64,000 bases of DNA from Mycolicibacterium cosmeticum (GTDB lineage Bacteria; Actinomycetota; Actinomycetes; Mycobacteriales; Mycobacteriaceae), in the NCBI RefSeq assembly GCF_000613185.1, contig NZ_CCBB010000003.1:372001-436000 (forward strand), written 5' to 3'. The position numbers and the translations under genes were made by a program. Positions 1 to 64,000 of this stretch are shown one piece after another. The notes beneath the pieces were generated by a model. That model was not told the DNA's origin. It saw nothing but the letters and a program-made list of their open reading frames with translations, and searched no databases. Within the stretch, counting starts at the first letter, position 1. Each line of letters begins with the position of its first letter.

Positions 1-812
1 ATCGGCCGCCACAGCGGGTTGTCGGCGAAACCCGGGGTCAGCCGCGCCACCAGGTACACGCCGGCCTTCACCATCGCCGCGGCGTGCAGGTACGCGCTGA
101 CCGGGGTGGGGGCGGCCATGGCGCCGGGCAGCCAGAAGTGCAGCGGCACGATGGCTGATTTGGACAGCGCGCCGACGAGGATCAACACGATGCCCACCGA
201 GGCCGCGGTGCCGGTGGGCGGGGCGGCGACGAGTTCGGAGAGCAGGTAGGTGCCGGAAAGCTGGCCCAACACGATGATGCCCACCAGCATGGCCAGGCCG
301 CCGAACGTCGTCACCAGCAGCGCCTGGGTGGCGGCGCGCCGGCTGGTGGCCCGCTCCGCGTAGTGCCCGACCAGCAGGAAGGACAGCACGGTGGTGGTCT
401 CCCAGAAGATGTAGAGCACCAGCATGTTGTCGCTGACCACCAACCCGAACATGGCGCCGGAGAAGGCGACCAGTTCGGCGGCGAAGCTGGGCAGCCGCTT
501 CTCGGTGTGGCCGTCGTGATGGTGGAAGTAGCCCGCGCAATAGAAAAGGACGAGAGCACCGATACCCAGCACCAGCACGCTCATGATGGCGGCCAGCGAA
601 TCGAACCGCAGCGTGATGTCCATCGACAGCTCGGGCACCCACGGGAGGTGCAGCGTGGGGGTGTGGTCGTCGCCCGGCCAGTTCCGCACCACCCACACCA
701 GTGAGCCCAGCGGAACCAGCGACAGCGGGTAGAACGCCTGCCGGCCCCACTTGGCCACCAGGAGCGGCGCCAGCGCGGTGGCGACCGCGTGGGCGAGCAG
801 GACGGCGAGCAT
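1..812 (-). CDS. mnhA: Na+/H+ antiporter subunit A (MrpA/MnhA), 5' part
   Basis: Translation from an ATG at 812 runs without stop to the window edge, giving the first 270 residues; the C-terminus is outside. The protein is a chain of hydrophobic segments with the proton-channel signature of NuoL/MrpA proteins: an FWE segment near residue 140, then a TT-GG-AML segment, then KSA-VPLHFWLPGAMAAPTPVSA near residue 225. Members form the large subunit of the multisubunit Mrp sodium-proton antiporter in the cytoplasmic membrane. The early HLPWVPELSMDITLRFD segment fits MrpA better than NuoL. The other mrp subunits would lie to the left of the window, which I cannot see. Confidence 0.85.
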   Translation of the reverse strand, partial: MLAVLLAHAVATALAPLLVAKWGRQAFYPLSLVPLGSLVWVVRNWPGDDHTPTLHLPWVPELSMDITLRFDSLAAIMSVLVLGIGALVLFYCAGYFHHHDGHTEKRLPSFAAELVAFSGAMFGLVVSDNMLVLYIFWETTTVLSFLLVGHYAERATSRRAATQALLVTTFGGLAMLVGIIVLGQLSGTYLLSELVAAPPTGTAASVGIVLILVGALSKSAIVPLHFWLPGAMAAPTPVSAYLHAAAMVKAGVYLVARLTPGFADNPLWRP

Positions 813-874
813 GGCACTCCGATCGGGTTGGGTCGGGGTGTCAGCCAATTCGGCTATGGAACTTCAACTGACTT

Positions 875-900
875 TGTCGTAACGGCTATGTCGTAACCGC
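875..900. repeat. Short direct repeat in mnhA/monooxygenase intergenic region
   Basis: TGTCGTAACGGC (875-886) is followed by TGTCGTAACCGC (889-900), a 12-nt unit repeated with a 14-nt period in the divergent intergenic space. It could be a tandem regulator-binding site or chance. No partner protein can be assigned. Confidence 0.3.
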
Positions 901-958
901 CATTCTACGTGGGCGGTTGTGCCTACCATCAGCGTGCGCGACGAAGGAGCGAAAGCCC

Positions 959-2299
959 TTGGCGACCAATGGCGTTGTGGTGGTGGGTGCCGGCCCGACC
1001 GGTTTGATGCTGGCCTGCGAGCTGGCGCTGGGTGGGGCGCCGGTGCATGTCCTGGAAACCCGGACCTCGGTACCCAACGTCACCCGGGCCTTCGCCGTGC
1101 ATGCGCGCACGCTCGAACTGCTCGACGCGCGGGGGCTGGCCGCCGACTTGATACCGCACGGCGTGCCCGTGTACGAACTGGCCCCTCCGGGTGGCGCCAC
1201 CCTGGATCTGAGGGACCTGCCCACCCGGTTCGGGATGGTGTTGATCGTGCCGCAGAGCGGTACCGAGCATCTGCTGGAGCGGCGCGCCGCGCAGCTCGGG
1301 GTGACGGTGCGGCGCGGTGCCGAGGTGGTGGATCTGAATCAGCATCCCGGCGGGGTGACGGTCGGCCTGGCCGGCGGCGAGACCGTGCCGGCCGACTATG
1401 TGGTGGGTTGCGATGGTGCGCACAGCACGGTGCGCCGGCTGGCGGGCATCGATTTCGTCGGCAAGCAGTACCAGACCCATATCCTGCTGGCCGACGTCCG
1501 CCTCGGCGCGCCGCCGGGTGAGACGCTGTTCGCCAGCACCGGACCCGACGGTGTGGTGTTGTGTATCCCCTTCGGGGACGGCTGGTTTCGCGCCATCGCG
1601 TGGGACCGGCTGCGCGAGCAGGCGGCGCTGGACGAGCCGGTGACCGTGGCCGAGATCCGCGGCGCGTTCCGGCGCATCGCCGGGCACGACTTCGGGATGG
1701 GCGAGATGCGCTGGAGTTCACGGTTCCTCAGCGAGCGTCGGCAGGCGCGGCACTACCGGTCCGGCCGGGTGTTCCTGGCCGGCGATGCCGCGCACGTGCA
1801 TTCCCCGCTCGGCGGGCAGGGCATGAACACCGGGCTGGGCGACGCCGTCAACCTGGGCTGGAAGCTGGCCGCCGCGGTCCGCGGACAGGCACCCGGGTGG
1901 CTGCTGGACAGCTATGAGACCGAACGGCATCCGGTGGGCGAAGCGGTGCTGCAGCTGACCGACGCCTTCAACCAACTGGTCCTGGGCTCGTGGGCGACGC
2001 GGCATCTCCGCGCGCTGGCGGTCGCGACGGCGATCCGGTTCCCGCCCACCCGGCGGTTCGTGACCGGGCGGCTCAGCGGGATCGGGATCGCCTACCCGCG
2101 CGGCCGCTCGGACCATCGCCTGGTGGGCCGGCGGATGCCCGACGTGGATCTGCGCGACGGGAGGTTCGCGGTGGTCGAGGACCGCCCCGGATTGCCGCCC
2201 GCGGTCCTGGTCCGGCCGGACGGCTACGTCGCGTGGGCGGGGGAGCGGTCAGGGTTGCCGGCAGCGGCCGCGCGCTGGCATGCCGGGCTCGACGCCTGA
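959..2299 (+). CDS. FAD-dependent monooxygenase (UbiH/phenol hydroxylase-like)
   Basis: Predicted class A flavoprotein hydroxylase of 446 residues. The N-terminal FAD-binding GAGPTG lies at residues 10-15, the DG motif (GCDGAHSTVR) near residue 150, and the GD motif (LAGDAAHVHSPLGGQGMNTG) near residue 275. These are the three hallmarks of NAD(P)H-dependent aromatic hydroxylases. I chose TTG at 959 because AAGGAG at 944-949 sits 9 nt upstream and the protein then begins directly before the Rossmann strand. A longer in-frame reading from 917 adds only low-complexity residues. The C-terminal thioredoxin-like domain of phenol hydroxylases appears reduced. The substrate is unknown. The 3' end overlaps the convergent DUF1707 gene by 51 bp. 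Confidence 0.85.
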   Translation: MATNGVVVVGAGPTGLMLACELALGGAPVHVLETRTSVPNVTRAFAVHARTLELLDARGLAADLIPHGVPVYELAPPGGATLDLRDLPTRFGMVLIVPQSGTEHLLERRAAQLGVTVRRGAEVVDLNQHPGGVTVGLAGGETVPADYVVGCDGAHSTVRRLAGIDFVGKQYQTHILLADVRLGAPPGETLFASTGPDGVVLCIPFGDGWFRAIAWDRLREQAALDEPVTVAEIRGAFRRIAGHDFGMGEMRWSSRFLSERRQARHYRSGRVFLAGDAAHVHSPLGGQGMNTGLGDAVNLGWKLAAAVRGQAPGWLLDSYETERHPVGEAVLQLTDAFNQLVLGSWATRHLRALAVATAIRFPPTRRFVTGRLSGIGIAYPRGRSDHRLVGRRMPDVDLRDGRFAVVEDRPGLPPAVLVRPDGYVAWAGERSGLPAAAARWHAGLDA

Positions 2300-2698
2300 C
2301 ACCAGCGCCGCCGACACCGGCACGATGTGCGAGGCGACGCCCAGGCCCCAGCCGAGAATCGGCCACACCGGCCAGAAGTACCACTGGCCCGCCGCCAGTC
2401 CGACGGTCAGCCAGATGGCCAACATGAGGACCGACCCGGCCAGGTAGGCGCCGAGGTGGATCCGCATGCCCAGCCGCGCGGCGCGGTGCCGGGCGGCCCG
2501 GCGGCGCGGATCGGCCCCGCGGAGCCGGGCGGTCGGCAGGTCGGCGGTCACCGAGCGCAGTTCGTCGGTGGTGTGCGCGGCGAAGGCCAGCCGTAGCCGC
2601 TCTTCGTAGTCGGTCATGGGCAGGTAGCCCTGCGTCAGGGCCAGGCCGAGATCGTCGGCGGTGCGGGCACGTTCCTGATCGCCTACCAAGGTGGCCAT
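2249..2698 (-). CDS. DUF1707 / 2TM domain membrane protein
   Basis: 149 residues starting at ATG 2698. The first ~55 residues (DQERARTADDLGLALTQGYL, then TDYEERL) match the SHOCT-like DUF1707 domain common in actinobacteria. A basic linker and two hydrophobic helices near residues 85-130 follow, the '2TM' domain. The role of this family is not established. The 3' end overlaps the monooxygenase gene on the other strand. Confidence 0.8.
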   Translation of the reverse strand: MATLVGDQERARTADDLGLALTQGYLPMTDYEERLRLAFAAHTTDELRSVTADLPTARLRGADPRRRAARHRAARLGMRIHLGAYLAGSVLMLAIWLTVGLAAGQWYFWPVWPILGWGLGVASHIVPVSAALVSGVEPGMPARGRCRQP

Positions 2699-2827
2699 GG
2701 TGTCCTCGAATCTAGTCAGTGGCTAGTTTCACTATCGCACGCAGAACTTGTCACCGTCAAGATAAGTTGTGCCCGCGAGGTGCGAGCCGGCTGACCGGCC
2801 GGCAGCCCCTCCGGTCGACGCCGTCCG

Positions 2828-2833
2828 TAAGCT
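2828..2833 (+). promoter_or_regulatory. Candidate -10 box of SRPBCC gene
   Basis: TAAGCT fits the actinobacterial -10 pattern TANNNT and ends 7 nt before the GTG at 2841. That spacing would start the transcript at the initiation codon (leaderless mRNA). No convincing -35 is visible. Confidence 0.4.
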
Positions 2834-2840
2834 GTTGGCC

Positions 2841-3278
2841 GTGAACACGATTGTCTCCGCGAGCCGGGATATCGCGGCCCCCGCCGCCACGCTCTTCGAG
2901 CTGATCGCCGACCCGGCACAGCAGCCCCGCTGGGACGGCAACGACAATCTCGCCGACGCGCCCGCGGGCCAGCGCGTGCACGCCGTCGGCGACGTGTTCC
3001 GGATGAACATCACGACGGGCGCCGTGCGGGTCAACCGGATCGTCGAATTCGAAGAGGGCAGGCGCATCGCCTGGCTGCCGTCCGAGGAGGGCAAGGAGCC
3101 TCCCGGTCACCTGTGGCGGTGGGAGCTGGAACCGATCGACGAGGCCACCACCCGCGTCACCCACACCTACGACTGGACCCGGCTGACCGACGAGAAGCGG
3201 ATGGTCCGGGCTCGGGCGACCACGTCCGACAAACTCCTGGCATCGATCGACCGGCTGGCCGCGATCAGCGCGCCGTAG
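2841..3278 (+). CDS. SRPBCC family protein (polyketide cyclase/START-like)
   Basis: 145 residues from GTG 2841. The opening SRDIAAPAATLFELIADPAQQPRWDG and the later RWELEPIDEATTRVTHTYDW pattern are typical of the Bet-v1/SRPBCC ligand-binding fold. The start is preferred because it leaves two residues before the first strand and has a leaderless-type -10 just upstream; the longer frame from 2769 is not family-like. The ligand is unknown. The gene lies just upstream of the palindrome at 3284 and need not belong to the biosynthetic operon. Confidence 0.8.
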   Translation: MNTIVSASRDIAAPAATLFELIADPAQQPRWDGNDNLADAPAGQRVHAVGDVFRMNITTGAVRVNRIVEFEEGRRIAWLPSEEGKEPPGHLWRWELEPIDEATTRVTHTYDWTRLTDEKRMVRARATTSDKLLASIDRLAAISAP

Positions 3279-3283
3279 CGATT

Positions 3284-3301
3284 CGAGTAGTCCACTACGC
3301 G
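3284..3301. promoter_or_regulatory. Imperfect 18-bp palindrome, operator 1
   Basis: CGAGTAGTCCACTACGCG lies 56 nt before the small ORF at 3358 and about 300 nt before the dikinase gene. The same box, in perfect form, occurs upstream of the metalloprotease gene (18639-18656). The two sites also share four flanking bases (GATT) on one side. Two dyads of this quality at two promoter regions are best read as sites for one dimeric regulator, which is not identifiable here. Confidence 0.6.
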
Positions 3302-3357
3302 TTCCCGCTCGGCGGTGGAACCGCAGTCTGTACTGCAACCACCACGAGGGGAACGAA

Positions 3358-3444
3358 ATGACGAGCACTCCGCGTGCCCTGATCCGACCGCGTTTCCGCA
3401 TTCGGCAAACGCCGTCACCCGCTGCCGCACGGGCAATGGCCTGA
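3358..3444 (+). CDS. Small arginine-rich ORF, possible leader peptide
   Basis: A 28-codon reading frame with ATG at 3358 preceded by GAGGGGAA at a suitable distance. The product contains six arginines, five of them in the RPRFRIR-type stretch near residues 6-16. It lies between palindrome 1 and the dikinase gene and is followed by short dyads (AACGG/CCGTT at 3460-3474). It may be an upstream ORF tuning the operon or may simply be untranslated leader. The good ribosome-binding site is the only positive evidence. Confidence 0.35.
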   Translation: MTSTPRALIRPRFRIRQTPSPAAARAMA

Positions 3445-3597
3445 CGAGCTAACGGCGATAACGGCGGAACCGTTCTTCATCCCCTTTGAAATGGGAATTA
3501 CGGGCTCCAAGATTTCGCCAAGACGGATTGTGTTTTCTCAGCTCGCGATTGACTGGTCGCGCCGACCCATATCCCCCTCCGTCACCCGAGGACCGCG
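3445..3597 (+). other. Leader region of the biosynthetic operon, relatively AT-rich
   Basis: The stretch between the small ORF and the dikinase start contains the 5-bp dyad at 3460-3474 and is less G+C-rich than its surroundings, as are the first ~500 bp of the dikinase gene. No RNA family is recognised. It is presumably 5' untranslated leader. Confidence 0.4.
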
Positions 3598-6312
3598 ATG
3601 CCACTGCTCATCACCGATCAGGCACCCGGTGACCGGGTGCGCGCGATGGCCGGCGGCAAGGCGCAGAACCTCTTCGAGCTGTCCCGTTCCGGCTTCCCGG
3701 TGCCGACGTGGGCGGTGTTGGGCACCGACGCGTTCCGGCTCGCGATCGACGCGGCGGGGGTGCGGCTGAGCACGGCGCCGATGGCGTTGTCCGAGCGGGT
3801 TGCCGAGGCCGCGTACGCCGAATCCGCGATACGCGAATTGGTCATGCCCGCGCAGATCCGGGAAGCCATTCTCGGTGCACTCGAATACACCGGAAACGGA
3901 AATGTCGCGGTGCGCTCCTCGGGCTGCCAAGAGGACGGCGCGGCGAATTCCTTTGCCGGATTATTCGACACCGTTCTCAATGTGACGGGAATCGATGCCG
4001 CCGAGGCAGCGGTCCGCCGTTGCTGGGCCTCCGCATTCTCCCGACGCGCCGCGCAATATCGGCATCTGCGCGGAATCGACACCGCCGATATCGCCCTGGC
4101 CGTCATCGTGCAGCGGTTGGTGCTGCCCCGGACCAGCGGCGTGATGTTCACCGCCGACCCGGTGACAGGTACGCCGGACCGAATCGTCATCAACGCCGTG
4201 CACGGGCTCGGTGAGGGACTGGTCTCGGGGGCGGTCGACTCCGACGCCGTCGTCGTCGCCAAGCACAGCGGAGCGGTCCTCGAAGAGACCACCGCCACCA
4301 AGTCGCAGATGATCCTGCCCGGCGCGGGCGGCGGTGTCCGCACCGCCGAGGTGCCGGCCGACCGCCAGCGGGTGCACCTCGTCGACCCCGGGCTACGGTC
4401 GGCGCTGACCGAACTCGGGATGCGGTTGGAGCGCCATTTCGGCACACCCCAGGACATCGAATGGGCGGTCGACGAGGACGGCCGCACCTGGATCCTGCAG
4501 TCCCGCCCGATCACCACCCTGGGCGGTCGAACTGCTGAGGGCCCAGAGCATTTCGGCGAGGACGTCGACCCCGGAGCGGTCCGGATCTGGGACAACTCGA
4601 ACATCATCGAGAGCTTCGCCGGCGTCACCTCGCCGCTGACCTTCACCACCGCCCGCACGCTCTACGCCGACGTCTACCGCGAGTACGCGCGCAGCCTGAA
4701 AGTGCCACCGGCACAACTGGACCAGATGCAGGCGTGGCTGCCGGTGATGCTCGGCCAATTCCACGGCCACGTCTACTACAACCTGCTGCACTGGTACCGC
4801 ATGGTGGGCATTGCCCCCGGCTACCCGCTGAACCGCCGGGTGCTGGAGGTCGCGCTCGGCGTCGGTGAACCGCTGGACGCCGCGACGGCGCGGCGGCTGA
4901 AACCGTTCACCTTCACCAGCACCGGCGCCACGATCGTGCACCGGGCCCGCACCACGCTGACCTATGCCCGGCGGTTCCACGCCATCGACGACCTGGTGCG
5001 CGAATTCGACCGCAAATTCCATGATTTCGTCACCCGGCACGGACTGGCCGACGTCTCCGAGCTGGACGGGCCGCAGGCCTACCGGAAATTCCGCCACATC
5101 CACGACGAGGTCGCCTCGATCTGGGGACCGATGATGGTGCTGGACGCCGTGCTGCTGACCTCGGTCGGTCTGCTCGCGGTGCTGACGAAGGCGTTCCTGC
5201 CGAACGCCCCGGAATGGTTCGGCTTCGCGATCGTCAATCCCGGCACCGACGTGGTGTCCATCGAACCGGCCCGGGCGCTCGCCGACATCGCCGCGTTCGC
5301 GCACAGCGCGCCCGAATTGTGGGCCTTCATCGATGCGGCCGACCCGGCCACCGCCTACCCGCAATTGGTGGAGTACGCCGAGGACGACCCCGGCTCCGCC
5401 TGGCAGCTGCTGCTCGGCAAGATCGACGACTACATCGACCGGTTCGGGTACCGCTGCCTGGACGAACTCAAGCTCGAAGCACCGGATCTGCGCCAGGATC
5501 CATCCGGCATCTTCCACATGCTGCGGATGGCCGCTCCCGAGGGCGCCGACCGCCCGAACGACGCCGCACAGGCGTATCTCGACGCGCACCTGCACGGCCC
5601 GCGCCGCAGGATCTTCGACGCGCTGCGCGGCAAGATCCAGCGCGCGGCCACCCACCGCGAGCACCTGCGGTTCGCCCGCACCCAAGGTTTCGGGATCCTG
5701 AAATCACTGGTCGCGGTGATGGCGCGGGACCTGCAGCAGCGCGGCATCGTCGACACCACCGGCGACGTCTTCCAACTGACCCGCGACGAGCTGTTCGGGC
5801 TCTACGACGGTTCGACCACCCGGGCGCAGGCACGGGCGGCCATCGCCCGGCGCACGGCCCTGGAGCCGGGATACCGGGAACTGAAGGCCCCGCCCCGGTT
5901 CGTCACGACCGGATCCGGCTATACCGCGGCCGAATTGGCCGGCGCGGGCTGGCGGCGCAGGGATGCCGTGGCCGAGGCGACGGCGGGCACGGTGCTGACC
6001 GGGACCCCGTCGAGTCCCGGGGTGGTGACCGGGCGCGCGGTCGTGGTGGAACGACCGGAGGACTTCTCCAGCGGCATCCTGGTGGCCTACCGCACCGACC
6101 CGGGCTGGGTGGCGGCGCTGCCGTTCGCCTCGGCCCTGCTCATCGAACGCGCGTCTCCGCTGACGCATGTCGCGATCATCGCCCGCGAGTTGGGGGTGCC
6201 CACCGTGGTGCAGATCGACGGCCTGACCGATCTCGTGCGCACCGGCATGACCGTCAGCGTGGACGGCGCGGCCGGCAGCGTCACCCTGCTGCAGGAGCGC
6301 TCCGATGTCTGA
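3598..6312 (+). CDS. PEP synthase/rifampicin-phosphotransferase-like dikinase
   Basis: 904 residues. The N-terminal PPDK-type ATP-binding domain (~1-310) shows GGKAQNL, AVRSSGCQEDGAANSFAG, QRLVLPRTSGVMFTADPVTG and ILQSRPITTL. A long unique middle region follows. The C-terminal swivelling phosphohistidine domain (~800-895) contains SPLTHVAIIARELGVP with the presumed carrier His857. The PEP-binding TIM barrel of true PEP synthase is missing, as in rifampicin phosphotransferase, which transfers the beta-phosphate of ATP to an acceptor hydroxyl. I infer phosphorylation of a pathway intermediate. The gene begins the tight operon and overlaps the next gene by 8 bp. Unusually A/T-ending codons near its 5' end hint at acquisition. 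Confidence 0.85.
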   Translation: MPLLITDQAPGDRVRAMAGGKAQNLFELSRSGFPVPTWAVLGTDAFRLAIDAAGVRLSTAPMALSERVAEAAYAESAIRELVMPAQIREAILGALEYTGNGNVAVRSSGCQEDGAANSFAGLFDTVLNVTGIDAAEAAVRRCWASAFSRRAAQYRHLRGIDTADIALAVIVQRLVLPRTSGVMFTADPVTGTPDRIVINAVHGLGEGLVSGAVDSDAVVVAKHSGAVLEETTATKSQMILPGAGGGVRTAEVPADRQRVHLVDPGLRSALTELGMRLERHFGTPQDIEWAVDEDGRTWILQSRPITTLGGRTAEGPEHFGEDVDPGAVRIWDNSNIIESFAGVTSPLTFTTARTLYADVYREYARSLKVPPAQLDQMQAWLPVMLGQFHGHVYYNLLHWYRMVGIAPGYPLNRRVLEVALGVGEPLDAATARRLKPFTFTSTGATIVHRARTTLTYARRFHAIDDLVREFDRKFHDFVTRHGLADVSELDGPQAYRKFRHIHDEVASIWGPMMVLDAVLLTSVGLLAVLTKAFLPNAPEWFGFAIVNPGTDVVSIEPARALADIAAFAHSAPELWAFIDAADPATAYPQLVEYAEDDPGSAWQLLLGKIDDYIDRFGYRCLDELKLEAPDLRQDPSGIFHMLRMAAPEGADRPNDAAQAYLDAHLHGPRRRIFDALRGKIQRAATHREHLRFARTQGFGILKSLVAVMARDLQQRGIVDTTGDVFQLTRDELFGLYDGSTTRAQARAAIARRTALEPGYRELKAPPRFVTTGSGYTAAELAGAGWRRRDAVAEATAGTVLTGTPSSPGVVTGRAVVVERPEDFSSGILVAYRTDPGWVAALPFASALLIERASPLTHVAIIARELGVPTVVQIDGLTDLVRTGMTVSVDGAAGSVTLLQERSDV

Positions 6313-9300
6313 GGTGCAGGCCATCCGCGGCTGGCTGGACACGCCCAGCGCCGACACCGGTGTGCACCTGGCGGACGACGACGGCTGGGACTATCTGCCG
6401 TATTCGGCGCTGGCCGAACAGGTTCGGCGGATCGCCGGACTGCTGGTGGATCGCGGCGTCGGCGCCGGGCACACCGTGTGCGTCCTGATGCCCACCTCAC
6501 ATCTGTGCCTGGCGGCGATGTTCGCGGTGACGGCCGCGGGTGCGACGCTGACACCGGTCGCACCGCCACTGTTCCACGACACCGACCAGTACCTGCGGCA
6601 TCTGCGCGGAATCTTGCAGAGTTCGCAGGCGCACACCGTGATCACCTGCTCGGCATTCGCCGGGGTCGTCGCGCAGGCGGCGGACGGCCCGGCCCGGATC
6701 GTGCTCGACGACACCCCCGACGGTGCGCCGCTGACCGATCTGGGCGATCCGGGTGCCGATGTGCTGCTGCAGATGACCTCCGGGTCGACCGGCCGGCCCC
6801 GCGGGGCACGGATCAGCTGGCGCAATCTGGCGGTCAACCTGGACGCCATCGACGCGGTGTGCCATCTGACCGCCGGTGACGCCACCGCGTCGTGGCTGCC
6901 GCTCTACCACGATATGGGGTTGATAGGCACCGTCTTTCAAGCGGTCACCCGGCAGCGCGGGCTACACCTGATGCGGCCGGACCAGTTCATCCGGGACCCG
7001 GGGCGCTGGTTGCGCGCGGCCGTCGAGACCGGACACACCGTGTCGCCCCCGTTCGGGCTGGCCTACACCGGCCGGCGGCTCACACCGGCCGACATCGACG
7101 ACCTGGACCTGTCGCGGTTGCGCACCATCGTGGTCGGGGCCGAACCGATCGATCCCGACGCCCTGCGCGCGTTCACCGAACTGACGGCGCCCCTGGGCTT
7201 TTCCCCGCGCGCCTTCCTGCCGTCCTACGGCCTGGCCGAGGCCACCCTGATCGCCACCGCGCACCGGCTGGGCGAACCGCTGCGGACGGTGCGCATCGAC
7301 AAAGCCGCGCTGCGACACGGCAAGCCGGTGCCGGTGGCCGAGCACGGCGCGCAGGTCGTTTCCGTGGGTGCACCGATCCCGGGACACCGGGTACGGATCG
7401 AGGGCGCCGCCGCCGACGGCGAACTCGGTGAGATCGTGCTGTCCGGGGACTCGGTCTTCGGGGGATACCGCGGTGACCCGGACAGCACGACCCGCCGCAT
7501 CGGCGACGAATTGCACACCGGCGACGCCGGATTCCTGCTCAACGGGCAGCTCTACGTGCTCGGGCGGATGGGCACCAGCCTCAAGGTCAACGGCCGCACC
7601 GTGTTCGCCGAGGACCTCGACGTCACCGGCCGGGCGGTGGCCGTCGCGGTCAACGAGGGAGACCGGCCCGCGGTGGCGATGTTCGTCGAACAACCGTGCC
7701 GCACCCCGATTCCCGCGCTGCGCTCCGCGCTGGCCGCGCAGGTCGGTGCCGACACCCCGGTGTGGTTCGTCGGCGTGCCCCGCGGCGGGCTGGCCCGCAC
7801 CTCCAGCGGCAAGCCGCGCCGCTCCCATATGTGGCAGCAGTGGCGATCGGGTCGGCTGGCCGGCGCCGAACTGCTGTCGGCGCCCGGGCCGGGTCCGCTG
7901 GACACGGTCCGGGCATTGTTCGACAAGGCACGCGAACACGCGGTGATCCCGGACGACGCGACGGTGCATTTCGAGGGCTCCCTGGCCGAGGGCTTCGGCA
8001 ACGACGGCTCCGATATCGATCTGCTCCTGCTGCTGCCCGGCGCCGGCGCGGAAGCCGTGATGCCGACCGTGTTGTTCATCGACGGTCACCGGGTGGAGAT
8101 CCGGGCCCAGTCACACGCGCAGGTCCGCAAGCGCCTGCACCAGATCCGGCGTGCCCTGGACACCGGCGCGCCGGTCACCGAGGACGTGCTGAACCGGGTG
8201 CAGCGCTTCCTGCGCGGCACCGTGCTGCGCACCGGTCCGGGATACGGGGACCTGCGCGACATCGTGAGCTATCCCGAGTTGACCGGCCTGCTGTCGCGGT
8301 GGTGGCAGCGCCGCGCCGACCACTGCCTTCGGCACGGCGCCGCGCTGGCCCTGCTGGGCGGGCCCACCGACACCGAGGCGGTGGCCTGGGCGCGCGAAGG
8401 CCTGACCCAGACCATGAAGGCGTTCCTGGCCCGGCACGGTGAGGGCTACCTGGAAGTCAAATGGCTGCCGCTGCAGATCGACCGGCTGCGCCGATCCGGG
8501 GCCGACACCGCACTGCTGGACGAGTACCAGCGGTTGGCGGCCGCCCCAACCGTGGCGGGCGCGCTCGCACTGGCCGCCCGGCTGGGCGGGCCGGCCGTCG
8601 CCTTGGACCCGCACGATGTGGTGCTGAAGAAGGTCCCGCACGTCACCACCTGGCCGATCCGCTCGGCCACCCATGTGGTGCGCGGCAAGTCGGACCTGTT
8701 CGTGCTGTCGCCGGCGTGCGCGCAGTCCTGGCGTCAGGTGGTGTTCGGGCAGACGCTGGCGCAGACCGCCGCCGCGCCGGCGCACCTCCGGTTGTTCGTC
8801 CGGCACGGGTTCGTCGCGCTGCACTGGCGCGGCGCCGGCACCATCAAACCCGTTGCCGCGATGTGTGACCCGGTTCGGCCGCTGACCCCGCCGCCGTCGG
8901 TGCGGCGGCCGGTGCTCACCATCGACGGTGCGCCGGCCGACGGCGACATCGCCAGGTCGGCCCTGCCGCCCAAGGCCTTCGCGGAGGCCGCGAGCGCGCT
9001 GGTGCTGGCCAACATGGTGCTGGAGAACGCACGCGAGGACTTCGACGGTGCGGTCAAGGACGGGCAATGGCAGGTGGCCGCCCTGTGCGGCCGGCGCATC
9101 GTCACCATGGCGGTCCGGATCCTGGCCAGCGCGTGGGGTGTCACCCCCTTGCCGGGGGATCCGGTGCTGCTGTCCGACCTGGACACGCTGGTACCGGAGC
9201 ATCCGCGACTGGCCGCCCACGCCCGTCGACTGGCCGGGTGTTCGATCGGCGACCAGGACGACGCGGCCCGCCTGCAGGCCGACCTGGACCGGCTCGTCGC

Positions 9301-9496
9301 CGACGTGCAGACCGTCACCGGCGGCGAGATGTTCCCCTCGTCGTTCGCCTCGCGTACGCAGTGGCAGGACACCCTGAAATACGGCTACCAGTGGCTGCGG
9401 ATGGGTGGATATCTGGACGCCTACGTGGAACTGGACGAGGCCAGAGATCTGCTGGCCAGCGGGGGAGCACAACCCTCGGAGCGGGGTCGGGCATGA
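6305..9496 (+). CDS. Adenylate-forming acyl ligase fused to polymerase-beta-type nucleotidyltransferase
   Basis: 1063 residues. Residues ~1-525 are an AMP-binding ligase of FAAL/acyl-CoA-synthetase type: P-loop TSGSTGRPRG at 158-167, LPSYGLAEATL near 305, HTGDAGFL near 405, SSGKPRR near 505. The lysine of TSGxxGxPKG is arginine here. From ~535 a second module begins with the nucleotidyltransferase signature EGSLAEGFGNDGSDIDLLL (Gly558-Ser559, Asp570, Asp572), followed by a long, mostly helical tail. An adjacent carrier-protein gene suggests the ligase loads an acyl-adenylate onto it. The nucleotidyltransferase may activate a phosphorylated or hydroxylated intermediate. I know of no well-characterised enzyme with this fusion. 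Confidence 0.8.
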   Translation: MSEVQAIRGWLDTPSADTGVHLADDDGWDYLPYSALAEQVRRIAGLLVDRGVGAGHTVCVLMPTSHLCLAAMFAVTAAGATLTPVAPPLFHDTDQYLRHLRGILQSSQAHTVITCSAFAGVVAQAADGPARIVLDDTPDGAPLTDLGDPGADVLLQMTSGSTGRPRGARISWRNLAVNLDAIDAVCHLTAGDATASWLPLYHDMGLIGTVFQAVTRQRGLHLMRPDQFIRDPGRWLRAAVETGHTVSPPFGLAYTGRRLTPADIDDLDLSRLRTIVVGAEPIDPDALRAFTELTAPLGFSPRAFLPSYGLAEATLIATAHRLGEPLRTVRIDKAALRHGKPVPVAEHGAQVVSVGAPIPGHRVRIEGAAADGELGEIVLSGDSVFGGYRGDPDSTTRRIGDELHTGDAGFLLNGQLYVLGRMGTSLKVNGRTVFAEDLDVTGRAVAVAVNEGDRPAVAMFVEQPCRTPIPALRSALAAQVGADTPVWFVGVPRGGLARTSSGKPRRSHMWQQWRSGRLAGAELLSAPGPGPLDTVRALFDKAREHAVIPDDATVHFEGSLAEGFGNDGSDIDLLLLLPGAGAEAVMPTVLFIDGHRVEIRAQSHAQVRKRLHQIRRALDTGAPVTEDVLNRVQRFLRGTVLRTGPGYGDLRDIVSYPELTGLLSRWWQRRADHCLRHGAALALLGGPTDTEAVAWAREGLTQTMKAFLARHGEGYLEVKWLPLQIDRLRRSGADTALLDEYQRLAAAPTVAGALALAARLGGPAVALDPHDVVLKKVPHVTTWPIRSATHVVRGKSDLFVLSPACAQSWRQVVFGQTLAQTAAAPAHLRLFVRHGFVALHWRGAGTIKPVAAMCDPVRPLTPPPSVRRPVLTIDGAPADGDIARSALPPKAFAEAASALVLANMVLENAREDFDGAVKDGQWQVAALCGRRIVTMAVRILASAWGVTPLPGDPVLLSDLDTLVPEHPRLAAHARRLAGCSIGDQDDAARLQADLDRLVADVQTVTGGEMFPSSFASRTQWQDTLKYGYQWLRMGGYLDAYVELDEARDLLASGGAQPSERGRA

Positions 9497-9738
9497 CGAA
9501 TCTGCAGCGCGACGTGCTCACCCTGGTCGCGGCCATGGCGCCGGACACCGCGGGGCAACCCGAATTGCACAGTGCACTGGTCACCGACCTCGGGTACAGC
9601 TCCCTGCGACTGCTGGAGTTGGCCATCGCCGTCGAGCGGGCCTTCGCCCTGCCGCCGCTGCCCCAGGAGGCGCTGGCAACCGTGACGACCGTCGCGGACC
9701 TGGTGGAAGTGGTTCGCACGCAGAAGGATCCGTCATGA
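9493..9738 (+). CDS. Acyl carrier protein
   Basis: 81 residues, a four-helix carrier fold. The motif DLGYSSLRLLELAIAVERAF corresponds to the phosphopantetheine site; the serine is in SSL where most carriers have DSL. Its ATG overlaps the ligase stop (ATGA), and its own stop overlaps the reductase start the same way, so the genes are translationally coupled. It probably carries the acyl or beta-ketoacyl chain between ligase, reductase and the AfsA-like synthase. Confidence 0.85.
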   Translation: MTNLQRDVLTLVAAMAPDTAGQPELHSALVTDLGYSSLRLLELAIAVERAFALPPLPQEALATVTTVADLVEVVRTQKDPS

Positions 9739-10817
9739 CCGGCGCTCGGGGGGTGTTGGTCACCGGCGCGGCCGGGCATGTCGGCGCCGACACGGTGGCC
9801 CGGCTGGTGCGCAGCGGTCACCACGTCGTTGCGCTGGTGCACCGGCGGGCCGAGATCGTCGCCAACAACGGGCGCGCGGTGCGGCCGGCCCGGACCGTGT
9901 ACGGCGACGTCCGTGCGCCGGGCTTCGGGTTGGACGCCGGCACGCGCCGCGAGCTCGCCGGCGAGATCGACGTCATCGTGCACGGTGCGGCGGTCACCGA
10001 TTTCGGCCTGCCCGAACACCGATACACCGAACTGAACGTGCAGGGCACCGCGCACGCCGTGGCGTGCGCGCGCGAATGGGACGCCGATCTGCTCTACGTC
10101 AGCACCGCCTACGTGTGCGGCGAGTACGACGGCACCTTCACCGAGGACCAGCTCGACGTCGGGCAGCGGTTCGGCAACGACTACGAACGCAGCAAATTCC
10201 GGGCCGAACAGCTGGTGCGGGCCTGCGGGCTGCGGTGGGCGATCGTGCGCCCCGGCATCGTCTCCGGCGAATACCGCACCGGGCACAGCCGCGAACACAA
10301 GCACATCTACCAGGTGCTCAAACTGATCGTCGAAGGAAAGTTGCAAACCCTGCCGGGCAATTACGCGGCGACACTCGGCCTTTCGCCGATCGGTCACGTC
10401 GCCGACACGATCGCCACGGTGGCCGGGCAGGTCGGCAGCCACGCCGGTCACACCTTCCACGCCGTCGGTGCCGCCCCGGTCTCGCTGCGCACCATGTCGG
10501 ACATCCTGGCCGAGTACCCGTCGTTCCGGGTCGCGGACTTCGTGCCACCGGCCACCTTCGACCCGGACGACCTCGACGATATCGAGCGCGGCTACTACGA
10601 CAAGGTCGGCCGCCTCTACACCAGCTACCTGTCGCGGCGGGTGTGCTTCGACAGCACCACCACCCGGGACCGGCTCGGCATCTGCGCACCGCATGCCGGT
10701 GCCGGCTACTTCCGCCGGATTCTCGACTCGTGCCTGCGCACCGGATACCTGGGCAGGCCGCAACCGTCCATCGCCGAGGTGCTGGCCACCTGGCAGACCG
10801 AGAGCAGCCCCGCATGA
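9735..10817 (+). CDS. Thioester-reductase-like extended SDR (NAD-binding_4)
   Basis: 360 residues. N-terminal nucleotide-binding TGAAGHVG, then STAYV and the YERSK catalytic pair typical of extended SDRs. The overall pattern (INVQGT-like NVQGTAHAV, RPGIVSGE, IGHVADTIATV) is that of reductase domains that release acyl chains from carrier proteins, and of fatty acyl reductases. Its position right after the carrier gene makes reduction of a carrier-bound thioester or of a butenolide/keto intermediate plausible. The start is fixed by an ATGA overlap with the carrier gene. Confidence 0.75.
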   Translation: MTGARGVLVTGAAGHVGADTVARLVRSGHHVVALVHRRAEIVANNGRAVRPARTVYGDVRAPGFGLDAGTRRELAGEIDVIVHGAAVTDFGLPEHRYTELNVQGTAHAVACAREWDADLLYVSTAYVCGEYDGTFTEDQLDVGQRFGNDYERSKFRAEQLVRACGLRWAIVRPGIVSGEYRTGHSREHKHIYQVLKLIVEGKLQTLPGNYAATLGLSPIGHVADTIATVAGQVGSHAGHTFHAVGAAPVSLRTMSDILAEYPSFRVADFVPPATFDPDDLDDIERGYYDKVGRLYTSYLSRRVCFDSTTTRDRLGICAPHAGAGYFRRILDSCLRTGYLGRPQPSIAEVLATWQTESSPA

Positions 10818-11647
10818 CCCACAGTGACGTCGTCAGCAGGTACGCCACCGACACGTATTTCGTCCAGACCCACGACGTGCTGGACCGCTTGCACCTCGAC
10901 GCGGCCGAATTCTCCTTCGGCCGCGCGGTGCTGCTGCTCAAACCGGATGCCGCGGTGACCGGTGGGATGAGCCGGGCGGTGACCTGGTTGCGCGGCAACG
11001 ACTACCGCATCGTCGGGGCGCACCCGGTTCGGCTCACCCCGCTACATCTGCGTGCGCTGTGGTACTTCAACTGGCATCGTGCCACCGCCGACCGGCGCCG
11101 GCTGGCCGATCAGTTGGCGCAGCTCAGTCCGTCGCTGGTGCTGATCGTCACCCATCCCGACCGCACCCAGCCGGTGTCGGTGCGCCTGACCGCCGACAAG
11201 GGCCCGGCCGATCCGGCGCAGCGGGCGCCCGGTCAGCTGCGGCACGCCCTGTCGTCCGGCACCTATCTGCTCAACCAGGTGCATTCCCCGGACGACCCCG
11301 ACGACGTGCTGCGTGAGCTGAGCATCTACTTCCCGGAAACCGTTCTGGGCGATGTCATCTCGGCAGCCCGCGCCGGCGCCGACGCGTCGGACGACGCGAC
11401 CCGGCTGGCGGCCGAGATCGAAGCCGGCGTACCGCGGCGCAACGGTGACCTGGCCGCCGCCCAGGACGACACCTGGCGGCGGCTGCGGGAAGCCGGACAG
11501 CTCGCACGGCCCGCAACGGGCCAGGACTGGCTGGCGGCCATCGACACCGCCGACCGGCAACGCATTCCGCTCGATGCGTGGTATCGCATCGTCCTGCAAT
11601 CGGCCTATCTGCCCATGCACCGGGCCCAACAGAACGGTGAATCATGA
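10814..11647 (+). CDS. Nucleoside-diphosphate-kinase-like protein
   Basis: 277 residues, about twice the size of a housekeeping NDP kinase. Residues ~35-195 follow the NDK fold: AVLLLKPDAAVTGG at the start, then a loop around DKGPADPAQRAPGQLRHAL, then LNQVHSPDDPDDVLRELSIYF. The last of these aligns with the NxxHGSD active-site segment, so the phosphate-carrying histidine appears conserved. The extra C-terminal ~80 residues are not recognised. In this operon it probably acts on a pathway metabolite or interacts with the dikinase or nucleotidyltransferase. It is coupled to both neighbours by ATGA overlaps. Confidence 0.75.
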   Translation: MTHSDVVSRYATDTYFVQTHDVLDRLHLDAAEFSFGRAVLLLKPDAAVTGGMSRAVTWLRGNDYRIVGAHPVRLTPLHLRALWYFNWHRATADRRRLADQLAQLSPSLVLIVTHPDRTQPVSVRLTADKGPADPAQRAPGQLRHALSSGTYLLNQVHSPDDPDDVLRELSIYFPETVLGDVISAARAGADASDDATRLAAEIEAGVPRRNGDLAAAQDDTWRRLREAGQLARPATGQDWLAAIDTADRQRIPLDAWYRIVLQSAYLPMHRAQQNGES

Positions 11648-12576
11648 ACGCCAGCAACCATTCCCGGACCATCGACCGCGAACTCGTGCACAAACGCGCG
11701 GTCTCGGAGGTACTCGTCACCTCCGTCACCGGAGCCGCCGAGTCGACCGATCCATGGCTGTGCCATGCTCAGCTGCCCCGACGGCACAGCTTCCACACCG
11801 ACATGACCGGTGCACAGGGCCAGTACCACGACCCGCTGCTGGTCATGGAGGCCTTCCGGCAGGCCTGCATCGCGGCCAGTCACCTGTTCTACGACGTCGC
11901 CCTGGATGCCCGGCACACGGTCCGCTACTACGAGCTGACGGTGGTCGACCCGGCCGCGCTGCGGCGCGGCCGGCAGACCCTGGACCTGGAATTCACCATC
12001 ATGGTGCGCAGGGAATTCCGCCGCGGGCAGGACGGGCCCGTGCAAGGCCTCGACGTGGCCGGGGTCGCCACCCACGAGGGCACCAAGCTGATGGAGCTCT
12101 CCGGTGCCTTCGGCTGGATGTCGGCGGCCAAGTGGACGGCGTTACGGGCCGGTGCCAGTTGGGATCCCGGGCCGCAGATCACGCCGGCCCATCCGGACCG
12201 GGTGGGCCGGTCCTGCCGGGAGAACGTGGTGATCGGTGAGCCGGCACCGCACGCCGACGGGGCGTGTGCGCCGGTGGTGGTCGACATCGCGCACCCGACG
12301 ATCTTCGATCACCCACTGGACCACCTGCCCGGCGGCCTGATCATCGAAGCCGGCCGCCAGCTGGCCATGACCTTGCTGGGCGGCCGCGCCGCCGCGGTCA
12401 CCGGTCCGGCCCGGATGCGCTGCGATTTCCAGTCGTTCACCGAGCTCGACGCGCCCAGTACCGTCACGATGGCACCGGCCGGCGAGGATGCGCTGACCTT
12501 CCGCGGTGCGGTGACCCAGTCCGGGCAGACGCGAGCGACCGTCGAACTGACCTTCGCCGCCGATGACCATATCTAG
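11644..12576 (+). CDS. AfsA/ScbA-family gamma-butyrolactone synthase
   Basis: 310 residues with two AfsA (hot-dog-like) repeats. The first opens with LVHKRAVSEVLVTSV, the hallmark of AfsA, ScbA and BarX. The second contains HPTIFDHPLDHLPGGLIIEAGRQ, matching the conserved DHVPGMLLLEA-type segment of the family. AfsA proteins condense a beta-ketoacyl thioester with dihydroxyacetone phosphate in the first committed step to A-factor-type butyrolactones. Finding one inside a mycobacterial operon with lipid-loading and phosphotransfer enzymes is the main clue to the locus. No ArpA-like receptor gene is adjacent. It overlaps ubiA by 14 bp. Confidence 0.88.
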   Translation: MNASNHSRTIDRELVHKRAVSEVLVTSVTGAAESTDPWLCHAQLPRRHSFHTDMTGAQGQYHDPLLVMEAFRQACIAASHLFYDVALDARHTVRYYELTVVDPAALRRGRQTLDLEFTIMVRREFRRGQDGPVQGLDVAGVATHEGTKLMELSGAFGWMSAAKWTALRAGASWDPGPQITPAHPDRVGRSCRENVVIGEPAPHADGACAPVVVDIAHPTIFDHPLDHLPGGLIIEAGRQLAMTLLGGRAAAVTGPARMRCDFQSFTELDAPSTVTMAPAGEDALTFRGAVTQSGQTRATVELTFAADDHI

Positions 12577-13405
12577 ATTCCTGGCCGAACGATATCTACC
12601 GGTCTACCCGGTCTATCTGACGTTGTGGGTGCTCGCCGTCGAGAGCATGACGCACGTGCTGGCCGGGGCGCCGGGCGGGTGGCGCCCGACCTGGGACACC
12701 GCGCTGAAAGCGTTGGCGCTCATCGCTGCCGGCGCGTTTCTGCGGATGGTCGACGATCAGAAGGATCTCGACTACGACCGGCGGTACAACCCGTCACGCC
12801 CGTTGGTGCAGGGGCGCATCAGCACGCGGGAACTGCAGGTGGCGATGGCTCCGGCCGCCATGGTGGCGCTGCTGCTGGCCGCGGCGGTTTCCCTGCCTGC
12901 CGCGGCCGTCCTGGCATCGGCACTGGGATACGGGCTGGCGTTGTGGTGGGCGGAATCCCGGCTCCCGGCGGTGCGGGACAACCCGTTGGTCAATCTTGCG
13001 GTGGTGTGCCCGGCCCAGTTCCTGGTGACCGGATTCATCATGTTCGGGCAGCCCGGCCTCGGCCCGTCCGCGCTGGCCGTACCGCTGGTGTTCACCAGTG
13101 CCTTCCTGCACCTGGAATTCGCCAGGAAGACCTCGCGGCACGTCGCCGCCGATGATCCGCACTCGTACGCCCGCATCCTCGGGGTTAACGGGAGTGCCTG
13201 GGCCGCATGGGCATTCGGGGTCGGTGCGGTGTTGCTGGCGGTGGCCGTGACCGGCAGCCGGCCGCTGCTTGCGGTGGCGGTGCTGCCCTGTGTGGGATTG
13301 TGGATCTTCGGCCGCCGACGACCAGTTGACCATCCCCGGGTCTGGCCCACCGTCTTCGTCATCGCCTTCTACCTCTGCATCATCGTCACGGGCCTGTTCG
13401 GCTAG
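12563..13405 (+). CDS. UbiA-family prenyltransferase
   Basis: 280 residues with about eight hydrophobic segments. The first Asp-rich motif, RMVDDQKDLDYDRRYNPSRP (Asp64, 65, 68, 70, 72), matches the magnesium-diphosphate site of membrane UbiA prenyltransferases. The second Asp motif is less clear. The enzyme would attach a polyprenyl (or related diphosphate) group to an acceptor in the membrane. Overlap with the AfsA-like gene and a 12-bp gap to the glycosyltransferase place it firmly in the operon. The acceptor is unknown. Confidence 0.85.
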   Translation: MTISRFLAERYLPVYPVYLTLWVLAVESMTHVLAGAPGGWRPTWDTALKALALIAAGAFLRMVDDQKDLDYDRRYNPSRPLVQGRISTRELQVAMAPAAMVALLLAAAVSLPAAAVLASALGYGLALWWAESRLPAVRDNPLVNLAVVCPAQFLVTGFIMFGQPGLGPSALAVPLVFTSAFLHLEFARKTSRHVAADDPHSYARILGVNGSAWAAWAFGVGAVLLAVAVTGSRPLLAVAVLPCVGLWIFGRRRPVDHPRVWPTVFVIAFYLCIIVTGLFG

Positions 13406-13417
13406 AAAGGTGCCATC

Positions 13418-14701
13418 GTGCGCATCCTCATCCCTCTCGTCGGCAGCCGCGGCGACGTCCAGCCCGGGATCGCGCTGGGCCTGGAGCTGGAACGCCGGGG
13501 ACACACCGTCATCATCGGCGCGCCACCGAATTTCGTCGACTTCGTCGGCAGAACCGGTCTGACGGCCCGTCGCTTCGGGCCCGACGTGCATGCCCTGTAC
13601 TCGTCACCCGAGGGGCAGCGTGCGTTGGCCGCCGGCAATTCGTTCAAACTGATGTCGATGGTGTCGGGCCAGATGGCCGACTACGCCGACCGGATGGACG
13701 ACGAGCTGCTCGACATCGCGCAGGACGCCGAGATGATCATCTGCACCACCTTCAGCGAGGACAGGTCGGTGATCCTGGCCGAGGCGCGCGATATCCCGAT
13801 GGTCACCCTGCACACCTACCCCAGTCGCCGCAACGGCAGCTACGCCCCACCGGGGGCGCTGCCGCACCACTGGCCGACACCCGCCGTGGTGAACCGCGCC
13901 GCCTGGTCGGCGGTCGAGCGGCTGCGCACCGTGGTGTTCGGCAAGTACCTCAACAACCTGCGCACCAAGCTGGACCTGCCGAAGTCCAGGTCGAGCACCG
14001 AAGCACTGCTCGCCCGGCGCCGGGTGCCCGAACTGCAGATGTACGATCCTGCGTTGGTGCCCGGGCTGGCCGAGGAGTGGGGCGCCGCACGGCCTTTCGT
14101 CGGATTCCTGTGGCTGCCCCGGTCGGCGCGGGAAGCGATCGGCGAGTTGGCCGACCAGCACACCGAGGTGCTGGAGTGGGCGAAAGCCGGGACCCCGCCC
14201 ATCTTCTTCGGGTTCGGCAGCCTGCCGATCCAGGACTTCGGATCGGTGATCGGGCTGATCCGGCGGATCTGCGATCGCACCGGCCAGCGGGCGCTGATCA
14301 GCGTGGGCGGCGCGGCGCTGGGCGCCGACACCGTGCACACCGGCTCCAACCTGCTCATCGTCGACGCCCTGGCGCACGACCTGGTCTTCCCGTACTGCGG
14401 CGCCGCCGTGCACCACGGCGGCATCGGTACCCTGTTCGAGAGTCTGCGCGCCGGCCTGCCGACCCTGGTGTGTTCGGTGTCCTTCGATCAGCCGTTGTGG
14501 GGCAACCAGGTCGAGCGCCTCGGCGTCGGCGCGCACGTGCCGTTCACCAAACTCGGCGCCGACACCTTGAGCGGTGCGATCGACACCCTGCTGGACGAGC
14601 GGACCCGTGTCGCGGCGGCCGCGCTGGGGGCGCGGCTGCGGGCGACCGGTGACGGGGTGCCGCGGGTGTGCGATATCGCCGAGAAGACCGCAGCCGGCTA
14701 A
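13418..14701 (+). CDS. GT1/GT28-type glycosyltransferase
   Basis: 427 residues, GTG start with GAAAGG upstream. The opening LIPLVGSRGDVQPGIALGLEL is typical of sterol/UDP-glucuronosyl and macrolide-type glycosyltransferases. The donor-binding segment VHHGGIGTLFESLRAGLP with VSFDQPLWGNQVERLG lies near residue 330. It probably glycosylates the lipid product. It is the last + strand gene of the operon and overlaps the convergent P450 gene by 4 bp. Confidence 0.88.
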   Translation: MRILIPLVGSRGDVQPGIALGLELERRGHTVIIGAPPNFVDFVGRTGLTARRFGPDVHALYSSPEGQRALAAGNSFKLMSMVSGQMADYADRMDDELLDIAQDAEMIICTTFSEDRSVILAEARDIPMVTLHTYPSRRNGSYAPPGALPHHWPTPAVVNRAAWSAVERLRTVVFGKYLNNLRTKLDLPKSRSSTEALLARRRVPELQMYDPALVPGLAEEWGAARPFVGFLWLPRSAREAIGELADQHTEVLEWAKAGTPPIFFGFGSLPIQDFGSVIGLIRRICDRTGQRALISVGGAALGADTVHTGSNLLIVDALAHDLVFPYCGAAVHHGGIGTLFESLRAGLPTLVCSVSFDQPLWGNQVERLGVGAHVPFTKLGADTLSGAIDTLLDERTRVAAAALGARLRATGDGVPRVCDIAEKTAAG

Positions 14702-15981
14702 CGTCGCGCCGTCAGCGTCACCGGCAGCGTGGCCGGTGACAGCACGAAGTCCTTGCCCTGGGCCTTGACGGCGAAATCGTCGGGCAGGGTCACCCGCCAG
14801 TGGGAGAACAACGCGGCCGCCTGCGCGGTGATCGACAGCAGCGCGAATTGGCTTCCTGGACAATGTCGTTGGCCCATGCCGAACGGCATCATGGCCTGCC
14901 GGTCAGCGGTGTCACCGTCCCACCGGTCCGGGTCGAAGACCGCCGCACGCGGGAAGTAGCGCTCCTGGTGGTGCACCAGGTAGGGACTGAACAGGATGTT
15001 GGTGCCGTCGGGGAAGTCGGCAGAGCCGATGCGGACCGGTCCGTCGGAGGTGAGCAGGCTGATCCACGGCGCCCACACCCGCAGCGTCTCGGTGAGCACC
15101 TTGCGCAGCAACGGCCGCTCGGGGCCGGCATCCAGTTCGGCGTGCACCCGTTCGGCCAGTTGCGGTGCCCGGGCGACCTCGTAGATGAGCCACGAGAAGA
15201 TCGAGGATTGCGAACCGATTCCGGCGGCCAGCGCCAGCAGCAGCTCGTCGACCATGTCGTCGTCGGACAACGTCGCGCCGGTCTCGGCGTCGACATGATG
15301 CAGCAGGGCCGAGAGCATATCGCCGCGATCGGGGTCGTCACGGCGCTGCCGGATCAGGGACCGCATGGCGGCGCGGACCTCCCGGGACCGGCCGATAAAC
15401 CTACGGTCGGCCCAGAACCGAAGCCGGCGAATCGGTTTGGGCAGCGCACCGCGGATGATGACCTCGGACAGCAGCCACGGCACCCGTTCCCGGATGAAGC
15501 CGATCGCACCATCGTCGGTGTCGGATTGGAAGAGGGTGGCGAACATGGTGCGGGTCACCAGGTCGTGTACCCGCAGGCGCAGGTCCCCGCACGGACCCGC
15601 ACTCAGGGAGGCCGACCATTCGTCGGCGATGGTGGTCACGGTGCGCGTGTACTCGGTCAGCCGGCCCTGCCGGAACACCGGGGCGATCAGCCTGCGGCGC
15701 AGGTCGTGCTCGTCACCGCTGAGCACATTGGTGGCCCCGCTGACCAGATCGCTGATCGCCTCCCGCAGCGCCTCGCGGTGGAAGTTGCCCGCCCGGCCCA
15801 GGCTGACGTCGCGGATCAACTCGGGCGTGGTCAGCAGGTAGGAGGCTTGCGGGCCGAGGTAGACGCGCAGGATCGGCTCGTGGCTGGGTAGGGAGAGCAG
15901 GAATTTCCGCGGGTCGCCGGCGACCAGGTGAGTATGCCCCAGAACCGGTACTCTGCCTGCGGCGGTGGGTATCTCAGCCAT
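14698..15981 (-). CDS. Cytochrome P450 with atypical I-helix
   Basis: 427 residues. The haem-binding loop FGMGQRHCPGSQFAL near residue 370 and the K-helix ETLRVW near 300 identify a P450. The I-helix segment reads LLLALAAGIGSQSSIFSW where most P450s have AGx(D/E)T, so the acid-alcohol pair used in oxygen activation is replaced by Gly-Ser. This may mean substrate-assisted chemistry or a non-monooxygenase reaction. The start at 15981 (MAEIPTAAG) is inside the acyltransferase stop region (8-bp overlap), so the two genes form a coupled minus-strand pair. Longer readings upstream are out of context. Confidence 0.85.
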   Translation of the reverse strand: MAEIPTAAGRVPVLGHTHLVAGDPRKFLLSLPSHEPILRVYLGPQASYLLTTPELIRDVSLGRAGNFHREALREAISDLVSGATNVLSGDEHDLRRRLIAPVFRQGRLTEYTRTVTTIADEWSASLSAGPCGDLRLRVHDLVTRTMFATLFQSDTDDGAIGFIRERVPWLLSEVIIRGALPKPIRRLRFWADRRFIGRSREVRAAMRSLIRQRRDDPDRGDMLSALLHHVDAETGATLSDDDMVDELLLALAAGIGSQSSIFSWLIYEVARAPQLAERVHAELDAGPERPLLRKVLTETLRVWAPWISLLTSDGPVRIGSADFPDGTNILFSPYLVHHQERYFPRAAVFDPDRWDGDTADRQAMMPFGMGQRHCPGSQFALLSITAQAAALFSHWRVTLPDDFAVKAQGKDFVLSPATLPVTLTARR

Positions 15982-17221
15982 CCAGCATCGCCAGCAGCAG
16001 CGCCCTGATCCGGTCGGCGAAGGCCTGGGCCCGGTCGGCGGTGAGCACCGCGGCGGGATAGGTGGTCTGGATGTTGAGCCGGCCGCCGTAACTGAACACG
16101 GCGTGATGCCGGCCGGTGGACAGCGGCAGATTCTCCGGCGGGCCACCGGCGGCCAGCACGGCGTAGTTCGCGTTACCGCGGACCCGGAAGTCGGACGCCG
16201 GCACCGGCAGCGACCCGAAATCGCCCATGTTCGAGACGGAGATCGGCTCCAGGTTGTCGCTGCTGGCCCAGCGGGCGATGATCTCCGGGATGTGCAGGCA
16301 GGTCTGCTGTACCACCCCGTCGTCCAGATCGGTGTGCAGCTGCGCCAGGATCTGCTCGCCGATCGCGCGCGCGTCGTCGCCGCGGCCGACGGACACCTGC
16401 GCGCACGAATAACCCAGCACGTTGGTCCCGTCGGCGTCCCGCGCCGGTGGCGTCAGCCACTTGCGGATGTTGACGTGGGAGATCAGCCCGAGCGGCAGCG
16501 CACCGTCCGGCTCCAGCAGCTCACGCTCGGCGGAAAGGACCGCGCCGCAGATCAATCCGTGCAACGTCTCCTGGTGGGCCTTGGCCGACGCGCGCAGGGC
16601 GGCAGTCTCGTCGGGACCGAACACGGTGATCAACCGGTGCAGGGCGAACGGGTCCGCGCCGGTGATCCGGCCGACCGGGTCTGCGAACGGGTGCACGGGT
16701 ACCCCGTCGAGCCGTTCGGCGCCGGTGCGGGTGCCCTTGGTGACGCCGCGGTCGGCGAGCAGGGTCTCGGTGGCCGCCGGGACCGGTGCCGGCTCCGGTG
16801 CCGGAATCGTTGCGCCGGCAACGATCTGGGTGTAGTTCTCCCAGAGGGTGCGGAACCAGTGGTACATCAGGATGCCGTCGGCGATGGCGTGGTGGGTGAT
16901 CAGGCTGGCCCATTCGCCGGTGACATCGAGACCCGCGACCGGGGCGCCGAAGGCGATGGGGGTGGTGGTGTTGTGCTCCGGGTCGACCCGGCCGGTGCTC
17001 ACCGGCTCGGGTGCGGCGCCGTCCACCGCCAGCTCCAGGCCCGCCGCACCGAACTCGATCCGCCCGGTCAGCACCGGATTACGCTGCACCAGTAGCTCCC
17101 ACGCGCGCCCCAGTGCGTCCCGGTCCAGCGGTTCGGTGACCCGAATCGCCATCACCGTCGTCTCGGACACCAGCGCGTGGATCGACTCGAACGGGGAAAG
17201 CGGCCGTCCGTGCGGGCTCAC
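15974..17221 (-). CDS. PapA-like acyltransferase (condensation-domain superfamily)
   Basis: 415 residues from GTG 17221. The catalytic HHxxxDG motif is present as His110-His111...Asp115-Gly116 (THHAIADGILMYHW), and the C-terminal FSYGGRLNIQTTY matches the DFGWG-like region of PapA/WS-DGAT proteins. Mycobacterial Pap enzymes esterify lipid or sugar alcohols with activated fatty acids. No polyketide synthase gene is present, so the acceptor is probably the glycosylated product of the convergent operon. Confidence 0.82.
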   Translation of the reverse strand: MSPHGRPLSPFESIHALVSETTVMAIRVTEPLDRDALGRAWELLVQRNPVLTGRIEFGAAGLELAVDGAAPEPVSTGRVDPEHNTTTPIAFGAPVAGLDVTGEWASLITHHAIADGILMYHWFRTLWENYTQIVAGATIPAPEPAPVPAATETLLADRGVTKGTRTGAERLDGVPVHPFADPVGRITGADPFALHRLITVFGPDETAALRASAKAHQETLHGLICGAVLSAERELLEPDGALPLGLISHVNIRKWLTPPARDADGTNVLGYSCAQVSVGRGDDARAIGEQILAQLHTDLDDGVVQQTCLHIPEIIARWASSDNLEPISVSNMGDFGSLPVPASDFRVRGNANYAVLAAGGPPENLPLSTGRHHAVFSYGGRLNIQTTYPAAVLTADRAQAFADRIRALLLAMLDG

Positions 17222-17326
17222 TGGCTCAATGTAGCCGGTGGTTGGGCATCAGGTAGCCGATTGCGCACTGCACCGCGTCCCAGCGGTTCTCGCCCTTCGG
17301 TGACACAGTGCATCCGGCAACGTGTC

Positions 17327-17635
17327 CTAGCTGACCATGATGCCCACGGTCTGTCGGTCCTCCGATGACTGAAAAGGATCACCGGCGATGATCTCAAGCG
17401 ATGCTCTACCTGGGGCGCAAGCGCGCACCAGCACCACATTCGGTGGCCCTTGCGGGGCGAGCACCTCACCGTTCGTGGCGAGGATGGCCTCGCTGAAGAT
17501 GCCGAGGATTTCGATACTCGTTCCCTCGCGTACGACGGCGCCGGACGCCGAAAACCTGAGTACGTCTTCGACGTTGACAGTGAGATGAGCCGGTGGTGGT
17601 CCCGGTTCGTGCGTGATATCGACGTAGTGGGCCAT
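17327..17635 (-). CDS. Small hypothetical protein paired with metalloprotease
   Basis: 102 residues, ATG 17635, 16 nt downstream of the metalloprotease gene on the same strand. The sequence is beta-rich (HLTVNVEDVLRFSASGAVV, VVLVRACAPGRASLEII) with no signal peptide or membrane helix, suggesting an Ig-like or inhibitor-like fold. I do not recognise a family. Linkage suggests a partner, chaperone or inhibitor of the protease. Confidence 0.65.
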   Translation of the reverse strand: MAHYVDITHEPGPPPAHLTVNVEDVLRFSASGAVVREGTSIEILGIFSEAILATNGEVLAPQGPPNVVLVRACAPGRASLEIIAGDPFQSSEDRQTVGIMVS

Positions 17636-17651
17636 GCCCGGAACGCTACCG

Positions 17652-18557
17652 TCACACTGAGACGTCCACGTCTTCTTCTACGCCCCAATCATCGGCGGGG
17701 TCCGCGTAGCCGGCGCGGTCACCCGCGGAGTGTAATTTCGGGTACACCCGCGCAGCGAACGCGTAATCGGTTGCGTTGATATCGGTGCCGCCCCGGATGG
17801 GTTTGCCGTCATACGTGATCGCTCCCGGCAGCTGGTAACACATGATCGAGTCCTGGTCGGCGGCGGTTCCGATGATCGACGCGCTGTTCAGCGGTGTCAG
17901 CACTTGCTGGTCGACCATCTCCTTCGACCAGCCCTGGTTGGCCAGGAAATACGGATATGCCTTGGCCGGGTCGATTCGCTCCACCAGCTCTTTGCGCATG
18001 TGTTCGTGTGGGAAGCCGAGGGTGTGCCCCGCCTCGTGACGGATGACCCGCCGGAACTCCGAGTCCGGGGTGTTCATCGTGAAGTTCTGGAGATTCATCG
18101 TTTGCCGATTGGGCGGAACCAGCTTGATGTCGGAGCCGAGGTAGGACCAGTAACCGCCCGGTCCGCGAGATATGCGGACATCACCCACACCTGCGGTTTG
18201 GGTGAACGAGACGCCGGTCCGCAGGCTCCAGGCATTGAGATGGCTGACGATGCGGGCCCGCAGGTCCGACGGCGTGGCCTCCATGAAGCTGACCGAAAAC
18301 ACGCGCTGAGCAGGACCCCAGTACTTCGTTGTCAGCAGCGTGAGCGCCAGTGGCGCATCGGGAAGGGATGCAGCAATATTGGCGAACTCGAGGAGCGGTG
18401 CGTTCGCCGGGTTGAGTCTGATGCTCACCTTCGCGGCACGTTCGGTCAACCGGAGCGGCAGACGCTTGATGCTGCAGGCGACGTCCGGCGGGGAATCCGA
18501 CGGCTCGTGGCCGTTCGACGCATCAGACATCGTGGATTCGAGTTGTGTGGCGGTCAT
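17652..18557 (-). CDS. Astacin-like zinc metalloprotease (metzincin)
   Basis: 301 residues. The extended zinc motif HEAGHTLGFPHE (His174, Glu175, His178, His184) and a Met-turn SIMCY (Met239) define a metzincin of astacin/M12A type. A short N-terminal segment without an obvious secretion signal precedes a beta-rich domain. AGAGGA before ATG 18557 supports the start. The promoter region contains the perfect palindrome at 18639-18656 shared with the biosynthetic operon, so expression is probably co-controlled with that locus. The substrate is unknown. Confidence 0.85.
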   Translation of the reverse strand: MTATQLESTMSDASNGHEPSDSPPDVACSIKRLPLRLTERAAKVSIRLNPANAPLLEFANIAASLPDAPLALTLLTTKYWGPAQRVFSVSFMEATPSDLRARIVSHLNAWSLRTGVSFTQTAGVGDVRISRGPGGYWSYLGSDIKLVPPNRQTMNLQNFTMNTPDSEFRRVIRHEAGHTLGFPHEHMRKELVERIDPAKAYPYFLANQGWSKEMVDQQVLTPLNSASIIGTAADQDSIMCYQLPGAITYDGKPIRGGTDINATDYAFAARVYPKLHSAGDRAGYADPADDWGVEEDVDVSV

Positions 18558-18638
18558 GACAATGTCCTCTCGTTGTGATCACTGCGGCCGGTGCAGCAGC
18601 GATCACACCGAGTATCTGGCGGCGCAGGGGAGAGGATT

Positions 18639-18656
18639 CGAGTAGTGCACTACTCG
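18639..18656. promoter_or_regulatory. Perfect 18-bp palindrome, operator 2
   Basis: CGAGTAGTGCACTACTCG is a perfect dyad 81 nt upstream of the metalloprotease start. It matches the palindrome at 3284-3301 in all but two positions and shares flanking bases (GATT) with it. It probably marks a common regulator of the protease pair and the AfsA operon. Confidence 0.65.
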
Positions 18657-18705
18657 GGTTCGGGGCCGAGTCGCGCAGTACGTTTGACTGCAGACCGGAA
18701 CCGGT

Positions 18706-20847
18706 TCAGCGATTCTCGCTGAACGCCCGCAGCGAGGCCACCTGCTCGGGATCCAGTGAGGGCCGCACGGTCTCGCGGGCCTTGGCGACATCGTCCATCG
18801 TCACGTCGGCGGCGTCGATCGAGCGGCGCATCGCCGCCAGCGCGGCTTCGCGCAGCAGCGCCACGCAGTCGGCGGCGCTGTAGCCGTCCAGTTCCACGGC
18901 CAGCGCCTCCAGGTCGACATCGGGGGCCAGCGGGATGGACTTGCCGGCGGTGCGCAGGATGTCCTTGCGCGCCTGCGCATCCGGCGGTTCGACGAAGACC
19001 AGCTTCTCCAGCCGACCGGGCCGCAGCAGTGCCGGGTCGATGAGGTCGGGCCGGTTGGTGGCGCCGAGCACCACCACATCGCGCAGCGGTTCGATCCCGT
19101 CCAATTCGGTCAGCAGCGCGGCCACCACCCGGTCGGTGACCCCGGAATCATGGCTCTGCCCGCGCCGCGGTGCCAACGCGTCGATCTCGTCGAGGAATAC
19201 CAGCGACGGCGCGGAATCCCTTGCCCGCCTGAACAATTCGCGCACCGCCTTCTCCGACGCGCCCACCCACTTGTCCATCAGCTCGGCACCCTTGACCGCG
19301 TGCACGCTCAGCCGGCCCGAGCTGGCCAGCGCCCGCACCACGAACGTCTTACCGCAGCCGGGTGGGCCGTACAGCAGCACACCCCGAGGCGGCTGCACGC
19401 CCAGCCGGGCGAAGGTGTCGGGGTGCTGCAGTGGCCACAGCACGGCCTCGGTCAGCGCCTGCTTGGTCGCCACCATGTCGCCGACGTCGTCGAGGGTGAC
19501 CGAGCCGACGGCCACCTCCTCGGTTGCCGAGCGGGACAGCGGGCGGATCACCGACAGCGCGCCGGTCAGGTCGTCCTGGGTCAGCGTCGGCGGCTGCCCG
19601 TCACCGCTGGCCCGCGCCGCCGCGCGCAGGGCGGCCTCCCGAACCAGCGCGGCGAGGTCGGCCACGACGAAACCCGGTGTGCGTTCCGCGATGTCGTCCA
19701 ACGTCAGATCGGTGACCGGTACGCCACGCAGCAGCACCTCCAGCAGCGCCGCGCGGGTGGCGGCGTCCGGCAGGCTCACCCCGAGCTCCCGGTCGCACAG
19801 TTCGGGTGCGCGCAGCCGGGCGTCCACGTTGTCGGGCACCGCGGAGGTGGCGATGAATGCCACCCCCTTGGTGGCCACCGCGGTACGCAGCTCGGCCAGG
19901 ATCAGGGTCGCGACGGGCTCCGCGGCGGCCGGTAGCAGCGCGTCGATATCGGTGATCAGCAGCACGCCGCCGCCGTCGCGCACCTTGGCCACCGTCGCCG
20001 CCACCGTGGAGAGCCGGTCCTCGGCGCGCAACGCCCCGATCTCGGGCCCATCGAGCTCGACGAGCCTGCGGTGGGCGCACACCGCGCGCACCAGGGTGGC
20101 CTTGCCGGCGCCGGCCGGCCCGGACACCAGCACCCCGAGATTGGCTGTGGCGCCCAGGGTTTCCAGCAACTGCGGCTCGTCGAGCGCCAGCTTGAGCCAT
20201 TCGGTCAGCTTGCCGGCCTGGACGTGCGCGCCCTTGAGGTCGTCGAACGGGATCGCCGCCGTCGCCACGGTGGTGCGCAGCGGAACCGGCTCGGAGACGC
20301 CGTCGCCCCAGGACACCATCGAATTGGGTTGCACGCTGACCGTCCCGGCGGGGTCCACACCGGTGACGGTGAGCAGTTCCGAGGTCCAGGTGATGCCCAC
20401 CGAGGTGGCCAGCGCCGTCGTCGCCGCCGACGTGGAGGTGCCCGGCCCCAGATCGCGGGGCAGCAGCGACACGGTGTCGCCGACCGTCATCACCTTGCCC
20501 AGCAACGCCATTCGCAAGGTGGCCGGTGACACGGACTGGGTGGCCAGCCGCGACCCGGTCAGCGTGACCGATTTCGCGCCGTACACCGTCACCGGCTCCA
20601 CCACCACCGCAGCGTTCTCGCGCAATCCCGCGTTGGACAGCGTGACATCGTCGAGCAGGGCCACCCCGGCGGGGGTGCCGTCGGGCGCCACCCCGACTAC
20701 CGCGGCGGTGGGCCGCGCCCCCAGCAGTGACACCGCGTCCCATTCCCGGATGCCGAGTGCCGCGATGGCCTCCGGATGCAGGCGCACCACGCCGCGGCGC
20801 GAATCCAGCGCCGAGGTGTTCAGGCGCGCGGTCAGCGTCAGGGTCAT
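18706..20847 (-). CDS. CDC48-like double AAA ATPase (Rv0435c-type)
   Basis: 713 residues. An N-terminal CDC48-N-like double-psi-barrel region precedes two AAA modules. The first has a degenerate Walker A (GPAGAGKAT, near 245) and Walker B ITDIDAL lacking the usual glutamate. The second has intact GPPGCGKT near 485, FLDEIDAL near 540 and GATNRPD. So only the second module may hydrolyse ATP efficiently. Gene order (this gene, pssA, psd, moeA, SDR) matches M. tuberculosis Rv0435c-Rv0439c. It follows pssA by 10 nt. Confidence 0.9.
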   Translation of the reverse strand: MTLTLTARLNTSALDSRRGVVRLHPEAIAALGIREWDAVSLLGARPTAAVVGVAPDGTPAGVALLDDVTLSNAGLRENAAVVVEPVTVYGAKSVTLTGSRLATQSVSPATLRMALLGKVMTVGDTVSLLPRDLGPGTSTSAATTALATSVGITWTSELLTVTGVDPAGTVSVQPNSMVSWGDGVSEPVPLRTTVATAAIPFDDLKGAHVQAGKLTEWLKLALDEPQLLETLGATANLGVLVSGPAGAGKATLVRAVCAHRRLVELDGPEIGALRAEDRLSTVAATVAKVRDGGGVLLITDIDALLPAAAEPVATLILAELRTAVATKGVAFIATSAVPDNVDARLRAPELCDRELGVSLPDAATRAALLEVLLRGVPVTDLTLDDIAERTPGFVVADLAALVREAALRAAARASGDGQPPTLTQDDLTGALSVIRPLSRSATEEVAVGSVTLDDVGDMVATKQALTEAVLWPLQHPDTFARLGVQPPRGVLLYGPPGCGKTFVVRALASSGRLSVHAVKGAELMDKWVGASEKAVRELFRRARDSAPSLVFLDEIDALAPRRGQSHDSGVTDRVVAALLTELDGIEPLRDVVVLGATNRPDLIDPALLRPGRLEKLVFVEPPDAQARKDILRTAGKSIPLAPDVDLEALAVELDGYSAADCVALLREAALAAMRRSIDAADVTMDDVAKARETVRPSLDPEQVASLRAFSENR

Positions 20848-20857
20848 CCGGTGTGAC

Positions 20858-21727
20858 TCACTGCCGCCCGGGCGGCTTACGCAGGCCGAGCCGGGAGACC
20901 GAGCGCCGGTGCGGCTGCTGGGTGCGCCGAATGGCCCGGCGCGCTGCGCGTTGCTGACGCGGTTTGTCGTTCCAGGATTCCGGGTGGGCGGCCACCCAGC
21001 GCTTGCTGCGCACCGCGAACGGGATGTGGATGACGTAGGCGACGATGATCACCATGATCACGATGTAGCCGTACAGCACCGAGGCGGCGACGCCGATCGC
21101 CAGCAGGGCCAGCAGCGGCGCCACCATGTTCGGCGGCACCGAGAAGGTGTGCACCTTGCGCATCGGGATGGCGCTGACCACCAGCAGCGAGACGCCGATC
21201 ATCCAGGCGATCACCACCCATTCGGCGGCCGGGGTGTTCCACCAGTCGCCGGGGAACTGCATCTTGACCGCGATCGGGCCGATCGCGCCGATGGCGCCGG
21301 CCGGGGCCGGCATGCCCATGAAGTATTCCTTCTCGTACGCGGGCAGATCGGCGTCGAGCATGGCGTTGAACCGGGCCAGCCGCAGCACGATGCACACCGC
21401 GTAGAACAGCACCACGATCCAGCCGATCTGCGAATGCGACAGCAGCGTGGCGTACACGATGAAGGCAGGCGCCACACCGAAATTCACCGCGTCGGCCAGC
21501 GAGTCGATCTCCTCGCCCATGCGGGAGGTGGCCTTGAGCATCCGGGCGGTGCGGCCGTCGAGCGCATCCAGGATGGCGGCGACGGCCAGCAGTGCCATCG
21601 CCTCGGTGGGCCGGCCGTCCAGGGCGAACTTCACCGCCGAGAGCCCGAGGCAGATGGCGGCGACGGTCATCGCGCTGGGCAGGATCCGCAGGCTCACCGT
21701 CGGCGGCTTGATCCGGGCCTTGATCAT
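20858..21727 (-). CDS. pssA: CDP-diacylglycerol-serine O-phosphatidyltransferase
   Basis: 289 residues, multipass membrane enzyme that makes phosphatidylserine from CDP-diacylglycerol. The CDP-alcohol phosphotransferase motif is complete: DGRTARMLKATSRMG then EEIDSLAD, i.e. DGxxAR, Gly, and two spaced Asp near residues 55-80. The basic C-terminal ~60 residues are an actinobacterial extension. It lies 13 nt downstream of psd, and the two genes encode consecutive steps to phosphatidylethanolamine. Confidence 0.93.
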   Translation of the reverse strand: MIKARIKPPTVSLRILPSAMTVAAICLGLSAVKFALDGRPTEAMALLAVAAILDALDGRTARMLKATSRMGEEIDSLADAVNFGVAPAFIVYATLLSHSQIGWIVVLFYAVCIVLRLARFNAMLDADLPAYEKEYFMGMPAPAGAIGAIGPIAVKMQFPGDWWNTPAAEWVVIAWMIGVSLLVVSAIPMRKVHTFSVPPNMVAPLLALLAIGVAASVLYGYIVIMVIIVAYVIHIPFAVRSKRWVAAHPESWNDKPRQQRAARRAIRRTQQPHRRSVSRLGLRKPPGRQ

Positions 21728-21740
21728 TTTTCCCCGGCGA

Positions 21741-22451
21741 TCATCGCAACTCGGCCAACACGGTTTCGCCGCCGATCGCGCGTTGCCCGATCTCGACGGC
21801 CACCTTGGCGCCGTCGGGCAGGTAGGTGTCCAGCCGGGACCCGAAACGGATCAGGCCGTACGTTTCGCCGAGGGCCAGTTTGTCGCCGGGGCGGGCGGTG
21901 CAGACGATCCGCCGGGCCAGCAGGCCGGCGATCTGCACGGCGACCACGTCCACCCCGTCCGGGGTGCGGATCAGCAGGCTGTTGCGTTCGTTGGCCTCGC
22001 TGGCGGTGTCCTTGTCGGCGGACTGGAACTGGCCGGGCCGGTGCCGCACGGCCACCACCTCGCCGGCCGCCGGGGCGCGCTGCACATGCGCGTCGAACAG
22101 CGACAGGAAGATGCTGATCCGTGTCATCGGGGTGTCCGGCAGACCGAGCTCGGCCGGCGGCACCGCCTGGTCGATCAGGGTGACCCGGCCGTCGGCGGGC
22201 GCCACCACGACACCCGGCCGGGTGGGCGGCACCCGCGGCGGGTGCCGGAAGAACAACGCGCAGAAGCTCGCGGCGGACAGGCCGGTGTTGCGCAGCCAGC
22301 GCCGGTTGCGCCCGGCGAGCGCGATGCCCAGGCCACCGGCGATGAACGGCAGGCCGGCCGGGTGGATCGGGGGGACGGTCGAGCGGACGAGCTCGACGAA
22401 GCGCTCGGCTTCGGAGGAGGTGTCGTCGGAGGGGCGGGCAGGTCTGGCCAT
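21741..22451 (-). CDS. psd: Phosphatidylserine decarboxylase proenzyme
   Basis: 236 residues, short archaeal/actinobacterial type. The self-cleavage site is the GS pair in [13 protein letters not shown] near residue 205; the new N-terminal serine becomes the pyruvoyl group. It converts phosphatidylserine to phosphatidylethanolamine at the membrane. The start is ATG 22451, 24 nt after the moeA stop. Confidence 0.93.
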
Positions 22452-22475
22452 GGCGGCTCCCGATTCTACGTGGAT

Positions 22476-23678
22476 TCAGCCGGCTGACAGGTCCCAGACC
22501 CGGACGGCGGATCCGGCCGCGATCTGCTCGACGTCCTCGTCGATGTCCAGCAGGCAGTTCGACGACGCCAGCCAGCGCAGGTGGTGCGAGGCCGGTGGCC
22601 CGAAACTGGTCACCGTCTCACCCGCCAGCATGCCCCTGCGGAACTGTCGTTTGCCCTTCGGCGAGGTCAGGTCGTCGGTCAGCGTCACGGTGCGCCGGGG
22701 CCGGTCGCCCACCAGCCCCATGGCGGCGCGCAACGGGGCCCGCACGAACACCTCGAAGGACACCAGTGAGCTCACCGGATTGCCGGGCAGCGTGACGATG
22801 GGCGTGCCGGCCACCGTGCCGGAGCCCTGCGGCATGCCGGGCTGCATGGCCACCTTGACGAACTCCACCTCACCGGACAAGGCGTCCTTGACCACCTCGT
22901 AGGCGCCCGCGCTGACCCCTCCGGTGGTGATGATCAGGTCGGCGGCCGTGGTGTAGCTGCTCAGCGCGTCCCGGAAGGCGTCGACATCGTCACCCACCAT
23001 CGGGCAGGCGACCACCTCGCCGCCGGCATCGCGGACGGCGGCGGCCAGCATCACGGCGTTGGACTCGTAGATCTGGCCGGGCAGCAGCGCCGTGCCCGGC
23101 GCCACCAACTCCGAGCCGGTCGACATCACCAGCACCCGCTGCCGCGGCAGCACGGTCAGCTCACCGAGGCCCAGCGCCGCGGCCAGGCCGAGCGCCGCCG
23201 GGGTGAGCACCTGACCGGCGCGCAGCACCGTCGTCCCGGCCGCGACGTCCTCGCCCGCGCGCCGGACGTGCTGACCGGCGCGCGCGGCGGTGCGGATCGC
23301 GACGGTCGGGGAGGGCTTCGCGAAGTCCGCGTCCGTGGCCTCCACCGGAACCACGGCGGTCGCCCCGGCCGGCAGCGGAGCGCCGGTCATGATCCGTTGC
23401 GCCGTACCGGGTTTCAGCGCGCCGGTGTCGGTGCGCCCGGCCGGGATGTCGTCGGCGACGGGCAGGACGACCGGGTGCTCGGCGCCGGCGCCGGCGATGT
23501 CGTCGGCGTACACCGCGAAGCCGTCCATCGCCGAGTTGTCGAAGCCGGGCAGCGCCAGCGGCGCCACCACGTCGGCGGCCAGGGCCAGCCCCAGCGCGTC
23601 GGCCAGCGGCATCACGACGGGGTCGCGCGGCGTGATCAGGCCCGCGATGACGCGCTGGTGTTCGTCGACCGTGCGCAT
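22476..23678 (-). CDS. moeA: Molybdopterin molybdenumtransferase
   Basis: 400 residues. Motifs of the MoeA domains: DNSAMDGFAVYADD near residue 50, TTGGVSAGAYEVVKD near 245 and LPGNPVSSLVSFEVF near 295. It inserts molybdate into adenylated molybdopterin in molybdenum cofactor synthesis. The ATG at 23678 shares its A with the TGA of the upstream SDR gene, which fixes the start; a long upstream reading is a shadow of the SDR gene. It corresponds to the moeA2 position in M. tuberculosis. Confidence 0.92.
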   Translation of the reverse strand: MRTVDEHQRVIAGLITPRDPVVMPLADALGLALAADVVAPLALPGFDNSAMDGFAVYADDIAGAGAEHPVVLPVADDIPAGRTDTGALKPGTAQRIMTGAPLPAGATAVVPVEATDADFAKPSPTVAIRTAARAGQHVRRAGEDVAAGTTVLRAGQVLTPAALGLAAALGLGELTVLPRQRVLVMSTGSELVAPGTALLPGQIYESNAVMLAAAVRDAGGEVVACPMVGDDVDAFRDALSSYTTAADLIITTGGVSAGAYEVVKDALSGEVEFVKVAMQPGMPQGSGTVAGTPIVTLPGNPVSSLVSFEVFVRAPLRAAMGLVGDRPRRTVTLTDDLTSPKGKRQFRRGMLAGETVTSFGPPASHHLRWLASSNCLLDIDEDVEQIAAGSAVRVWDLSAG

Positions 23679-24604
23679 CAGACCGGGAACGTCACGCCGG
23701 TGAGTTCCTCCGAGACCGTCCACAGCCGGCGCGCCAGCTCGACATCGTGCGACTGGTCGGTCGAGGTGACCAGTTCGGGATGGCCGATGAGCCCGAACGA
23801 CGCGACCGGGAAGGCCGGGCCGTAGTACTGGCCACCGCGCACGGCCGGATCGGTCGCGGCGCGCAGGGTCGCCAGAGCGCCTACCTGCGCGCTGTTGGTG
23901 ACCAGCCCGGTGAGGGTGGCGACGCCGGGCAGCTCGTTGCCGGGGGTGTGCCGCATCAGTTCGGTGTTGGAGATCCCGGGATGGGCGGCCACCGCGATGG
24001 TCGCGTTGTGATGCGAGGAGAGCCGGCGCTGCAGCTCGTAGGTGAACAGCAGATTGGACAGCTTGGACTGGCCGTACGCGGCCACCCGGTTGTAGCTGCG
24101 TTCCCACTGCAGATCGTCGAAATGGATGCCGGCCTGGATCCGGTGGGCGATGCTGGCCACCGCCACCACGCGCGAACCCGCAACGGGCAGAAGACGATCC
24201 AGCAGCAGGCCGGTCAGCGCGAACGGGCCCAGGTGGTTGGTGCCGAACTGCAGCTCGAACCCGTCGGCGGTGGTCTGCTTGGGCGGGTACATCACGCCGG
24301 CGTTGTTGATCAGCAGATCGATCTTGTCGAATTCGTCGCGCAGCTGGCCGGCCGCCTCGCGGATTGAGGCCAGCGATCCCAGATCCAGCTTCTGCACCGT
24401 GACGTCGCCCGGGATCTTGGCCGCCGCGGCGGCCCCCTTGGCGGTGTCGCGCACCGCGATGACGACGCGGGCACCGCGGGCGGCCAGCACCCGCGCGGTT
24501 TCGAACCCCAGCCCGGTGTTGGCGCCGGTGACGATCGCGATCTTGCCGGTCTGGTCGGGCACGTCGGCCTCGGTCCAGCGGCGTCCGAAGAACAGGCTCC
24601 CCAT
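23678..24604 (-). CDS. SDR oxidoreductase (Rv0439c-type)
   Basis: About 308 residues. Cofactor motif TGANTGLG near residue 25, NNAGVM, and catalytic YGQSK. It is retinol-dehydrogenase-like, with unknown substrate. I use ATG 24604; a GTG at 24616 four codons earlier is also possible and neither has a clear ribosome-binding site. It is translationally coupled to moeA. A close paralogue lies at 28054-28995. Confidence 0.88.
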
Positions 24605-24654
24605 GTTCGGCAACACTACTGGGCGGCCCGAGTTGCGCCAGAGGACCGGCCGTT

Positions 24655-24660
24655 TACTGT
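24655..24660 (+). promoter_or_regulatory. Candidate -10 box of HAD gene
   Basis: TACTGT fits TANNNT and ends 6 nt before ATG 24667, consistent with a leaderless transcript. Confidence 0.45.
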
Positions 24661-24666
24661 CGGCAC

Positions 24667-25482
24667 ATGGCGATCGGTGGCGTGCTGTTCGATATCGACG
24701 GTGTCCTGGTGACGTCGTGGCAACCGATTCCCGGCGCGGCCGAGGCGCTGCAGGCGCTTTCGGCGAACCAGATCGCCCGCAGCTACCTGACCAACACCAC
24801 CACCCGCACCCGTCGGCAGATCGCCGACCTGCTCACCGCGGCCGGCATGGCCGTCGCGCCCGACGAGGTGGTGACCTCGGCGCTGCTCACCGCGGAGTAC
24901 GTGCGGGACCGCTATCCCGGCGCCCGGTGTTTCCTGGTGAACAGCGGGGACATCGCCGAGGACATGGCGGGCGTGGACATCGTCTACTCGCATCAGTTCA
25001 CCGGGCCTGCGGCGCCGGAGACCCCGGATGTCGTGCTGCTCGGCGGCGCGGGCCCGGAATACAGCCACCTGACCCTGAGCTGGGTGTACGACTGGATGGC
25101 CCAGGGCGTGCCGGTGGTGGCGATGCACCGCAGCACCGCGTGGACCACCACCGACGGACTGCGGGTGGACACCGGGATGTACCTGATCGGGATGGAGGAG
25201 ACATCCGGGCGCAAGGCCACCGCGGTCGGTAAGCCGGCCCCGCAGGGTTTCCTGGCCGCCGCGAACCGGCTGGGCGTGGACCCCGAGGAGATGTACATGG
25301 TCGGCGACGACCTCAACAACGACGTGCTGGCGGCCCAGGTGGTCGGTATGACCGGTGTGCTGGTGCGCACCGGCAAGTTCCGGCAGGCCACCTTGGACCG
25401 TTGGGCCGCAGACGATTTCGCCATGCAGCCGAACCGCGTCATCGATTCGGTGGCCGACCTGCCCGAGCTGCTGGGGCTCTAA
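24667..25482 (+). CDS. HAD-superfamily hydrolase (TIGR01458/NagD-like)
   Basis: 271 residues. The HAD motifs are clear: [11 protein letters not shown] at residues 9-19, TNTTTR near 45, [11 protein letters not shown] near 195 and [13 protein letters not shown] near 220. The fold matches class IIA phosphatases acting on small phosphorylated metabolites. The 3' end overlaps the convergent helicase gene by 4 bp. Confidence 0.88.
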
Positions 25483-27209
25483 CCGCCCGACAGTTCGCGC
25501 TGCATCTCGCGCACCGCGTCGATGCGTTCCTGCAGCTGTTCGCGGGTGGCCGCCGCGACCGGCGGGCCGCCGCGGCGGCGGCGCAGCTCGTTGTGGATCC
25601 AGCCGTGCGGCCGCCCGGTGCGGTGGTGCAGGGCCGACACCAGCACGTTGAGCTCGCGGCGCAGGTCCCGCAACTGATTGTGGGTGGTCTGCGGGGGCGG
25701 TGCACCCGAAGCTGTGCGCTTCTGCAACTGCTCGTCCTGGCGGCGGCGCAGCAGATCGCGCATCTGATCGGTGTCCAGCAGCCCGGGGATGCCGAGATAG
25801 TCGGCCTCCTCCTCGCTGCCGGCCGGGGTGGACGTGCCGAACGAGGAGCCCTCGAAGATCACCTGGTCGAGCTCGGCCTCGGCCCCGAGGTACTCGAAAC
25901 CCCGGTCCAGGTCCGACTTCTCGTCCTTGCGCTTCTCGGCGTCTTCGAGCAGTTCGTCGTCCAGGCCGTCCTTCTCCCGGTGCGGCTTGCCCAGCACGTG
26001 GTTGCGCTGCTCCTCCATCTCGGAGGCCAGCTGCAGCAGGTTGGGCACCGAGGGCAGGAAGATGCTCGCCGTCTCACCGGGGCGGCGGCTGCGGACGAAC
26101 CGGCCGATGGCCTGCGCGAAGAACAGCGGTGTGGAAGCGCTGGTGGCGTACACGCCGACCGCCAGCCGCGGCACGTCGACACCCTCGGACACCATCCGCA
26201 CCGCCACCATCCACCGGCTGGTGGATTCGGAGAACTGCGAGATCTTGTTCGAGGCCGTCGGGTCGTCGGACAGCACCACGGTCGGCTCCTCGCCGGTGAT
26301 GGTGGTGAGCAGCTTGGCGTAGGCGCGGGCCGCGGTCTGGTCGGTGGCGATGATCATGCCGCCGGCGTCGGGCACGTGCTGACGCTTCTGCTGCAGCCGG
26401 GTGTCGGCGGCGGCGATCACCGCGGGCATCCACTCGCCGGCGGGGTTCAGCGCGGTGCGCCAGGCCCGCGCGGTCTGCTCGGCGGTCAGCGGTTCCCCGA
26501 GCCGGGCCGCGTGTTCCTCGCCGGCGCTGTCCCGCCACCGGGCCTCACCCGAGTAGGCCATGAACACGACCGGGCGCACGACGCCGTCGGCCAGCGCGTC
26601 GGCGTAGCCGTAGACGTGGTCGGCCTGTGAGCGCTGGAAACCGGCGCCGTCGGTCTCGTAGGTGACGAACGGGATCGGGCTGTCGTCGCTGCGGAACGGG
26701 GTACCGGTCAGGGCCAGCCGGTGGGTGGCATCGCTGTAGGCCTCCCGGATGCCGTCACCCCAGCTCTTGGCGTCACCGCCGTGGTGGATCTCGTCGAAGA
26801 TGACCAGGGTCCGGTGGTTCTCGGTGCGCACCCGGTGCCGGGTCGGGTGGCTGGCCACCTGGGCGTAGGTGACGGCGATGCCGTGGTAGTCGCTCGAGGT
26901 CTGGCCGGCCGAGTTGCTGAATTTCGGGTCGATCGCGATGCCGACCCGGCTCGCGGCCTGCGACCACTGGGTCTTGAGGTGTTCGGTGGGGACCACCACG
27001 ACCACCTGGTCGACGGTGCGATCGCTCAGCAACTCCCCGGCGATGCGCAGGGCGAAGGTGGTCTTGCCGGCGCCGGGGGTCGCGACAGCCAGGAAATCCT
27101 TGGGCTTGGCGGACAGATACTTCACCAATGCCCGACGTTGCCAGCCCCGCAAAGCCTGGGTGCTGGGCGTCCCGGCCGCGCCGGAAACCGGCACCGTGTT
27201 AGGCCGCAC
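25479..27209 (-). CDS. DEAD/DEAH-box superfamily 2 helicase
   Basis: 576 residues. Walker A ATPGAGKTT near residue 45, DEIHHGGD (motif II) near 140, ALTGTPFR (motif III) near 165 and QAIGRFVRSRR (motif VI) near 365. The C-terminal ~180 residues are acidic and helical with a basic end, resembling mycobacterial UvrB/ComFA-like or RapA-type SF2 proteins of unknown role. TAGGAG precedes GTG 27209 and fixes the start. Confidence 0.87.
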   Translation of the reverse strand: MRPNTVPVSGAAGTPSTQALRGWQRRALVKYLSAKPKDFLAVATPGAGKTTFALRIAGELLSDRTVDQVVVVVPTEHLKTQWSQAASRVGIAIDPKFSNSAGQTSSDYHGIAVTYAQVASHPTRHRVRTENHRTLVIFDEIHHGGDAKSWGDGIREAYSDATHRLALTGTPFRSDDSPIPFVTYETDGAGFQRSQADHVYGYADALADGVVRPVVFMAYSGEARWRDSAGEEHAARLGEPLTAEQTARAWRTALNPAGEWMPAVIAAADTRLQQKRQHVPDAGGMIIATDQTAARAYAKLLTTITGEEPTVVLSDDPTASNKISQFSESTSRWMVAVRMVSEGVDVPRLAVGVYATSASTPLFFAQAIGRFVRSRRPGETASIFLPSVPNLLQLASEMEEQRNHVLGKPHREKDGLDDELLEDAEKRKDEKSDLDRGFEYLGAEAELDQVIFEGSSFGTSTPAGSEEEADYLGIPGLLDTDQMRDLLRRRQDEQLQKRTASGAPPPQTTHNQLRDLRRELNVLVSALHHRTGRPHGWIHNELRRRRGGPPVAAATREQLQERIDAVREMQRELSGG

Positions 27210-27366
27210 CCGAGACTCCTATCTGGTCGAAGGGCAGTCTAGGGCAAGGGGTTCCGGGTTCGCATACCCGCAGGACGTGTCGCGCGGGGCGCGCCGGGGG
27301 CTCCAGCAAACCCACAGTTGCGCGACACAGTGCGTTCAGAGTCGGTGCCTAGCCTCCGGACAGGTG

Positions 27367-28107
27367 ATGACCAGGCGGATGTTCCTGGCGGCCGGGTCCG
27401 CCGCGGTCGCTGCGGGGGTGTGCGCACCGCGGGCGGCGGCCGCCCGCGTGCCCGGCCAGTGGGGGATGGCGCTGCCGGGGATCGGCACCTCGTTCGTGCC
27501 CGACGGGCGCCAGCTGGCCCTGACGTTCGACGCCTGCCCGGGCAGCGGCTGCGACGACGCCCTGCTGGACACGTTGCGACGCAACCAGGTGCCGGCGGTG
27601 CTGTTCCTGAACGCCAGGTGGATCGACCAGCACCCCGACCGGGCCGCGGAACTGGCCGCCGACCCGTTGTTCGAGATCGGCAATCACGGCCTCCGGCATG
27701 TGCCGCTGTCGGTGACCGGCCGCTCGGCGTACGGCATCCCCGGCACCCGCTCGGCCGCCGAGGTGGTCGACGAGGTCTCGGCCGGCAGGCAGAAGATCAT
27801 CGAGCTGACCGGCAAGCCGCCCACCTGGTTCCGGCCCGGCACCGCCCACTACGACGACGTCGCGGTGTCGATGGTGCACGACCTCGGCGAGCGACCGCTG
27901 GGCTTCACGGTCAACGGCGACGCCGGGGCGACGCTGCCCGCGGCGAAGGTGCGAGCCAACGTGCTGGGCGCCGCCCCGGGGTCGATCGTCATCTCCCATA
28001 TGAACCACCCCGAGGGCGGCACGGCCGCCGGGTATGCCGCGGCGATCCCGCAGTTACGCGCGGCCGGATGGGAGTTCGTCCCATTGCGTGACCGGGTCGT
28101 CCAGTGA
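27367..28107 (+). CDS. Exported polysaccharide deacetylase (NodB-like)
   Basis: 246 residues. The N-terminus MTRRMFLAAGSAAVAAGV looks like a Tat signal with a twin arginine. The NodB domain shows LTFDACPGSGCDDALL, NHGLRHVPLS (HxxxH) and WFRPGTAHYD. In the first motif the usual TFDD is TFDA, so one metal ligand is changed, while the HxxxH pair remains. It may act on cell-wall glycan. GTG 27364 is an alternative start one codon earlier. The 3' end overlaps the convergent SDR gene by 54 bp. Confidence 0.85.
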   Translation: MTRRMFLAAGSAAVAAGVCAPRAAAARVPGQWGMALPGIGTSFVPDGRQLALTFDACPGSGCDDALLDTLRRNQVPAVLFLNARWIDQHPDRAAELAADPLFEIGNHGLRHVPLSVTGRSAYGIPGTRSAAEVVDEVSAGRQKIIELTGKPPTWFRPGTAHYDDVAVSMVHDLGERPLGFTVNGDAGATLPAAKVRANVLGAAPGSIVISHMNHPEGGTAAGYAAAIPQLRAAGWEFVPLRDRVVQ

Positions 28108-28995
28108 CTCCGGGAAGGTCACGCCGGTGAGCTCCTCGGACACCGCCCACAGCCGGCGCTGGGCCTCGATGTCGTAGGAGTATTCGGTGGAGGTCACCAC
28201 CTTGGGATGGCCCTTCTGTTCGGCGAACCCGTCGGGCCCGTAGTACTGGCCGCCCAGCGCGCCCGGATCGGTGGCGGCCCGCAGGGTGGGCAGCGCCCCC
28301 ATCGCGGCCTCCTGGAACAGTGCGCGTGCCAGCGGAAGGGCCAGCTGGAAGGCGCGCGGCAGGTGGCGCGCCAGTTCGGTGTCCGAGCCGCCCGGGTGTG
28401 CGGCCAGCGCCGTCGTGCGCTGCCCGGTCAGCCGGCGTTGCAGCTCGTAGGTGAACATCAGGTTGGCCAGCTTGGACTGGCCGTAGGCGACGAGGCGGTT
28501 GTACTCGCGCTCCCACTGCAGATCCTCGAACCGGATGGCGCGGGCGAAGCGGTGCCCGACGCTGCTGACCGTCACCACCCGGGAACCGGGTACCGGCAGC
28601 AGCCGGTCGAGCAACAGCCCGGTGAGGGCGAAGTGGCCGAGGTGGTTGGTGCCGAACTGCAGCTCGAACCCGTCGGCGGTGGTCTGCTTGGGCGGGGTCA
28701 TCACACCGGCGTTGTTGATCAGCAGATCGATGGTGCCGTACGTGGCCTTGAGTTCCTCGGCGGCCTCGCGCACCGAGGCCAGTGAGCCGAGGTCGAGCCG
28801 CTGCAGGACGACGTCGCCGCCGATCCGCTCGGCGGCCGCGCGGCCCTTGTCCAGATTGCGGACGGCCAGCACGACGTGCGCGCCCTTGTCCGCGAGTGCC
28901 TTGGCGGTCTCGAAGCCGAGGCCGGTGTTGGCGCCGGTGACGATGGCGGTGCGGCCCGTCTGAGCGGGAATGTTGGCAGTGCTCCAGTGCGACAT
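28054..28995 (-). CDS. SDR oxidoreductase, paralogue of the Rv0439c-type SDR
   Basis: 313 residues with [28 protein letters not shown] and YGQSKLANLMFTYELQ. Long stretches are the same as in the SDR at 23678-24604, so the two arose by duplication. It is transcribed divergently from a TetR gene with dyad symmetry in the 101-bp gap, which suggests local repression. The start is ATG 28995. The C-terminal 18 codons overlap the deacetylase gene. Confidence 0.88.
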   Translation of the reverse strand: MSHWSTANIPAQTGRTAIVTGANTGLGFETAKALADKGAHVVLAVRNLDKGRAAAERIGGDVVLQRLDLGSLASVREAAEELKATYGTIDLLINNAGVMTPPKQTTADGFELQFGTNHLGHFALTGLLLDRLLPVPGSRVVTVSSVGHRFARAIRFEDLQWEREYNRLVAYGQSKLANLMFTYELQRRLTGQRTTALAAHPGGSDTELARHLPRAFQLALPLARALFQEAAMGALPTLRAATDPGALGGQYYGPDGFAEQKGHPKVVTSTEYSYDIEAQRRLWAVSEELTGVTFPESLDDPVTQWDELPSGRA

Positions 28996-29016
28996 GAGAA
29001 ACTCCTTGGGCGGGTT

Positions 29017-29049
29017 AAGCGGAGTAGGTTCTCCGGTTAGTTGCGACTA
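29017..29049. promoter_or_regulatory. Candidate TetR operators between SDR and TetR genes
   Basis: Two dyads sit side by side: AAGCGGAG-TAGGTT-CTCCGGTT (29017-29038, 7 of 8 arm positions paired) and TAGT-TGCG-ACTA (29038-29049). The gap serves both divergent genes, so this is the expected place for an autoregulating TetR protein to bind. Which dyad is used cannot be told. Confidence 0.5.
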
Positions 29050-29096
29050 TACGGAACGCACGCCCCGCTTTGTTGATTCCCGTGAGGTGATGAGTC

Positions 29097-29636
29097 GTGC
29101 GTGCGGATGCGGCCCGCAATCGAGCCAAGGTGCTCGAGGTCGCCTACCAGACCTTTGCGGCCGACGGGCTGGGCGTTCCCATCGACGAGATCGCCCGCCG
29201 GGCCGGGGTGGGGGCGGGCACCGTCTACCGGCATTTCCCCACCAAGGAAGACCTGTTCCGGGCGGTCGTGGAAGACCGGTTGCGGCAGATCATCGACGAG
29301 GGCCGCGCCCTGCTGGCGGCCGATCCGGCCGACGGCCTGTTCGCGCTGATCCGCGCGATGGTGCTGCAGTGGGGCGCCACCGACCGGGGCCTGGTCGACG
29401 CGCTGGCCGGCGCCGGGGTGGACGTCAACAGCGCCCTGCCCGAGGCCGAGACGGAGTTCCTCGGCATGGTCGGGGACCTGCTGCTGGCGGCGCAACGCGC
29501 CGGGGCGGTGCGCCCGGATGTCACCGTCCCCGAAGTGAAGGCGCTCGTCGTCGGTCTGCAGGCGATGCAGGCCTACAACGCCGGGGTTGCCGAACGCGGC
29601 ACCGAAGTGGTGATCGACGGTTTGCGCCCGCGGTGA
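29097..29636 (+). CDS. TetR-family regulator
   Basis: 179 residues from GTG 29097. The N-terminal helix-turn-helix (VPIDEIARRAGVGAGTVYRHFPTKEDLF, residues ~25-52) is classical TetR; the C-terminal ligand domain is helical. It is divergent from the SDR gene at 28054-28995 and probably represses it and itself. Confidence 0.88.
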   Translation: MRADAARNRAKVLEVAYQTFAADGLGVPIDEIARRAGVGAGTVYRHFPTKEDLFRAVVEDRLRQIIDEGRALLAADPADGLFALIRAMVLQWGATDRGLVDALAGAGVDVNSALPEAETEFLGMVGDLLLAAQRAGAVRPDVTVPEVKALVVGLQAMQAYNAGVAERGTEVVIDGLRPR

Positions 29637-29652
29637 ACCGGGCGTCGCCGAC

Positions 29653-29679
29653 CTTGCACTCGCCCTGGTCGAGTGCTAA
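29653..29679. promoter_or_regulatory. CIRCE element 1 (HrcA operator)
   Basis: CTTGCACTC, 9 nt, GAGTGCTAA: matches the CIRCE inverted repeat TTAGCACTC-N9-GAGTGCTAA in the left arm at all but two positions and exactly in the right arm. It is the heat-shock operator of HrcA upstream of groEL. Confidence 0.9.
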
Positions 29680-29687
29680 GAACGTAC

Positions 29688-29714
29688 TTGGCACTCTCGA
29701 CTGGTGAGTGCTAG
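29688..29714. promoter_or_regulatory. CIRCE element 2 (HrcA operator)
   Basis: TTGGCACTC, 9 nt, GAGTGCTAG: a second near-perfect CIRCE dyad 8 nt after the first. Two operators suggest tight HrcA repression of groEL2. Confidence 0.9.
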
Positions 29715-29727
29715 GTCGGGACGGTGA

Positions 29728-31452
<1,725 letters not shown>

Positions 31453-31458
31453 GTCCCA

Positions 31459-31507
31459 GCACGAAAAACGCCCTGGCTCGCGCAGCGAGCCAGGGCGTTT
31501 TTCGTGC
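31459..31507 (+). terminator. groEL2 intrinsic terminator
   Basis: Perfect 23-bp inverted repeat with a 3-nt loop: arms 31459-31481 and 31485-31507, with the run GGGCGTTTTT in the right arm. It starts 7 nt after the groEL2 stop. The A-run in the left arm allows function in both directions. Confidence 0.93.
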
Positions 31508-31514
31508 GTCATCC

Positions 31515-31572
31515 CCAATGTGGGGTCTATGCACACGAACGGCCCAGAAGGCGGACGCAGCGCCCACATTCG
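31515..31572. repeat. Hairpin upstream of DUF559 gene 1
   Basis: Left arm CCAATGTGGGGTCTATGCAC (31515-31534) and right arm, read on the minus strand from 31572, CGAATGTGGGCGCTGCGTCC. AATGTGGG/CCCACATT pairs perfectly. The same sequence recurs in both arms of the hairpin downstream of the gene (32433-32490). Confidence 0.75.
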
Positions 31573-31598
31573 TCGGTGCCTGCCGCGAGTTTGCCCCC

Positions 31599-32432
31599 AT
31601 GGAACCTTTCATCGGCAGTGCGGCCATCGGTCGTGGTGAATTCACCAGGCGCGGGTTGGCCCGCGATCACGTCGCGCTCTACCGTGACGTGTACGTCCGG
31701 CGCGACGTCGAGCTGACGGCTCGGATCAGAGCGCAGGCGGCCTGGTTGTCCTCGGGCGCGACGCTGGTCGGGGTGTCGGCCGCCGCGATGCTCGGCACCA
31801 AATGGCTGAACCCCGAGGCCCCCGCCGAGATCATCCGCGCGGACCGGCACTCGCAGGCCGGAATGGTCGTGCGCTCGTGGAAAGTCGCGGACGGCGAGAC
31901 GTGCCGGGTGCGCGGCATCGAATGCACGACACCCGCCCGTACCGCCTTCGACCTGGGACGGCGCCATCGGGACGACATGGCCGTCGTCGTGGTGGACGCC
32001 GTGTTGAACGCAACCGGTGTGACGGCCGAGGACGTGGCACGCACGGCCGCGGCGCATCCGGGTATGCGCGGTGTCGCGACGCTGCGGTCGGTGTTGGGCC
32101 TCGTCGACGGGGGAGCCGAATCACCCCAGGAAACCAGATTGCGTCTGGTGCTCGTGCGGGCTGGCCTGCCGCGCCCGGAGACTCAGATCGCCTTCCCCCA
32201 ACTGCGTATCCGCGCGGATATGGGATGGCGGGAATGGCAGGTGATCGCGGAGTACGACGGAATCCAGCATTGGTCCGACGCGCGCCAGCGCTCATGGGAC
32301 ATCGACCGCATCGCGCTCCTCGAAGAGGCCGGCTGGGCGGTCGTTCGGGTCAGCGCCGACATGATGAGACGGCCGGACGTCATCGTGGCCCGGGTCCGCG
32401 CGAAATTGCGGGCGGCGGGCTGCCCCGTCTGA
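31599..32432 (+). CDS. DUF559 endonuclease-like protein with AbiEi-type N-terminus, copy 1
   Basis: 277 residues. The N-terminal ~90 residues resemble the AbiEi/'transcriptional regulator' domain often joined to DUF559. The C-terminus has DMGWREWQVIAEYDG-QHW, then WDIDRIALLEEAGWAVVRV, the PD-(D/E)XK/Vsr-like DUF559 core (Asp, then Glu-Tyr-Asp-Gly-x-Gln-His). ATG 31599 aligns with the start of the paralogue at 57543-58436; an upstream reading to 31518 covers the hairpin and is not homologous. The gene lies directly after the groEL2 terminator and is bracketed by related hairpins. Function unknown; nuclease activity is inferred. Confidence 0.82.
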   Translation: MEPFIGSAAIGRGEFTRRGLARDHVALYRDVYVRRDVELTARIRAQAAWLSSGATLVGVSAAAMLGTKWLNPEAPAEIIRADRHSQAGMVVRSWKVADGETCRVRGIECTTPARTAFDLGRRHRDDMAVVVVDAVLNATGVTAEDVARTAAAHPGMRGVATLRSVLGLVDGGAESPQETRLRLVLVRAGLPRPETQIAFPQLRIRADMGWREWQVIAEYDGIQHWSDARQRSWDIDRIALLEEAGWAVVRVSADMMRRPDVIVARVRAKLRAAGCPV

Positions 32433-32490
32433 CGAGTGTGGGCCCTGTGTACGCCGATTCCGGCTCGCGCGTGCACAGGACCCACATTCG
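32433..32490. repeat. Hairpin downstream of DUF559 gene 1
   Basis: Arm CGAGTGTGGGCCCTGTGTAC (from 32433, immediately after the stop codon) pairs with an arm that reads CGAATGTGGGTCCTGTGCAC on the minus strand from 32490: 17 of 20 identical, two of the three differences being G-U-compatible. There is no T-run, so it is not a standard terminator. Confidence 0.78.
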
Positions 32491-32494
32491 ACGA

Positions 32495-33823
32495 CTAAAT
32501 CTCGTGCAGGGGAGTGGGTTTCAGCACCAGCGTGGCGGCGACGCTGATCACCGACGTCCCGGCCAGGTACGCGCACGCGATCCACGGTGAGCCGCCGGCC
32601 GCCCCGATCAGGGCGGTGAGGATCAGCGGGGTCAGGCCCGAGGCGTACACACCGGAGAGCTGGTAGACCGTGGACAGCCCGGTGTAGCGGATCCGTGCCG
32701 GGAACAGCGATGCGTACAGCGTGCCCTGCGCCCCATAGAACAGCGCATGGATGACACCGAACACCACCAGCATCGCCACCGCGTACAACGCGATGTTCCT
32801 GGTGCCGAACAGCGCGAACACCGGGAACACCGCCAGCCCGTAGGCCGCGATACCGGTCGCATAGATCCGCTTGGCGCCGAACCGGTCGGTCAGTATCCCG
32901 GAGATCGGCAGCAGGGCGGCCATCAACAGTGCGGCCACCGTGACCGACACCAGCACCGGCACCTTCTCCAGCTTGAGCGTCCCGGTGGCGTAGGAGATCG
33001 CGAACACGCCCCAGGTGTTGAACGCCGCACCCTCGCCCCAGCGGGACAACATGCCCAGCACGGTGGAGCGCAGCACCGGTGGCTTGAACACCTCGCGTAG
33101 CGGTACCGCGGCACGGTCGTCGGTGTCGCGTACCTTCTCGAATGCCGGTGTCTCGCTTGCCTTCAGCCGCACCACCACGCCGAACGCCACGAGCACGATG
33201 CTCAGCAGGAAGGCGATGCGCCACCCGTAGGCCAGGAACGCGGCGTCCGACAGCGTGGCCTGCAGCACCGCGAACACCCCGGTGCCCAGGGCCAGGCCGA
33301 GCGCCAAGCCGATCTGCGGGATGCTGCCGAACAGGCCGCGCCGGCGCCGTGGGCTGTGCTCGACGGCGAGCAGCACCGCGCCGGCCCATTCCCCGCCCAG
33401 CGCGAAGCCCTGGACGATGCGAAGCAGCAGCAACAGGATCGGTGCCACCACACCGATCTGCGCGGCGGTGGGCAGCACGCCCATCAGCGCGGTGGCCCCG
33501 CCCATCAGGAACATCGTCAGCGCGAGGGTCTTCTTGCGGCCGATGCGATCCCCGACGTGGCCGAACACGAAACCGCCGATGGGGCGGACCACGAAGCCGA
33601 CCGCGAAGGTCGCGAACGACAGCAGGGTCCCGACGAAGGTGGTCTGGTCCGGGAAGAACGCGTGGTTGAACACCAGGCTGGCCGCGGTGGCGTAGAGGAA
33701 GAAGTCGTACCACTCGATGGTGGTGCCGACCAGGCTGGCCCACAACGCGGTGCGCGCTTGCGGGGAGATGGCCCGGTCCTGGTCACCGGGGGCCGGCGCA
33801 TCGGTCACAGTCACGGGAATCAA
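32495..33823 (-). CDS. MHS-family MFS transporter
   Basis: 442 residues, 12 predicted membrane segments. Signatures of the metabolite:proton symporter family: GTTIEWYDFFLY near residue 33, GHVGDRIGRKK near 90 and GGEWAGAVLLAVEH near 145. Members import organic acids, shikimate or proline-type solutes with protons. A TTG at 33823 is the most upstream start; GTG at 33814 is an equally plausible start. Substrate unknown. Confidence 0.87.
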   Translation of the reverse strand: MIPVTVTDAPAPGDQDRAISPQARTALWASLVGTTIEWYDFFLYATAASLVFNHAFFPDQTTFVGTLLSFATFAVGFVVRPIGGFVFGHVGDRIGRKKTLALTMFLMGGATALMGVLPTAAQIGVVAPILLLLLRIVQGFALGGEWAGAVLLAVEHSPRRRRGLFGSIPQIGLALGLALGTGVFAVLQATLSDAAFLAYGWRIAFLLSIVLVAFGVVVRLKASETPAFEKVRDTDDRAAVPLREVFKPPVLRSTVLGMLSRWGEGAAFNTWGVFAISYATGTLKLEKVPVLVSVTVAALLMAALLPISGILTDRFGAKRIYATGIAAYGLAVFPVFALFGTRNIALYAVAMLVVFGVIHALFYGAQGTLYASLFPARIRYTGLSTVYQLSGVYASGLTPLILTALIGAAGGSPWIACAYLAGTSVISVAATLVLKPTPLHEI

Positions 33824-33884
33824 TCACCGCACAGCACGGACCCCGCCGACCAGTATTAGGCGCGCGGTGATCGAAAAGGCGGCC

Positions 33885-34958
33885 TCAGCCGAGCGACCCC
33901 AGGATCGGCTGGGATTCCAGCAGACCGTCATCGCTGGGCGCGGCACCGTCGGTGAACACACGCTGGTGTTGCCGGGCCCGCCACTCCAGATGTGCCTCGG
34001 CGGGCTTGTCGTAGCCGTAACGGCCACGCGCCTCGGCCGGGGTGACAACCTCGCGGCGGCGGGCGGGCACGCCGCGCAACACGGGGGCGACGACCGCGAC
34101 GGTGGCCGGCGAGATCATCCGGATCACCCGCAGCCGCACGGCGGGCGGGCTGATCTGCAGCGCCGCGAACGACGCCCGCAGGACGGGCCGGACCAGGGCG
34201 TCGGTCAGGCGCGACTGCGGCAGTCCGCCCATCTCGCGCATCCACTGCGGCAGCGTGGCGATGACGCCCGCGCGCAGGAAACGGTTGATCACCCAGGTGG
34301 CTGGGGTGAACACACCCCGCATCGGCGACACCAGGGCCGCCCCGTTGACCAGGTGGTCCATCGCCTGCCGGGCGATCGGTGAGCCGGCGAGCCGGGGACG
34401 CATGGTCTCGAAATAGGCACGGATGCCCTCGCGGTCGCGGGGGACGTCGGCGGGGTCGCAGGTCTGCAGTTCGGCGGCGACGGCGCACTCGGCCCAGTAC
34501 TGGCGCTCTTCGTCGTCGGACAGCTTGCCGGGCCCGTAGGTCTCGTAGGCGTACAGGATGGAGTGCCAGGCCGTCAGGTGGATCCACAGCTGGGACTCGG
34601 GATCGTTGGCGTCGTAGCGCTTTCCGCTGTACGGGTCGTTGCCGATCGCCTTGGAGTGCACCTTGACCAACACGTCGGCGGCCTTCGACGTGGTCCGCGA
34701 GTCGCCGAAGGCGACCAGCGCGAAGTAGTGCAGCGTGCGGTCATAGCGGGTCCGGGGGCGCCGGTAGATGTCGTGGGTCTTGTCGACCGCGGCGACCAGG
34801 GCGGGGTCGAGCTCCTCGACCACCACCGCCCGGATGAAACCCACGGTCAGCGACGTGGGATAGCTCCACACCTTCCACGTCACCGAACCGGGCCCGAAGA
34901 AGCCGTAGTCCTCGGCCGGCTCCGTGGGCACCGGGGCGCGAAGTTGTTGCAGCACCAT
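33885..34958 (-). CDS. DUF2236 oxygenase-like protein (MpaB family)
   Basis: 357 residues. The pattern GPGSVTWKVWSYPTSLTVGF near the start, DPESQLWIHLTAW and the long helical C-terminus match DUF2236 (oxygenase MpaB/rubber oxygenase Lcp-like, haem-containing relatives). GGGGGAGGA 6 nt upstream fixes ATG 34958. A divergent TetR gene with tandem operators lies 49 bp away, so it is probably the regulated target. Confidence 0.82.
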   Translation of the reverse strand: MVLQQLRAPVPTEPAEDYGFFGPGSVTWKVWSYPTSLTVGFIRAVVVEELDPALVAAVDKTHDIYRRPRTRYDRTLHYFALVAFGDSRTTSKAADVLVKVHSKAIGNDPYSGKRYDANDPESQLWIHLTAWHSILYAYETYGPGKLSDDEERQYWAECAVAAELQTCDPADVPRDREGIRAYFETMRPRLAGSPIARQAMDHLVNGAALVSPMRGVFTPATWVINRFLRAGVIATLPQWMREMGGLPQSRLTDALVRPVLRASFAALQISPPAVRLRVIRMISPATVAVVAPVLRGVPARRREVVTPAEARGRYGYDKPAEAHLEWRARQHQRVFTDGAAPSDDGLLESQPILGSLG

Positions 34959-34979
34959 GAGCGGTCCTCCCCCTGACAC

Positions 34980-35020
34980 TTCCTACGTTCGTGTAGCATT
35001 TTCCTACATGACTGTAGGAA
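34980..35020. promoter_or_regulatory. Tandem TetR operators covering the divergent promoter
   Basis: A perfect dyad TTCCTACATGACTGTAGGAA (35001-35020) overlaps the TetR start codon. A weaker copy TTCCTACGTTCGTGTAGCAT lies at 34980-34999, exactly 21 bp away. The -10-like TAGCAT (34994-34999) falls inside, so binding would block both the TetR gene and the DUF2236 gene. Confidence 0.75.
34994..34999 (+). promoter_or_regulatory. Candidate -10 box of TetR gene
   Basis: TAGCAT ends 8 nt before ATG 35008 and lies within the operator region; a leaderless transcript is likely. Confidence 0.5.
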
Positions 35021-35634
35021 CTGCCGTCAAGAGGCGGGCTTCGCACCTCGGCCCGGAACGCAGGCGCCCCTTGGTGCTCGACGCCGCGATGGAGATCGCG
35101 CTGGCCGACGGCATTCCCGCCGTCACCATCGAGGCCATCGCCGGCAGGCTCGGTGTCACCCGCCCGGTCGTCTACGCCTGCTACGCCAATCGGGTCGACC
35201 TGTTGACGGCCCTGTTGGAACGCGAGGAGCGCACCCTGCTGGAGGGGGTGCTGAGCGCCTACCCGGCACCGGGGAGCTTTCCGAAGACCGAAGCCGCCTA
35301 CGTCGCCGGCATGCAGGCGCTGTTGGGCACGGTCGCCACGCATCCCGACACGTGGCGAATGTTGTTCTGCGCCAACCCGGGCCGTGATGTGGCGGAAACC
35401 TTCTCGCGTGGCCGGCGCCGCATCGCCGAGCAGTTCGAGCACCTGGTGCGTCCCGACTTGGCGCGCTGGGGCACGGTCGACGCCGAACGTAAGGCGCCCG
35501 TGCTGGTCGAACTGTTCGTGTCCATGGCCGAAAGCGCGGTGCGCAGCCTGCTCGACGCGGACAACGCCTACACCGCGGACGAACTGGGAGAACTGGTGGG
35601 CCGGGCGGCCTTTCGGGCGATCCGCGGCGCCTGA
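35008..35634 (+). CDS. TetR-family regulator of DUF2236 gene
   Basis: 208 residues. HTH segment VTIEAIAGRLGVTRPVVYACYANRVDLL (~38-66) followed by a helical ligand-binding domain. ATG 35008 is chosen because it follows a leaderless -10 and leaves a normal 20-residue TetR arm; a longer upstream frame overlaps the divergent gene. Operator symmetry at its own start suggests autorepression. Confidence 0.87.
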   Translation: MTVGTAVKRRASHLGPERRRPLVLDAAMEIALADGIPAVTIEAIAGRLGVTRPVVYACYANRVDLLTALLEREERTLLEGVLSAYPAPGSFPKTEAAYVAGMQALLGTVATHPDTWRMLFCANPGRDVAETFSRGRRRIAEQFEHLVRPDLARWGTVDAERKAPVLVELFVSMAESAVRSLLDADNAYTADELGELVGRAAFRAIRGA

Positions 35635-35649
35635 CCGCGGCGGCCCGGG

Positions 35650-36249
35650 TCACCGAGGGGCCGCGAGCCGCAGCCAGATCTCGGTGCAGGTCTGCCGCGC
35701 CTGGGCCAGGCGGGCCGGCGACACCCGGGAGGCCTGATAGAAGTTGCGCTCGATCATCCAGCACAGCGCTTCGGCGAGGGCCGTGGATTGGTCGGGGCGC
35801 TTACCGGCCGGCACCCCCATGTGCTCGAGGATCGCCTTGATGGCGGCGATGAAGATGTCGGCCGTCTCTTTCCACAGCGTGTCGATCTGCGGGATGGTGG
35901 CGGTCAGGTCGATCGCCGTGCGCATGACGACACCGTGCTCACGCCACAGATCCTCGGTCCGTCTCATCGCGGTGTCGATCGCCTTCGCCCCGCTGGCGGC
36001 GTCTTCGCTTGCGGCGCGGGACTTCTCGTGCAGTACCGCGACGGTGCGGGCGAACAGCGCCGTGATGACCTCCTGCTTCGATCCGAAGTAGAAGTAGAGC
36101 GCCCCGCGGGTGATGCCGGCGCCTTCGGCGACGTCGGCGATCGTCATCGCGTCATAACCGATGGTGCCCAAGAGCTCCTCGGCCGCGTCCAGGATCGCCG
36201 CCTCGCGCAGATCACCCTTGCGGGGTTCCCCGGTTCGCCGCCTGGTCAA
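35650..36249 (-). CDS. TetR-family regulator coupled to SDR
   Basis: 199 residues from TTG 36249, which overlaps the TGA of the upstream SDR gene (TTGA). The HTH is MTIADVAEGAGITRGALYFYFGSKQEVI (~35-62); the C-terminal half resembles KstR2/EthR-like TetR proteins. The long upstream reading lies inside the SDR gene in another frame and is rejected. It probably controls the SDR-TetR operon through the dyad at 37117-37133. Confidence 0.85.
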   Translation of the reverse strand: MTRRRTGEPRKGDLREAAILDAAEELLGTIGYDAMTIADVAEGAGITRGALYFYFGSKQEVITALFARTVAVLHEKSRAASEDAASGAKAIDTAMRRTEDLWREHGVVMRTAIDLTATIPQIDTLWKETADIFIAAIKAILEHMGVPAGKRPDQSTALAEALCWMIERNFYQASRVSPARLAQARQTCTEIWLRLAAPR

Positions 36250-37097
36250 CTGGCCGCAATCTGATGGCCGTCCGGGAAATCGGTACTGCGCGACAGGGAT
36301 TCCCAGGCCGCGATGTCGGCGTCGACGGCATCCCGGCCCGCGCGCACCAGCCGCAGTGCATCGGATCCCAGCAGGAGGTGCCGGGGTGGCTCGGCGGCGT
36401 CGACGACGGTCAGGACGGCCGCTGCGGCCTTCGCCGGATCGCCGAGTTGATTGCCGTCGGCGTTGCGCCGTGCCCGCCGGATCGGTTCGAACACCGCGTC
36501 GTAGTCGTCGATGGCGCGTTCGGTGCGGACCATCGACCGGCCCGCCCAATCGGTGCGGAACGAGCCGGGTTCGATTGCCGTGACGTGGATTCCGAACCCC
36601 GCGGCTTCCTTGCCGATGCTCTCCAGCAGGCCTTCGAGGGCGTACTTGCTGGCGCAGTACGCCGAAAGTCCCGGCACCGTCATCAAGCCGCCCATCGAGG
36701 TGACGGCCATGATGTGCCCGGCCCGCCGCTTGCGCATGGAGGGCAGCACCGCTTGCACCGTGGCGGCCGCGCCGAACACGTTGGTCTCGAACTGCGCGCG
36801 CATCTCCGCCAGCGGCGTCTCCTCGAAGACGCCCTCCAATCCGTACCCGGCGTTGGCGATCAGGACATCGATGGGTCCGATGGACGCCTCGGCCTCGGCG
36901 ACCGTGTCGACGACCGCCCCGTGGTCGGTGACATCGAGGATTCGGCCGTGCGCGTTCGCACCCAACGCCTCGAAAGGGGCGAGATCGGCGGTCTTGCGTA
37001 CCGTCCCGACGACGGTGTGGCCGGCCTCCAGCGCGGCCTGCGCGAAGGCGCGGCCGAGTCCGGTGCTGACTCCGGTGATGAAGAATGTCTTGGACAT
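36246..37097 (-). CDS. SDR oxidoreductase
   Basis: 283 residues. GVSTGLGRAFAQ near residue 9, IANAGYGLEG and catalytic YCASK near 155 define a classical SDR. ATG 37097 gives the usual SDR N-terminus directly before the first strand; an ATG at 37124 would add nine residues. Linked to its own TetR regulator. Substrate unknown. Confidence 0.87.
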   Translation of the reverse strand: MSKTFFITGVSTGLGRAFAQAALEAGHTVVGTVRKTADLAPFEALGANAHGRILDVTDHGAVVDTVAEAEASIGPIDVLIANAGYGLEGVFEETPLAEMRAQFETNVFGAAATVQAVLPSMRKRRAGHIMAVTSMGGLMTVPGLSAYCASKYALEGLLESIGKEAAGFGIHVTAIEPGSFRTDWAGRSMVRTERAIDDYDAVFEPIRRARRNADGNQLGDPAKAAAAVLTVVDAAEPPRHLLLGSDALRLVRAGRDAVDADIAAWESLSRSTDFPDGHQIAAS

Positions 37098-37103
37098 GAC
37101 CCG

Positions 37104-37109
37104 ACCATA
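37104..37109 (-). promoter_or_regulatory. Candidate -10 box of SDR-TetR operon
   Basis: On the minus strand TATGGT ends 6 nt before ATG 37097, again the leaderless spacing. Confidence 0.45.
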
Positions 37110-37116
37110 CGCGCTG

Positions 37117-37133
37117 ATCGACACGGTGTCGAT
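37117..37133. promoter_or_regulatory. 17-bp perfect palindrome, TetR operator candidate
   Basis: ATCGACAC-G-GTGTCGAT is a perfect 8-1-8 dyad located just upstream of the -10 box of the SDR-TetR operon, a typical repressor position. Confidence 0.65.
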
Positions 37134-37153
37134 TTTTCTAGTCGTAGCGTCGA

Positions 37154-38875
37154 TTAGTTGGGTGCCGGCTGCCTGCCCCGAATCAGCTTGCCCGGCCGGG
37201 CCGCGGTCGGCTTCCCGCGCTCGGCGATGATCTCGCCGGACACGATGGTGGCGACGTAGCCGTCGGCGGCCTGGTCGAGCCGGCGCCCACCGGCAGGCAG
37301 GTCATGGGCCACCGTCGGCTTGTGCAGGCGCAGCGCGTCGTGATCGATGACGTTGAGGTCGGCCTTATAGCCGACGGCGATGCGGCCGCGATCGGCCAAG
37401 CCGGCCACCCGCGCGGGCACCGTGGTCAACTCCCGCACCACCTCGGCGACACCGAGCCGGCCGGTGGCCCGGTCCCGCGCCCAGTGCGTCAGCATGTAGG
37501 TGGGAAAGCTTGCGTCACAGATCATTCCGTAATGCGCCCCGCCGTCGCCGAGGCCGAGCACCACGTCGTCGCGGCGGATCAGGTCGGCGACGGTGTCCAG
37601 CGACCCGTCCCGGAAGTTGGCCAGCGTGACCAGCAGCATGGCGCGCCCGTCGTCGTCGAGCAGCCGGTCGTAGGCCTCCTCGGCCGGTGACACCCCGCGG
37701 GCCGCCGCGCGGGCGGCGATGCTGTCCGACGGATCCGGCTCGTAGTTCGGCGGGTCACCCAGCGGGAAGATGTAATCCCACGCCTGCACGGCGAACATCA
37801 GCGGATGCCCGTCGCCGGCCGGGGAGTCGTTCAGAATCCGTTCGCGCACTTCGGGTTTACGCATCTGCGTGACCCGCTCGGCCAGCGGCAACCCCTCGAG
37901 CGCGCGGTAACTGGGGTAGGTGATGAACGGGTTGCCGGACAACTGCAGGCCGATCACCAGGCCGATTGGGCGCGGGAAGATCTGTGCGGTGATCTGCCCA
38001 CCATCCGTGTTGGCCTTTTCCACCATCCGCAACGCATCCAGATGCAGAGCGGGACCGGCGTTGCCGATCGCCAGCGTGAACGTCACCGGCAGGCCCACGT
38101 CGGCCGCGACGTCGAACACCGCCTGCAGCGCCCCCTCATAGTCGGCGGCCAACAGGTCGGGCACGAACTGGATCAGCCCGCCGCCGGCATCCTTGACCCC
38201 GAGCGCGATCGCCTCGATCTCGTCGTGGCCCGCTTCGTAACTCGGGATGGGCTGGCCGCTCTCGGTCTTGTGGATGGTCAACCTGGACGACGCGAAGCCG
38301 AGCGCGCCGACCTCGACGGCTTCGGCGGCGAGCTTGCGCATCTGCGCGAGATCCTCGGCGGTGGCCGGCTCGCGATCCACGCCGCGGCGGCCCATCACGT
38401 ACACCCGCAGCGGCGAGTGGGGCAGGAAGGCCGCCACGTCGATATCGCGGCGGCGCGCGTCCAGGGCATCGAGAAATTCCGGGAAGGTCTCCCAGGTCCA
38501 GGGCAGGCCGTCGACCATCACCACCCCGGGGATATCCTCCACCCCGGCCATCACGTCCACCAGCGTCTCGTGATCGGCCGGCCGGCAGGGTGCGAAACCC
38601 ACTCCGCAGTTGCCCATCACGGCGGTGGTGACCCCGTGCGCCGACGACGGGGTCATCCGATCGCTCCAGATCGCCTGCCCGTCGTAGTGGGTGTGCAGGT
38701 CCACGAAGCCGGGGGTGACGAGCAGTCCGGTGGCGTCGATGTCCCGGCTGCCGGACCCGGGCACGGTGCCGACCGCGGTGATCACCCCGTCGGTGACGGC
38801 CACGTCGCCGTCGTACGGTTCCTCGCCCGACCCGTCGACGATGGTTCCGTTCCGGATCACGAGGTCGTGTGTCAT
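37154..38875 (-). CDS. N-acyl-D-amino-acid deacylase family amidohydrolase
   Basis: 573 residues. DLVIRNGTIVDGSGEEPYDGDV opens the composite domain; VDLHTHYDGQ near residue 60 supplies the metal-binding HxH; GLGDGGAHYGMICDASFPTYM near 435 is the late Asp/His segment. The family hydrolyses N-acyl-D-amino acids or related amides with one or two zinc ions. The start is ATG 38875; a divergent VOC gene begins 22 bp away. Confidence 0.88.
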   Translation of the reverse strand: MTHDLVIRNGTIVDGSGEEPYDGDVAVTDGVITAVGTVPGSGSRDIDATGLLVTPGFVDLHTHYDGQAIWSDRMTPSSAHGVTTAVMGNCGVGFAPCRPADHETLVDVMAGVEDIPGVVMVDGLPWTWETFPEFLDALDARRRDIDVAAFLPHSPLRVYVMGRRGVDREPATAEDLAQMRKLAAEAVEVGALGFASSRLTIHKTESGQPIPSYEAGHDEIEAIALGVKDAGGGLIQFVPDLLAADYEGALQAVFDVAADVGLPVTFTLAIGNAGPALHLDALRMVEKANTDGGQITAQIFPRPIGLVIGLQLSGNPFITYPSYRALEGLPLAERVTQMRKPEVRERILNDSPAGDGHPLMFAVQAWDYIFPLGDPPNYEPDPSDSIAARAAARGVSPAEEAYDRLLDDDGRAMLLVTLANFRDGSLDTVADLIRRDDVVLGLGDGGAHYGMICDASFPTYMLTHWARDRATGRLGVAEVVRELTTVPARVAGLADRGRIAVGYKADLNVIDHDALRLHKPTVAHDLPAGGRRLDQAADGYVATIVSGEIIAERGKPTAARPGKLIRGRQPAPN

Positions 38876-38885
38876 ACCTCGAACC

Positions 38886-38891
38886 TACGAT
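38886..38891 (+). promoter_or_regulatory. Candidate -10 box of VOC gene
   Basis: TACGAT ends 6 nt before ATG 38898, consistent with a leaderless transcript. Confidence 0.45.
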
Positions 38892-38897
38892 GACGCG

Positions 38898-39275
38898 ATG
38901 ATCGATCACCTGGGAATCAACTGTGCAAACTTCGCCAAGTCGCAGGAGTTCTACGACACCGTGCTGGGCGTCCTCGGATTCACCCGGCAGATGGATGTCG
39001 GGGTCGCCGTCGGCTACGGCCGCGACGGCAAGCCCGACTTCTGGATCGCCGATGTCAACGCCGGCGATGCCACCGGCCCCAACCGGGAAGTGCATCTGGC
39101 CTTCCAGGCCGCCGACACCGATGCGGTGCAGAAGTTCTACGACGCGGCCGTCGGCCTCGGCGCGGAGTCGCTGCACGCGCCCCGGTTGTGGCCGGAATAC
39201 CACCCCGGCTACTTCGGCGCCTTCGTGCGCGATCCGGACGGCAACAACGTGGAAGCGGTCTTCCACGGGGCGTGA
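38898..39275 (+). CDS. VOC-superfamily (glyoxalase-like) protein
   Basis: 125 residues. MIDHLGINCANFAKSQEFYDTVLGVLGF and the C-terminal YFGAFVRDPDGNNVEAVFH are typical of glyoxalase/bleomycin-resistance proteins, including the metal-ligand Glu near the end. ATG 38898 follows a leaderless -10. Substrate unknown. Confidence 0.88.
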   Translation: MIDHLGINCANFAKSQEFYDTVLGVLGFTRQMDVGVAVGYGRDGKPDFWIADVNAGDATGPNREVHLAFQAADTDAVQKFYDAAVGLGAESLHAPRLWPEYHPGYFGAFVRDPDGNNVEAVFHGA

Positions 39276-39312
39276 CGGGAATCATTCGGCAGGACAGCGG
39301 TTGGAAACCGTT

Positions 39313-40278
39313 ATGAGCCTTTCGACTCTTCCGTCCCATGCTGCCCCCGTCAGGACGCCGTTCGGTTTCGACTCCACCGCGGCCGAGGTCAGCGCAGGCG
39401 TCGACCTGTCCGGTAAGACCGCGATCGTGACGGGCGCGTCGTCCGGGATCGGGGTGGAGACGGCGCGCGCACTGGCCGGTGCCGGCGCCGCCGTCACGCT
39501 CGCGGTGCGTGATGTCGACGCCACCCGGCCGATCGCCGAGGACATCCGCCGCGTCACCGGCAACGACGCGGTGACGGTCGCGGCACTGGACCTCAGCAAG
39601 CCGGACAGCGTGGTCGCCTTCGCCAGTGGGTGGACCGGCCCGCTGCACATCCTGGTGAACAATGCCGGCGTCATGGCCGTGCAGCAGCTGACGCTCACCG
39701 ACGCGGGGCACGAACTGCAGTTCGCGACCAACCATCTGGGGCACTTCGGGCTCGCCATCGGTCTGTACGACGCGTTGCGCCAAGCCGGCGGGGCCCGCAT
39801 CGTGTCGGTGAGTTCGTCCGGGCATCTGCGGTCACCGGTGGTGTTCGACGACATCGACTATGCGTTCCGCGAGTACGACCCATTCGGCGCGTACGGGCAG
39901 AGCAAGACCGCCAATGTGCTGTTCGCCGTCGAGGCCAGCCGGCGCTGGGCCGGTGACGGCATCACCGCCAATGCGCTGATGCCCGGAGGTATCGCCACCG
40001 CGCTGCAGCGCCACCTGCCGTTCGGCTACAGCGCGGAAGCGCGTGAGCGGTTCCGCCGGGCGGGCACCCGATTCAAGAGCGTCGAGCAGGGCGCGGCCAC
40101 CTCCGTTCTGCTGGCCGCTTCGCCGTTGGTGGAGGGCGTGGCCGGCCGGTACTTCGAGGACTGCAACGAGGCCGCCGTCGTCGGCCGGCGCGATACCGGT
40201 ATCGGGGGTGTCGCCCCGTACGCCCTGGACCCGGAGAACGCCGAACGGCTGTGGGACGTATCGCTGGCCATGTTGTGA
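39313..40278 (+). CDS. SDR oxidoreductase (retinol-dehydrogenase-like)
   Basis: 321 residues. TGASSGIGVETARAL near residue 38, NNAGVMAVQQLTL, SSSGH and YGQSKTANVLF. ATG 39313 gives a 30-residue lead before the Rossmann strand, usual for this subfamily. It is 37 bp after the VOC gene and may be cotranscribed. Confidence 0.87.
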   Translation: MSLSTLPSHAAPVRTPFGFDSTAAEVSAGVDLSGKTAIVTGASSGIGVETARALAGAGAAVTLAVRDVDATRPIAEDIRRVTGNDAVTVAALDLSKPDSVVAFASGWTGPLHILVNNAGVMAVQQLTLTDAGHELQFATNHLGHFGLAIGLYDALRQAGGARIVSVSSSGHLRSPVVFDDIDYAFREYDPFGAYGQSKTANVLFAVEASRRWAGDGITANALMPGGIATALQRHLPFGYSAEARERFRRAGTRFKSVEQGAATSVLLAASPLVEGVAGRYFEDCNEAAVVGRRDTGIGGVAPYALDPENAERLWDVSLAML

Positions 40279-40413
40279 GGGCATGTCGTCCGAACGGGTG
40301 AAACTGCTGGTGAAAGGGATATCAGCGGCGCGAAAGCATTGACCGGAGGCGGCGCGGCGGCAGATTCTGAGAACGTCCTGTTACGTAGCCGTCAATTAAT
40401 CCGGGGGCGCATC

Positions 40414-41736
40414 ATGTCGGTCAACGTTCGTCCGCATACCAAGATGATGTCGGCGCTGCTGGCCGCCGGCGTGGTCGCCGCCGCCACCCCGGCGTGGGTG
40501 CCGCTGGCGCAGCAAGCAGCGCCCGCCGTCAGCACCGCGGCGGTGCAACCGGCCTCGGTGGTCACCGATCTGCTCTACAACCTCGGCACCGTCGTCAACG
40601 GGGTGACCACGATTGTGGAGGCACCCATCGAAGCGGCGCTGTGGAGTCCGGACTATGCGATCAGCACCGTGCTGATCGGCCTGCGGGATCCGGCCCTCAT
40701 CGGCAGCCTGCTCAGCTTCGTCGCTCAGCAGTACCTGAATCCGACGTATGGCGGGTTCGCCGACTACGGCGTCAGCGGCCTCTCGGATATCGCCTCGGTC
40801 CTCCCGGCGCCGCTCGGAACCTGGCTGACCGGGGCGATTGCCGGCACGGTCGCCCGCATCGGATCCCTTTTCGACGCGCTGCCCGACCCGAGCGCCGGTG
40901 ATACGGCGTTCTACGACTTCGTGAACGACAACTTCGTCGGCAATATCGTCGACGACATCAACTGGCTGGCGCTGGCTCCGGTCTACTCGATCGCCGACAC
41001 GGTGAGCTATCTGGGGTACCTGCCGTACGAACTGGAGGCCTCCCTCGAATCCGCACTGCGCAATCCGTCCGAGATCCCGGGCCTGATCAGCAACCTGGTG
41101 TGGGGGCTGATCGAGCCCTACAACGGGCTGCTGGGCCGGATCGTGGACAACTTCGTGGCCCCGCTGACCTATCTGCCGGGGATCGGGGACCTCATCACGA
41201 ACGTGTACACGGCGATCGCCGACGGCGTCCAGAATCTCTTGGACCTGTTGCCCACGCCGGTGACGCCCACGCCGTTCCTCTCGGCGCTGGCCTCGACGTC
41301 GACCACGACGGGCCTGGTGGCCGCGCTGCCGTCGAGCGCCGATGTGGTGACACTCGATGTGCCCACGACCGCGGACCAGCTGGCCACGACACCCGATGCC
41401 GAGCGCAAACAGATTGCCGCCGTGGAGGATTCGTCCGGCGCGGTGGAAGAGGTGACGCCCACGCCGGTCACCGATCCCGTTGCGGAGCCGGATCCGGCAC
41501 CCGCCGGTGACGTCACCGACGATGCCCCCGAGGCGGCCGCTCAGGACGCCAAGGACACCGAACCCAAGGCGGCCGACGAGACCAAGCCCGCCGGCGCCGG
41601 ACGGCACCGGGCCGATGCCGACAAGGACGAGACCGGCTCCGAGCCGAAGGCCTCAGAACCGAAGGCCTCAGAACCGAAAGCCTCAGAACCGAAGGCTTCC
41701 GAGCAGAAGGACTCCGAGCCGAAGGCCGCCGCCTGA
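40414..41736 (+). CDS. Secreted protein with C-terminal SEPKA repeats, function unknown
   Basis: 440 residues. A signal peptide (HTKMMSALLAAGVVAAATPAWVPLA) is followed by a ~270-residue hydrophobic, Leu/Pro/Gly/Asp-rich domain with recurring short helices (SVVTDLLYNLGTVVNG, PLTYLPGIGDLITNVY). A charged, disordered tail ends in six copies of a five-residue unit. I do not recognise the domain; it resembles families of exported mycobacterial proteins seen in fast growers. The start is chosen at ATG 40414 because it begins the signal sequence. Confidence 0.75.
   Translation: MSVNVRPHTKMMSALLAAGVVAAATPAWVPLAQQAAPAVSTAAVQPASVVTDLLYNLGTVVNGVTTIVEAPIEAALWSPDYAISTVLIGLRDPALIGSLLSFVAQQYLNPTYGGFADYGVSGLSDIASVLPAPLGTWLTGAIAGTVARIGSLFDALPDPSAGDTAFYDFVNDNFVGNIVDDINWLALAPVYSIADTVSYLGYLPYELEASLESALRNPSEIPGLISNLVWGLIEPYNGLLGRIVDNFVAPLTYLPGIGDLITNVYTAIADGVQNLLDLLPTPVTPTPFLSALASTSTTTGLVAALPSSADVVTLDVPTTADQLATTPDAERKQIAAVEDSSGAVEEVTPTPVTDPVAEPDPAPAGDVTDDAPEAAAQDAKDTEPKAADETKPAGAGRHRADADKDETGSEPKASEPKASEPKASEPKASEQKDSEPKAAA
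41638..41727 (+). repeat. 15-bp coding tandem repeat
   Basis: Six units of 15 bp (type TCAGAACCGAAGGCC) encode SEPKA, with one SEQKD variant. It is in frame inside the secreted protein gene, so copy number can change without a frameshift. Confidence 0.92.
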
Positions 41737-41782
41737 CGTCGACCCGATCGCGATGTCGGTGGCGCCGAGTACGTTGGCGACC

Positions 41783-42304
41783 ATGACAGGGGACATCGAC
41801 GCCGCCCGCGAACTGCTCCGCGATTCGTTCACCCGGATCATCGAGCATGTCGAGGAACTGACCGAAGGTCTCACGCAGGAGCTGTCGTCGTGGCGGCCCA
41901 CCCCGCAGGCCAACAGCATCGCCTGGCTCATCTGGCACAGTGCCCGGCAACAGGACATGCAACTCGCCGATATCGCCGGGGCCGAGCAGGTGTGGATCCG
42001 CGACGGTTGGCGGGATCGCTTCGCACTCGACCTGCCCGGGAACGACATGGGCTACGGCCACACCGCCGACGAGGTGGGCAAGGTCCGCGCCCCGGCCGAG
42101 TTACTGGCGGGCTATTACCGCGCGGTGCACAAGTTCAGCCTGGAGTACATCGCCTCGGTCGGCGCCGACGAATTGGCGCGCATCGTGGACGAGCGCTGGG
42201 ACCCGCCGGTGACCGCAAGTGTGCGGCTGGTGAGCATCGTCGACGACGCTGCTCAGCACCTCGGGCAGGCGGCTTATGTGCGGGGGATCGCACCCCGGAA
42301 TTGA
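41783..42304 (+). CDS. DinB/DUF664 family protein
   Basis: 173 residues. SIAWLIWHSARQQDMQ near residue 45 and DAAQHLGQAAYVRG near the end give the spaced histidines of the DinB four-helix metal-binding fold, often thiol (mycothiol)-dependent enzymes. ATG 41783 is preferred; an in-frame ATG at 41753 is possible. Confidence 0.83.
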   Translation: MTGDIDAARELLRDSFTRIIEHVEELTEGLTQELSSWRPTPQANSIAWLIWHSARQQDMQLADIAGAEQVWIRDGWRDRFALDLPGNDMGYGHTADEVGKVRAPAELLAGYYRAVHKFSLEYIASVGADELARIVDERWDPPVTASVRLVSIVDDAAQHLGQAAYVRGIAPRN

Positions 42305-42314
42305 CAGGTGTCAA
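42301..42314. promoter_or_regulatory. Small dyad upstream of aldehyde dehydrogenase
   Basis: TTGACA-GG-TGTCAA is a perfect 6-bp inverted repeat overlapping the DinB stop and 31 bp upstream of the -10 of the dehydrogenase gene. It could be an operator or a coincidental -35-like box. Confidence 0.35.
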
Positions 42315-42345
42315 CCCCGGTGCGAGCTGCGTCACACTCGCGGTT

Positions 42346-42351
42346 TAGCAT
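42346..42351 (+). promoter_or_regulatory. Candidate -10 box of aldehyde dehydrogenase
   Basis: TAGCAT ends 6 nt before ATG 42358; leaderless transcript likely. Confidence 0.45.
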
Positions 42352-42357
42352 GGCCCT

Positions 42358-43869
42358 ATGACTGCCACCGCAGACCGCTCTGACGTTGCCACCATCCACA
42401 ACCCCGCCACCGGCGCCGTGGCCGGCGAGGTGCGCTGGACCGCTGCCGCCGACGTGCCGCGGATCGCCGCCGGCCTGCGCGAGGCGCAGCGCGAGTGGGA
42501 AGCCCGCGGCGCCAAGGGTCGTGCCAAGGTGCTGGCCCGCTACGCCGTCTGGCTGGGCGACCACCGGGACGAGATCGAGCAACTTCTGATCGCCGAGACC
42601 GGCAAGTCCGCAACGGACGCCGCCCAAGAAGTGCCGCTGCTGCTCATCATCCTGTCCTACTACATCAAGGCGGTGGAGAAGGCGATGGCGCCGGAGACCC
42701 GGCCCGCGCCGCTGCCGTTCCTGTCGATCAAGAAGATCGCCGTGCACTACCGGCCGCGCCCGGTGGTCGGCGTCATCGCGCCATGGAACTATCCGGTGGC
42801 CAACGCGCTGATGGATGCCATCGGTGCGCTGGCGGCCGGCTGCGCGGTGCTGCTCAAGCCGTCCGAGCGCACCCCGCTGACCGCCGAACTGCTGGTGCGC
42901 GGCTGGCTGGATTGCGGGGCTCCCGAAGTGCTGGCGCTGGCCCAGGGCGCCCGGGAGGTGTCCGAGGCCGTCATCGACAACTCCGACTACATCCAGTTCA
43001 CCGGCTCCTGCGCCACCGGCGTCAAGGTGATGGAGCGGGCCGCGCGGCGGCTCACCCCGGTCAGCCTGGAGCTCGGGGGTAAGGACCCGATGATCGTGCT
43101 GGAGGACGCCGATATCGACCTGGCCGCCAACGCCGCGGTCTGGGGGGCGATGTTCAACGCCGGCCAGACCTGCGTGTCGGTCGAGCGGGTGTACGTGCTG
43201 GATCCGGTCTACGACCAGTTCGTCGCCGCCGTGGTGAAGGCCGTCGAGAACCTCAAGGTGGGCGCGGGGCAGGGATACGACCTCGGTGCGCTGATCGACG
43301 AGTCCCAGGTCGCGGTGACCGCACGGCACGTCGACGACGCGCTGGCCAAGGGCGCCAGGGCGCTCACCGGCGGGAAGCGGCCCGACGGGCCGGGCAGCTT
43401 CTACCCGCCGACGGTGCTGGTCGACGTCGACCACTCGATGGCGTGCATGACCGAGGAGACCTTCGGTCCGACGCTGCCCATCATGAAGGTGTCGTCGGTG
43501 GGCGAGGCCGTCCGGCTGGCCAACGACAGCCCCTACGGGTTGAGTGCTGCGGTGTTCTCCAAGAATGTCGAGCGAGCCAAAGACATTGCGCTGCAACTGG
43601 ATTGTGGCGCCGTGAACGTCAACGACGTGATCTCCAACCTGATGTGCACCACGGCGCCGATGGGCGGCTGGAAGACCTCGGGGATCGGGGCCCGGTTCGG
43701 TGGCGTCGACGGTGTGCGCAAGTTCTGCCGGCAGGAGACGGTGGTGGTGCCCCGGATCAGCGTCGGCGCCGGCGGCAACTACTACAACAACTCGCTCAAG
43801 GCGCTGGCCCGGATGAACAAGATGATGACCAAGATGGCGCTGTCACGTCCCAGGCGCGAGGCCAAATAG
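42358..43869 (+). CDS. NAD(P)-dependent aldehyde dehydrogenase
   Basis: 503 residues. GVIAPWNYPVANAL near residue 140, ELGGKDPMIVLEDAD near 240 and the catalytic cysteine in NAGQTCVSVERVYV near 265. The general look is that of succinate-semialdehyde dehydrogenases of the GabD2 type, but the substrate is not decided by sequence. It oxidises an aldehyde to the acid in the cytosol. Confidence 0.92.
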   Translation: MTATADRSDVATIHNPATGAVAGEVRWTAAADVPRIAAGLREAQREWEARGAKGRAKVLARYAVWLGDHRDEIEQLLIAETGKSATDAAQEVPLLLIILSYYIKAVEKAMAPETRPAPLPFLSIKKIAVHYRPRPVVGVIAPWNYPVANALMDAIGALAAGCAVLLKPSERTPLTAELLVRGWLDCGAPEVLALAQGAREVSEAVIDNSDYIQFTGSCATGVKVMERAARRLTPVSLELGGKDPMIVLEDADIDLAANAAVWGAMFNAGQTCVSVERVYVLDPVYDQFVAAVVKAVENLKVGAGQGYDLGALIDESQVAVTARHVDDALAKGARALTGGKRPDGPGSFYPPTVLVDVDHSMACMTEETFGPTLPIMKVSSVGEAVRLANDSPYGLSAAVFSKNVERAKDIALQLDCGAVNVNDVISNLMCTTAPMGGWKTSGIGARFGGVDGVRKFCRQETVVVPRISVGAGGNYYNNSLKALARMNKMMTKMALSRPRREAK

Positions 43870-43917
43870 CGCACCGGCTGTTCACCTGGGTGTCACCGGC
43901 TGGTACGCCCGGCTGGA

Positions 43918-43923
43918 TAGCGT
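43918..43923 (+). promoter_or_regulatory. Candidate -10 box of PPK2 gene
   Basis: TAGCGT ends 6 nt before GTG 43930; leaderless transcript likely. Confidence 0.45.
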
Positions 43924-43929
43924 CGTCGC

Positions 43930-44790
43930 GTGACGACTCTGGACACCACCGGCTACTCCGTCCGAGATGACGACGATGACGACCCCGAGTTGCTGTTGCA
44001 GCCCAGCGGTGAGGTCGTCGACACCTGGCGCGAGGGCTACCCGTACGACGAGCGGATGAAGCGCAGCGAGTACGAGGAGCAGAAGCGGCTGCTGCAGATC
44101 GAGCTGCTGAAGCTGCAGAAGTGGAGCCAGGCCAACGGTCACCGGCATGTCATCGTGTTCGAGGGCCGCGACGCCGCAGGTAAGGGCGGCACCATCAAGC
44201 GGTTCATGGAACACCTCAACCCGCGCGGCGCCCGGGTGGTGGCCCTGGAGAAGCCGACCGAGAAGGAACGCACCCAGTGGTACTTCCAACGCTACGTCAC
44301 CCACCTGCCCGGCGCGGGTGAGATCGTTCTGTTCGACCGGTCCTGGTACAACCGGGCCGGTGTCGAGCGGGTGATGGGTTATTGCACCCCCAAACAGCAC
44401 GCCGAATTCATCCGCCAAACACCGCTTTTCGAGCAGATGCTGGTCAACGACGGCATCAGCCTGACCAAGCTGTGGTTCTCGGTGACCCAGTCCGAACAGC
44501 GCACCCGGTTCACCATCCGCCAGGTCGACCCGGTCCGGCAGTGGAAGCTCTCGCCGACGGATCTGGCCTCGCTGGACAAGTGGGACGACTACACCGCGGC
44601 CAAGGAAGACATGTTCGCCTGGACCGACACCGAGATCGCGCCGTGGACCGTGGTGAAAAGCAACGACAAGAAACGCGCCAGGATCAACGCGATGCGCTAT
44701 GTCCTGGGTAAGTTCGACTACGACAACAAGGACCATGAGGTGGTCGGCCAGGCCGACCCGCTGATCGTGGGGCGCGCACTGTCCGACTGA
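43930..44790 (+). CDS. ppk2: Polyphosphate kinase 2 (single-domain, class I-like)
   Basis: 286 residues. Walker A-like FEGRDAAGKGGTIKRF near residue 78, lid region EKPTEKERTQWYFQRY and Walker B FDRSWYNRAGVE. PPK2 enzymes use polyphosphate to phosphorylate nucleoside diphosphates, or the reverse. The acidic N-terminus (DDDDDDPE) is unusual but within the family range. A different PPK2 gene lies at 58547-59416. Confidence 0.92.
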   Translation: MTTLDTTGYSVRDDDDDDPELLLQPSGEVVDTWREGYPYDERMKRSEYEEQKRLLQIELLKLQKWSQANGHRHVIVFEGRDAAGKGGTIKRFMEHLNPRGARVVALEKPTEKERTQWYFQRYVTHLPGAGEIVLFDRSWYNRAGVERVMGYCTPKQHAEFIRQTPLFEQMLVNDGISLTKLWFSVTQSEQRTRFTIRQVDPVRQWKLSPTDLASLDKWDDYTAAKEDMFAWTDTEIAPWTVVKSNDKKRARINAMRYVLGKFDYDNKDHEVVGQADPLIVGRALSD

Positions 44791-44818
44791 CGCGCCCCCT
44801 TGAGCCGAGGAGGGCGCC

Positions 44819-45670
44819 GTGCGGTTTCTGCTGGCGGCCCTGCTCTGGCTGATCACCACCGCGCTACTGGCCGTCACGGTGCCCGCGTTGTGGGCGCAGC
44901 ACACCGTGGTTTCCGAGGACGGGTACGCCGCCCTGGCCGCGTCGGCCGCCAAGGATCCGGCGCTGCAGCAGGCGATGGCATCCGAACTGGGGGCGCAGCT
45001 GATGACGGCCACCGGCGCCTCCGGTGTGCAGGGCACGGTGCTCGACGCGGCGGTGAATGCGTACACGGCCAGCGAGGTGTTCCCCGGCCAGTTCGCGACC
45101 GTGAACCGGGTCGCGCACCGGTGGTTGTTCACCGACACGGTGACCCGCTCGGATGACTCGGGCCGCTGGGTGGTGGACCTGGCGCCGATGCTGGCCGACA
45201 CCTCGATCAAGCAGACGCTGGCCGGTTTCGGCGTGCAGCCGCCGGCCACGCTGGAGGTGCCGCTCACCGAGAAGGTGTCCGCCCATCTGCGGCCCGGGCA
45301 GCTGCGATTGGTCGGGGTCTGGGGGCCGTGGGCCAGTATCGGGGCTGCGGTGCTGACCGGCGTGTTTGCGCTGCTGACCTTGGCCGCCGCGCGGGCGCGT
45401 GGCAAAGCCCTTGCCGCACTCGGGGTTTCGGCCCTCCTGGTGGGGGCGGCCGGCTGGGCCGGTATCGAGATCGGGCGCCGTTTCGTCGATGACGCGCTGA
45501 ATCACACCACCGGTGACGTGCACGCGATCGCCGACGTGATGGTCGACCACGCGGTGGGCAGCATGCATATGTGGCTCAACCTGACCCTGACGGTCGGCGG
45601 TGGCCTGGTGATCATCGGGGTGATCGTGGCGCTGCTGAGCGGGCTCGGCTCACGGCGTGATGACGTGTGA
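44819..45670 (+). CDS. Integral membrane protein, unknown
   Basis: 283 residues. A first hydrophobic helix (residues 1-25) precedes a ~150-residue extracytoplasmic-type region (LAASAAKDPALQQAMASELG, LAPMLADTSIKQTLAGFG); three more hydrophobic helices end the protein. The pattern occurs in actinobacterial proteins of unknown role. GAGGAGGG before GTG 44819 supports the start. It may be cotranscribed with ppk2 (28 bp gap). Confidence 0.7.
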   Translation: MRFLLAALLWLITTALLAVTVPALWAQHTVVSEDGYAALAASAAKDPALQQAMASELGAQLMTATGASGVQGTVLDAAVNAYTASEVFPGQFATVNRVAHRWLFTDTVTRSDDSGRWVVDLAPMLADTSIKQTLAGFGVQPPATLEVPLTEKVSAHLRPGQLRLVGVWGPWASIGAAVLTGVFALLTLAAARARGKALAALGVSALLVGAAGWAGIEIGRRFVDDALNHTTGDVHAIADVMVDHAVGSMHMWLNLTLTVGGGLVIIGVIVALLSGLGSRRDDV

Positions 45671-45910
45671 CGGGTCGCGGCGCTTGCCGTCCAGTACGGC
45701 ACGTTCGGCACGGACCCAGTTCTGGGTGAGCCCGAGCGCGACGAGAATGTCGGCGGTCGTGATGAGCAGCCCGATGTAGTACATCCACTTCATGCTCGGA
45801 TCGCGCGGCACGGTGAAGAAGATGACCAGGAAGATCGGCCCGACGATGCCGAACACGAACGTCATGCCCTGGAACACCAGATAACGGCAGAAAACGGTCC
45901 AGGGCGTCAT
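45650..45910 (-). CDS. Small two-TM membrane protein
   Basis: 86 residues with two hydrophobic segments (VFGIVGPIFLVIFFTV and YIGLLITTADILVALGL) and a basic tail. Start ATG 45910 lies 5 nt after the stop of the peptidase gene, so it is in the same transcript. Function unknown. Confidence 0.75.
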   Translation of the reverse strand: MTPWTVFCRYLVFQGMTFVFGIVGPIFLVIFFTVPRDPSMKWMYYIGLLITTADILVALGLTQNWVRAERAVLDGKRRDPSHVITP

Positions 45911-45915
45911 TGGCG

Positions 45916-47901
45916 TCAGCCTAATGTCCGCCACAGATACGTGTAGATCAATGCCGCACGGAACGCGGCCTGCGCATTGTCGGCCGCGCCACCGTGCCCG
46001 CCCTCGATGTTCTCGTAGTAGTCCACCCGGTGGCCGGCCGCCTCCAGGGCGGCGGTCATCTTGCGGGCATGCCCGGGATGCACCCGGTCGTCACGGGTCG
46101 AGGTGGTGATCAGGATCGGCGGGTACTGCCGGTCGGCCGAAATATTCTGGTACGGCGAATATTTCGAGATGAACTCCCAGTCCTCGGGGTCATCCGGGTT
46201 GCCGTATTCGGCCACCCACGACGCACCGGCCAGCAGCAGGTGGAAACGCTTCATGTCCAGCAGTGGCACGCTGCACACCAGCGCGCCGAACAACTCCGGG
46301 TAGCGGGTCAGCATGATGCCCATCAGCAGTCCGCCGTTGCTGCCGCCCTGGGCGCCCAACTGCGGCACCGTCGTCACCCCGCGGGCGACCAGGTCACGGG
46401 CCACCGCGGCGAAATCCTCGTCCACCAGGTGCCGTCCGGCGCGCATCGCCTGGGTGTGCCAGCGCGGCCCGTATTCACCGCCGCCGCGGATGTTGGCCAG
46501 CACGTACGTGCCGCCGCGGGCCAGCCACAGCCGGCCCAGCACACCGTCGTAGGCGGGGGTGCGCGACACCTCGAATCCGCCGTAACCGCCCAGCAGGGTG
46601 GGTCCGCTCGCGCCGGGCCGCCCGACCACGAAGTAGGGCACCCGGGTGCCGTCGGCGGACACCGCGAAATGCTGGCTCACCTCCAGCCCGTCGGCGTCGA
46701 AGAACGCCGGGGCACGCTTGATCTCGGTGAACTCGCCGGCATCCGTTCCCAGCAGCAGCCGCGACGGGGTGACGAATCCGCTTGAGTCCAGGAAGATCTC
46801 GTCCCCGTGCGGATCGGCGCCCGCGATCACCGTGTTGGTGTTGGCGGGCAGCCCCGGCACGTCGGTGGCCGTCCACTCACCGGGGGTGAGGATCTGCACC
46901 CGGCTGGCGACATCGGCCAGCGTCACCACCACCAGTTTGTCCCGGGTCCACGAGTACTGGTGCAGGCAGGTGTGCTCGTCCGGCTCGAACACCACCGTGA
47001 CATCGGCTGAGCCGCCGACGAATTCGTGGTAGTCGGCGGCCAGCAGCGACCCCGCGGTGTAGCCCTTCCAGTCGGTGCGCAACTCGATCAGCAGCCAATC
47101 GCGGTGCACCGACACCGTCGCATCGGTGGGCGCGTCGATCGGGATCAGCTCACCGTCGCGCAGCTCGTAGATCTCGTCGTTGAAGAAATCGACCGCCCGG
47201 CTGATCAGCGTCCGCTCGAATCCGGGTGTGCGGTCCACCGAGGCCGCGACGATGACGTCGCTGCGTTCACCGGCGTACACCGTCGGTGCGTCGGCAAGGT
47301 CCTGGCCGCGCTGCCAGCGCTTGACCAGCCGCGCGTAACCCGAATCGGTCAGCGAGCCCTCGCCGAAATCGGTGCCCACCAGCACGGTATCCGGGCCGGC
47401 CCAGGCGATCTGTGTCTTGGCCTCGGGCAGCTCGAATCCGCCGGCCACGAATTCCCGTGTGATCATGTCGAACTCGCGCACCACCACGGCGTCGGCGCCG
47501 CCGCGGGACAGGCTGATCAGCGCCCGGGAATGATCGGGTTCGATCACGTCGGCGCCGGCCCAGACCCAGTTCTCGTCGTCGGTGCGGGCAAGTTCGTCGA
47601 CGTCGATGACGACGTCCCAGACCGGCGAGTCGGTCCGGTAGGAGTCCAGCGTCGTACGGCGCCACAATCCCCGCGGGTTGGTCTCGTCGCGCCAGAAGTT
47701 GTAGAGATGCTCGCCGCGGCGGCGCACGTACGGGATCCGGGCGTCGGTGTCGAGCACCTCCAGGGCCTGGGTCCGCATGGCCTCGAACTGCTCACCGGCC
47801 AGCGCGGCCAGCGTCGGCTCGTTGTGGGCGCGCACCCACGCCAGCGCGTCGTCGCCGGTGACATCCTCTAGCCAAAGGTGGAGGTCTGATCCAGAACTCA
47901 T
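45916..47901 (-). CDS. Prolyl oligopeptidase family serine peptidase (Rv0457c-type)
   Basis: 661 residues. The beta-propeller N-terminus is followed by an alpha/beta-hydrolase domain with nucleophile GGSNGGLLMG near residue 520, then DDRVHPGHARKM and the catalytic histidine in EGGHGGAADN near the C-terminus. S9A enzymes cleave short proline-containing peptides in the cytosol. The position matches Rv0457c next to the DUF779 gene. Confidence 0.92.
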   Translation of the reverse strand: MSSGSDLHLWLEDVTGDDALAWVRAHNEPTLAALAGEQFEAMRTQALEVLDTDARIPYVRRRGEHLYNFWRDETNPRGLWRRTTLDSYRTDSPVWDVVIDVDELARTDDENWVWAGADVIEPDHSRALISLSRGGADAVVVREFDMITREFVAGGFELPEAKTQIAWAGPDTVLVGTDFGEGSLTDSGYARLVKRWQRGQDLADAPTVYAGERSDVIVAASVDRTPGFERTLISRAVDFFNDEIYELRDGELIPIDAPTDATVSVHRDWLLIELRTDWKGYTAGSLLAADYHEFVGGSADVTVVFEPDEHTCLHQYSWTRDKLVVVTLADVASRVQILTPGEWTATDVPGLPANTNTVIAGADPHGDEIFLDSSGFVTPSRLLLGTDAGEFTEIKRAPAFFDADGLEVSQHFAVSADGTRVPYFVVGRPGASGPTLLGGYGGFEVSRTPAYDGVLGRLWLARGGTYVLANIRGGGEYGPRWHTQAMRAGRHLVDEDFAAVARDLVARGVTTVPQLGAQGGSNGGLLMGIMLTRYPELFGALVCSVPLLDMKRFHLLLAGASWVAEYGNPDDPEDWEFISKYSPYQNISADRQYPPILITTSTRDDRVHPGHARKMTAALEAAGHRVDYYENIEGGHGGAADNAQAAFRAALIYTYLWRTLG

Positions 47902-47922
47902 GTGACCTTTCTACCGTGGGCG

Positions 47923-47928
47923 TAGCGT
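47923..47928 (+). promoter_or_regulatory. Candidate -10 box of DUF779 gene
   Basis: TAGCGT ends 6 nt before ATG 47935; leaderless transcript likely. Confidence 0.45.
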
Positions 47929-47934
47929 GGGCTC

Positions 47935-48435
47935 ATGACCAGCCGCGCCCTCATCACCCAGGCCGCCGCCGACCTGCTCGCGTCACTGCAGAAGCGCCAC
48001 GGCGCGTTGATGTTTCACCAGTCCGGCGGCTGCTGCGACGGCTCCTCGCCGATGTGCTATCCGCGCGGCGACTTCATCGTCGGTGACCGGGACATCCTGC
48101 TGGGGGTGCTGGACGTCGGGGGCGGGGAGGACAGCGGCGTCCCGGTGTGGATCTCCGGCCCGCAGTTCGAGGTGTGGCAGCACACCCAGCTGATCATCGA
48201 CGTGGTGCCCGGCCGGGGCAGCGGATTCAGCCTGGAGGCCCCGGAGGGCATGCGCTTCCTGTCCCGCGGCCGGGTGTTCACCGACGACGAGACCGCCGAA
48301 CTGGCCGGCCGGCCCCCGATCACGGGTGCGCAGTACGCTGCCGGCGCCCGCCCCGCGGACGACGGGACCCGGATCGTGGCCGACGCGTCGCAGGCGCTCT
48401 CGGACGCCTGCCCGGTGCCTACTTCTCGCAGGTGA
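47935..48435 (+). CDS. DUF779 protein (Rv0459-type)
   Basis: 166 residues. [21 protein letters not shown] with three cysteines and [16 protein letters not shown] are the DUF779 signature. The family is usually encoded beside aldehyde dehydrogenases; here the dehydrogenase at 42358 is 4 kb away. It may be an accessory or thiol-metal protein. Function unknown. The 3' end overlaps the cyclopropane synthase gene by 17 bp. Confidence 0.88.
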
Positions 48436-49282
48436 ACTGCACGACGTCGGTCTGCCGGTTGCGGAACAGTTGGGCGCAACCGGTCAGGTACTTCATGTAG
48501 CGGTCGTAGACCTCTTCGGACTGGATGGCGATCGCCTCGTCCCGGTGGGCCTCCAGATTGGCCGCCCAGATGTCCAGCGTCTTGGCGTAGTGCGGCTGCA
48601 GCGACTGCTTGCGCGTCACCGTGAACCCGGCGGCCTCGGCGTGCTCCTCGACCATCGGGATCGACGGCAGCCGGCCGCCGGGGAAGATCTCGGTGAGGAT
48701 GAACTTGATGAACCGGGCCAACTCGAAGGTCAGCGGAATGCCCTGCTCCTTGGCCAGCGCGGGGTGCGGCGCGGTAATCGTGTGCAGCAGCATCACCCCG
48801 TCCGACGGCAACACCTGATACGCCTTGGCGAAGAAATCGGTGTACCGGTCATGCCCGAAATGCTCGAACGCGCCGATCGACACGATGCGGTCCACGGGCT
48901 CGTCGAACTGCTCCCAGCCCTGCAGCAGCACCCGTCGCGTCCGGGTCGTATCGAGCTGGTCGAAGGTCTCCTGCACATGGGCGGCCTGGTTCTTCGACAA
49001 CGTCAGGCCCACCACGTTGACGTCGTACTTCTCGATCGCGCGTCGCATGGTGGCGCCCCAGCCACACCCGACGTCGAGCAGCGTCATCCCAGGCTGCAAC
49101 CCAAGTTTGCCAAGGGAAAGATCGATCTTGGCGATCTGGGCCTCTTCGAGCGTCATATCGTCGCGCTCGAAGTACGCGCAGCTGTAAGTCTGGGTGGGGT
49201 CCTGGAAGAGCCGGAAGAAGTCGTCGGACAGGTCGTAGTGGGCCTGCACGTCCTCGAAGTGAGGCTTCAACTGTTTGGGCAT
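48419..49282 (-). CDS. Cyclopropane mycolic acid synthase (CmaA/PcaA family)
   Basis: 287 residues. SAM-binding [15 protein letters not shown] near residue 70, [11 protein letters not shown] near 140 and the C-terminal [10 protein letters not shown] match mycolate cyclopropane synthases, which methylate or cyclopropanate double bonds of meromycolate chains on AcpM. The second family gene at 56649 differs at many positions. Which double bond it acts on cannot be predicted. Confidence 0.92.
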
Positions 49283-49310
49283 GGATGATGGCCTCTCGAT
49301 TGACCTGGCG

Positions 49311-49326
49311 GCGGGGTTTACCCCGC
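49311..49326. other. Small hairpin in 5' region of the cyclopropane synthase gene
   Basis: GCGGGG-TTTA-CCCCGC forms a 6-bp stem about 30 nt upstream of the start on the minus strand. It may stabilise the leader. The rest of the 198-bp gap shows only the lpdC -10 box. Confidence 0.35.
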
Positions 49327-49468
49327 GGGTTCACCTTTGAAACCACGAAACTGGAGCCTGAATCGTTCAGACGCCCCCCGTTCTCCTGTATTCGTAGCTG
49401 ACGGGGCAGGGGATGGGACGACTTTGGACAACCAGGTGCGCCGAAAAACGCGGGCGGGTGCGCCCCGA

Positions 49469-49474
49469 TAGGGT
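49469..49474 (+). promoter_or_regulatory. Candidate -10 box of lpdC
   Basis: TAGGGT ends 6 nt before GTG 49481, implying a leaderless lpdC transcript. Confidence 0.5.
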
Positions 49475-49480
49475 ATTGGC

Positions 49481-50875
49481 GTGACCCACTATGACGTCGT
49501 CGTACTCGGAGCTGGCCCCGGCGGATATGTCGCGGCCATCCGCGCTGCCCAACTCGGCCTGAACACCGCCATCGTCGAACCGAAGTACTGGGGTGGGGTG
49601 TGCCTCAACGTCGGGTGTATCCCGTCCAAGGCGCTGCTGCGCAACGCCGAACTGGCCCACATCTTCACCAAAGAGGCCAAGACCTTCGGCATCAGTGGTG
49701 AAGCGACCTTCGACTACGGCGCCGCCTTCGACCGCAGCCGCAAGGTGGCCGACGGCCGGGTCGCCGGTGTGCACTTCCTGATGAAGAAGAACAAGATCAC
49801 CGAGATCCACGGTTACGGGAAGTTCACCGGTCCCAACGGGCTGACCGTCGACCTCAACGAGGGCGGAACCGAAGAGGTCACCTTCGACAACGCGATCATC
49901 GCCACCGGGTCGTCCACGCGTCTGGTCCCGGGCACCTCACTGAGTGAGAACGTCGTCACCTACGAGAGCCAGATCCTGTCCCGGGAGCTGCCCGGCTCGA
50001 TCATCATCGCCGGCGCCGGGGCCATCGGCATGGAGTTCGCCTACGTGCTGAAGAACTACGGGGTGGACGTCACCATCGTCGAGTTCCTGCCGCGGGCGCT
50101 GCCCAACGAGGATGCCGAGGTGTCCAAGGAGATCGAGAAGCAGTACAAGAAGCTCGGCGTCAAAATCCTCACCGGGACCAAGGTCGAGTCCATCGACGAT
50201 TCCGGCAGTGAGGTCACCGTCAGGGTCAGCAAGGACGGCAAGACCGAGGACCTCAAGGCCGACAAGGTGTTGCAGGCCATCGGTTTCGGGCCCAACGTCG
50301 AGGGCTACGGGCTGGAGAACACCGGTGTCGCGCTGACCGAGCGCAAGGCGATCGCCATCGACGACTACATGCGCACCAACGTGGGCCACATCTACGCCAT
50401 CGGGGACGTCACCGCCAAGCTGCAGCTGGCCCACGTCGCCGAGGCGATGGGTGTGGTGGCCGCCGAGACCATCGCCGGGGCCGAGACGCTGGCACTGGGC
50501 GACTACCGGATGATGCCGCGCGCGACGTTCTGCCAGCCGCAGGTGGCCAGCTTCGGTCTGACGGAGGAGCAGGCCCGCGCCGAGGGTTACGACGTCGTCG
50601 TCGCCAAGTTCCCGTTCACCGCCAACGGCAAGGCCCACGGGCTGGCCGACCCCACCGGTTTCGTCAAGCTGGTCGCCGACAAGAAGCACCTCGAGCTGCT
50701 CGGCGGGCACCTGATCGGTCCGGACGTCTCCGAGCTGCTGCCCGAGCTGACGCTGGCGCAGAAGTGGGACCTGACCGCCAACGAGCTGGCCCGCAACGTG
50801 CACACCCATCCGACCCTGTCGGAGGCGCTGCAGGAGTGCTTCCACGGCCTGGTCGGCCACATGATCAACTTCTGA
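49481..50875 (+). CDS. lpdC: Dihydrolipoamide dehydrogenase
   Basis: 464 residues. [10 protein letters not shown] at residues 10-19, the redox disulfide Cys41/Cys46 in [19 protein letters not shown]-binding [12 protein letters not shown] near 175 and the C-terminal HTHPTLSE base motif. It is the E3 subunit of pyruvate and related dehydrogenase complexes and of peroxynitrite reductase in mycobacteria. The position before the Rv0463/Rv0464c/ramB block matches M. tuberculosis lpdC. Confidence 0.96.
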
Positions 50876-50881
50876 TCGCCG

Positions 50882-51151
50882 GTGCGCGCGAGGGTTGTCG
50901 CCGCCATCGGCGGGCTGGTGATCGGCCACATCCTGTGGCTGCTAGCCATCACGCTGGCGATCAACACCAGTGACGTCAGTTTCTGGGTGTTGATCGTCTC
51001 GGCGGTGATCATCGCGCTGGCGATCGTGGTCGGGTGGCTGGGCTGGCGGTCGTATCAGCGCAAGGATCAGGTGTGGACGGCGTTCCTGTGGGCGCTGCCG
51101 ATCGCCCCGGTGCTGATGACGATCGCCGTGCTCGGCGTGACGTATCTGTAG
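50882..51151 (+). CDS. Small membrane protein (Rv0463-type)
   Basis: 89 residues, GTG start 6 nt after lpdC. Three hydrophobic segments (IGGLVIGHILWLLAITLAI, FWVLIVSAVIIALAIVVGW, FLWALPIAPVLMTIAVLGV). Function unknown; cotranscription with lpdC is likely. Confidence 0.8.
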   Translation: MRARVVAAIGGLVIGHILWLLAITLAINTSDVSFWVLIVSAVIIALAIVVGWLGWRSYQRKDQVWTAFLWALPIAPVLMTIAVLGVTYL

Positions 51152-51154
51152 CCG

Positions 51155-51706
51155 TCAGTCCGGGAAGTCCAGCGGTATCCGCAAGGTCGCCATGGTGGCC
51201 GCCAGCGCGTCGTATTGCCCTGCGAGCGTGCAGAATTCGATGAGCTGGGCGCGGTTGTAGAGCTTGGCCAGCGCGGTCCAGGTCTCGCTGGACATCGACC
51301 GGGTGATGACGAACTCGTCGGTCGCGGTGATCAGTGTTCGCTGCCGCGGGGTGAGGCCCTGCGCGTCGGGACCCTCGAAGATGGCGGCCTGGGTGGCGGC
51401 GTCCAGGCCCCGGCTGCGGGCCAGTCGACGATGCTGCTGCAACTCGTATTCGCAGTCACGCAGATACCCCACCCGCAGGATCACCGTCTCGGCGTCCTGG
51501 CGGGACAGCTTGCCGGCGTAGAGCAGATATCCGGAGAACGGCAACCAGGCCAGGAACAGCAGCCGGTGCTGGCCGAGCACGTTCATCAGATGGAACTTCG
51601 GGGCCCGGATGCCGCGGGCACCCGCCTTGGCGATCGCCCAGTTGACCGGGCCCAGTTCACGGAGTCCGCCCGGCGGGATGCGTGCGGGGGTGTCAGATCC
51701 AGTCAT
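51155..51706 (-). CDS. Carboxymuconolactone-decarboxylase family protein (Rv0464c-type)
   Basis: 183 residues, AhpD/CMD fold: ILRVGYLRDCEYELQQHRRLAR carries the conserved acidic-cysteine-histidine segment, though the CxxC of true AhpD is absent. The ATG overlaps the ramB stop (ATGA), so it is coupled to the regulator. Enzymatic role unknown. Confidence 0.85.
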   Translation of the reverse strand: MTGSDTPARIPPGGLRELGPVNWAIAKAGARGIRAPKFHLMNVLGQHRLLFLAWLPFSGYLLYAGKLSRQDAETVILRVGYLRDCEYELQQHRRLARSRGLDAATQAAIFEGPDAQGLTPRQRTLITATDEFVITRSMSSETWTALAKLYNRAQLIEFCTLAGQYDALAATMATLRIPLDFPD

Positions 51707-53166
51707 GTCTGCTTCACCAGATAGGGAGACACCGTGCTGCGGTGCTCGTCGAGGTCGAGGGCGCGGCCGAGTGCGGGGAATGCACGCTGCGGGCAGTTGT
51801 CGCGCTCGCAGACGCGGCAGCCGGCACCGATCGGGATCGCTGCGATCTTGGAATCACCGGTCAGCGCCAACCCTTCGGAGTAGACCAGCCGGTGCGCATG
51901 GCGGAGTTCACAGCCCAGGCCGATCGCGAACGTCTTTCCAGGCTGACCATAGCGCGCGGCGCGGCGTTCGACCGTGCGCGCCACCCACATGTACTGGCGG
52001 CCGTCGGGCATCTGGGCGATCTGCACCAGGATCTTGCCGGGGTTGGCGAACGTCTCGTAGACATTCCACAGCGGGCAGGTGCCGCCCGCCGACGAGAAGT
52101 GAAAACCGGTGGCGGACTGGCGTTTCGACATGTTGCCGGCGCGGTCGACGCGCACGAACGACAGCGGCACGCCGCGCATGGAGGGCCGCTGCAGGGTGGA
52201 CAGCCGGTGCGCGATGGTCTCGTAGGAGACCGAGTAGTACGCCGACAGCCGCTCGACGTCGTAGCGGAACTCTTCGGCGACGGTGTGGAACTGGGTGTAG
52301 GGCAGCACGGTGGCCGCGGCGAAGTAATTGGCCAGCCCGAGCCGCGCCAGGGTGCGGGATTCGTCGCTGGTGAACTTGCCCTCGTCGGTCAGTTTGTCGA
52401 TGAGGTCGCCGAACTCCAGGTAGGCCAGCTCGGCGGCGAGCTTGAACACGTACTGGCCGCTGGCCAGATGGCTGCCGATCTCCAGCGTCCGGGTCTCGGG
52501 GTCGAAACGGTGCAGCACCCCCTCGCCCAGGGTCTGGCGTTTGACGATGTGCACGCCGTGCACCGCCGTCAGCCGGGCCGAGAGTTCGCCGGCCAGGTCG
52601 GCCCGGTTCATCCGCATCCGGATGGTCAGATCCTCGGCGGCGGTGTCGAGTTCGTGCAGGTAATTCTGCCGCTGGTAGAAGTAGTCGCGGACTTCTTCGT
52701 GCGGCATGGTGATGGTGCCGGAGCCGCTGCCGCCGGCGGCGGGGCCACCCGTGCTGAACCGGTCCTCGGTGGCGGCGGCCAGTTGCGTGGTGGCGAGCCG
52801 GTAGCGCTGGTGCAGGTTCACCATGGCGCGGGCGACCGACGGATGCGCGGCCACCAGATCGGCGATCTCGGCGGCGTCGACATCCAGGTCGAGATCGCGA
52901 TCCATAGTGATCTCGCGCAGCTCGGCGACCAGGCGGGTGTCGTCCTGGGAGGCGAAAAAGGTGGCGTCCACCCCGAACACCTCGGTGATGCGCAGCAGCA
53001 CGGCGACGGTCAGGGGCCGCACGTCGTGTTCGATCTGGTTGAGATAGCTGGGGGAGATCTCCAGCATCTGCGCCAGGGATGCCTGGCTGAACCCGCGTTC
53101 GCTGCGCAGCTGGCGAACCCGCGATCCGACGAACGTCTTGGCCACCCGGTCCAGGGTAATGAGCAT
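51703..53166 (-). CDS. ramB: Transcriptional regulator RamB
   Basis: 487 residues. An N-terminal XRE-type HTH (RQLRSERGFSQASLAQMLEISPSYLNQIE, ~18-46) and a long C-terminal short-chain acyl-CoA/fatty-acid sensing region with a cysteine cluster (CRVCERDNCPQR). RamB represses icl and its own gene in actinobacteria according to carbon source. The divergent gap and the icl upstream region carry similar TTCGCAA/TGCAAA motifs. Confidence 0.93.
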   Translation of the reverse strand: MLITLDRVAKTFVGSRVRQLRSERGFSQASLAQMLEISPSYLNQIEHDVRPLTVAVLLRITEVFGVDATFFASQDDTRLVAELREITMDRDLDLDVDAAEIADLVAAHPSVARAMVNLHQRYRLATTQLAAATEDRFSTGGPAAGGSGSGTITMPHEEVRDYFYQRQNYLHELDTAAEDLTIRMRMNRADLAGELSARLTAVHGVHIVKRQTLGEGVLHRFDPETRTLEIGSHLASGQYVFKLAAELAYLEFGDLIDKLTDEGKFTSDESRTLARLGLANYFAAATVLPYTQFHTVAEEFRYDVERLSAYYSVSYETIAHRLSTLQRPSMRGVPLSFVRVDRAGNMSKRQSATGFHFSSAGGTCPLWNVYETFANPGKILVQIAQMPDGRQYMWVARTVERRAARYGQPGKTFAIGLGCELRHAHRLVYSEGLALTGDSKIAAIPIGAGCRVCERDNCPQRAFPALGRALDLDEHRSTVSPYLVKQT

Positions 53167-53196
53167 TGCAAAGATTGGCTTTGCATTGTTCGCAAG
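53167..53196. promoter_or_regulatory. Candidate RamB autoregulatory site
   Basis: TGCAAA-GATTGGC-TTTGCA is a perfect dyad (53167-53185) followed by TTCGCAAG (53189-53196), between the divergent ramB and thioesterase genes. The TGCAAA core matches the RamB motif reported for actinobacteria, as I remember it. Confidence 0.65.
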
Positions 53197-53201
53197 CCAA
53201 T

Positions 53202-54008
53202 ATGGACCGCATGACCGGTTTGGCGAAGACCATGATGCCCGTGCCCGACGGCCACCCCGATGTGTTCGACACCTCGTGGTCGCTGCGGATGGCCGATGTG
53301 GACCGGGACGGCCGGCTGCGTTTCGACGGTGCCACCCGGCACATCCAGGACGTCGGCCAGGACCAGCTGCGGCAGATGGGTTATGAGGAAGTCCACCCGG
53401 CCTGGATCGTCCGCCGGACGATGATCGACCTGGTGGAACCGATCGAGTTCCCCGACATCCTGCGGCTGCGGCGGTGGTGTTCGGGCACCTCGACGCGCTG
53501 GTGCGAGATGCGGGTTCGGATCGACGGCCGCAAGGGCGGCCTCATCGAGTCCGAAGCGTTCTGGATCTGCTTCAGCCGGGAGACGCAGAGCCCGGGCCGC
53601 ATCGCCGACGACTTCCTCGCCGGGCTGCGCCGCACGACGGATGTGGACCGGCTGCGGTGGAAGGCCTATCTCAAAGCCGGCGCCCGCGAAGACGCCGTCG
53701 CCGTCCGCAAGTACCCGGTGCGCGTCACCGATATCGACCTGTTCGACCACATGAACAACTCGGTCTACTGGAGCGTCGTCGAGGACTACCTCGACACCGT
53801 CCCCGAGCTTCTCAAGGCGCCGCTGCGGGTGACCATCGAGCACGACTCCGCGGTCGCCCTCGGCGACGATCTGGACATCATGGTGCACGTGTATCCGCCC
53901 GGATCGACCGACAAATTCGGTCCGGAGCTCACCGACCGCACTGTTACAACGCTCACATACGCCGTCGGTGACGAGACCAAAGCGGTCGCCAGCCTGTTCG
54001 CTCGCTGA
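53202..54008 (+). CDS. Acyl-ACP thioesterase-like protein (Rv0466-type)
   Basis: About 268 residues with two hot-dog halves: FDTSWSLRMADVDRDGRLRFDG and RVTDIDLFDHMNNSVYWSVVEDYL, the second with the DHMNN motif of FatA/FatB-like thioesterases. It hydrolyses acyl-ACP or acyl-CoA. ATG 53202 or 53211 are both possible starts; the latter gives 265 residues. Confidence 0.87.
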   Translation: MDRMTGLAKTMMPVPDGHPDVFDTSWSLRMADVDRDGRLRFDGATRHIQDVGQDQLRQMGYEEVHPAWIVRRTMIDLVEPIEFPDILRLRRWCSGTSTRWCEMRVRIDGRKGGLIESEAFWICFSRETQSPGRIADDFLAGLRRTTDVDRLRWKAYLKAGAREDAVAVRKYPVRVTDIDLFDHMNNSVYWSVVEDYLDTVPELLKAPLRVTIEHDSAVALGDDLDIMVHVYPPGSTDKFGPELTDRTVTTLTYAVGDETKAVASLFAR

Positions 54009-54096
54009 CCCCCGCCGTTTAACAGTACGGGCGTACTGACCAGCGACAATTGGCTACCGGCAAGTAAATTCTGAACCGGTACAGCAGCTTGCGTGC

Positions 54097-54118
54097 TTCG
54101 CAAAGTTAGCAAGTTAGC
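54097..54118. promoter_or_regulatory. RamB-like boxes upstream of icl
   Basis: TTCGCAAAGTTAGC (54097-54110) followed by AAGTTAGC, about 165 bp before icl, repeats the TTCGCAA element found at the ramB promoter. Confidence 0.55.
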
Positions 54119-54129
54119 GCGCAGCGTTA

Positions 54130-54141
54130 GCCAAAATTGGC
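54130..54141. promoter_or_regulatory. Dyad in icl promoter region
   Basis: GCCAA-AA-TTGGC, a 5-bp dyad with A/T spacer in the 271-bp gap before icl. It may be a second regulator site. The rest of the gap has no gene. Confidence 0.4.
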
Positions 54142-54279
54142 AACTGAAACGGGTGGACCTGCGCATATGCAGTAGGGCATCCTCGGATTAGCACACCCGC
54201 GAGGGCGCGGTGGCATTAACAACCGGCAGTGTTGAAACGGCCGCGGCGACCTCGCACCTGTTAACCCGTTAGGAGAGCC

Positions 54280-55566
54280 ATGTCCACCGTTGGCACGCCG
54301 AAGAGCCCGGAACAGATCCAGCACGACTGGGACCACAACCCCCGCTGGAAGGGCATCACCCGTACCTACACCCCCGAGGACGTCGTCGCGCTGCAGGGCC
54401 ACGTCGTCGAGGAGAACACCCTGGCCCGCCGCGGCGCCGAGGTGCTGTGGGACCAGCTGCACAACATGGACTACGTCAACGCGCTCGGCGCGCTGACCGG
54501 CAACCAGGCCGTGCAGCAGGTGCGCGCCGGCCTCAAGGCCATCTACCTGTCCGGGTGGCAGGTCGCCGGTGACGCCAACCTGTCCGGCCACACCTACCCG
54601 GACCAGAGCCTGTACCCGGCCAACTCGGTGCCGCAGGTGGTCCGCCGCATCAACAACGCGCTGCTGCGCGCCGACCAGATCGCCAAGGTCGAGGGCGACA
54701 CCTCGGTGGAGAACTGGCTGGCCCCGATCGTCGCCGACGGTGAGGCCGGCTTCGGTGGCGCGCTCAACGTCTACGAACTCCAGAAGGCCATGATCGCCGC
54801 CGGTGTCGCCGGTTCGCACTGGGAGGACCAGCTGGCCTCGGAGAAGAAGTGCGGCCACCTCGGTGGCAAGGTGCTGATCCCGACCCAGCAGCACATCCGC
54901 ACCCTGACCTCGGCCCGGTTGGCTGCCGACGTCGCCGACGTGCCGACCCTGGTCATCGCCCGCACCGACGCCGAGGCCGCCACCCTGATCACCTCCGACG
55001 TGGACGAGCGCGACCGCCCGTTCATCACCGGTGAGCGCACCTCCGAGGGCTTCTACCGGGTGCAGAACGGCCTGGAGCCGTGCATCGCCCGGGCCAAGGC
55101 CTACGCGCCGTACGCCGACCTGATCTGGATGGAGACCGGCACTCCGGACCTGGAGCTGGCCAAGAAGTTCGCCGAGGGCGTCAAGGCCGAGTTCCCGGAC
55201 CAGATGCTGTCCTACAACTGCTCGCCGTCGTTCAACTGGAAGCAGCACCTGGACGACGACACCATCGCCAAGTTCCAGCGCGAGCTCGGCGCGATGGGCT
55301 TCAAGTTCCAGTTCATCACGCTGGCCGGCTTCCACGCCCTGAACTACTCGATGTTCGACCTGGCCCACGGCTACGCCCGCGAGCAGATGAAGGCCTACGT
55401 CGACCTGCAGGAGCGCGAGTTCGCCGCCGAGGAGCGCGGTTACACCGCTACCAAGCACCAGCGTGAGGTCGGCGCCGGCTACTTCGACCGGATCGCCACC
55501 ACCGTGGACCCGAACAGCTCGACCACCGCGCTGGCCGGTTCCACCGAAGAGGGTCAGTTCCACTAA
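54280..55566 (+). CDS. icl: Isocitrate lyase
   Basis: 428 residues. The catalytic loop KKCGHLGGK places the nucleophilic cysteine at Cys191, the position known from mycobacterial ICL1. NCSPSFNWK and [13 protein letters not shown] are also conserved. It splits isocitrate to glyoxylate and succinate (glyoxylate shunt) and also acts as methylisocitrate lyase in mycobacteria. GGAGAG precedes ATG 54280. Controlled by RamB-like sites upstream. Confidence 0.97.
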
Positions 55567-55614
55567 GTCAGTTCCAGCAGGCCCGTTCCGCCAGGGAACC
55601 GAACGCATGACAGC

Positions 55615-55648
55615 ATGAGCCCCGCCCGGACTTCTGGGCGGGGCTCAT
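55615..55648. terminator. Hairpin between icl and fadB2
   Basis: Perfect 13-bp stem (ATGAGCCCCGCCC, 8-nt loop, GGGCGGGGCTCAT) 49 nt after the icl stop. It lacks a T-run, so it is either a terminator of the actinobacterial type or a stability element. Confidence 0.65.
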
Positions 55649-55674
55649 CGCTGCAGACAGTGAGGGAGATTCAG

Positions 55675-56529
55675 TTGAGCATCGAACGAGTCGGCGTGAT
55701 CGGCGCCGGGCAGATGGGCGGCGGCATCGCCGAGGTGTGCGCCAAGGCCGGTGCGCAGGTCGTGGTCTACGAACCCGCCGCCGAACTGCTGGACGCCGGC
55801 AAGGCGCGGATCACCGCGTCGCTGGATCGTGCGGCGGCCAAGGGCAAGCTCAGCCAGGACGACCGCGATGCCGCGCTGGGCCGGCTGACCTTCACGACGG
55901 CGCTGGCGGATTTCGCCGACCGGCAGCTGGTGATCGAGGCCATCGTCGAGGACGAAGCGGTCAAGACGAAGGTCTTCGCCGAACTCGACGCGATCGTCAC
56001 CGACCCCGACGCCGTGCTGGCGTCGAACACCTCCAGCATTCCGATCATGAAGATCGCAGCGGCGACGAAGAACCCGCAGCGGGTGCTCGGGCTGCACTTC
56101 TTCAATCCGGTGCCGGTGCTGCCGCTGGTGGAACTCATCTCGACGCTGGTCACCTCCGGCGACGCGCTGGAGCGTGTCGAAGAATTCGCTGGCAAGATCC
56201 TGGGAAAGCAGGTCGTGCGCTGCGGCGACCGATCCGGCTTCGTGGTGAACGCACTGCTGGTGCCGTACCTGCTGGCCGCCATCCGGATGGTGGAGTCCGG
56301 CTTTGCCACCGTGGCGGACATCGACACCGCCGTCGTCGCAGGGTTGTCGCACCCCATGGGCCCGCTGCGGCTGTCGGACCTGGTCGGTCTGGACACCCTC
56401 AAGCTGATCGCCGACAAGATGTACGAAGAGTTCAAGGAACCGCTCTACGGTCCGCCGCCGCTGCTGTTGCGCATGGTGGAGGCGGGCCAATTGGGCAAGA
56501 AGTCGGGTAAGGGCTTCTACGACTACTGA
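55675..56529 (+). CDS. fadB2: 3-hydroxybutyryl-CoA dehydrogenase
   Basis: 284 residues. NAD-binding VGVIGAGQMGGGIAEVCA at the start, LASNTSSIPI and GLHFFNPVPVLPLVE near residue 140, and C-terminal GKKSGKGFYDY. It oxidises 3-hydroxyacyl-CoA. GAGGGAG lies 5 nt before TTG 55675; the earlier frame covers the hairpin. Confidence 0.94.
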   Translation: MSIERVGVIGAGQMGGGIAEVCAKAGAQVVVYEPAAELLDAGKARITASLDRAAAKGKLSQDDRDAALGRLTFTTALADFADRQLVIEAIVEDEAVKTKVFAELDAIVTDPDAVLASNTSSIPIMKIAAATKNPQRVLGLHFFNPVPVLPLVELISTLVTSGDALERVEEFAGKILGKQVVRCGDRSGFVVNALLVPYLLAAIRMVESGFATVADIDTAVVAGLSHPMGPLRLSDLVGLDTLKLIADKMYEEFKEPLYGPPPLLLRMVEAGQLGKKSGKGFYDY

Positions 56530-56540
56530 CCGGTCCCTAA

Positions 56541-57521
<981 letters not shown>

Positions 57522-57529
57522 GTCTCCCG

Positions 57530-57602
57530 AAAAGCGCCGAGCCTACGGTTTCTGGCGAGATTCACCTCGATTCTCGCCATTTTCCGTAGGCTCGGCGCTT
57601 TT
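57530..57602. repeat. Hairpin at the left end of DUF559 cassette 2
   Basis: A 19-bp perfect stem: arm 57530-57548 (AAAAGCGCCGAGCCTACGG) and arm 57584-57602, with a nested 8-bp dyad (TGGCGAGA/TCTCGCCA) in the loop and a TTTTT run. It follows umaA by 8 nt and overlaps the 3' end of the DUF559 coding sequence. It may terminate umaA transcription. Bases 57534-57554 form the left 21-bp terminal inverted repeat. Confidence 0.88.
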
Positions 57603-58436
57603 TAGTGCGTGCTGGACGCGCGCGATCACGGCGTCCGGCGCATGGCGCAGGTGCCGTGCGCTGACCCGCACGATGGTCCAGCCCCTGGCTGCCAGGAATT
57701 CCAGCCGGTCGATGTCCGCGCTGTGGTTGACCGGATCGCTCCAGTGTTGCTCCCCGTCGTATTCGACGCCCACCATCGACTTGCGCCAGCCCATGTCGAT
57801 CCGGCGCACCACCCGGCCCCACTCGTCGCACACCGGTATCTGGGTGGCCGGCCGCGGTAGCCCCGCGCGCACCAGGAGCAAGCGGACGCGGGTCTCCTGC
57901 GGTGATTCCGCTCCCGGGTCCACCAGGTCGAGGACCTTGCGCAGGCGGCGGATCCGCCGGGCGCCTGGATAGCGGTCGGCGATGGCGGCCACATCCGCGA
58001 CGCCGACGCCCGTGTGGTTGAGCAGCGCGTCGATGCGGATGACGCCGGTGTCCTCGGGCAGGCGTCGGCCCAGGTCGTAACAGGTGCGCGCGACCGTCGT
58101 GCACCGGATGTCGCCGATCGTGGTGAGTTCGTCGTCGGCGATCTCGCCGGAATGGACCACGATGCCCGGGGGACTGGGTGTGCGCACCCGGGCCAGTTCG
58201 GCTGGGGCGTCGGCCGGCAGCCATCTGCTGCCCAGCATCGCCGCGGCCGAGTGGCCCACCACGGTCGCGCGCCGGCCCGACCACAACCAGGCCGCGATCG
58301 CCCGCGACCGGGCGTCCAGCTCGATATCGGCTGGTGCGTAGACGTTGCGGTGCAGCTTGCGGAACCTCGTCTGCAAACCGTGCCGGGTGACCGCCCGGGC
58401 TGCCAACGCCTCCGTGCCCAGGAAGATCTGCCCCAC
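57543..58436 (-). CDS. DUF559 endonuclease-like protein with AbiEi-type N-terminus, copy 2
   Basis: 297 residues from GTG 58436. Homologous over its full length to the protein at 31599-32432: FLGTEALAARAVTRHGLQ at the start, VRVRTPSPPGIVVHSG, then the DUF559 core IDMGWRKSMVGVEYDGEQHW followed by DIDRLEFLAARGWTIVRV. The last ~20 residues are encoded by the hairpin. Putative Vsr/PD-(D/E)XK nuclease joined to an AbiEi-like DNA-binding domain; biological role unknown. Confidence 0.82.
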   Translation of the reverse strand: MGQIFLGTEALAARAVTRHGLQTRFRKLHRNVYAPADIELDARSRAIAAWLWSGRRATVVGHSAAAMLGSRWLPADAPAELARVRTPSPPGIVVHSGEIADDELTTIGDIRCTTVARTCYDLGRRLPEDTGVIRIDALLNHTGVGVADVAAIADRYPGARRIRRLRKVLDLVDPGAESPQETRVRLLLVRAGLPRPATQIPVCDEWGRVVRRIDMGWRKSMVGVEYDGEQHWSDPVNHSADIDRLEFLAARGWTIVRVSARHLRHAPDAVIARVQHALKSAEPTENGENRGESRQKP

Positions 58437-58476
58437 ACCGGTTTCGACGCGGGGCGGCCGCGTGCGGTTCCACCCC

Positions 58477-58540
58477 CGCCGGGACTACGGTTGTTGCGGC
58501 GAAAACGCCTCGAACACGTCAGAAACCGTAGGCTCGGCGC
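58477..58540. repeat. Hairpin at the right end of DUF559 cassette 2
   Basis: Arm CGCCGGGACTACGGTTGTTG (58477-58496) pairs with an arm that on the minus strand reads CGCCGAGCCTACGGTTTCTG (58539-58520), 16 of 20 identical. The outer arm plus one base (58520-58540) is an exact 21-bp inverted copy of 57534-57554. Confidence 0.82.
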
Positions 58541-58546
58541 GCCCGG

Positions 58547-59416
58547 TCAGGCCTTCGCCAGTCGCTTCTTCTCGGCCTTGACGTCGAAGTCCGGCGGCGG
58601 CCAGGCGAGGTTGAACTCCTTGAGCGCCTCGATCAGCAGTTCCAGGATGGCCAGCCGGCTGTACCACTTGCGGTTGCACGGGATGACATGCCAGGGCGCG
58701 TAATCGGTCGACGTGCGGTCCAGCATCACCTGATAGGCCTCCTGGTACTTGGGCCACAGCAGCCGCTCATCGATATCGGCTGGGTTGTACTTCCAGTACT
58801 TGTCCGGCCGGTCCAGGCGTTCGGCCAGGCGCTTCTTCTGCTCGTCGAGTGAGACGAACATGGCCACCTTGACGATCTTGGTGCCGCCCTCGACCAGTTC
58901 CTTCTCGAACGCGTTGATCTCGTCGTAGCGCGCGCCCCACACCTCCGGCGGCACCAGATCGTGCACCCGCACGATCAGCACGTCCTCGTAGTGCGAACGG
59001 TCGAACACCCCGATGTGCCCAGCCGCGGGCAGCGCGTTGCGGATCCGCCACAGATAGTGGTGCGCCAGCTCCTCCTCGGTCGGCTTGCCGAAGCTGGCAT
59101 AGTCGATGCCCTGTGGATTGCCCGCTCCCACAACGTGTTTGACGATGCCACCCTTGCCCGCGGTGTCCATCCCCTGCAACACCAGCAGCAGCGAGCGGGT
59201 GTCGCCGGCCCGGCTGTTGGCGTACAGCATCTCCTGCAGCTCGGCGAACCGGATATTGCGCTCGGCCTGCAGCACCGGCGCGTCGCGTTTGGAGCCGACG
59301 AACCCCGGGGTGGCGTCCGGGTCGATCGCCGCCACCTTGGCACCGGGCTTGAATTCCAGATGGGTGTGCGGCTCGTGGGTCCACAGGGCGGGTAGATCGG
59401 AGTCGGGAGAGGTCAC
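58547..59416 (-). CDS. Polyphosphate kinase 2 family nucleotide phosphotransferase (class III-like)
   Basis: About 289 residues. LVLQGMDTAGKGGIVKHVVG near residue 82, FGKPTEEELAHHYLWRI and FDRSHYEDVLIVRVH. The extended C-terminus (YAPWHVIPCNRKWYSRLAILELL) is typical of PPK2 phosphotransferases that also use AMP. GTG 59416 is used; TTG 59428 would add four residues. Distinct from the PPK2 at 43930. Confidence 0.9.
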   Translation of the reverse strand: MTSPDSDLPALWTHEPHTHLEFKPGAKVAAIDPDATPGFVGSKRDAPVLQAERNIRFAELQEMLYANSRAGDTRSLLLVLQGMDTAGKGGIVKHVVGAGNPQGIDYASFGKPTEEELAHHYLWRIRNALPAAGHIGVFDRSHYEDVLIVRVHDLVPPEVWGARYDEINAFEKELVEGGTKIVKVAMFVSLDEQKKRLAERLDRPDKYWKYNPADIDERLLWPKYQEAYQVMLDRTSTDYAPWHVIPCNRKWYSRLAILELLIEALKEFNLAWPPPDFDVKAEKKRLAKA

Positions 59417-59432
59417 GCCGCCAGTCAAGCAG

Positions 59433-60125
59433 CTACCGCGGCAACGATGGCGGCGGATGGGGCTGCGAGTTGAACTTTTCCAGCGAGCCGCCCACCTCGA
59501 CGATGCCGCACAGCGCGCTCCAGGACAGCATCGTCAGGTAGTCGATCAGTTCGTCGGTGCTCATCCGGGGATTGGACATCCAGGAGTGGGTGGCCAGCTG
59601 CACCCCGCCGACGATGTGGAATGCCCACGGCTCCACGCCTTTGGTGTCCATGCCCACACTGCCCATCCGGCGGCGCAGCATGACCGCGAGCATCCGCGCG
59701 ATGATCTGCTCGGAGTCGTTGATGGCCTTGGTCCGGCTGGCCGAGCTGTTGGACATCACGAACCGGTACGGCTCCGGCTCGGCGGCCACGGTGTCGACGT
59801 AGACCCGGATGATCTCGCGCACCAAGGCATAACCGTCCAGATTCGAGGACAGCGCCGCGGCCATGTTGGGGATCAGGGTGGTCTGGGCGAACCGCATCAT
59901 CACCGCGGTGGTGAGGTCGTTCTTGTCGACGAAGTAGCGGTACAGCACGGTCTTGGACACGCCGATCTCGGCAGCGATCTCGTCCATGCTGACGTTGCTG
60001 CCGCGCTGGCGAATCGCCTCCAGAGTGCCGTCCACGAGCTCGTTTCGACGGTCCACCTTGTGTTGATGCCAGCGTCGTTTGCGGCCGTCGGTTTTTACCA
60101 CCGCCGTTGCGCTCTGCTGTGCCAC
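59433..60125 (-). CDS. TetR-family regulator (Rv0472c-type)
   Basis: 230 residues from GTG 60125. HTH VSMDEIAAEIGVSKTVLYRYFVDKNDLT (~45-72). A longer frame extends into the divergent gene's promoter and is rejected. The order UmaA, TetR, DUF445, XRE, HbhA matches Rv0469-Rv0475. Confidence 0.88.
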   Translation of the reverse strand: MAQQSATAVVKTDGRKRRWHQHKVDRRNELVDGTLEAIRQRGSNVSMDEIAAEIGVSKTVLYRYFVDKNDLTTAVMMRFAQTTLIPNMAAALSSNLDGYALVREIIRVYVDTVAAEPEPYRFVMSNSSASRTKAINDSEQIIARMLAVMLRRRMGSVGMDTKGVEPWAFHIVGGVQLATHSWMSNPRMSTDELIDYLTMLSWSALCGIVEVGGSLEKFNSQPHPPPSLPR

Positions 60126-60229
60126 TGTCGGGAAAATCCGTTCACTAGGTCGTCTCGATAATACGGTGGTGAGGGCCGCCCGGTCGATCGACTGCGCCGC
60201 GCCGTCGGCCGGTAGCGGATGATGGAGGT

Positions 60230-61549
60230 GTGGCGCACAGACCAGCCCCCGGACCGCCGTCGCTGACCGCCGGTTTCGCTGCATCGCTCGGCGGGGCGGA
60301 ATCCGAAGCCGACCGGGAACGCCGCCGCGCGCTGCGCCGGATGAAGGCCGTCGCGCTCGGTTTCCTGATCGGCGCGACGGTGATCTTCCTCGCCTGTACC
60401 TGGCTGCAATCTCGCGGCGTGACCGGCTGGGTCGGCTATGTCCGCGCCGCCGCCGAGGCCGGCATGGTCGGTGCGCTGGCCGACTGGTTCGCGGTGACGG
60501 CGCTGTTCAAGCACCCGCTGGGCATCCCCATCCCGCACACCGCGATCATCAAGCGCAAGAAGGACCAGCTCGGCGAGGGGTTGGGCACCTTCGTCCGGGA
60601 GAACTTCATGTCACCCGAGGTGGTCGCGACCAAGCTGCGCGACGCCGAGGTCGCCGGCCGGATGGGCAAGTGGTTGTGCGAGTACAGCCACGCCGAACGG
60701 GTGGCGGCCGAGGTGTCCACGGTGCTGCGGGTGCTCGTCGAGATGCTGCGTGACGAGGACGTCCAGCATGTGCTGGACCGGATGATCGTCAAGCGCATCG
60801 CCGAACCGCAGTGGGGACCGCCGGTGGGCCGCGTGCTGTCCGGCCTGCTGGCCGAGCAGCGCCAGGAGGCCCTGCTGCAGTTGCTGGCCGACCGGGCCTT
60901 CCAGTGGTCGCTGAACGCGGGTGAGGTGATCGAGCGGGTCATCGAGCGCGATTCGCCGTCGTGGTCGCCGCGCTGGGTGGACCACCTGGTGGGCGATCGC
61001 ATCCACCGTGAGCTGATGGACTTCACCGACAAGGTGCGCCGCGATCCCAACCACGAGTTGCGGCGGTCGGCGACCAAGTTCCTGTTCGAGTTCGCCGACG
61101 ACCTGCAGCACGACGAGGCCACCATCGCGCGTGCCGAGCGGGTCAAGGAGCAGATCATGGCCCGGGACGAGGTGACCAAGGCCGCCGAGACGGCCTGGAC
61201 CGCGGCCAAGCGCATCGTGCTGGAGTCGGTCGATGATCCGTCCTCGGCCCTGCGCACCCGGATCGCCGACTCGGTGGTCCGGATCGGGGAGTCGCTGCGC
61301 GACGACGCCGCCCTGCGCGACAAGGTGGACAACTGGATCGTGCGTGCCGCGCAGCACCTGGTCGCCCAGTATGGGACCGAGATCACAGCGATCATCACCG
61401 AGACGATCGAGCGCTGGGACGCCGACGAGGCCAGCCGCCGGATCGAGCTGCACGTGGGCCGCGACCTGCAGTTCATCCGGATCAACGGCACCGTGGTGGG
61501 GTCGCTGGCCGGCCTGGTGATCTATTCGGTGGCGCAGCTGCTCTTCTGA
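60230..61549 (+). CDS. DUF445 family membrane protein (Rv0473-type)
   Basis: 439 residues. A basic N-terminal arm (DRERRRALRRMK), an early membrane helix (AVALGFLIGATVIFLACTWL), GMVGALADWFAVTALFKHPLGIPIPHTAII, and a C-terminal membrane anchor (GSLAGLVIYSVAQLL) typical of DUF445/YjiN. Function unknown. GTG 60230 has a close GGAGG, so initiation may occur slightly downstream. Confidence 0.87.
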   Translation: MAHRPAPGPPSLTAGFAASLGGAESEADRERRRALRRMKAVALGFLIGATVIFLACTWLQSRGVTGWVGYVRAAAEAGMVGALADWFAVTALFKHPLGIPIPHTAIIKRKKDQLGEGLGTFVRENFMSPEVVATKLRDAEVAGRMGKWLCEYSHAERVAAEVSTVLRVLVEMLRDEDVQHVLDRMIVKRIAEPQWGPPVGRVLSGLLAEQRQEALLQLLADRAFQWSLNAGEVIERVIERDSPSWSPRWVDHLVGDRIHRELMDFTDKVRRDPNHELRRSATKFLFEFADDLQHDEATIARAERVKEQIMARDEVTKAAETAWTAAKRIVLESVDDPSSALRTRIADSVVRIGESLRDDAALRDKVDNWIVRAAQHLVAQYGTEITAIITETIERWDADEASRRIELHVGRDLQFIRINGTVVGSLAGLVIYSVAQLLF

Positions 61550-61550
61550 A

Positions 61551-61584
61551 GCACTGCTAGCTAGTGCTTGCAATAGTTAGCACT
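61551..61584. promoter_or_regulatory. Cluster of alternating GCACT/AGTGC half-sites upstream of XRE gene
   Basis: GCACT (61551-61555), AGTGC (61563-61567) and GCACT (61580-61584) alternate right after the DUF445 stop, giving overlapping dyads. The half-site TTAGCACTC equals a CIRCE arm, but the arms are everted, so HrcA binding is not expected. Probably an operator of the XRE protein. Confidence 0.5.
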
Positions 61585-61636
61585 CGGTCGTACCGTGGGT
61601 TGTAGTCAGTAGCAATCCATCGGATCGAGGCTTGTG

Positions 61637-62131
61637 ATGTCGCAGGACGAAGACACCGCTTCGGCCAACGACAAGATCGTTGCCGTGGTGGGCAATGCCG
61701 CCTCCGACATCGGCAGCTTCATCCGTGCCCAGCGCGAGGCGGCGCAAGTTTCGGTGCGCCAACTCGCGGAGAAGGCCGGCGTCAGCAATCCCTACCTCAG
61801 CCAGATCGAGCGGGGACTGCGCAAACCGTCGGCCGACGTGCTCAACCAGATTGCCAAGGCGCTCCGGGTTTCGGCCGAGGTCCTCTATGTGCAGGCCGGG
61901 ATTCTCGAACCGTCCGAGGGTAGTCAGGTCCGTGACGCGATCATCGGCGATAACGCGATCACCGAGCGGCAGAAGCAGGTGCTGCTCGACATCTACACGT
62001 CGTTCTGTCAGCAGAACGAAGCCGAAGCAGCCGCCGGATCCGGGGCTGAGGGGGAAGCGGAAGGGGTGCCGCCCACGTCTGAATCTCGAACCACCACTGA
62101 ATCCGAACAATCTCCGACAACCGAACACTGA
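61637..62131 (+). CDS. XRE-family transcriptional regulator (Rv0474-type)
   Basis: 164 residues. [42 protein letters not shown] (~38-76) and a polar, low-complexity C-terminal tail. GAGG 6 nt before ATG 61637 selects this start over GTG 61634. It lies 19 bp before hbhA and is likely cotranscribed with it. Confidence 0.88.
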
Positions 62132-62150
62132 CCTTTCGAAAGGAACAACC

Positions 62151-62780
62151 ATGCCCGAGAAGACCCAGCCCACCATCGAGGACCTCAAGGCCCCGCTGCT
62201 CGCCGCCGTCGGCGCCGCCGACCTGGCCCTGGCCACCGTCAACGAGATCGTCGCCAGCCTGCGCGAGCGCGCCGAGGACGCCCGCACCGACGCCCAGGGC
62301 CGCGTCGAAGAGGGCCGCGCCCGGCTGACCAAGCTGCAGGAAGAGCTGCCCGGACAGTTCGAGGAACTGCGCGACAAGCTGACCTCCGAGGAACTGCGCA
62401 AGGCCGCCGAGAAGTACACCGAAGAGGCGACGGCGACCTACAACAAGCTGGTCGAGCGCGGCGAGGCCGCCCTGGAGCGGCTGCGCAACCAGCCCGCGCT
62501 CGAGGGTGCCGCGGCCCGCGTCGAAGGCGTCACCGACCAGGCTGTCGAGCTGACCCAGGATGCGCTGGGCACCGTCGCGTCGCAGACCCGCGCCGTCGGG
62601 GAGCGGGCCGCCAAGCTGGTCGGCGTCGAACTGCCGAAGAAGGCCGCCGCCCCCGAGAAGGCCGCTCCCGCCAAGAAGGCGCCGGCCAAGAAGGCCCCGG
62701 CCAAGAAGGCCGCTCCGGCCGCCTCCACCACCACGGCCGCCGCCAAGAAGGCCCCGGCCAAGAAGGTCACCCAGAAGTAA
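62151..62780 (+). CDS. hbhA: Heparin-binding haemagglutinin
   Basis: 209 residues. N-terminal [30 protein letters not shown], a long coiled-coil ([27 protein letters not shown]) and a Lys/Ala/Pro-rich C-terminus with several PAKKA-type repeats, the heparin-binding and methylated region. A surface-associated adhesin, also linked to lipid inclusions. AAAGGA precedes ATG 62151. Confidence 0.96.
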
Positions 62781-62821
62781 GTTCGACGCCAGGGACGGCA
62801 CCCGCCTAGGCTGCACGTGTG

Positions 62822-63103
62822 ATGCTTGCAGACCTGGCGGGTGCCATTCTTTTTGTGCTGGTCGGGATCGTCGTCCTGGTCGGCGTGTATTCGTTCGTCC
62901 ATGCGGCGATGCAACGGCCCGACGCCTACACCGCCACCGGCAAGCTCACCAAGCCGGTGTGGCTGTTGATCCTCGGGGTCGGCGTGCTGCTGGCCCTGCT
63001 GATGCGCGACGCGTTCGGTGCGGCCATCTGCGCCTGCGCGGCGGGCGTCTATCTCGTCGACGTCCGGCCGAAGATCCTTGAGATCCAAGGCAAGTCGCGC
63101 TGA
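62822..63103 (+). CDS. DUF2516 membrane protein (Rv0476-type)
   Basis: 93 residues with hydrophobic segments at [20 protein letters not shown] and [16 protein letters not shown] plus a third weaker one; DVRPKILE is characteristic of the family. ATG 62822 is used; GTG 62819 is adjacent. Function unknown. Confidence 0.87.
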
Positions 63104-63116
63104 CGGGCGACCTGCG

Positions 63117-63512
63117 ATGCGCTCGCTGATCGCCGCGCTCGTGGCGGCGGCCGCTGCGCTGGGCGCGGCCCCTGTCGCCCACGCCGACGGCCATTACGTC
63201 GACCACACCCAATGGGTGAAATGGGGCGACCTGTCCAGCCTGCGGGTCTATCCCACCCCGGCCGCGCGCGCCGAGTCCGCCCGCCCCGGCACACTCGCGG
63301 AGGCCGCCGCGGCGTGGGCCGAGGTGCTGGCCGACGCGCCCGACGCCGATCTGCCGGGCATGCGCGCCCAGTTTTTGTGCCACTGGCAGTACGCCGAGAT
63401 CGCCGAGCCGGGAAAGCACAGCTGGAATCTGGAGCCGTGGCGCCCGGAGGTCAGCGACGCCGCGATGTTCGCCGCCGGGTGCAACCCCGGCGGCACCGAG
63501 GAACCGTTCTAG
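63117..63512 (+). CDS. Secreted DUF2599 protein (Rv0477-type)
   Basis: 131 residues. Signal peptide MRSLIAALVAAAAALGAAPVAHA, then DHTQWVKWGDLSSLRVYPT and QFLCHWQYAEIAEPGKHSWNLEPWRP with two spaced cysteines, the DUF2599 pattern. Exported; role unknown. Confidence 0.86.
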   Translation: MRSLIAALVAAAAALGAAPVAHADGHYVDHTQWVKWGDLSSLRVYPTPAARAESARPGTLAEAAAAWAEVLADAPDADLPGMRAQFLCHWQYAEIAEPGKHSWNLEPWRPEVSDAAMFAAGCNPGGTEEPF

Positions 63513-64000
63513 TCCAGCCCGGCGAAGCAGGGATCGCCGCCCTGACCGCTGCGGCCCGGGGGCATCGTCGCGTTGCGGGTCAGGAACTTCGCGGTCACCC
63601 CGGTGTCGGTGACCTGCACGCTGTCGGCGTGGATGCCCAGCGGAATGTCCTTGGTGATCTGCTCGAGGAACGCGTCCAGAGCAGGCTGCACCGTCTCGCG
63701 CGGCAGCATGAAGCCCAGCCCGGACAGGCTCTGCACCTCCAGGGTCAGGTTGTTGTTCCGCACCTCGGGCTTGACGACGATGCTGCCGAGTGCGGCCTGC
63801 AGTTCGATGGTGCCGTCACTGGGATGGGTGCTGACGCTGCTGACGAAGCTGCCGACCAGGGGAATCTGGTTCTGGATGGTGTTCTTGATGCCGTCGGCGG
63901 TCCAGGTGATGTTCGCGTCCAGCGCGCCGATGGTGCCGGGCGCGTTCTGGTTTCCGGTCAGCCGGACGTCGTTGATGATGATCTGGGCCTTCATCCCGTC
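63509..64000 (-). CDS. DUF2993 (LmeA-like) lipoprotein/membrane protein, 3' part
   Basis: The frame runs from the right window edge to a stop at 63509 (about 163 residues). Beta-rich IIINDVRLTG, ALDANITWTADGIKNTIQNQIP and FMLPRETVQPALDAFLEQITKDIPLG fit DUF2993 proteins (LmeA, phospholipid/PIM binding; Rv0479c position). The reading continues past the ATG at 63994, so the true start is probably outside. deoC (Rv0478) is not present between this and the DUF2599 gene. Confidence 0.78.
   Translation of the reverse strand, partial: DGMKAQIIINDVRLTGNQNAPGTIGALDANITWTADGIKNTIQNQIPLVGSFVSSVSTHPSDGTIELQAALGSIVVKPEVRNNNLTLEVQSLSGLGFMLPRETVQPALDAFLEQITKDIPLGIHADSVQVTDTGVTAKFLTRNATMPPGRSGQGGDPCFAGLD

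Follow-up and report, generated by a model that had tools for sequence, protein, structure and literature searches.

Gene content of the locus

The window, which is the whole 64,000-nucleotide stretch of Mycolicibacterium cosmeticum DNA analyzed here, carries eight co-directional genes on the plus strand at 3598–14701 that overlap or nearly touch (genes A–H below). An earlier note had described them as an operon; the ORFs and, by Pfam, their domains were recovered as it gave them, with the nucleotidyltransferase (NT) half of gene B having no Pfam match over the cut-off. The junctions were confirmed by direct reading (ATGA at 9493, 9735, 10814, and 11644; overlaps at 6305 and 12563). The glycosyltransferase gene starts at GTG 13418, 12 bases past the UbiA stop, and is convergent with the P450 gene (4-base overlap at 14698–14701). 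The convergent P450–PapA pair was also present, but the P450 start was moved from 16146 to ATG 15981 as the most likely site, since residues 1–55 of the long ORF fall on PapA sequence and profiles match the shorter form from residues 3–6 onward. With this start, PapA (stop at 15974–15976) and P450 overlap by 8 bases. The features were as follows.

2769–3278, + strand: SRPBCC/polyketide-cyclase-like protein, possibly associated (PF10604, 38.1 bits; tentative)
3598–6312, + strand: A, dikinase with PPDK_N ATP-binding and mobile phosphohistidine domains, Spt1-like (Pfam; NF004881)
6305–9496, + strand: B, fatty-acyl-AMP ligase (FAAL, about aa 1–525) fused to an ANT-like NT with a putative C-terminal HEPN-like domain (about aa 526–1063), Spt2- plus Spt3-like
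9493–9738, + strand: C, acyl carrier protein (ACP), Spt4-like (PF00550, 24.0 bits, cut-off 20.8)
9735–10817, + strand: D, thioester-reductase-like SDR, Spt5-like (PF07993, 119.4 bits; 48% identity to the Salinispora homologue)
10814–11647, + strand: E, NDK-like kinase with a C-terminal extension, Spt6-like (PF00334, 40.0 bits, cut-off 27; KPD and N-x-x-H kept)
11644–12576, + strand: F, AfsA-type synthase with two hotdog halves, Spt9-like (PF03756, 110.3 bits)
12563–13405, + strand: G, UbiA-family membrane enzyme, Spt7-like
13418–14701, + strand: H, GT1-type glycosyltransferase, tailoring (PF06722 and PF03033)
14698–15981, − strand: I, cytochrome P450, tailoring (PF00067, 138.9 bits; start inferred, long ORF to 16146)
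15974–17221, − strand: J, PapA-type acyltransferase, tailoring (PF16911, 142.4 bits; HHxxxDG in the translation)

The HHxxxDG motif of gene J is one that we take to be of the PapA type. The SRPBCC protein was 28–30% identical to SRPBCC proteins encoded upstream of the operon in several relatives within the genus.

Comparison with a probable spt operon of Salinispora

Genes A–G (seven genes, eight activities) had counterparts for eight genes of a nine-gene Salinispora operon that is probably the salinipostin (spt) cluster, with 30–48% identity in tblastn searches with the nine proteins of Salinispora locus L134. The dikinase, FAAL, NT, ACP, SDR, NDK-like kinase, UbiA, and AfsA were shared, on one strand and in near-identical order. 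The window differed in that FAAL and NT are fused, UbiA and AfsA are swapped, the F420-LLM oxidoreductase is missing, and GT1, P450, and PapA are added. The Salinispora operon was 11,158 bp long in S. oceanensis and S. cortesiana, holding the sole AfsA gene found in both genomes, and it agrees with the published spt cluster in its genus and class as well as in length and number of genes. The S. tropica cluster is entered in Table 1 of PMC7888443 as class butyrolactone, product salinipostin, RS20900–RS20940, with a length of 11.1 kb; counted in steps of five, these tags would make nine genes.

The earlier note had raised the idea of a salinipostin/cyclophostin-type AfsA cluster with three phospho- or nucleotidyl-transfer enzymes. 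The operon-wide homology supports this idea well at the level of sequence. The window operon is thus probably of the spt type and would make a lactone lipid that bears an alkyl phosphate. The spt cluster of Salinispora was reportedly described in Amos 2017, Kudo 2020, and Creamer 2021.

Distribution across loci

The six diagnostic genes (dikinase, NT, SDR, NDK, AfsA, and UbiA) occurred together in 81 of the 92 loci compared, which is a co-occurrence given NT, as 80 of the 92 had been found through it. Two genomes were in the set twice (L095 = L099, L075 = L164), so that 79 of the 81 full-core loci were distinct. The six genes lay on one strand within 8.1–15.2 kb in all 81. With AfsA as the starting point, 15 stretches around AfsA matches of relatives gave the A–G core in five, AfsA with dikinase and UbiA in two, an AfsA match only in five, and no match at E 1e-4 in three. 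Smaller AfsA clusters exist in L034 (own genus) and L041. The separation of the genes in related genomes, which the earlier note had named as a refutation, was not seen among the 18 NT-bearing genomes of the genus, all of which had the A–G core together.

Where FAAL and NT are neighbors (62 loci, all genera), they were fused in 44. The FAAL/ACP part is not universal: 23 of the 81 operons, including all named Streptomyces, had no linked FAAL or ACP match at E 1e-6, which is weak evidence of absence for the short ACP (read by eye in L099 and L106 only). In Nocardia, Gordonia, Tsukamurella, and Antrihabitans, the operons had the A–G order and the FAAL–NT fusion of the window and, where present in the stretch examined, a related P450 (45–49%) and GT1 (52–61%). 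Unlike the window, many Nocardia operons had a nitroreductase after AfsA, L164 and L166 (the two scanned) had the P450 fused to a GT4, and PapA was not found in the operons of these four genera. Streptomyces, Kutzneria, and Rhodococcus rhodnii had the dikinase, NT, SDR, NDK, AfsA, and UbiA in the order of the window, with a nitroreductase in many and another P450 or GT1 upstream in L122, L119, and L130. A P450 (at least 40%) was present in 21 and a GT1 in 13 of the 81 full-core loci, mycobacteria counted.

In six loci where no AfsA or NDK was found, the ligase, ACP, and SDR likewise accompanied the dikinase and NT. Two of these loci (L143 and L165) carried dikinase, FAAL–NT, ACP, and SDR with two thymidylate-kinase-like proteins each; such genes were shown in two of the six loci, with only some ORFs scanned in L149, L155, and L156 and none in L171. 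L143, first counted as UbiA-free at E 1e-6, had a partial UbiA match at 2e-5.

Predicted phosphotransfer and nucleotidyltransfer enzymes

The dikinase passed NF004881, named PEP synthase (897.6 bits, cut-off 883), which was also the best-fitting model for the Salinispora homologue (1448.8), to which it was 45% identical. The pyruvate/PEP-binding C-terminal barrel of PEP synthase, which we take to be PF02896, was absent, and Pfam at E 0.001 gave PPDK_N and PEP-utilizers only. The same PPDK_N and mobile His domain make up its likeness to rifampicin phosphotransferase Rph and the prodigiosin ligases PigC/RedH (E 1e-83 to 1e-106), but it fell far under the cut-offs of all those models. The phosphohistidine His was kept in 87 of 88 homologues (84 T-H, three S-H; one incomplete).

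The NT half of gene B is an ANT-like nucleotidyltransferase, as judged by motif, model, and relatives. The G-S, D-x-D, and third acidic residue of ANT-type enzymes were present and invariant in the alignment; the motif was found in 86 of 89 homologues, the rest being two partial sequences and one with G changed to C. A structure search with this half covered residues 4–238 and 366–482, and the middle part barely.

The NDK-like protein reached the Pfam NDK cut-off and missed that of the NCBIfam equivalog NF001908 (29.1 bits, cut-off 155). KPD was kept in 82/82 homologues and the active-site His in 81/82: the initial pattern recovered 79 and the variant N-x-A-H two more, and the remaining sequence is truncated at the edge of its contig. 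The NDK contexts outside the operon (L076, L078, and L082) showed no clear pathway.

Proposed pathway

The product is most likely an alkyl-phosphate-bearing butenolide or butyrolactone glycolipid; both the product and the order of steps are what we infer from the gene set. The earlier note had the ligase and carrier supply the beta-keto chain of AfsA. More probably, ligase, ACP, and SDR make the fatty alcohol of the phosphate ester, because they accompany dikinase and NT in the six AfsA-free loci, and the ligase–NT fusion points the same way.

FAAL would adenylate a fatty acid and load it onto ACP, SDR would reduce the acyl thioester to a fatty alcohol, and the dikinase would phosphorylate this alcohol with ATP via its phosphohistidine domain. 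The NDK-like kinase would then add a second phosphate to give an alkyl diphosphate. This would ask for a changed substrate, as NDK normally acts on diphosphates; the paired thymidylate-kinase-like proteins of L143 and L165, found without NDK, fit a second phosphorylation. AfsA would join a beta-ketoacyl thioester and dihydroxyacetone phosphate into a butenolide phosphate, which UbiA, from a family that uses diphosphate donors, would combine with the alkyl diphosphate. NT would activate a phosphate, either at an early stage (as NDP-alkyl) or at a late one (on the diester), which would let the enol oxygen close the cyclic phosphotriester. Finally, the P450 would hydroxylate, GT1 would glycosylate, and PapA, in this operon, would acylate.

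Since no reductase is linked, the ring would be reduced by an enzyme encoded elsewhere or stay a butenolide. The F420/LLM oxidoreductase of the Salinispora operon had no counterpart in or linked to the window operon and was not found in 74 of the 81 full-core loci, and it therefore does not define the wider family. A search for its unlinked orthologue gave 39 generic luciferase-like matches in the genome (best 34%). An unlinked nitroreductase that shares 44% identity with the enzyme of the Nocardia operons was rejected as a dedicated reductase: homologues occur in 106 of the 148 relatives and in 85 of 88 genomes of the genus (counted with the own one), so it is generic and gives no evidence. 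Taken across loci, the gene combinations suggest that dikinase, FAAL–NT, ACP, and SDR may be a movable alkyl-phosphate module and AfsA with UbiA and NDK an acceptor module, with an exchangeable reductase slot.

Probable tailoring genes

Only the glycosyltransferase, P450, and PapA look like tailoring, as the earlier note had proposed for them; its view of UbiA as prenyl decoration was not borne out, UbiA being a conserved core gene. Among the 18 NT-bearing genomes of the genus, 15 have GT1 and P450 next to the operon. The other three had an ABC-2 exporter instead; L239, counted as lacking the P450, did give one weak match to a P450 (26%), at the operon's far side. PapA was in two of the 18 operons, the window and G995 (94%), and no remnant of it was matched at E 1 in the first-set loci. 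In L029, the P450 match seemed to be extended at its N-terminus, but this part was discarded, as it overlies the end of a neighboring helicase. The GT and P450 trees (23 taxa) each agreed with the core tree in only 11 of 20 splits and lacked six of its well-supported ones.

The class itself is not new, as spt-like clusters outside Salinispora were reportedly published in Creamer 2021. The window operon varies from the Salinispora one by the fused FAAL–NT, the lack of a linked reductase, and the GT1, P450, and PapA with the frequencies given above. A search of the open literature turned up no paper on spt-like clusters of mycobacteria.

Alternative readings

The AfsA family match, and the A-factor-like lactones that the spt operon reportedly also yields (Kudo 2020), would suit a plain A-factor-like butyrolactone signal, with phospho-enzymes and UbiA for minor or storage forms only. 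The E-x-x-R-Q motif of AfsA was kept in 81/81 homologues; the protein missed NF041195 (ScbA/BarX; 182.7 bits, cut-off 200), as did the Salinispora homologue (184.5), and a PDB sequence search gave nothing useful. Classical A-factor/ScbA loci share the AfsA-type synthase with the window operon, which differs in its seven further conserved activities and in having no receptor gene found nearby: no TetR/ArpA-type receptor was found among ten flanking proteins scanned or in the operon. The phospho-enzymes, moreover, keep their catalytic residues as AfsA does, and their gene order in 81 loci. A plain signal is thus unlikely.

A phosphorus-free prenylated or glycosylated lactone, for which UbiA would transfer a prenyl group and the kinases would supply only its diphosphate, appears still less probable. 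The window UbiA has the superfamily fold and the first Asp-rich motif, and its best structural matches are prenyl-diphosphate-using enzymes. The second Asp-rich motif typical of UbiA prenyltransferases is, however, replaced by E-x-A-R-K-T, placed by sequence position rather than superposition, with each residue in at least 93% of 81 homologues. For the main reading, too, this second motif is unusual, and an alkyl diphosphate donor for UbiA is a bold proposal, as non-allylic fatty-alkyl diphosphates are not known to serve UbiA enzymes. The families of FAAL, ACP, and thioester reductase are indicative of a fatty rather than a prenyl chain, and C15 and C16 phosphate esters occur in salinipostin F and cyclipostin T (PMC6681047).

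Decay or chance assembly without a common pathway would suit an operon that is dispensable (of 396 genomes of the genus searched, only 18 have the NT), but is highly improbable given dN/dS of 0.06–0.25 in six genes (three pairs of relatives), constant gene order from Salinispora to Nocardia, and a mycobacterial clade (six tips) recovered by each of six single-gene trees (support 0.999–1.0). In the dikinase tree, the Mycobacteriales group had a support of only 0.02. Between the window and L029, dN/dS was 0.15–0.35, with dS near 1.

Biological meaning

Cyclipostins and salinipostins belong to a class of compounds that halt mycobacterial growth, apparently by blocking serine hydrolases. According to PMC5603573 and PMC6681047, cyclipostin and cyclophostin analogues stop the growth of M. 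tuberculosis, apparently by acting on numerous serine and cysteine enzymes in lipid and cell-wall metabolism. A pathway of the spt type in some mycobacteria raises the questions of what use it is and how the producer survives. A speculative answer is that a few environmental mycobacteria make glycosylated cyclipostin/salinipostin relatives, with UbiA moving a fatty-alkyl diphosphate onto a phosphate rather than a prenyl group onto an organic acceptor, and that the sugar added by GT1 after the P450, or the ABC-2 exporter in the three genomes without both, may protect the producer. The comparison over about 80 loci makes phosphotriester assembly testable and names the residues to mutate.

Relation to the salinipostin cluster

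The boldest guess of the earlier note, a cluster of the salinipostin type, held up when examined by homology. Named genomes were scanned once with the alignment of the nucleotidyltransferase (NT), and Salinispora oceanensis and S. cortesiana were among the best 80 of 141 relatives, which were kept. The S. oceanensis operon comprised nine genes in 11,158 bp, in the order dikinase, fatty-acyl-AMP ligase (FAAL), NT, acyl carrier protein (ACP), thioester-reductase-like protein (SDR), NDK-like kinase, UbiA, luciferase-like F420-type oxidoreductase, and AfsA. The S. cortesiana operon matched it gene by gene at 94–97%, and one AfsA gene was detected per genome. The salinipostin cluster (spt) is said, in work by Creamer from 2021, to have nine genes, with spt9 as the lactone synthase. 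For S. tropica CNB-440, whose spt is known here from the published listing, Table 1 of PMC7888443 gives a butyrolactone-class cluster, product salinipostin, at strop_RS20900-RS20940 (11.1 kb), a range that holds nine tags provided that the tag numbers rise in steps of five throughout. By the count in PMC8609351, 112 strains from 7 Salinispora species have spt. Judged from sequence, the window operon is real and is a variant within the known spt-like class, new as a variant and not as a class.

Co-occurrence and gene order

The window, eleven loci from relatives, and the 80 loci of named genomes found through NT were compared (92 loci). All six diagnostic genes (dikinase, NT, SDR, NDK, AfsA, and UbiA) were present in 81 of them (E 1e-6), 79 of which were distinct, two genomes having been fetched twice. 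At the same threshold, the remaining loci had, of the six genes, dikinase, NT, and SDR (7 loci) or dikinase, AfsA, and UbiA (2 loci), or were cut by contig ends (2 loci), and L113, one of the 7, was also a short contig.

The diagnostic genes were on one strand in 81/81 full-core loci. The order dikinase-FAAL-NT-ACP-SDR-NDK-AfsA-UbiA was found in 49, and the order without FAAL and ACP in 23; UbiA preceded AfsA in 6, and 3 had singleton orders. The operons of a Streptomyces group (L099–L118) had no linked FAAL or ACP, and no carrier protein was seen in the NT-SDR gap of the two loci of the group that were read, L099 and L106. FAAL and NT were fused into one protein in 44/62 loci where the two were adjacent. 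Catalytic residues were conserved in nearly all cases; the few departures from the patterns first used were incomplete sequences or near-equivalent residues.

Gene trees were built for the six genes with 42 hand-picked taxa. The six mycobacteria of this set formed a clade in 6/6 trees (support 0.999–1.0), as did its 24 Mycobacteriales tips (0.81–0.99; dikinase only 0.02). The glycosyltransferase (GT) and P450 trees kept the split between mycobacteria and others (1.0), and otherwise had 11/20 splits in common with the core.

Distribution within the genus

The AfsA search gave matches in 14/148 relatives, and 15 stretches were fetched, covering the surroundings of these matches and further AfsA matches. 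At E 1e-4, the seven-gene core, dikinase to UbiA, was in order in 5 stretches, all same-genus (50–77% protein identity); 2 had AfsA, dikinase, and UbiA, 5 matched AfsA alone, and 3 had no match. By NT profile search, the NT gene was present in 18/396 same-genus genomes, own genome counted, and all 18 had dikinase, FAAL-NT, ACP, SDR, NDK, AfsA, and UbiA. The glycosyltransferase GT1 and P450 adjoined the operon in 15/18; in the other three (G032, G948, G976), ABC-2 exporter genes adjoined it, their domains being read in L031 (3868-6544) and homologues seen in L237 and L239. PapA was found in 2/18 operons (the window and G995), and one and the same helicase gene adjoined the operon in 12/18. The dN/dS of the six genes was 0.06–0.25 in three pairs of relatives, and 0.15–0.35 between the window and the locus L029, where dS was near 1.

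Genes flanking the operon in the window, and P450 fusions (~900 aa; operon P450 and GT4 glycosyltransferase in one protein) seen in Nocardia carnea and Gordonia polyisoprenivorans, were:

917-2299, FAD-binding aromatic-hydroxylase-like gene, upstream of an SRPBCC gene
17652-24107, beyond PapA: astacin-like protein, CDC48-type AAA ATPase, CDP-alcohol phosphatidyltransferase, phosphatidylserine decarboxylase, MoeA
25503-27179, the helicase that adjoins 12/18 operons, here ~8 kb beyond PapA
L164:15946-18636, P450-GT4 fusion
L166:16179-18887, P450-GT4 fusion

Reductase genes

In A-factor synthesis, AfsA is followed by the butenolide phosphate reductase BprA. The enzyme names of this pathway, BprA included, are tabulated in PMC10090380. 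The AfsA-UbiA gap exceeded 450 bases in 25 full-core loci, and the six gap genes scanned were all nitroreductases (~205 aa). A nitroreductase was present in the fetched stretch of 45/81 full-core loci, placed after UbiA in one Streptomyces group, and an F420-LLM enzyme in 7/81; both together occurred in 0/81. Neither was found in the fetched stretches of 29/81, including the window and that set's five mycobacteria. Two unrelated reductases thus seem to fill one and the same operon place, and the mycobacterial product would borrow a reductase or stay unsaturated.

Partial clusters and two modules

L143, L149, L155, L156, L165, and L171 retained dikinase, NT, ACP, and SDR; their fetched stretches showed neither AfsA nor NDK (E 1e-3). 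Both Pfam domains were present in the dikinases of L143, L149, L156, and L165, and in a fifth, of L155. Two AfsA-free and two smaller AfsA clusters, the latter having dikinase, UbiA, and AfsA but neither NT nor NDK, were:

L143, 1609-20326, Gordonia MAG: FAAL-NT, ACP, SDR, dikinase
L165, 14035-20273, Antrihabitans cavernicola: FAAL-NT, ACP, SDR, dikinase
L041, 9173-17220, smaller AfsA cluster, also a DUF6182 protein and two others that matched no Pfam family
L034, 10185-16462, smaller AfsA cluster, also a P450

L143 and L165 each had two thymidylate-kinase-like (TMPK-like) proteins; L143 also had KS and NRPS genes, an ABC ATPase, and a partial match to UbiA (39% across 73 residues, E 2e-5). 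From gene content, we infer two modules, one for the alkyl phosphate and one for the acceptor, with an NDK-like or TMPK-like second kinase. L156 and L171 (Lentzea), L149 (Plantactinospora), and L155 (Nocardia mexicana, second locus) possibly represent another product class based on the alkyl-phosphate module.

Additionally, an FtsX permease was seen in L165, acyl-CoA dehydrogenases in L156 and L155, an FMO-like protein in L155, and a P450 in L149. L082 (G091:C3:1776000-1795900) had three NDK-like genes in ~16 kb, with an SDR gene and an EPSP-synthase-like gene close by. In L076 (8958-12483), a dikinase adjoined an NDK-like gene, the rest of the operon missing.

Mechanism and significance

Two parts of the proposed mechanism are the most certain: formation of the lactone core by AfsA, and the spt character of the operon. 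What UbiA and NT do is the least certain. Because FAAL and NT are fused, NT more likely acts on the alkyl side. With the comparative data, phosphotriester assembly becomes testable, and the operon is of interest for the inhibition of mycobacterial enzymes by this product class (PMC5603573).
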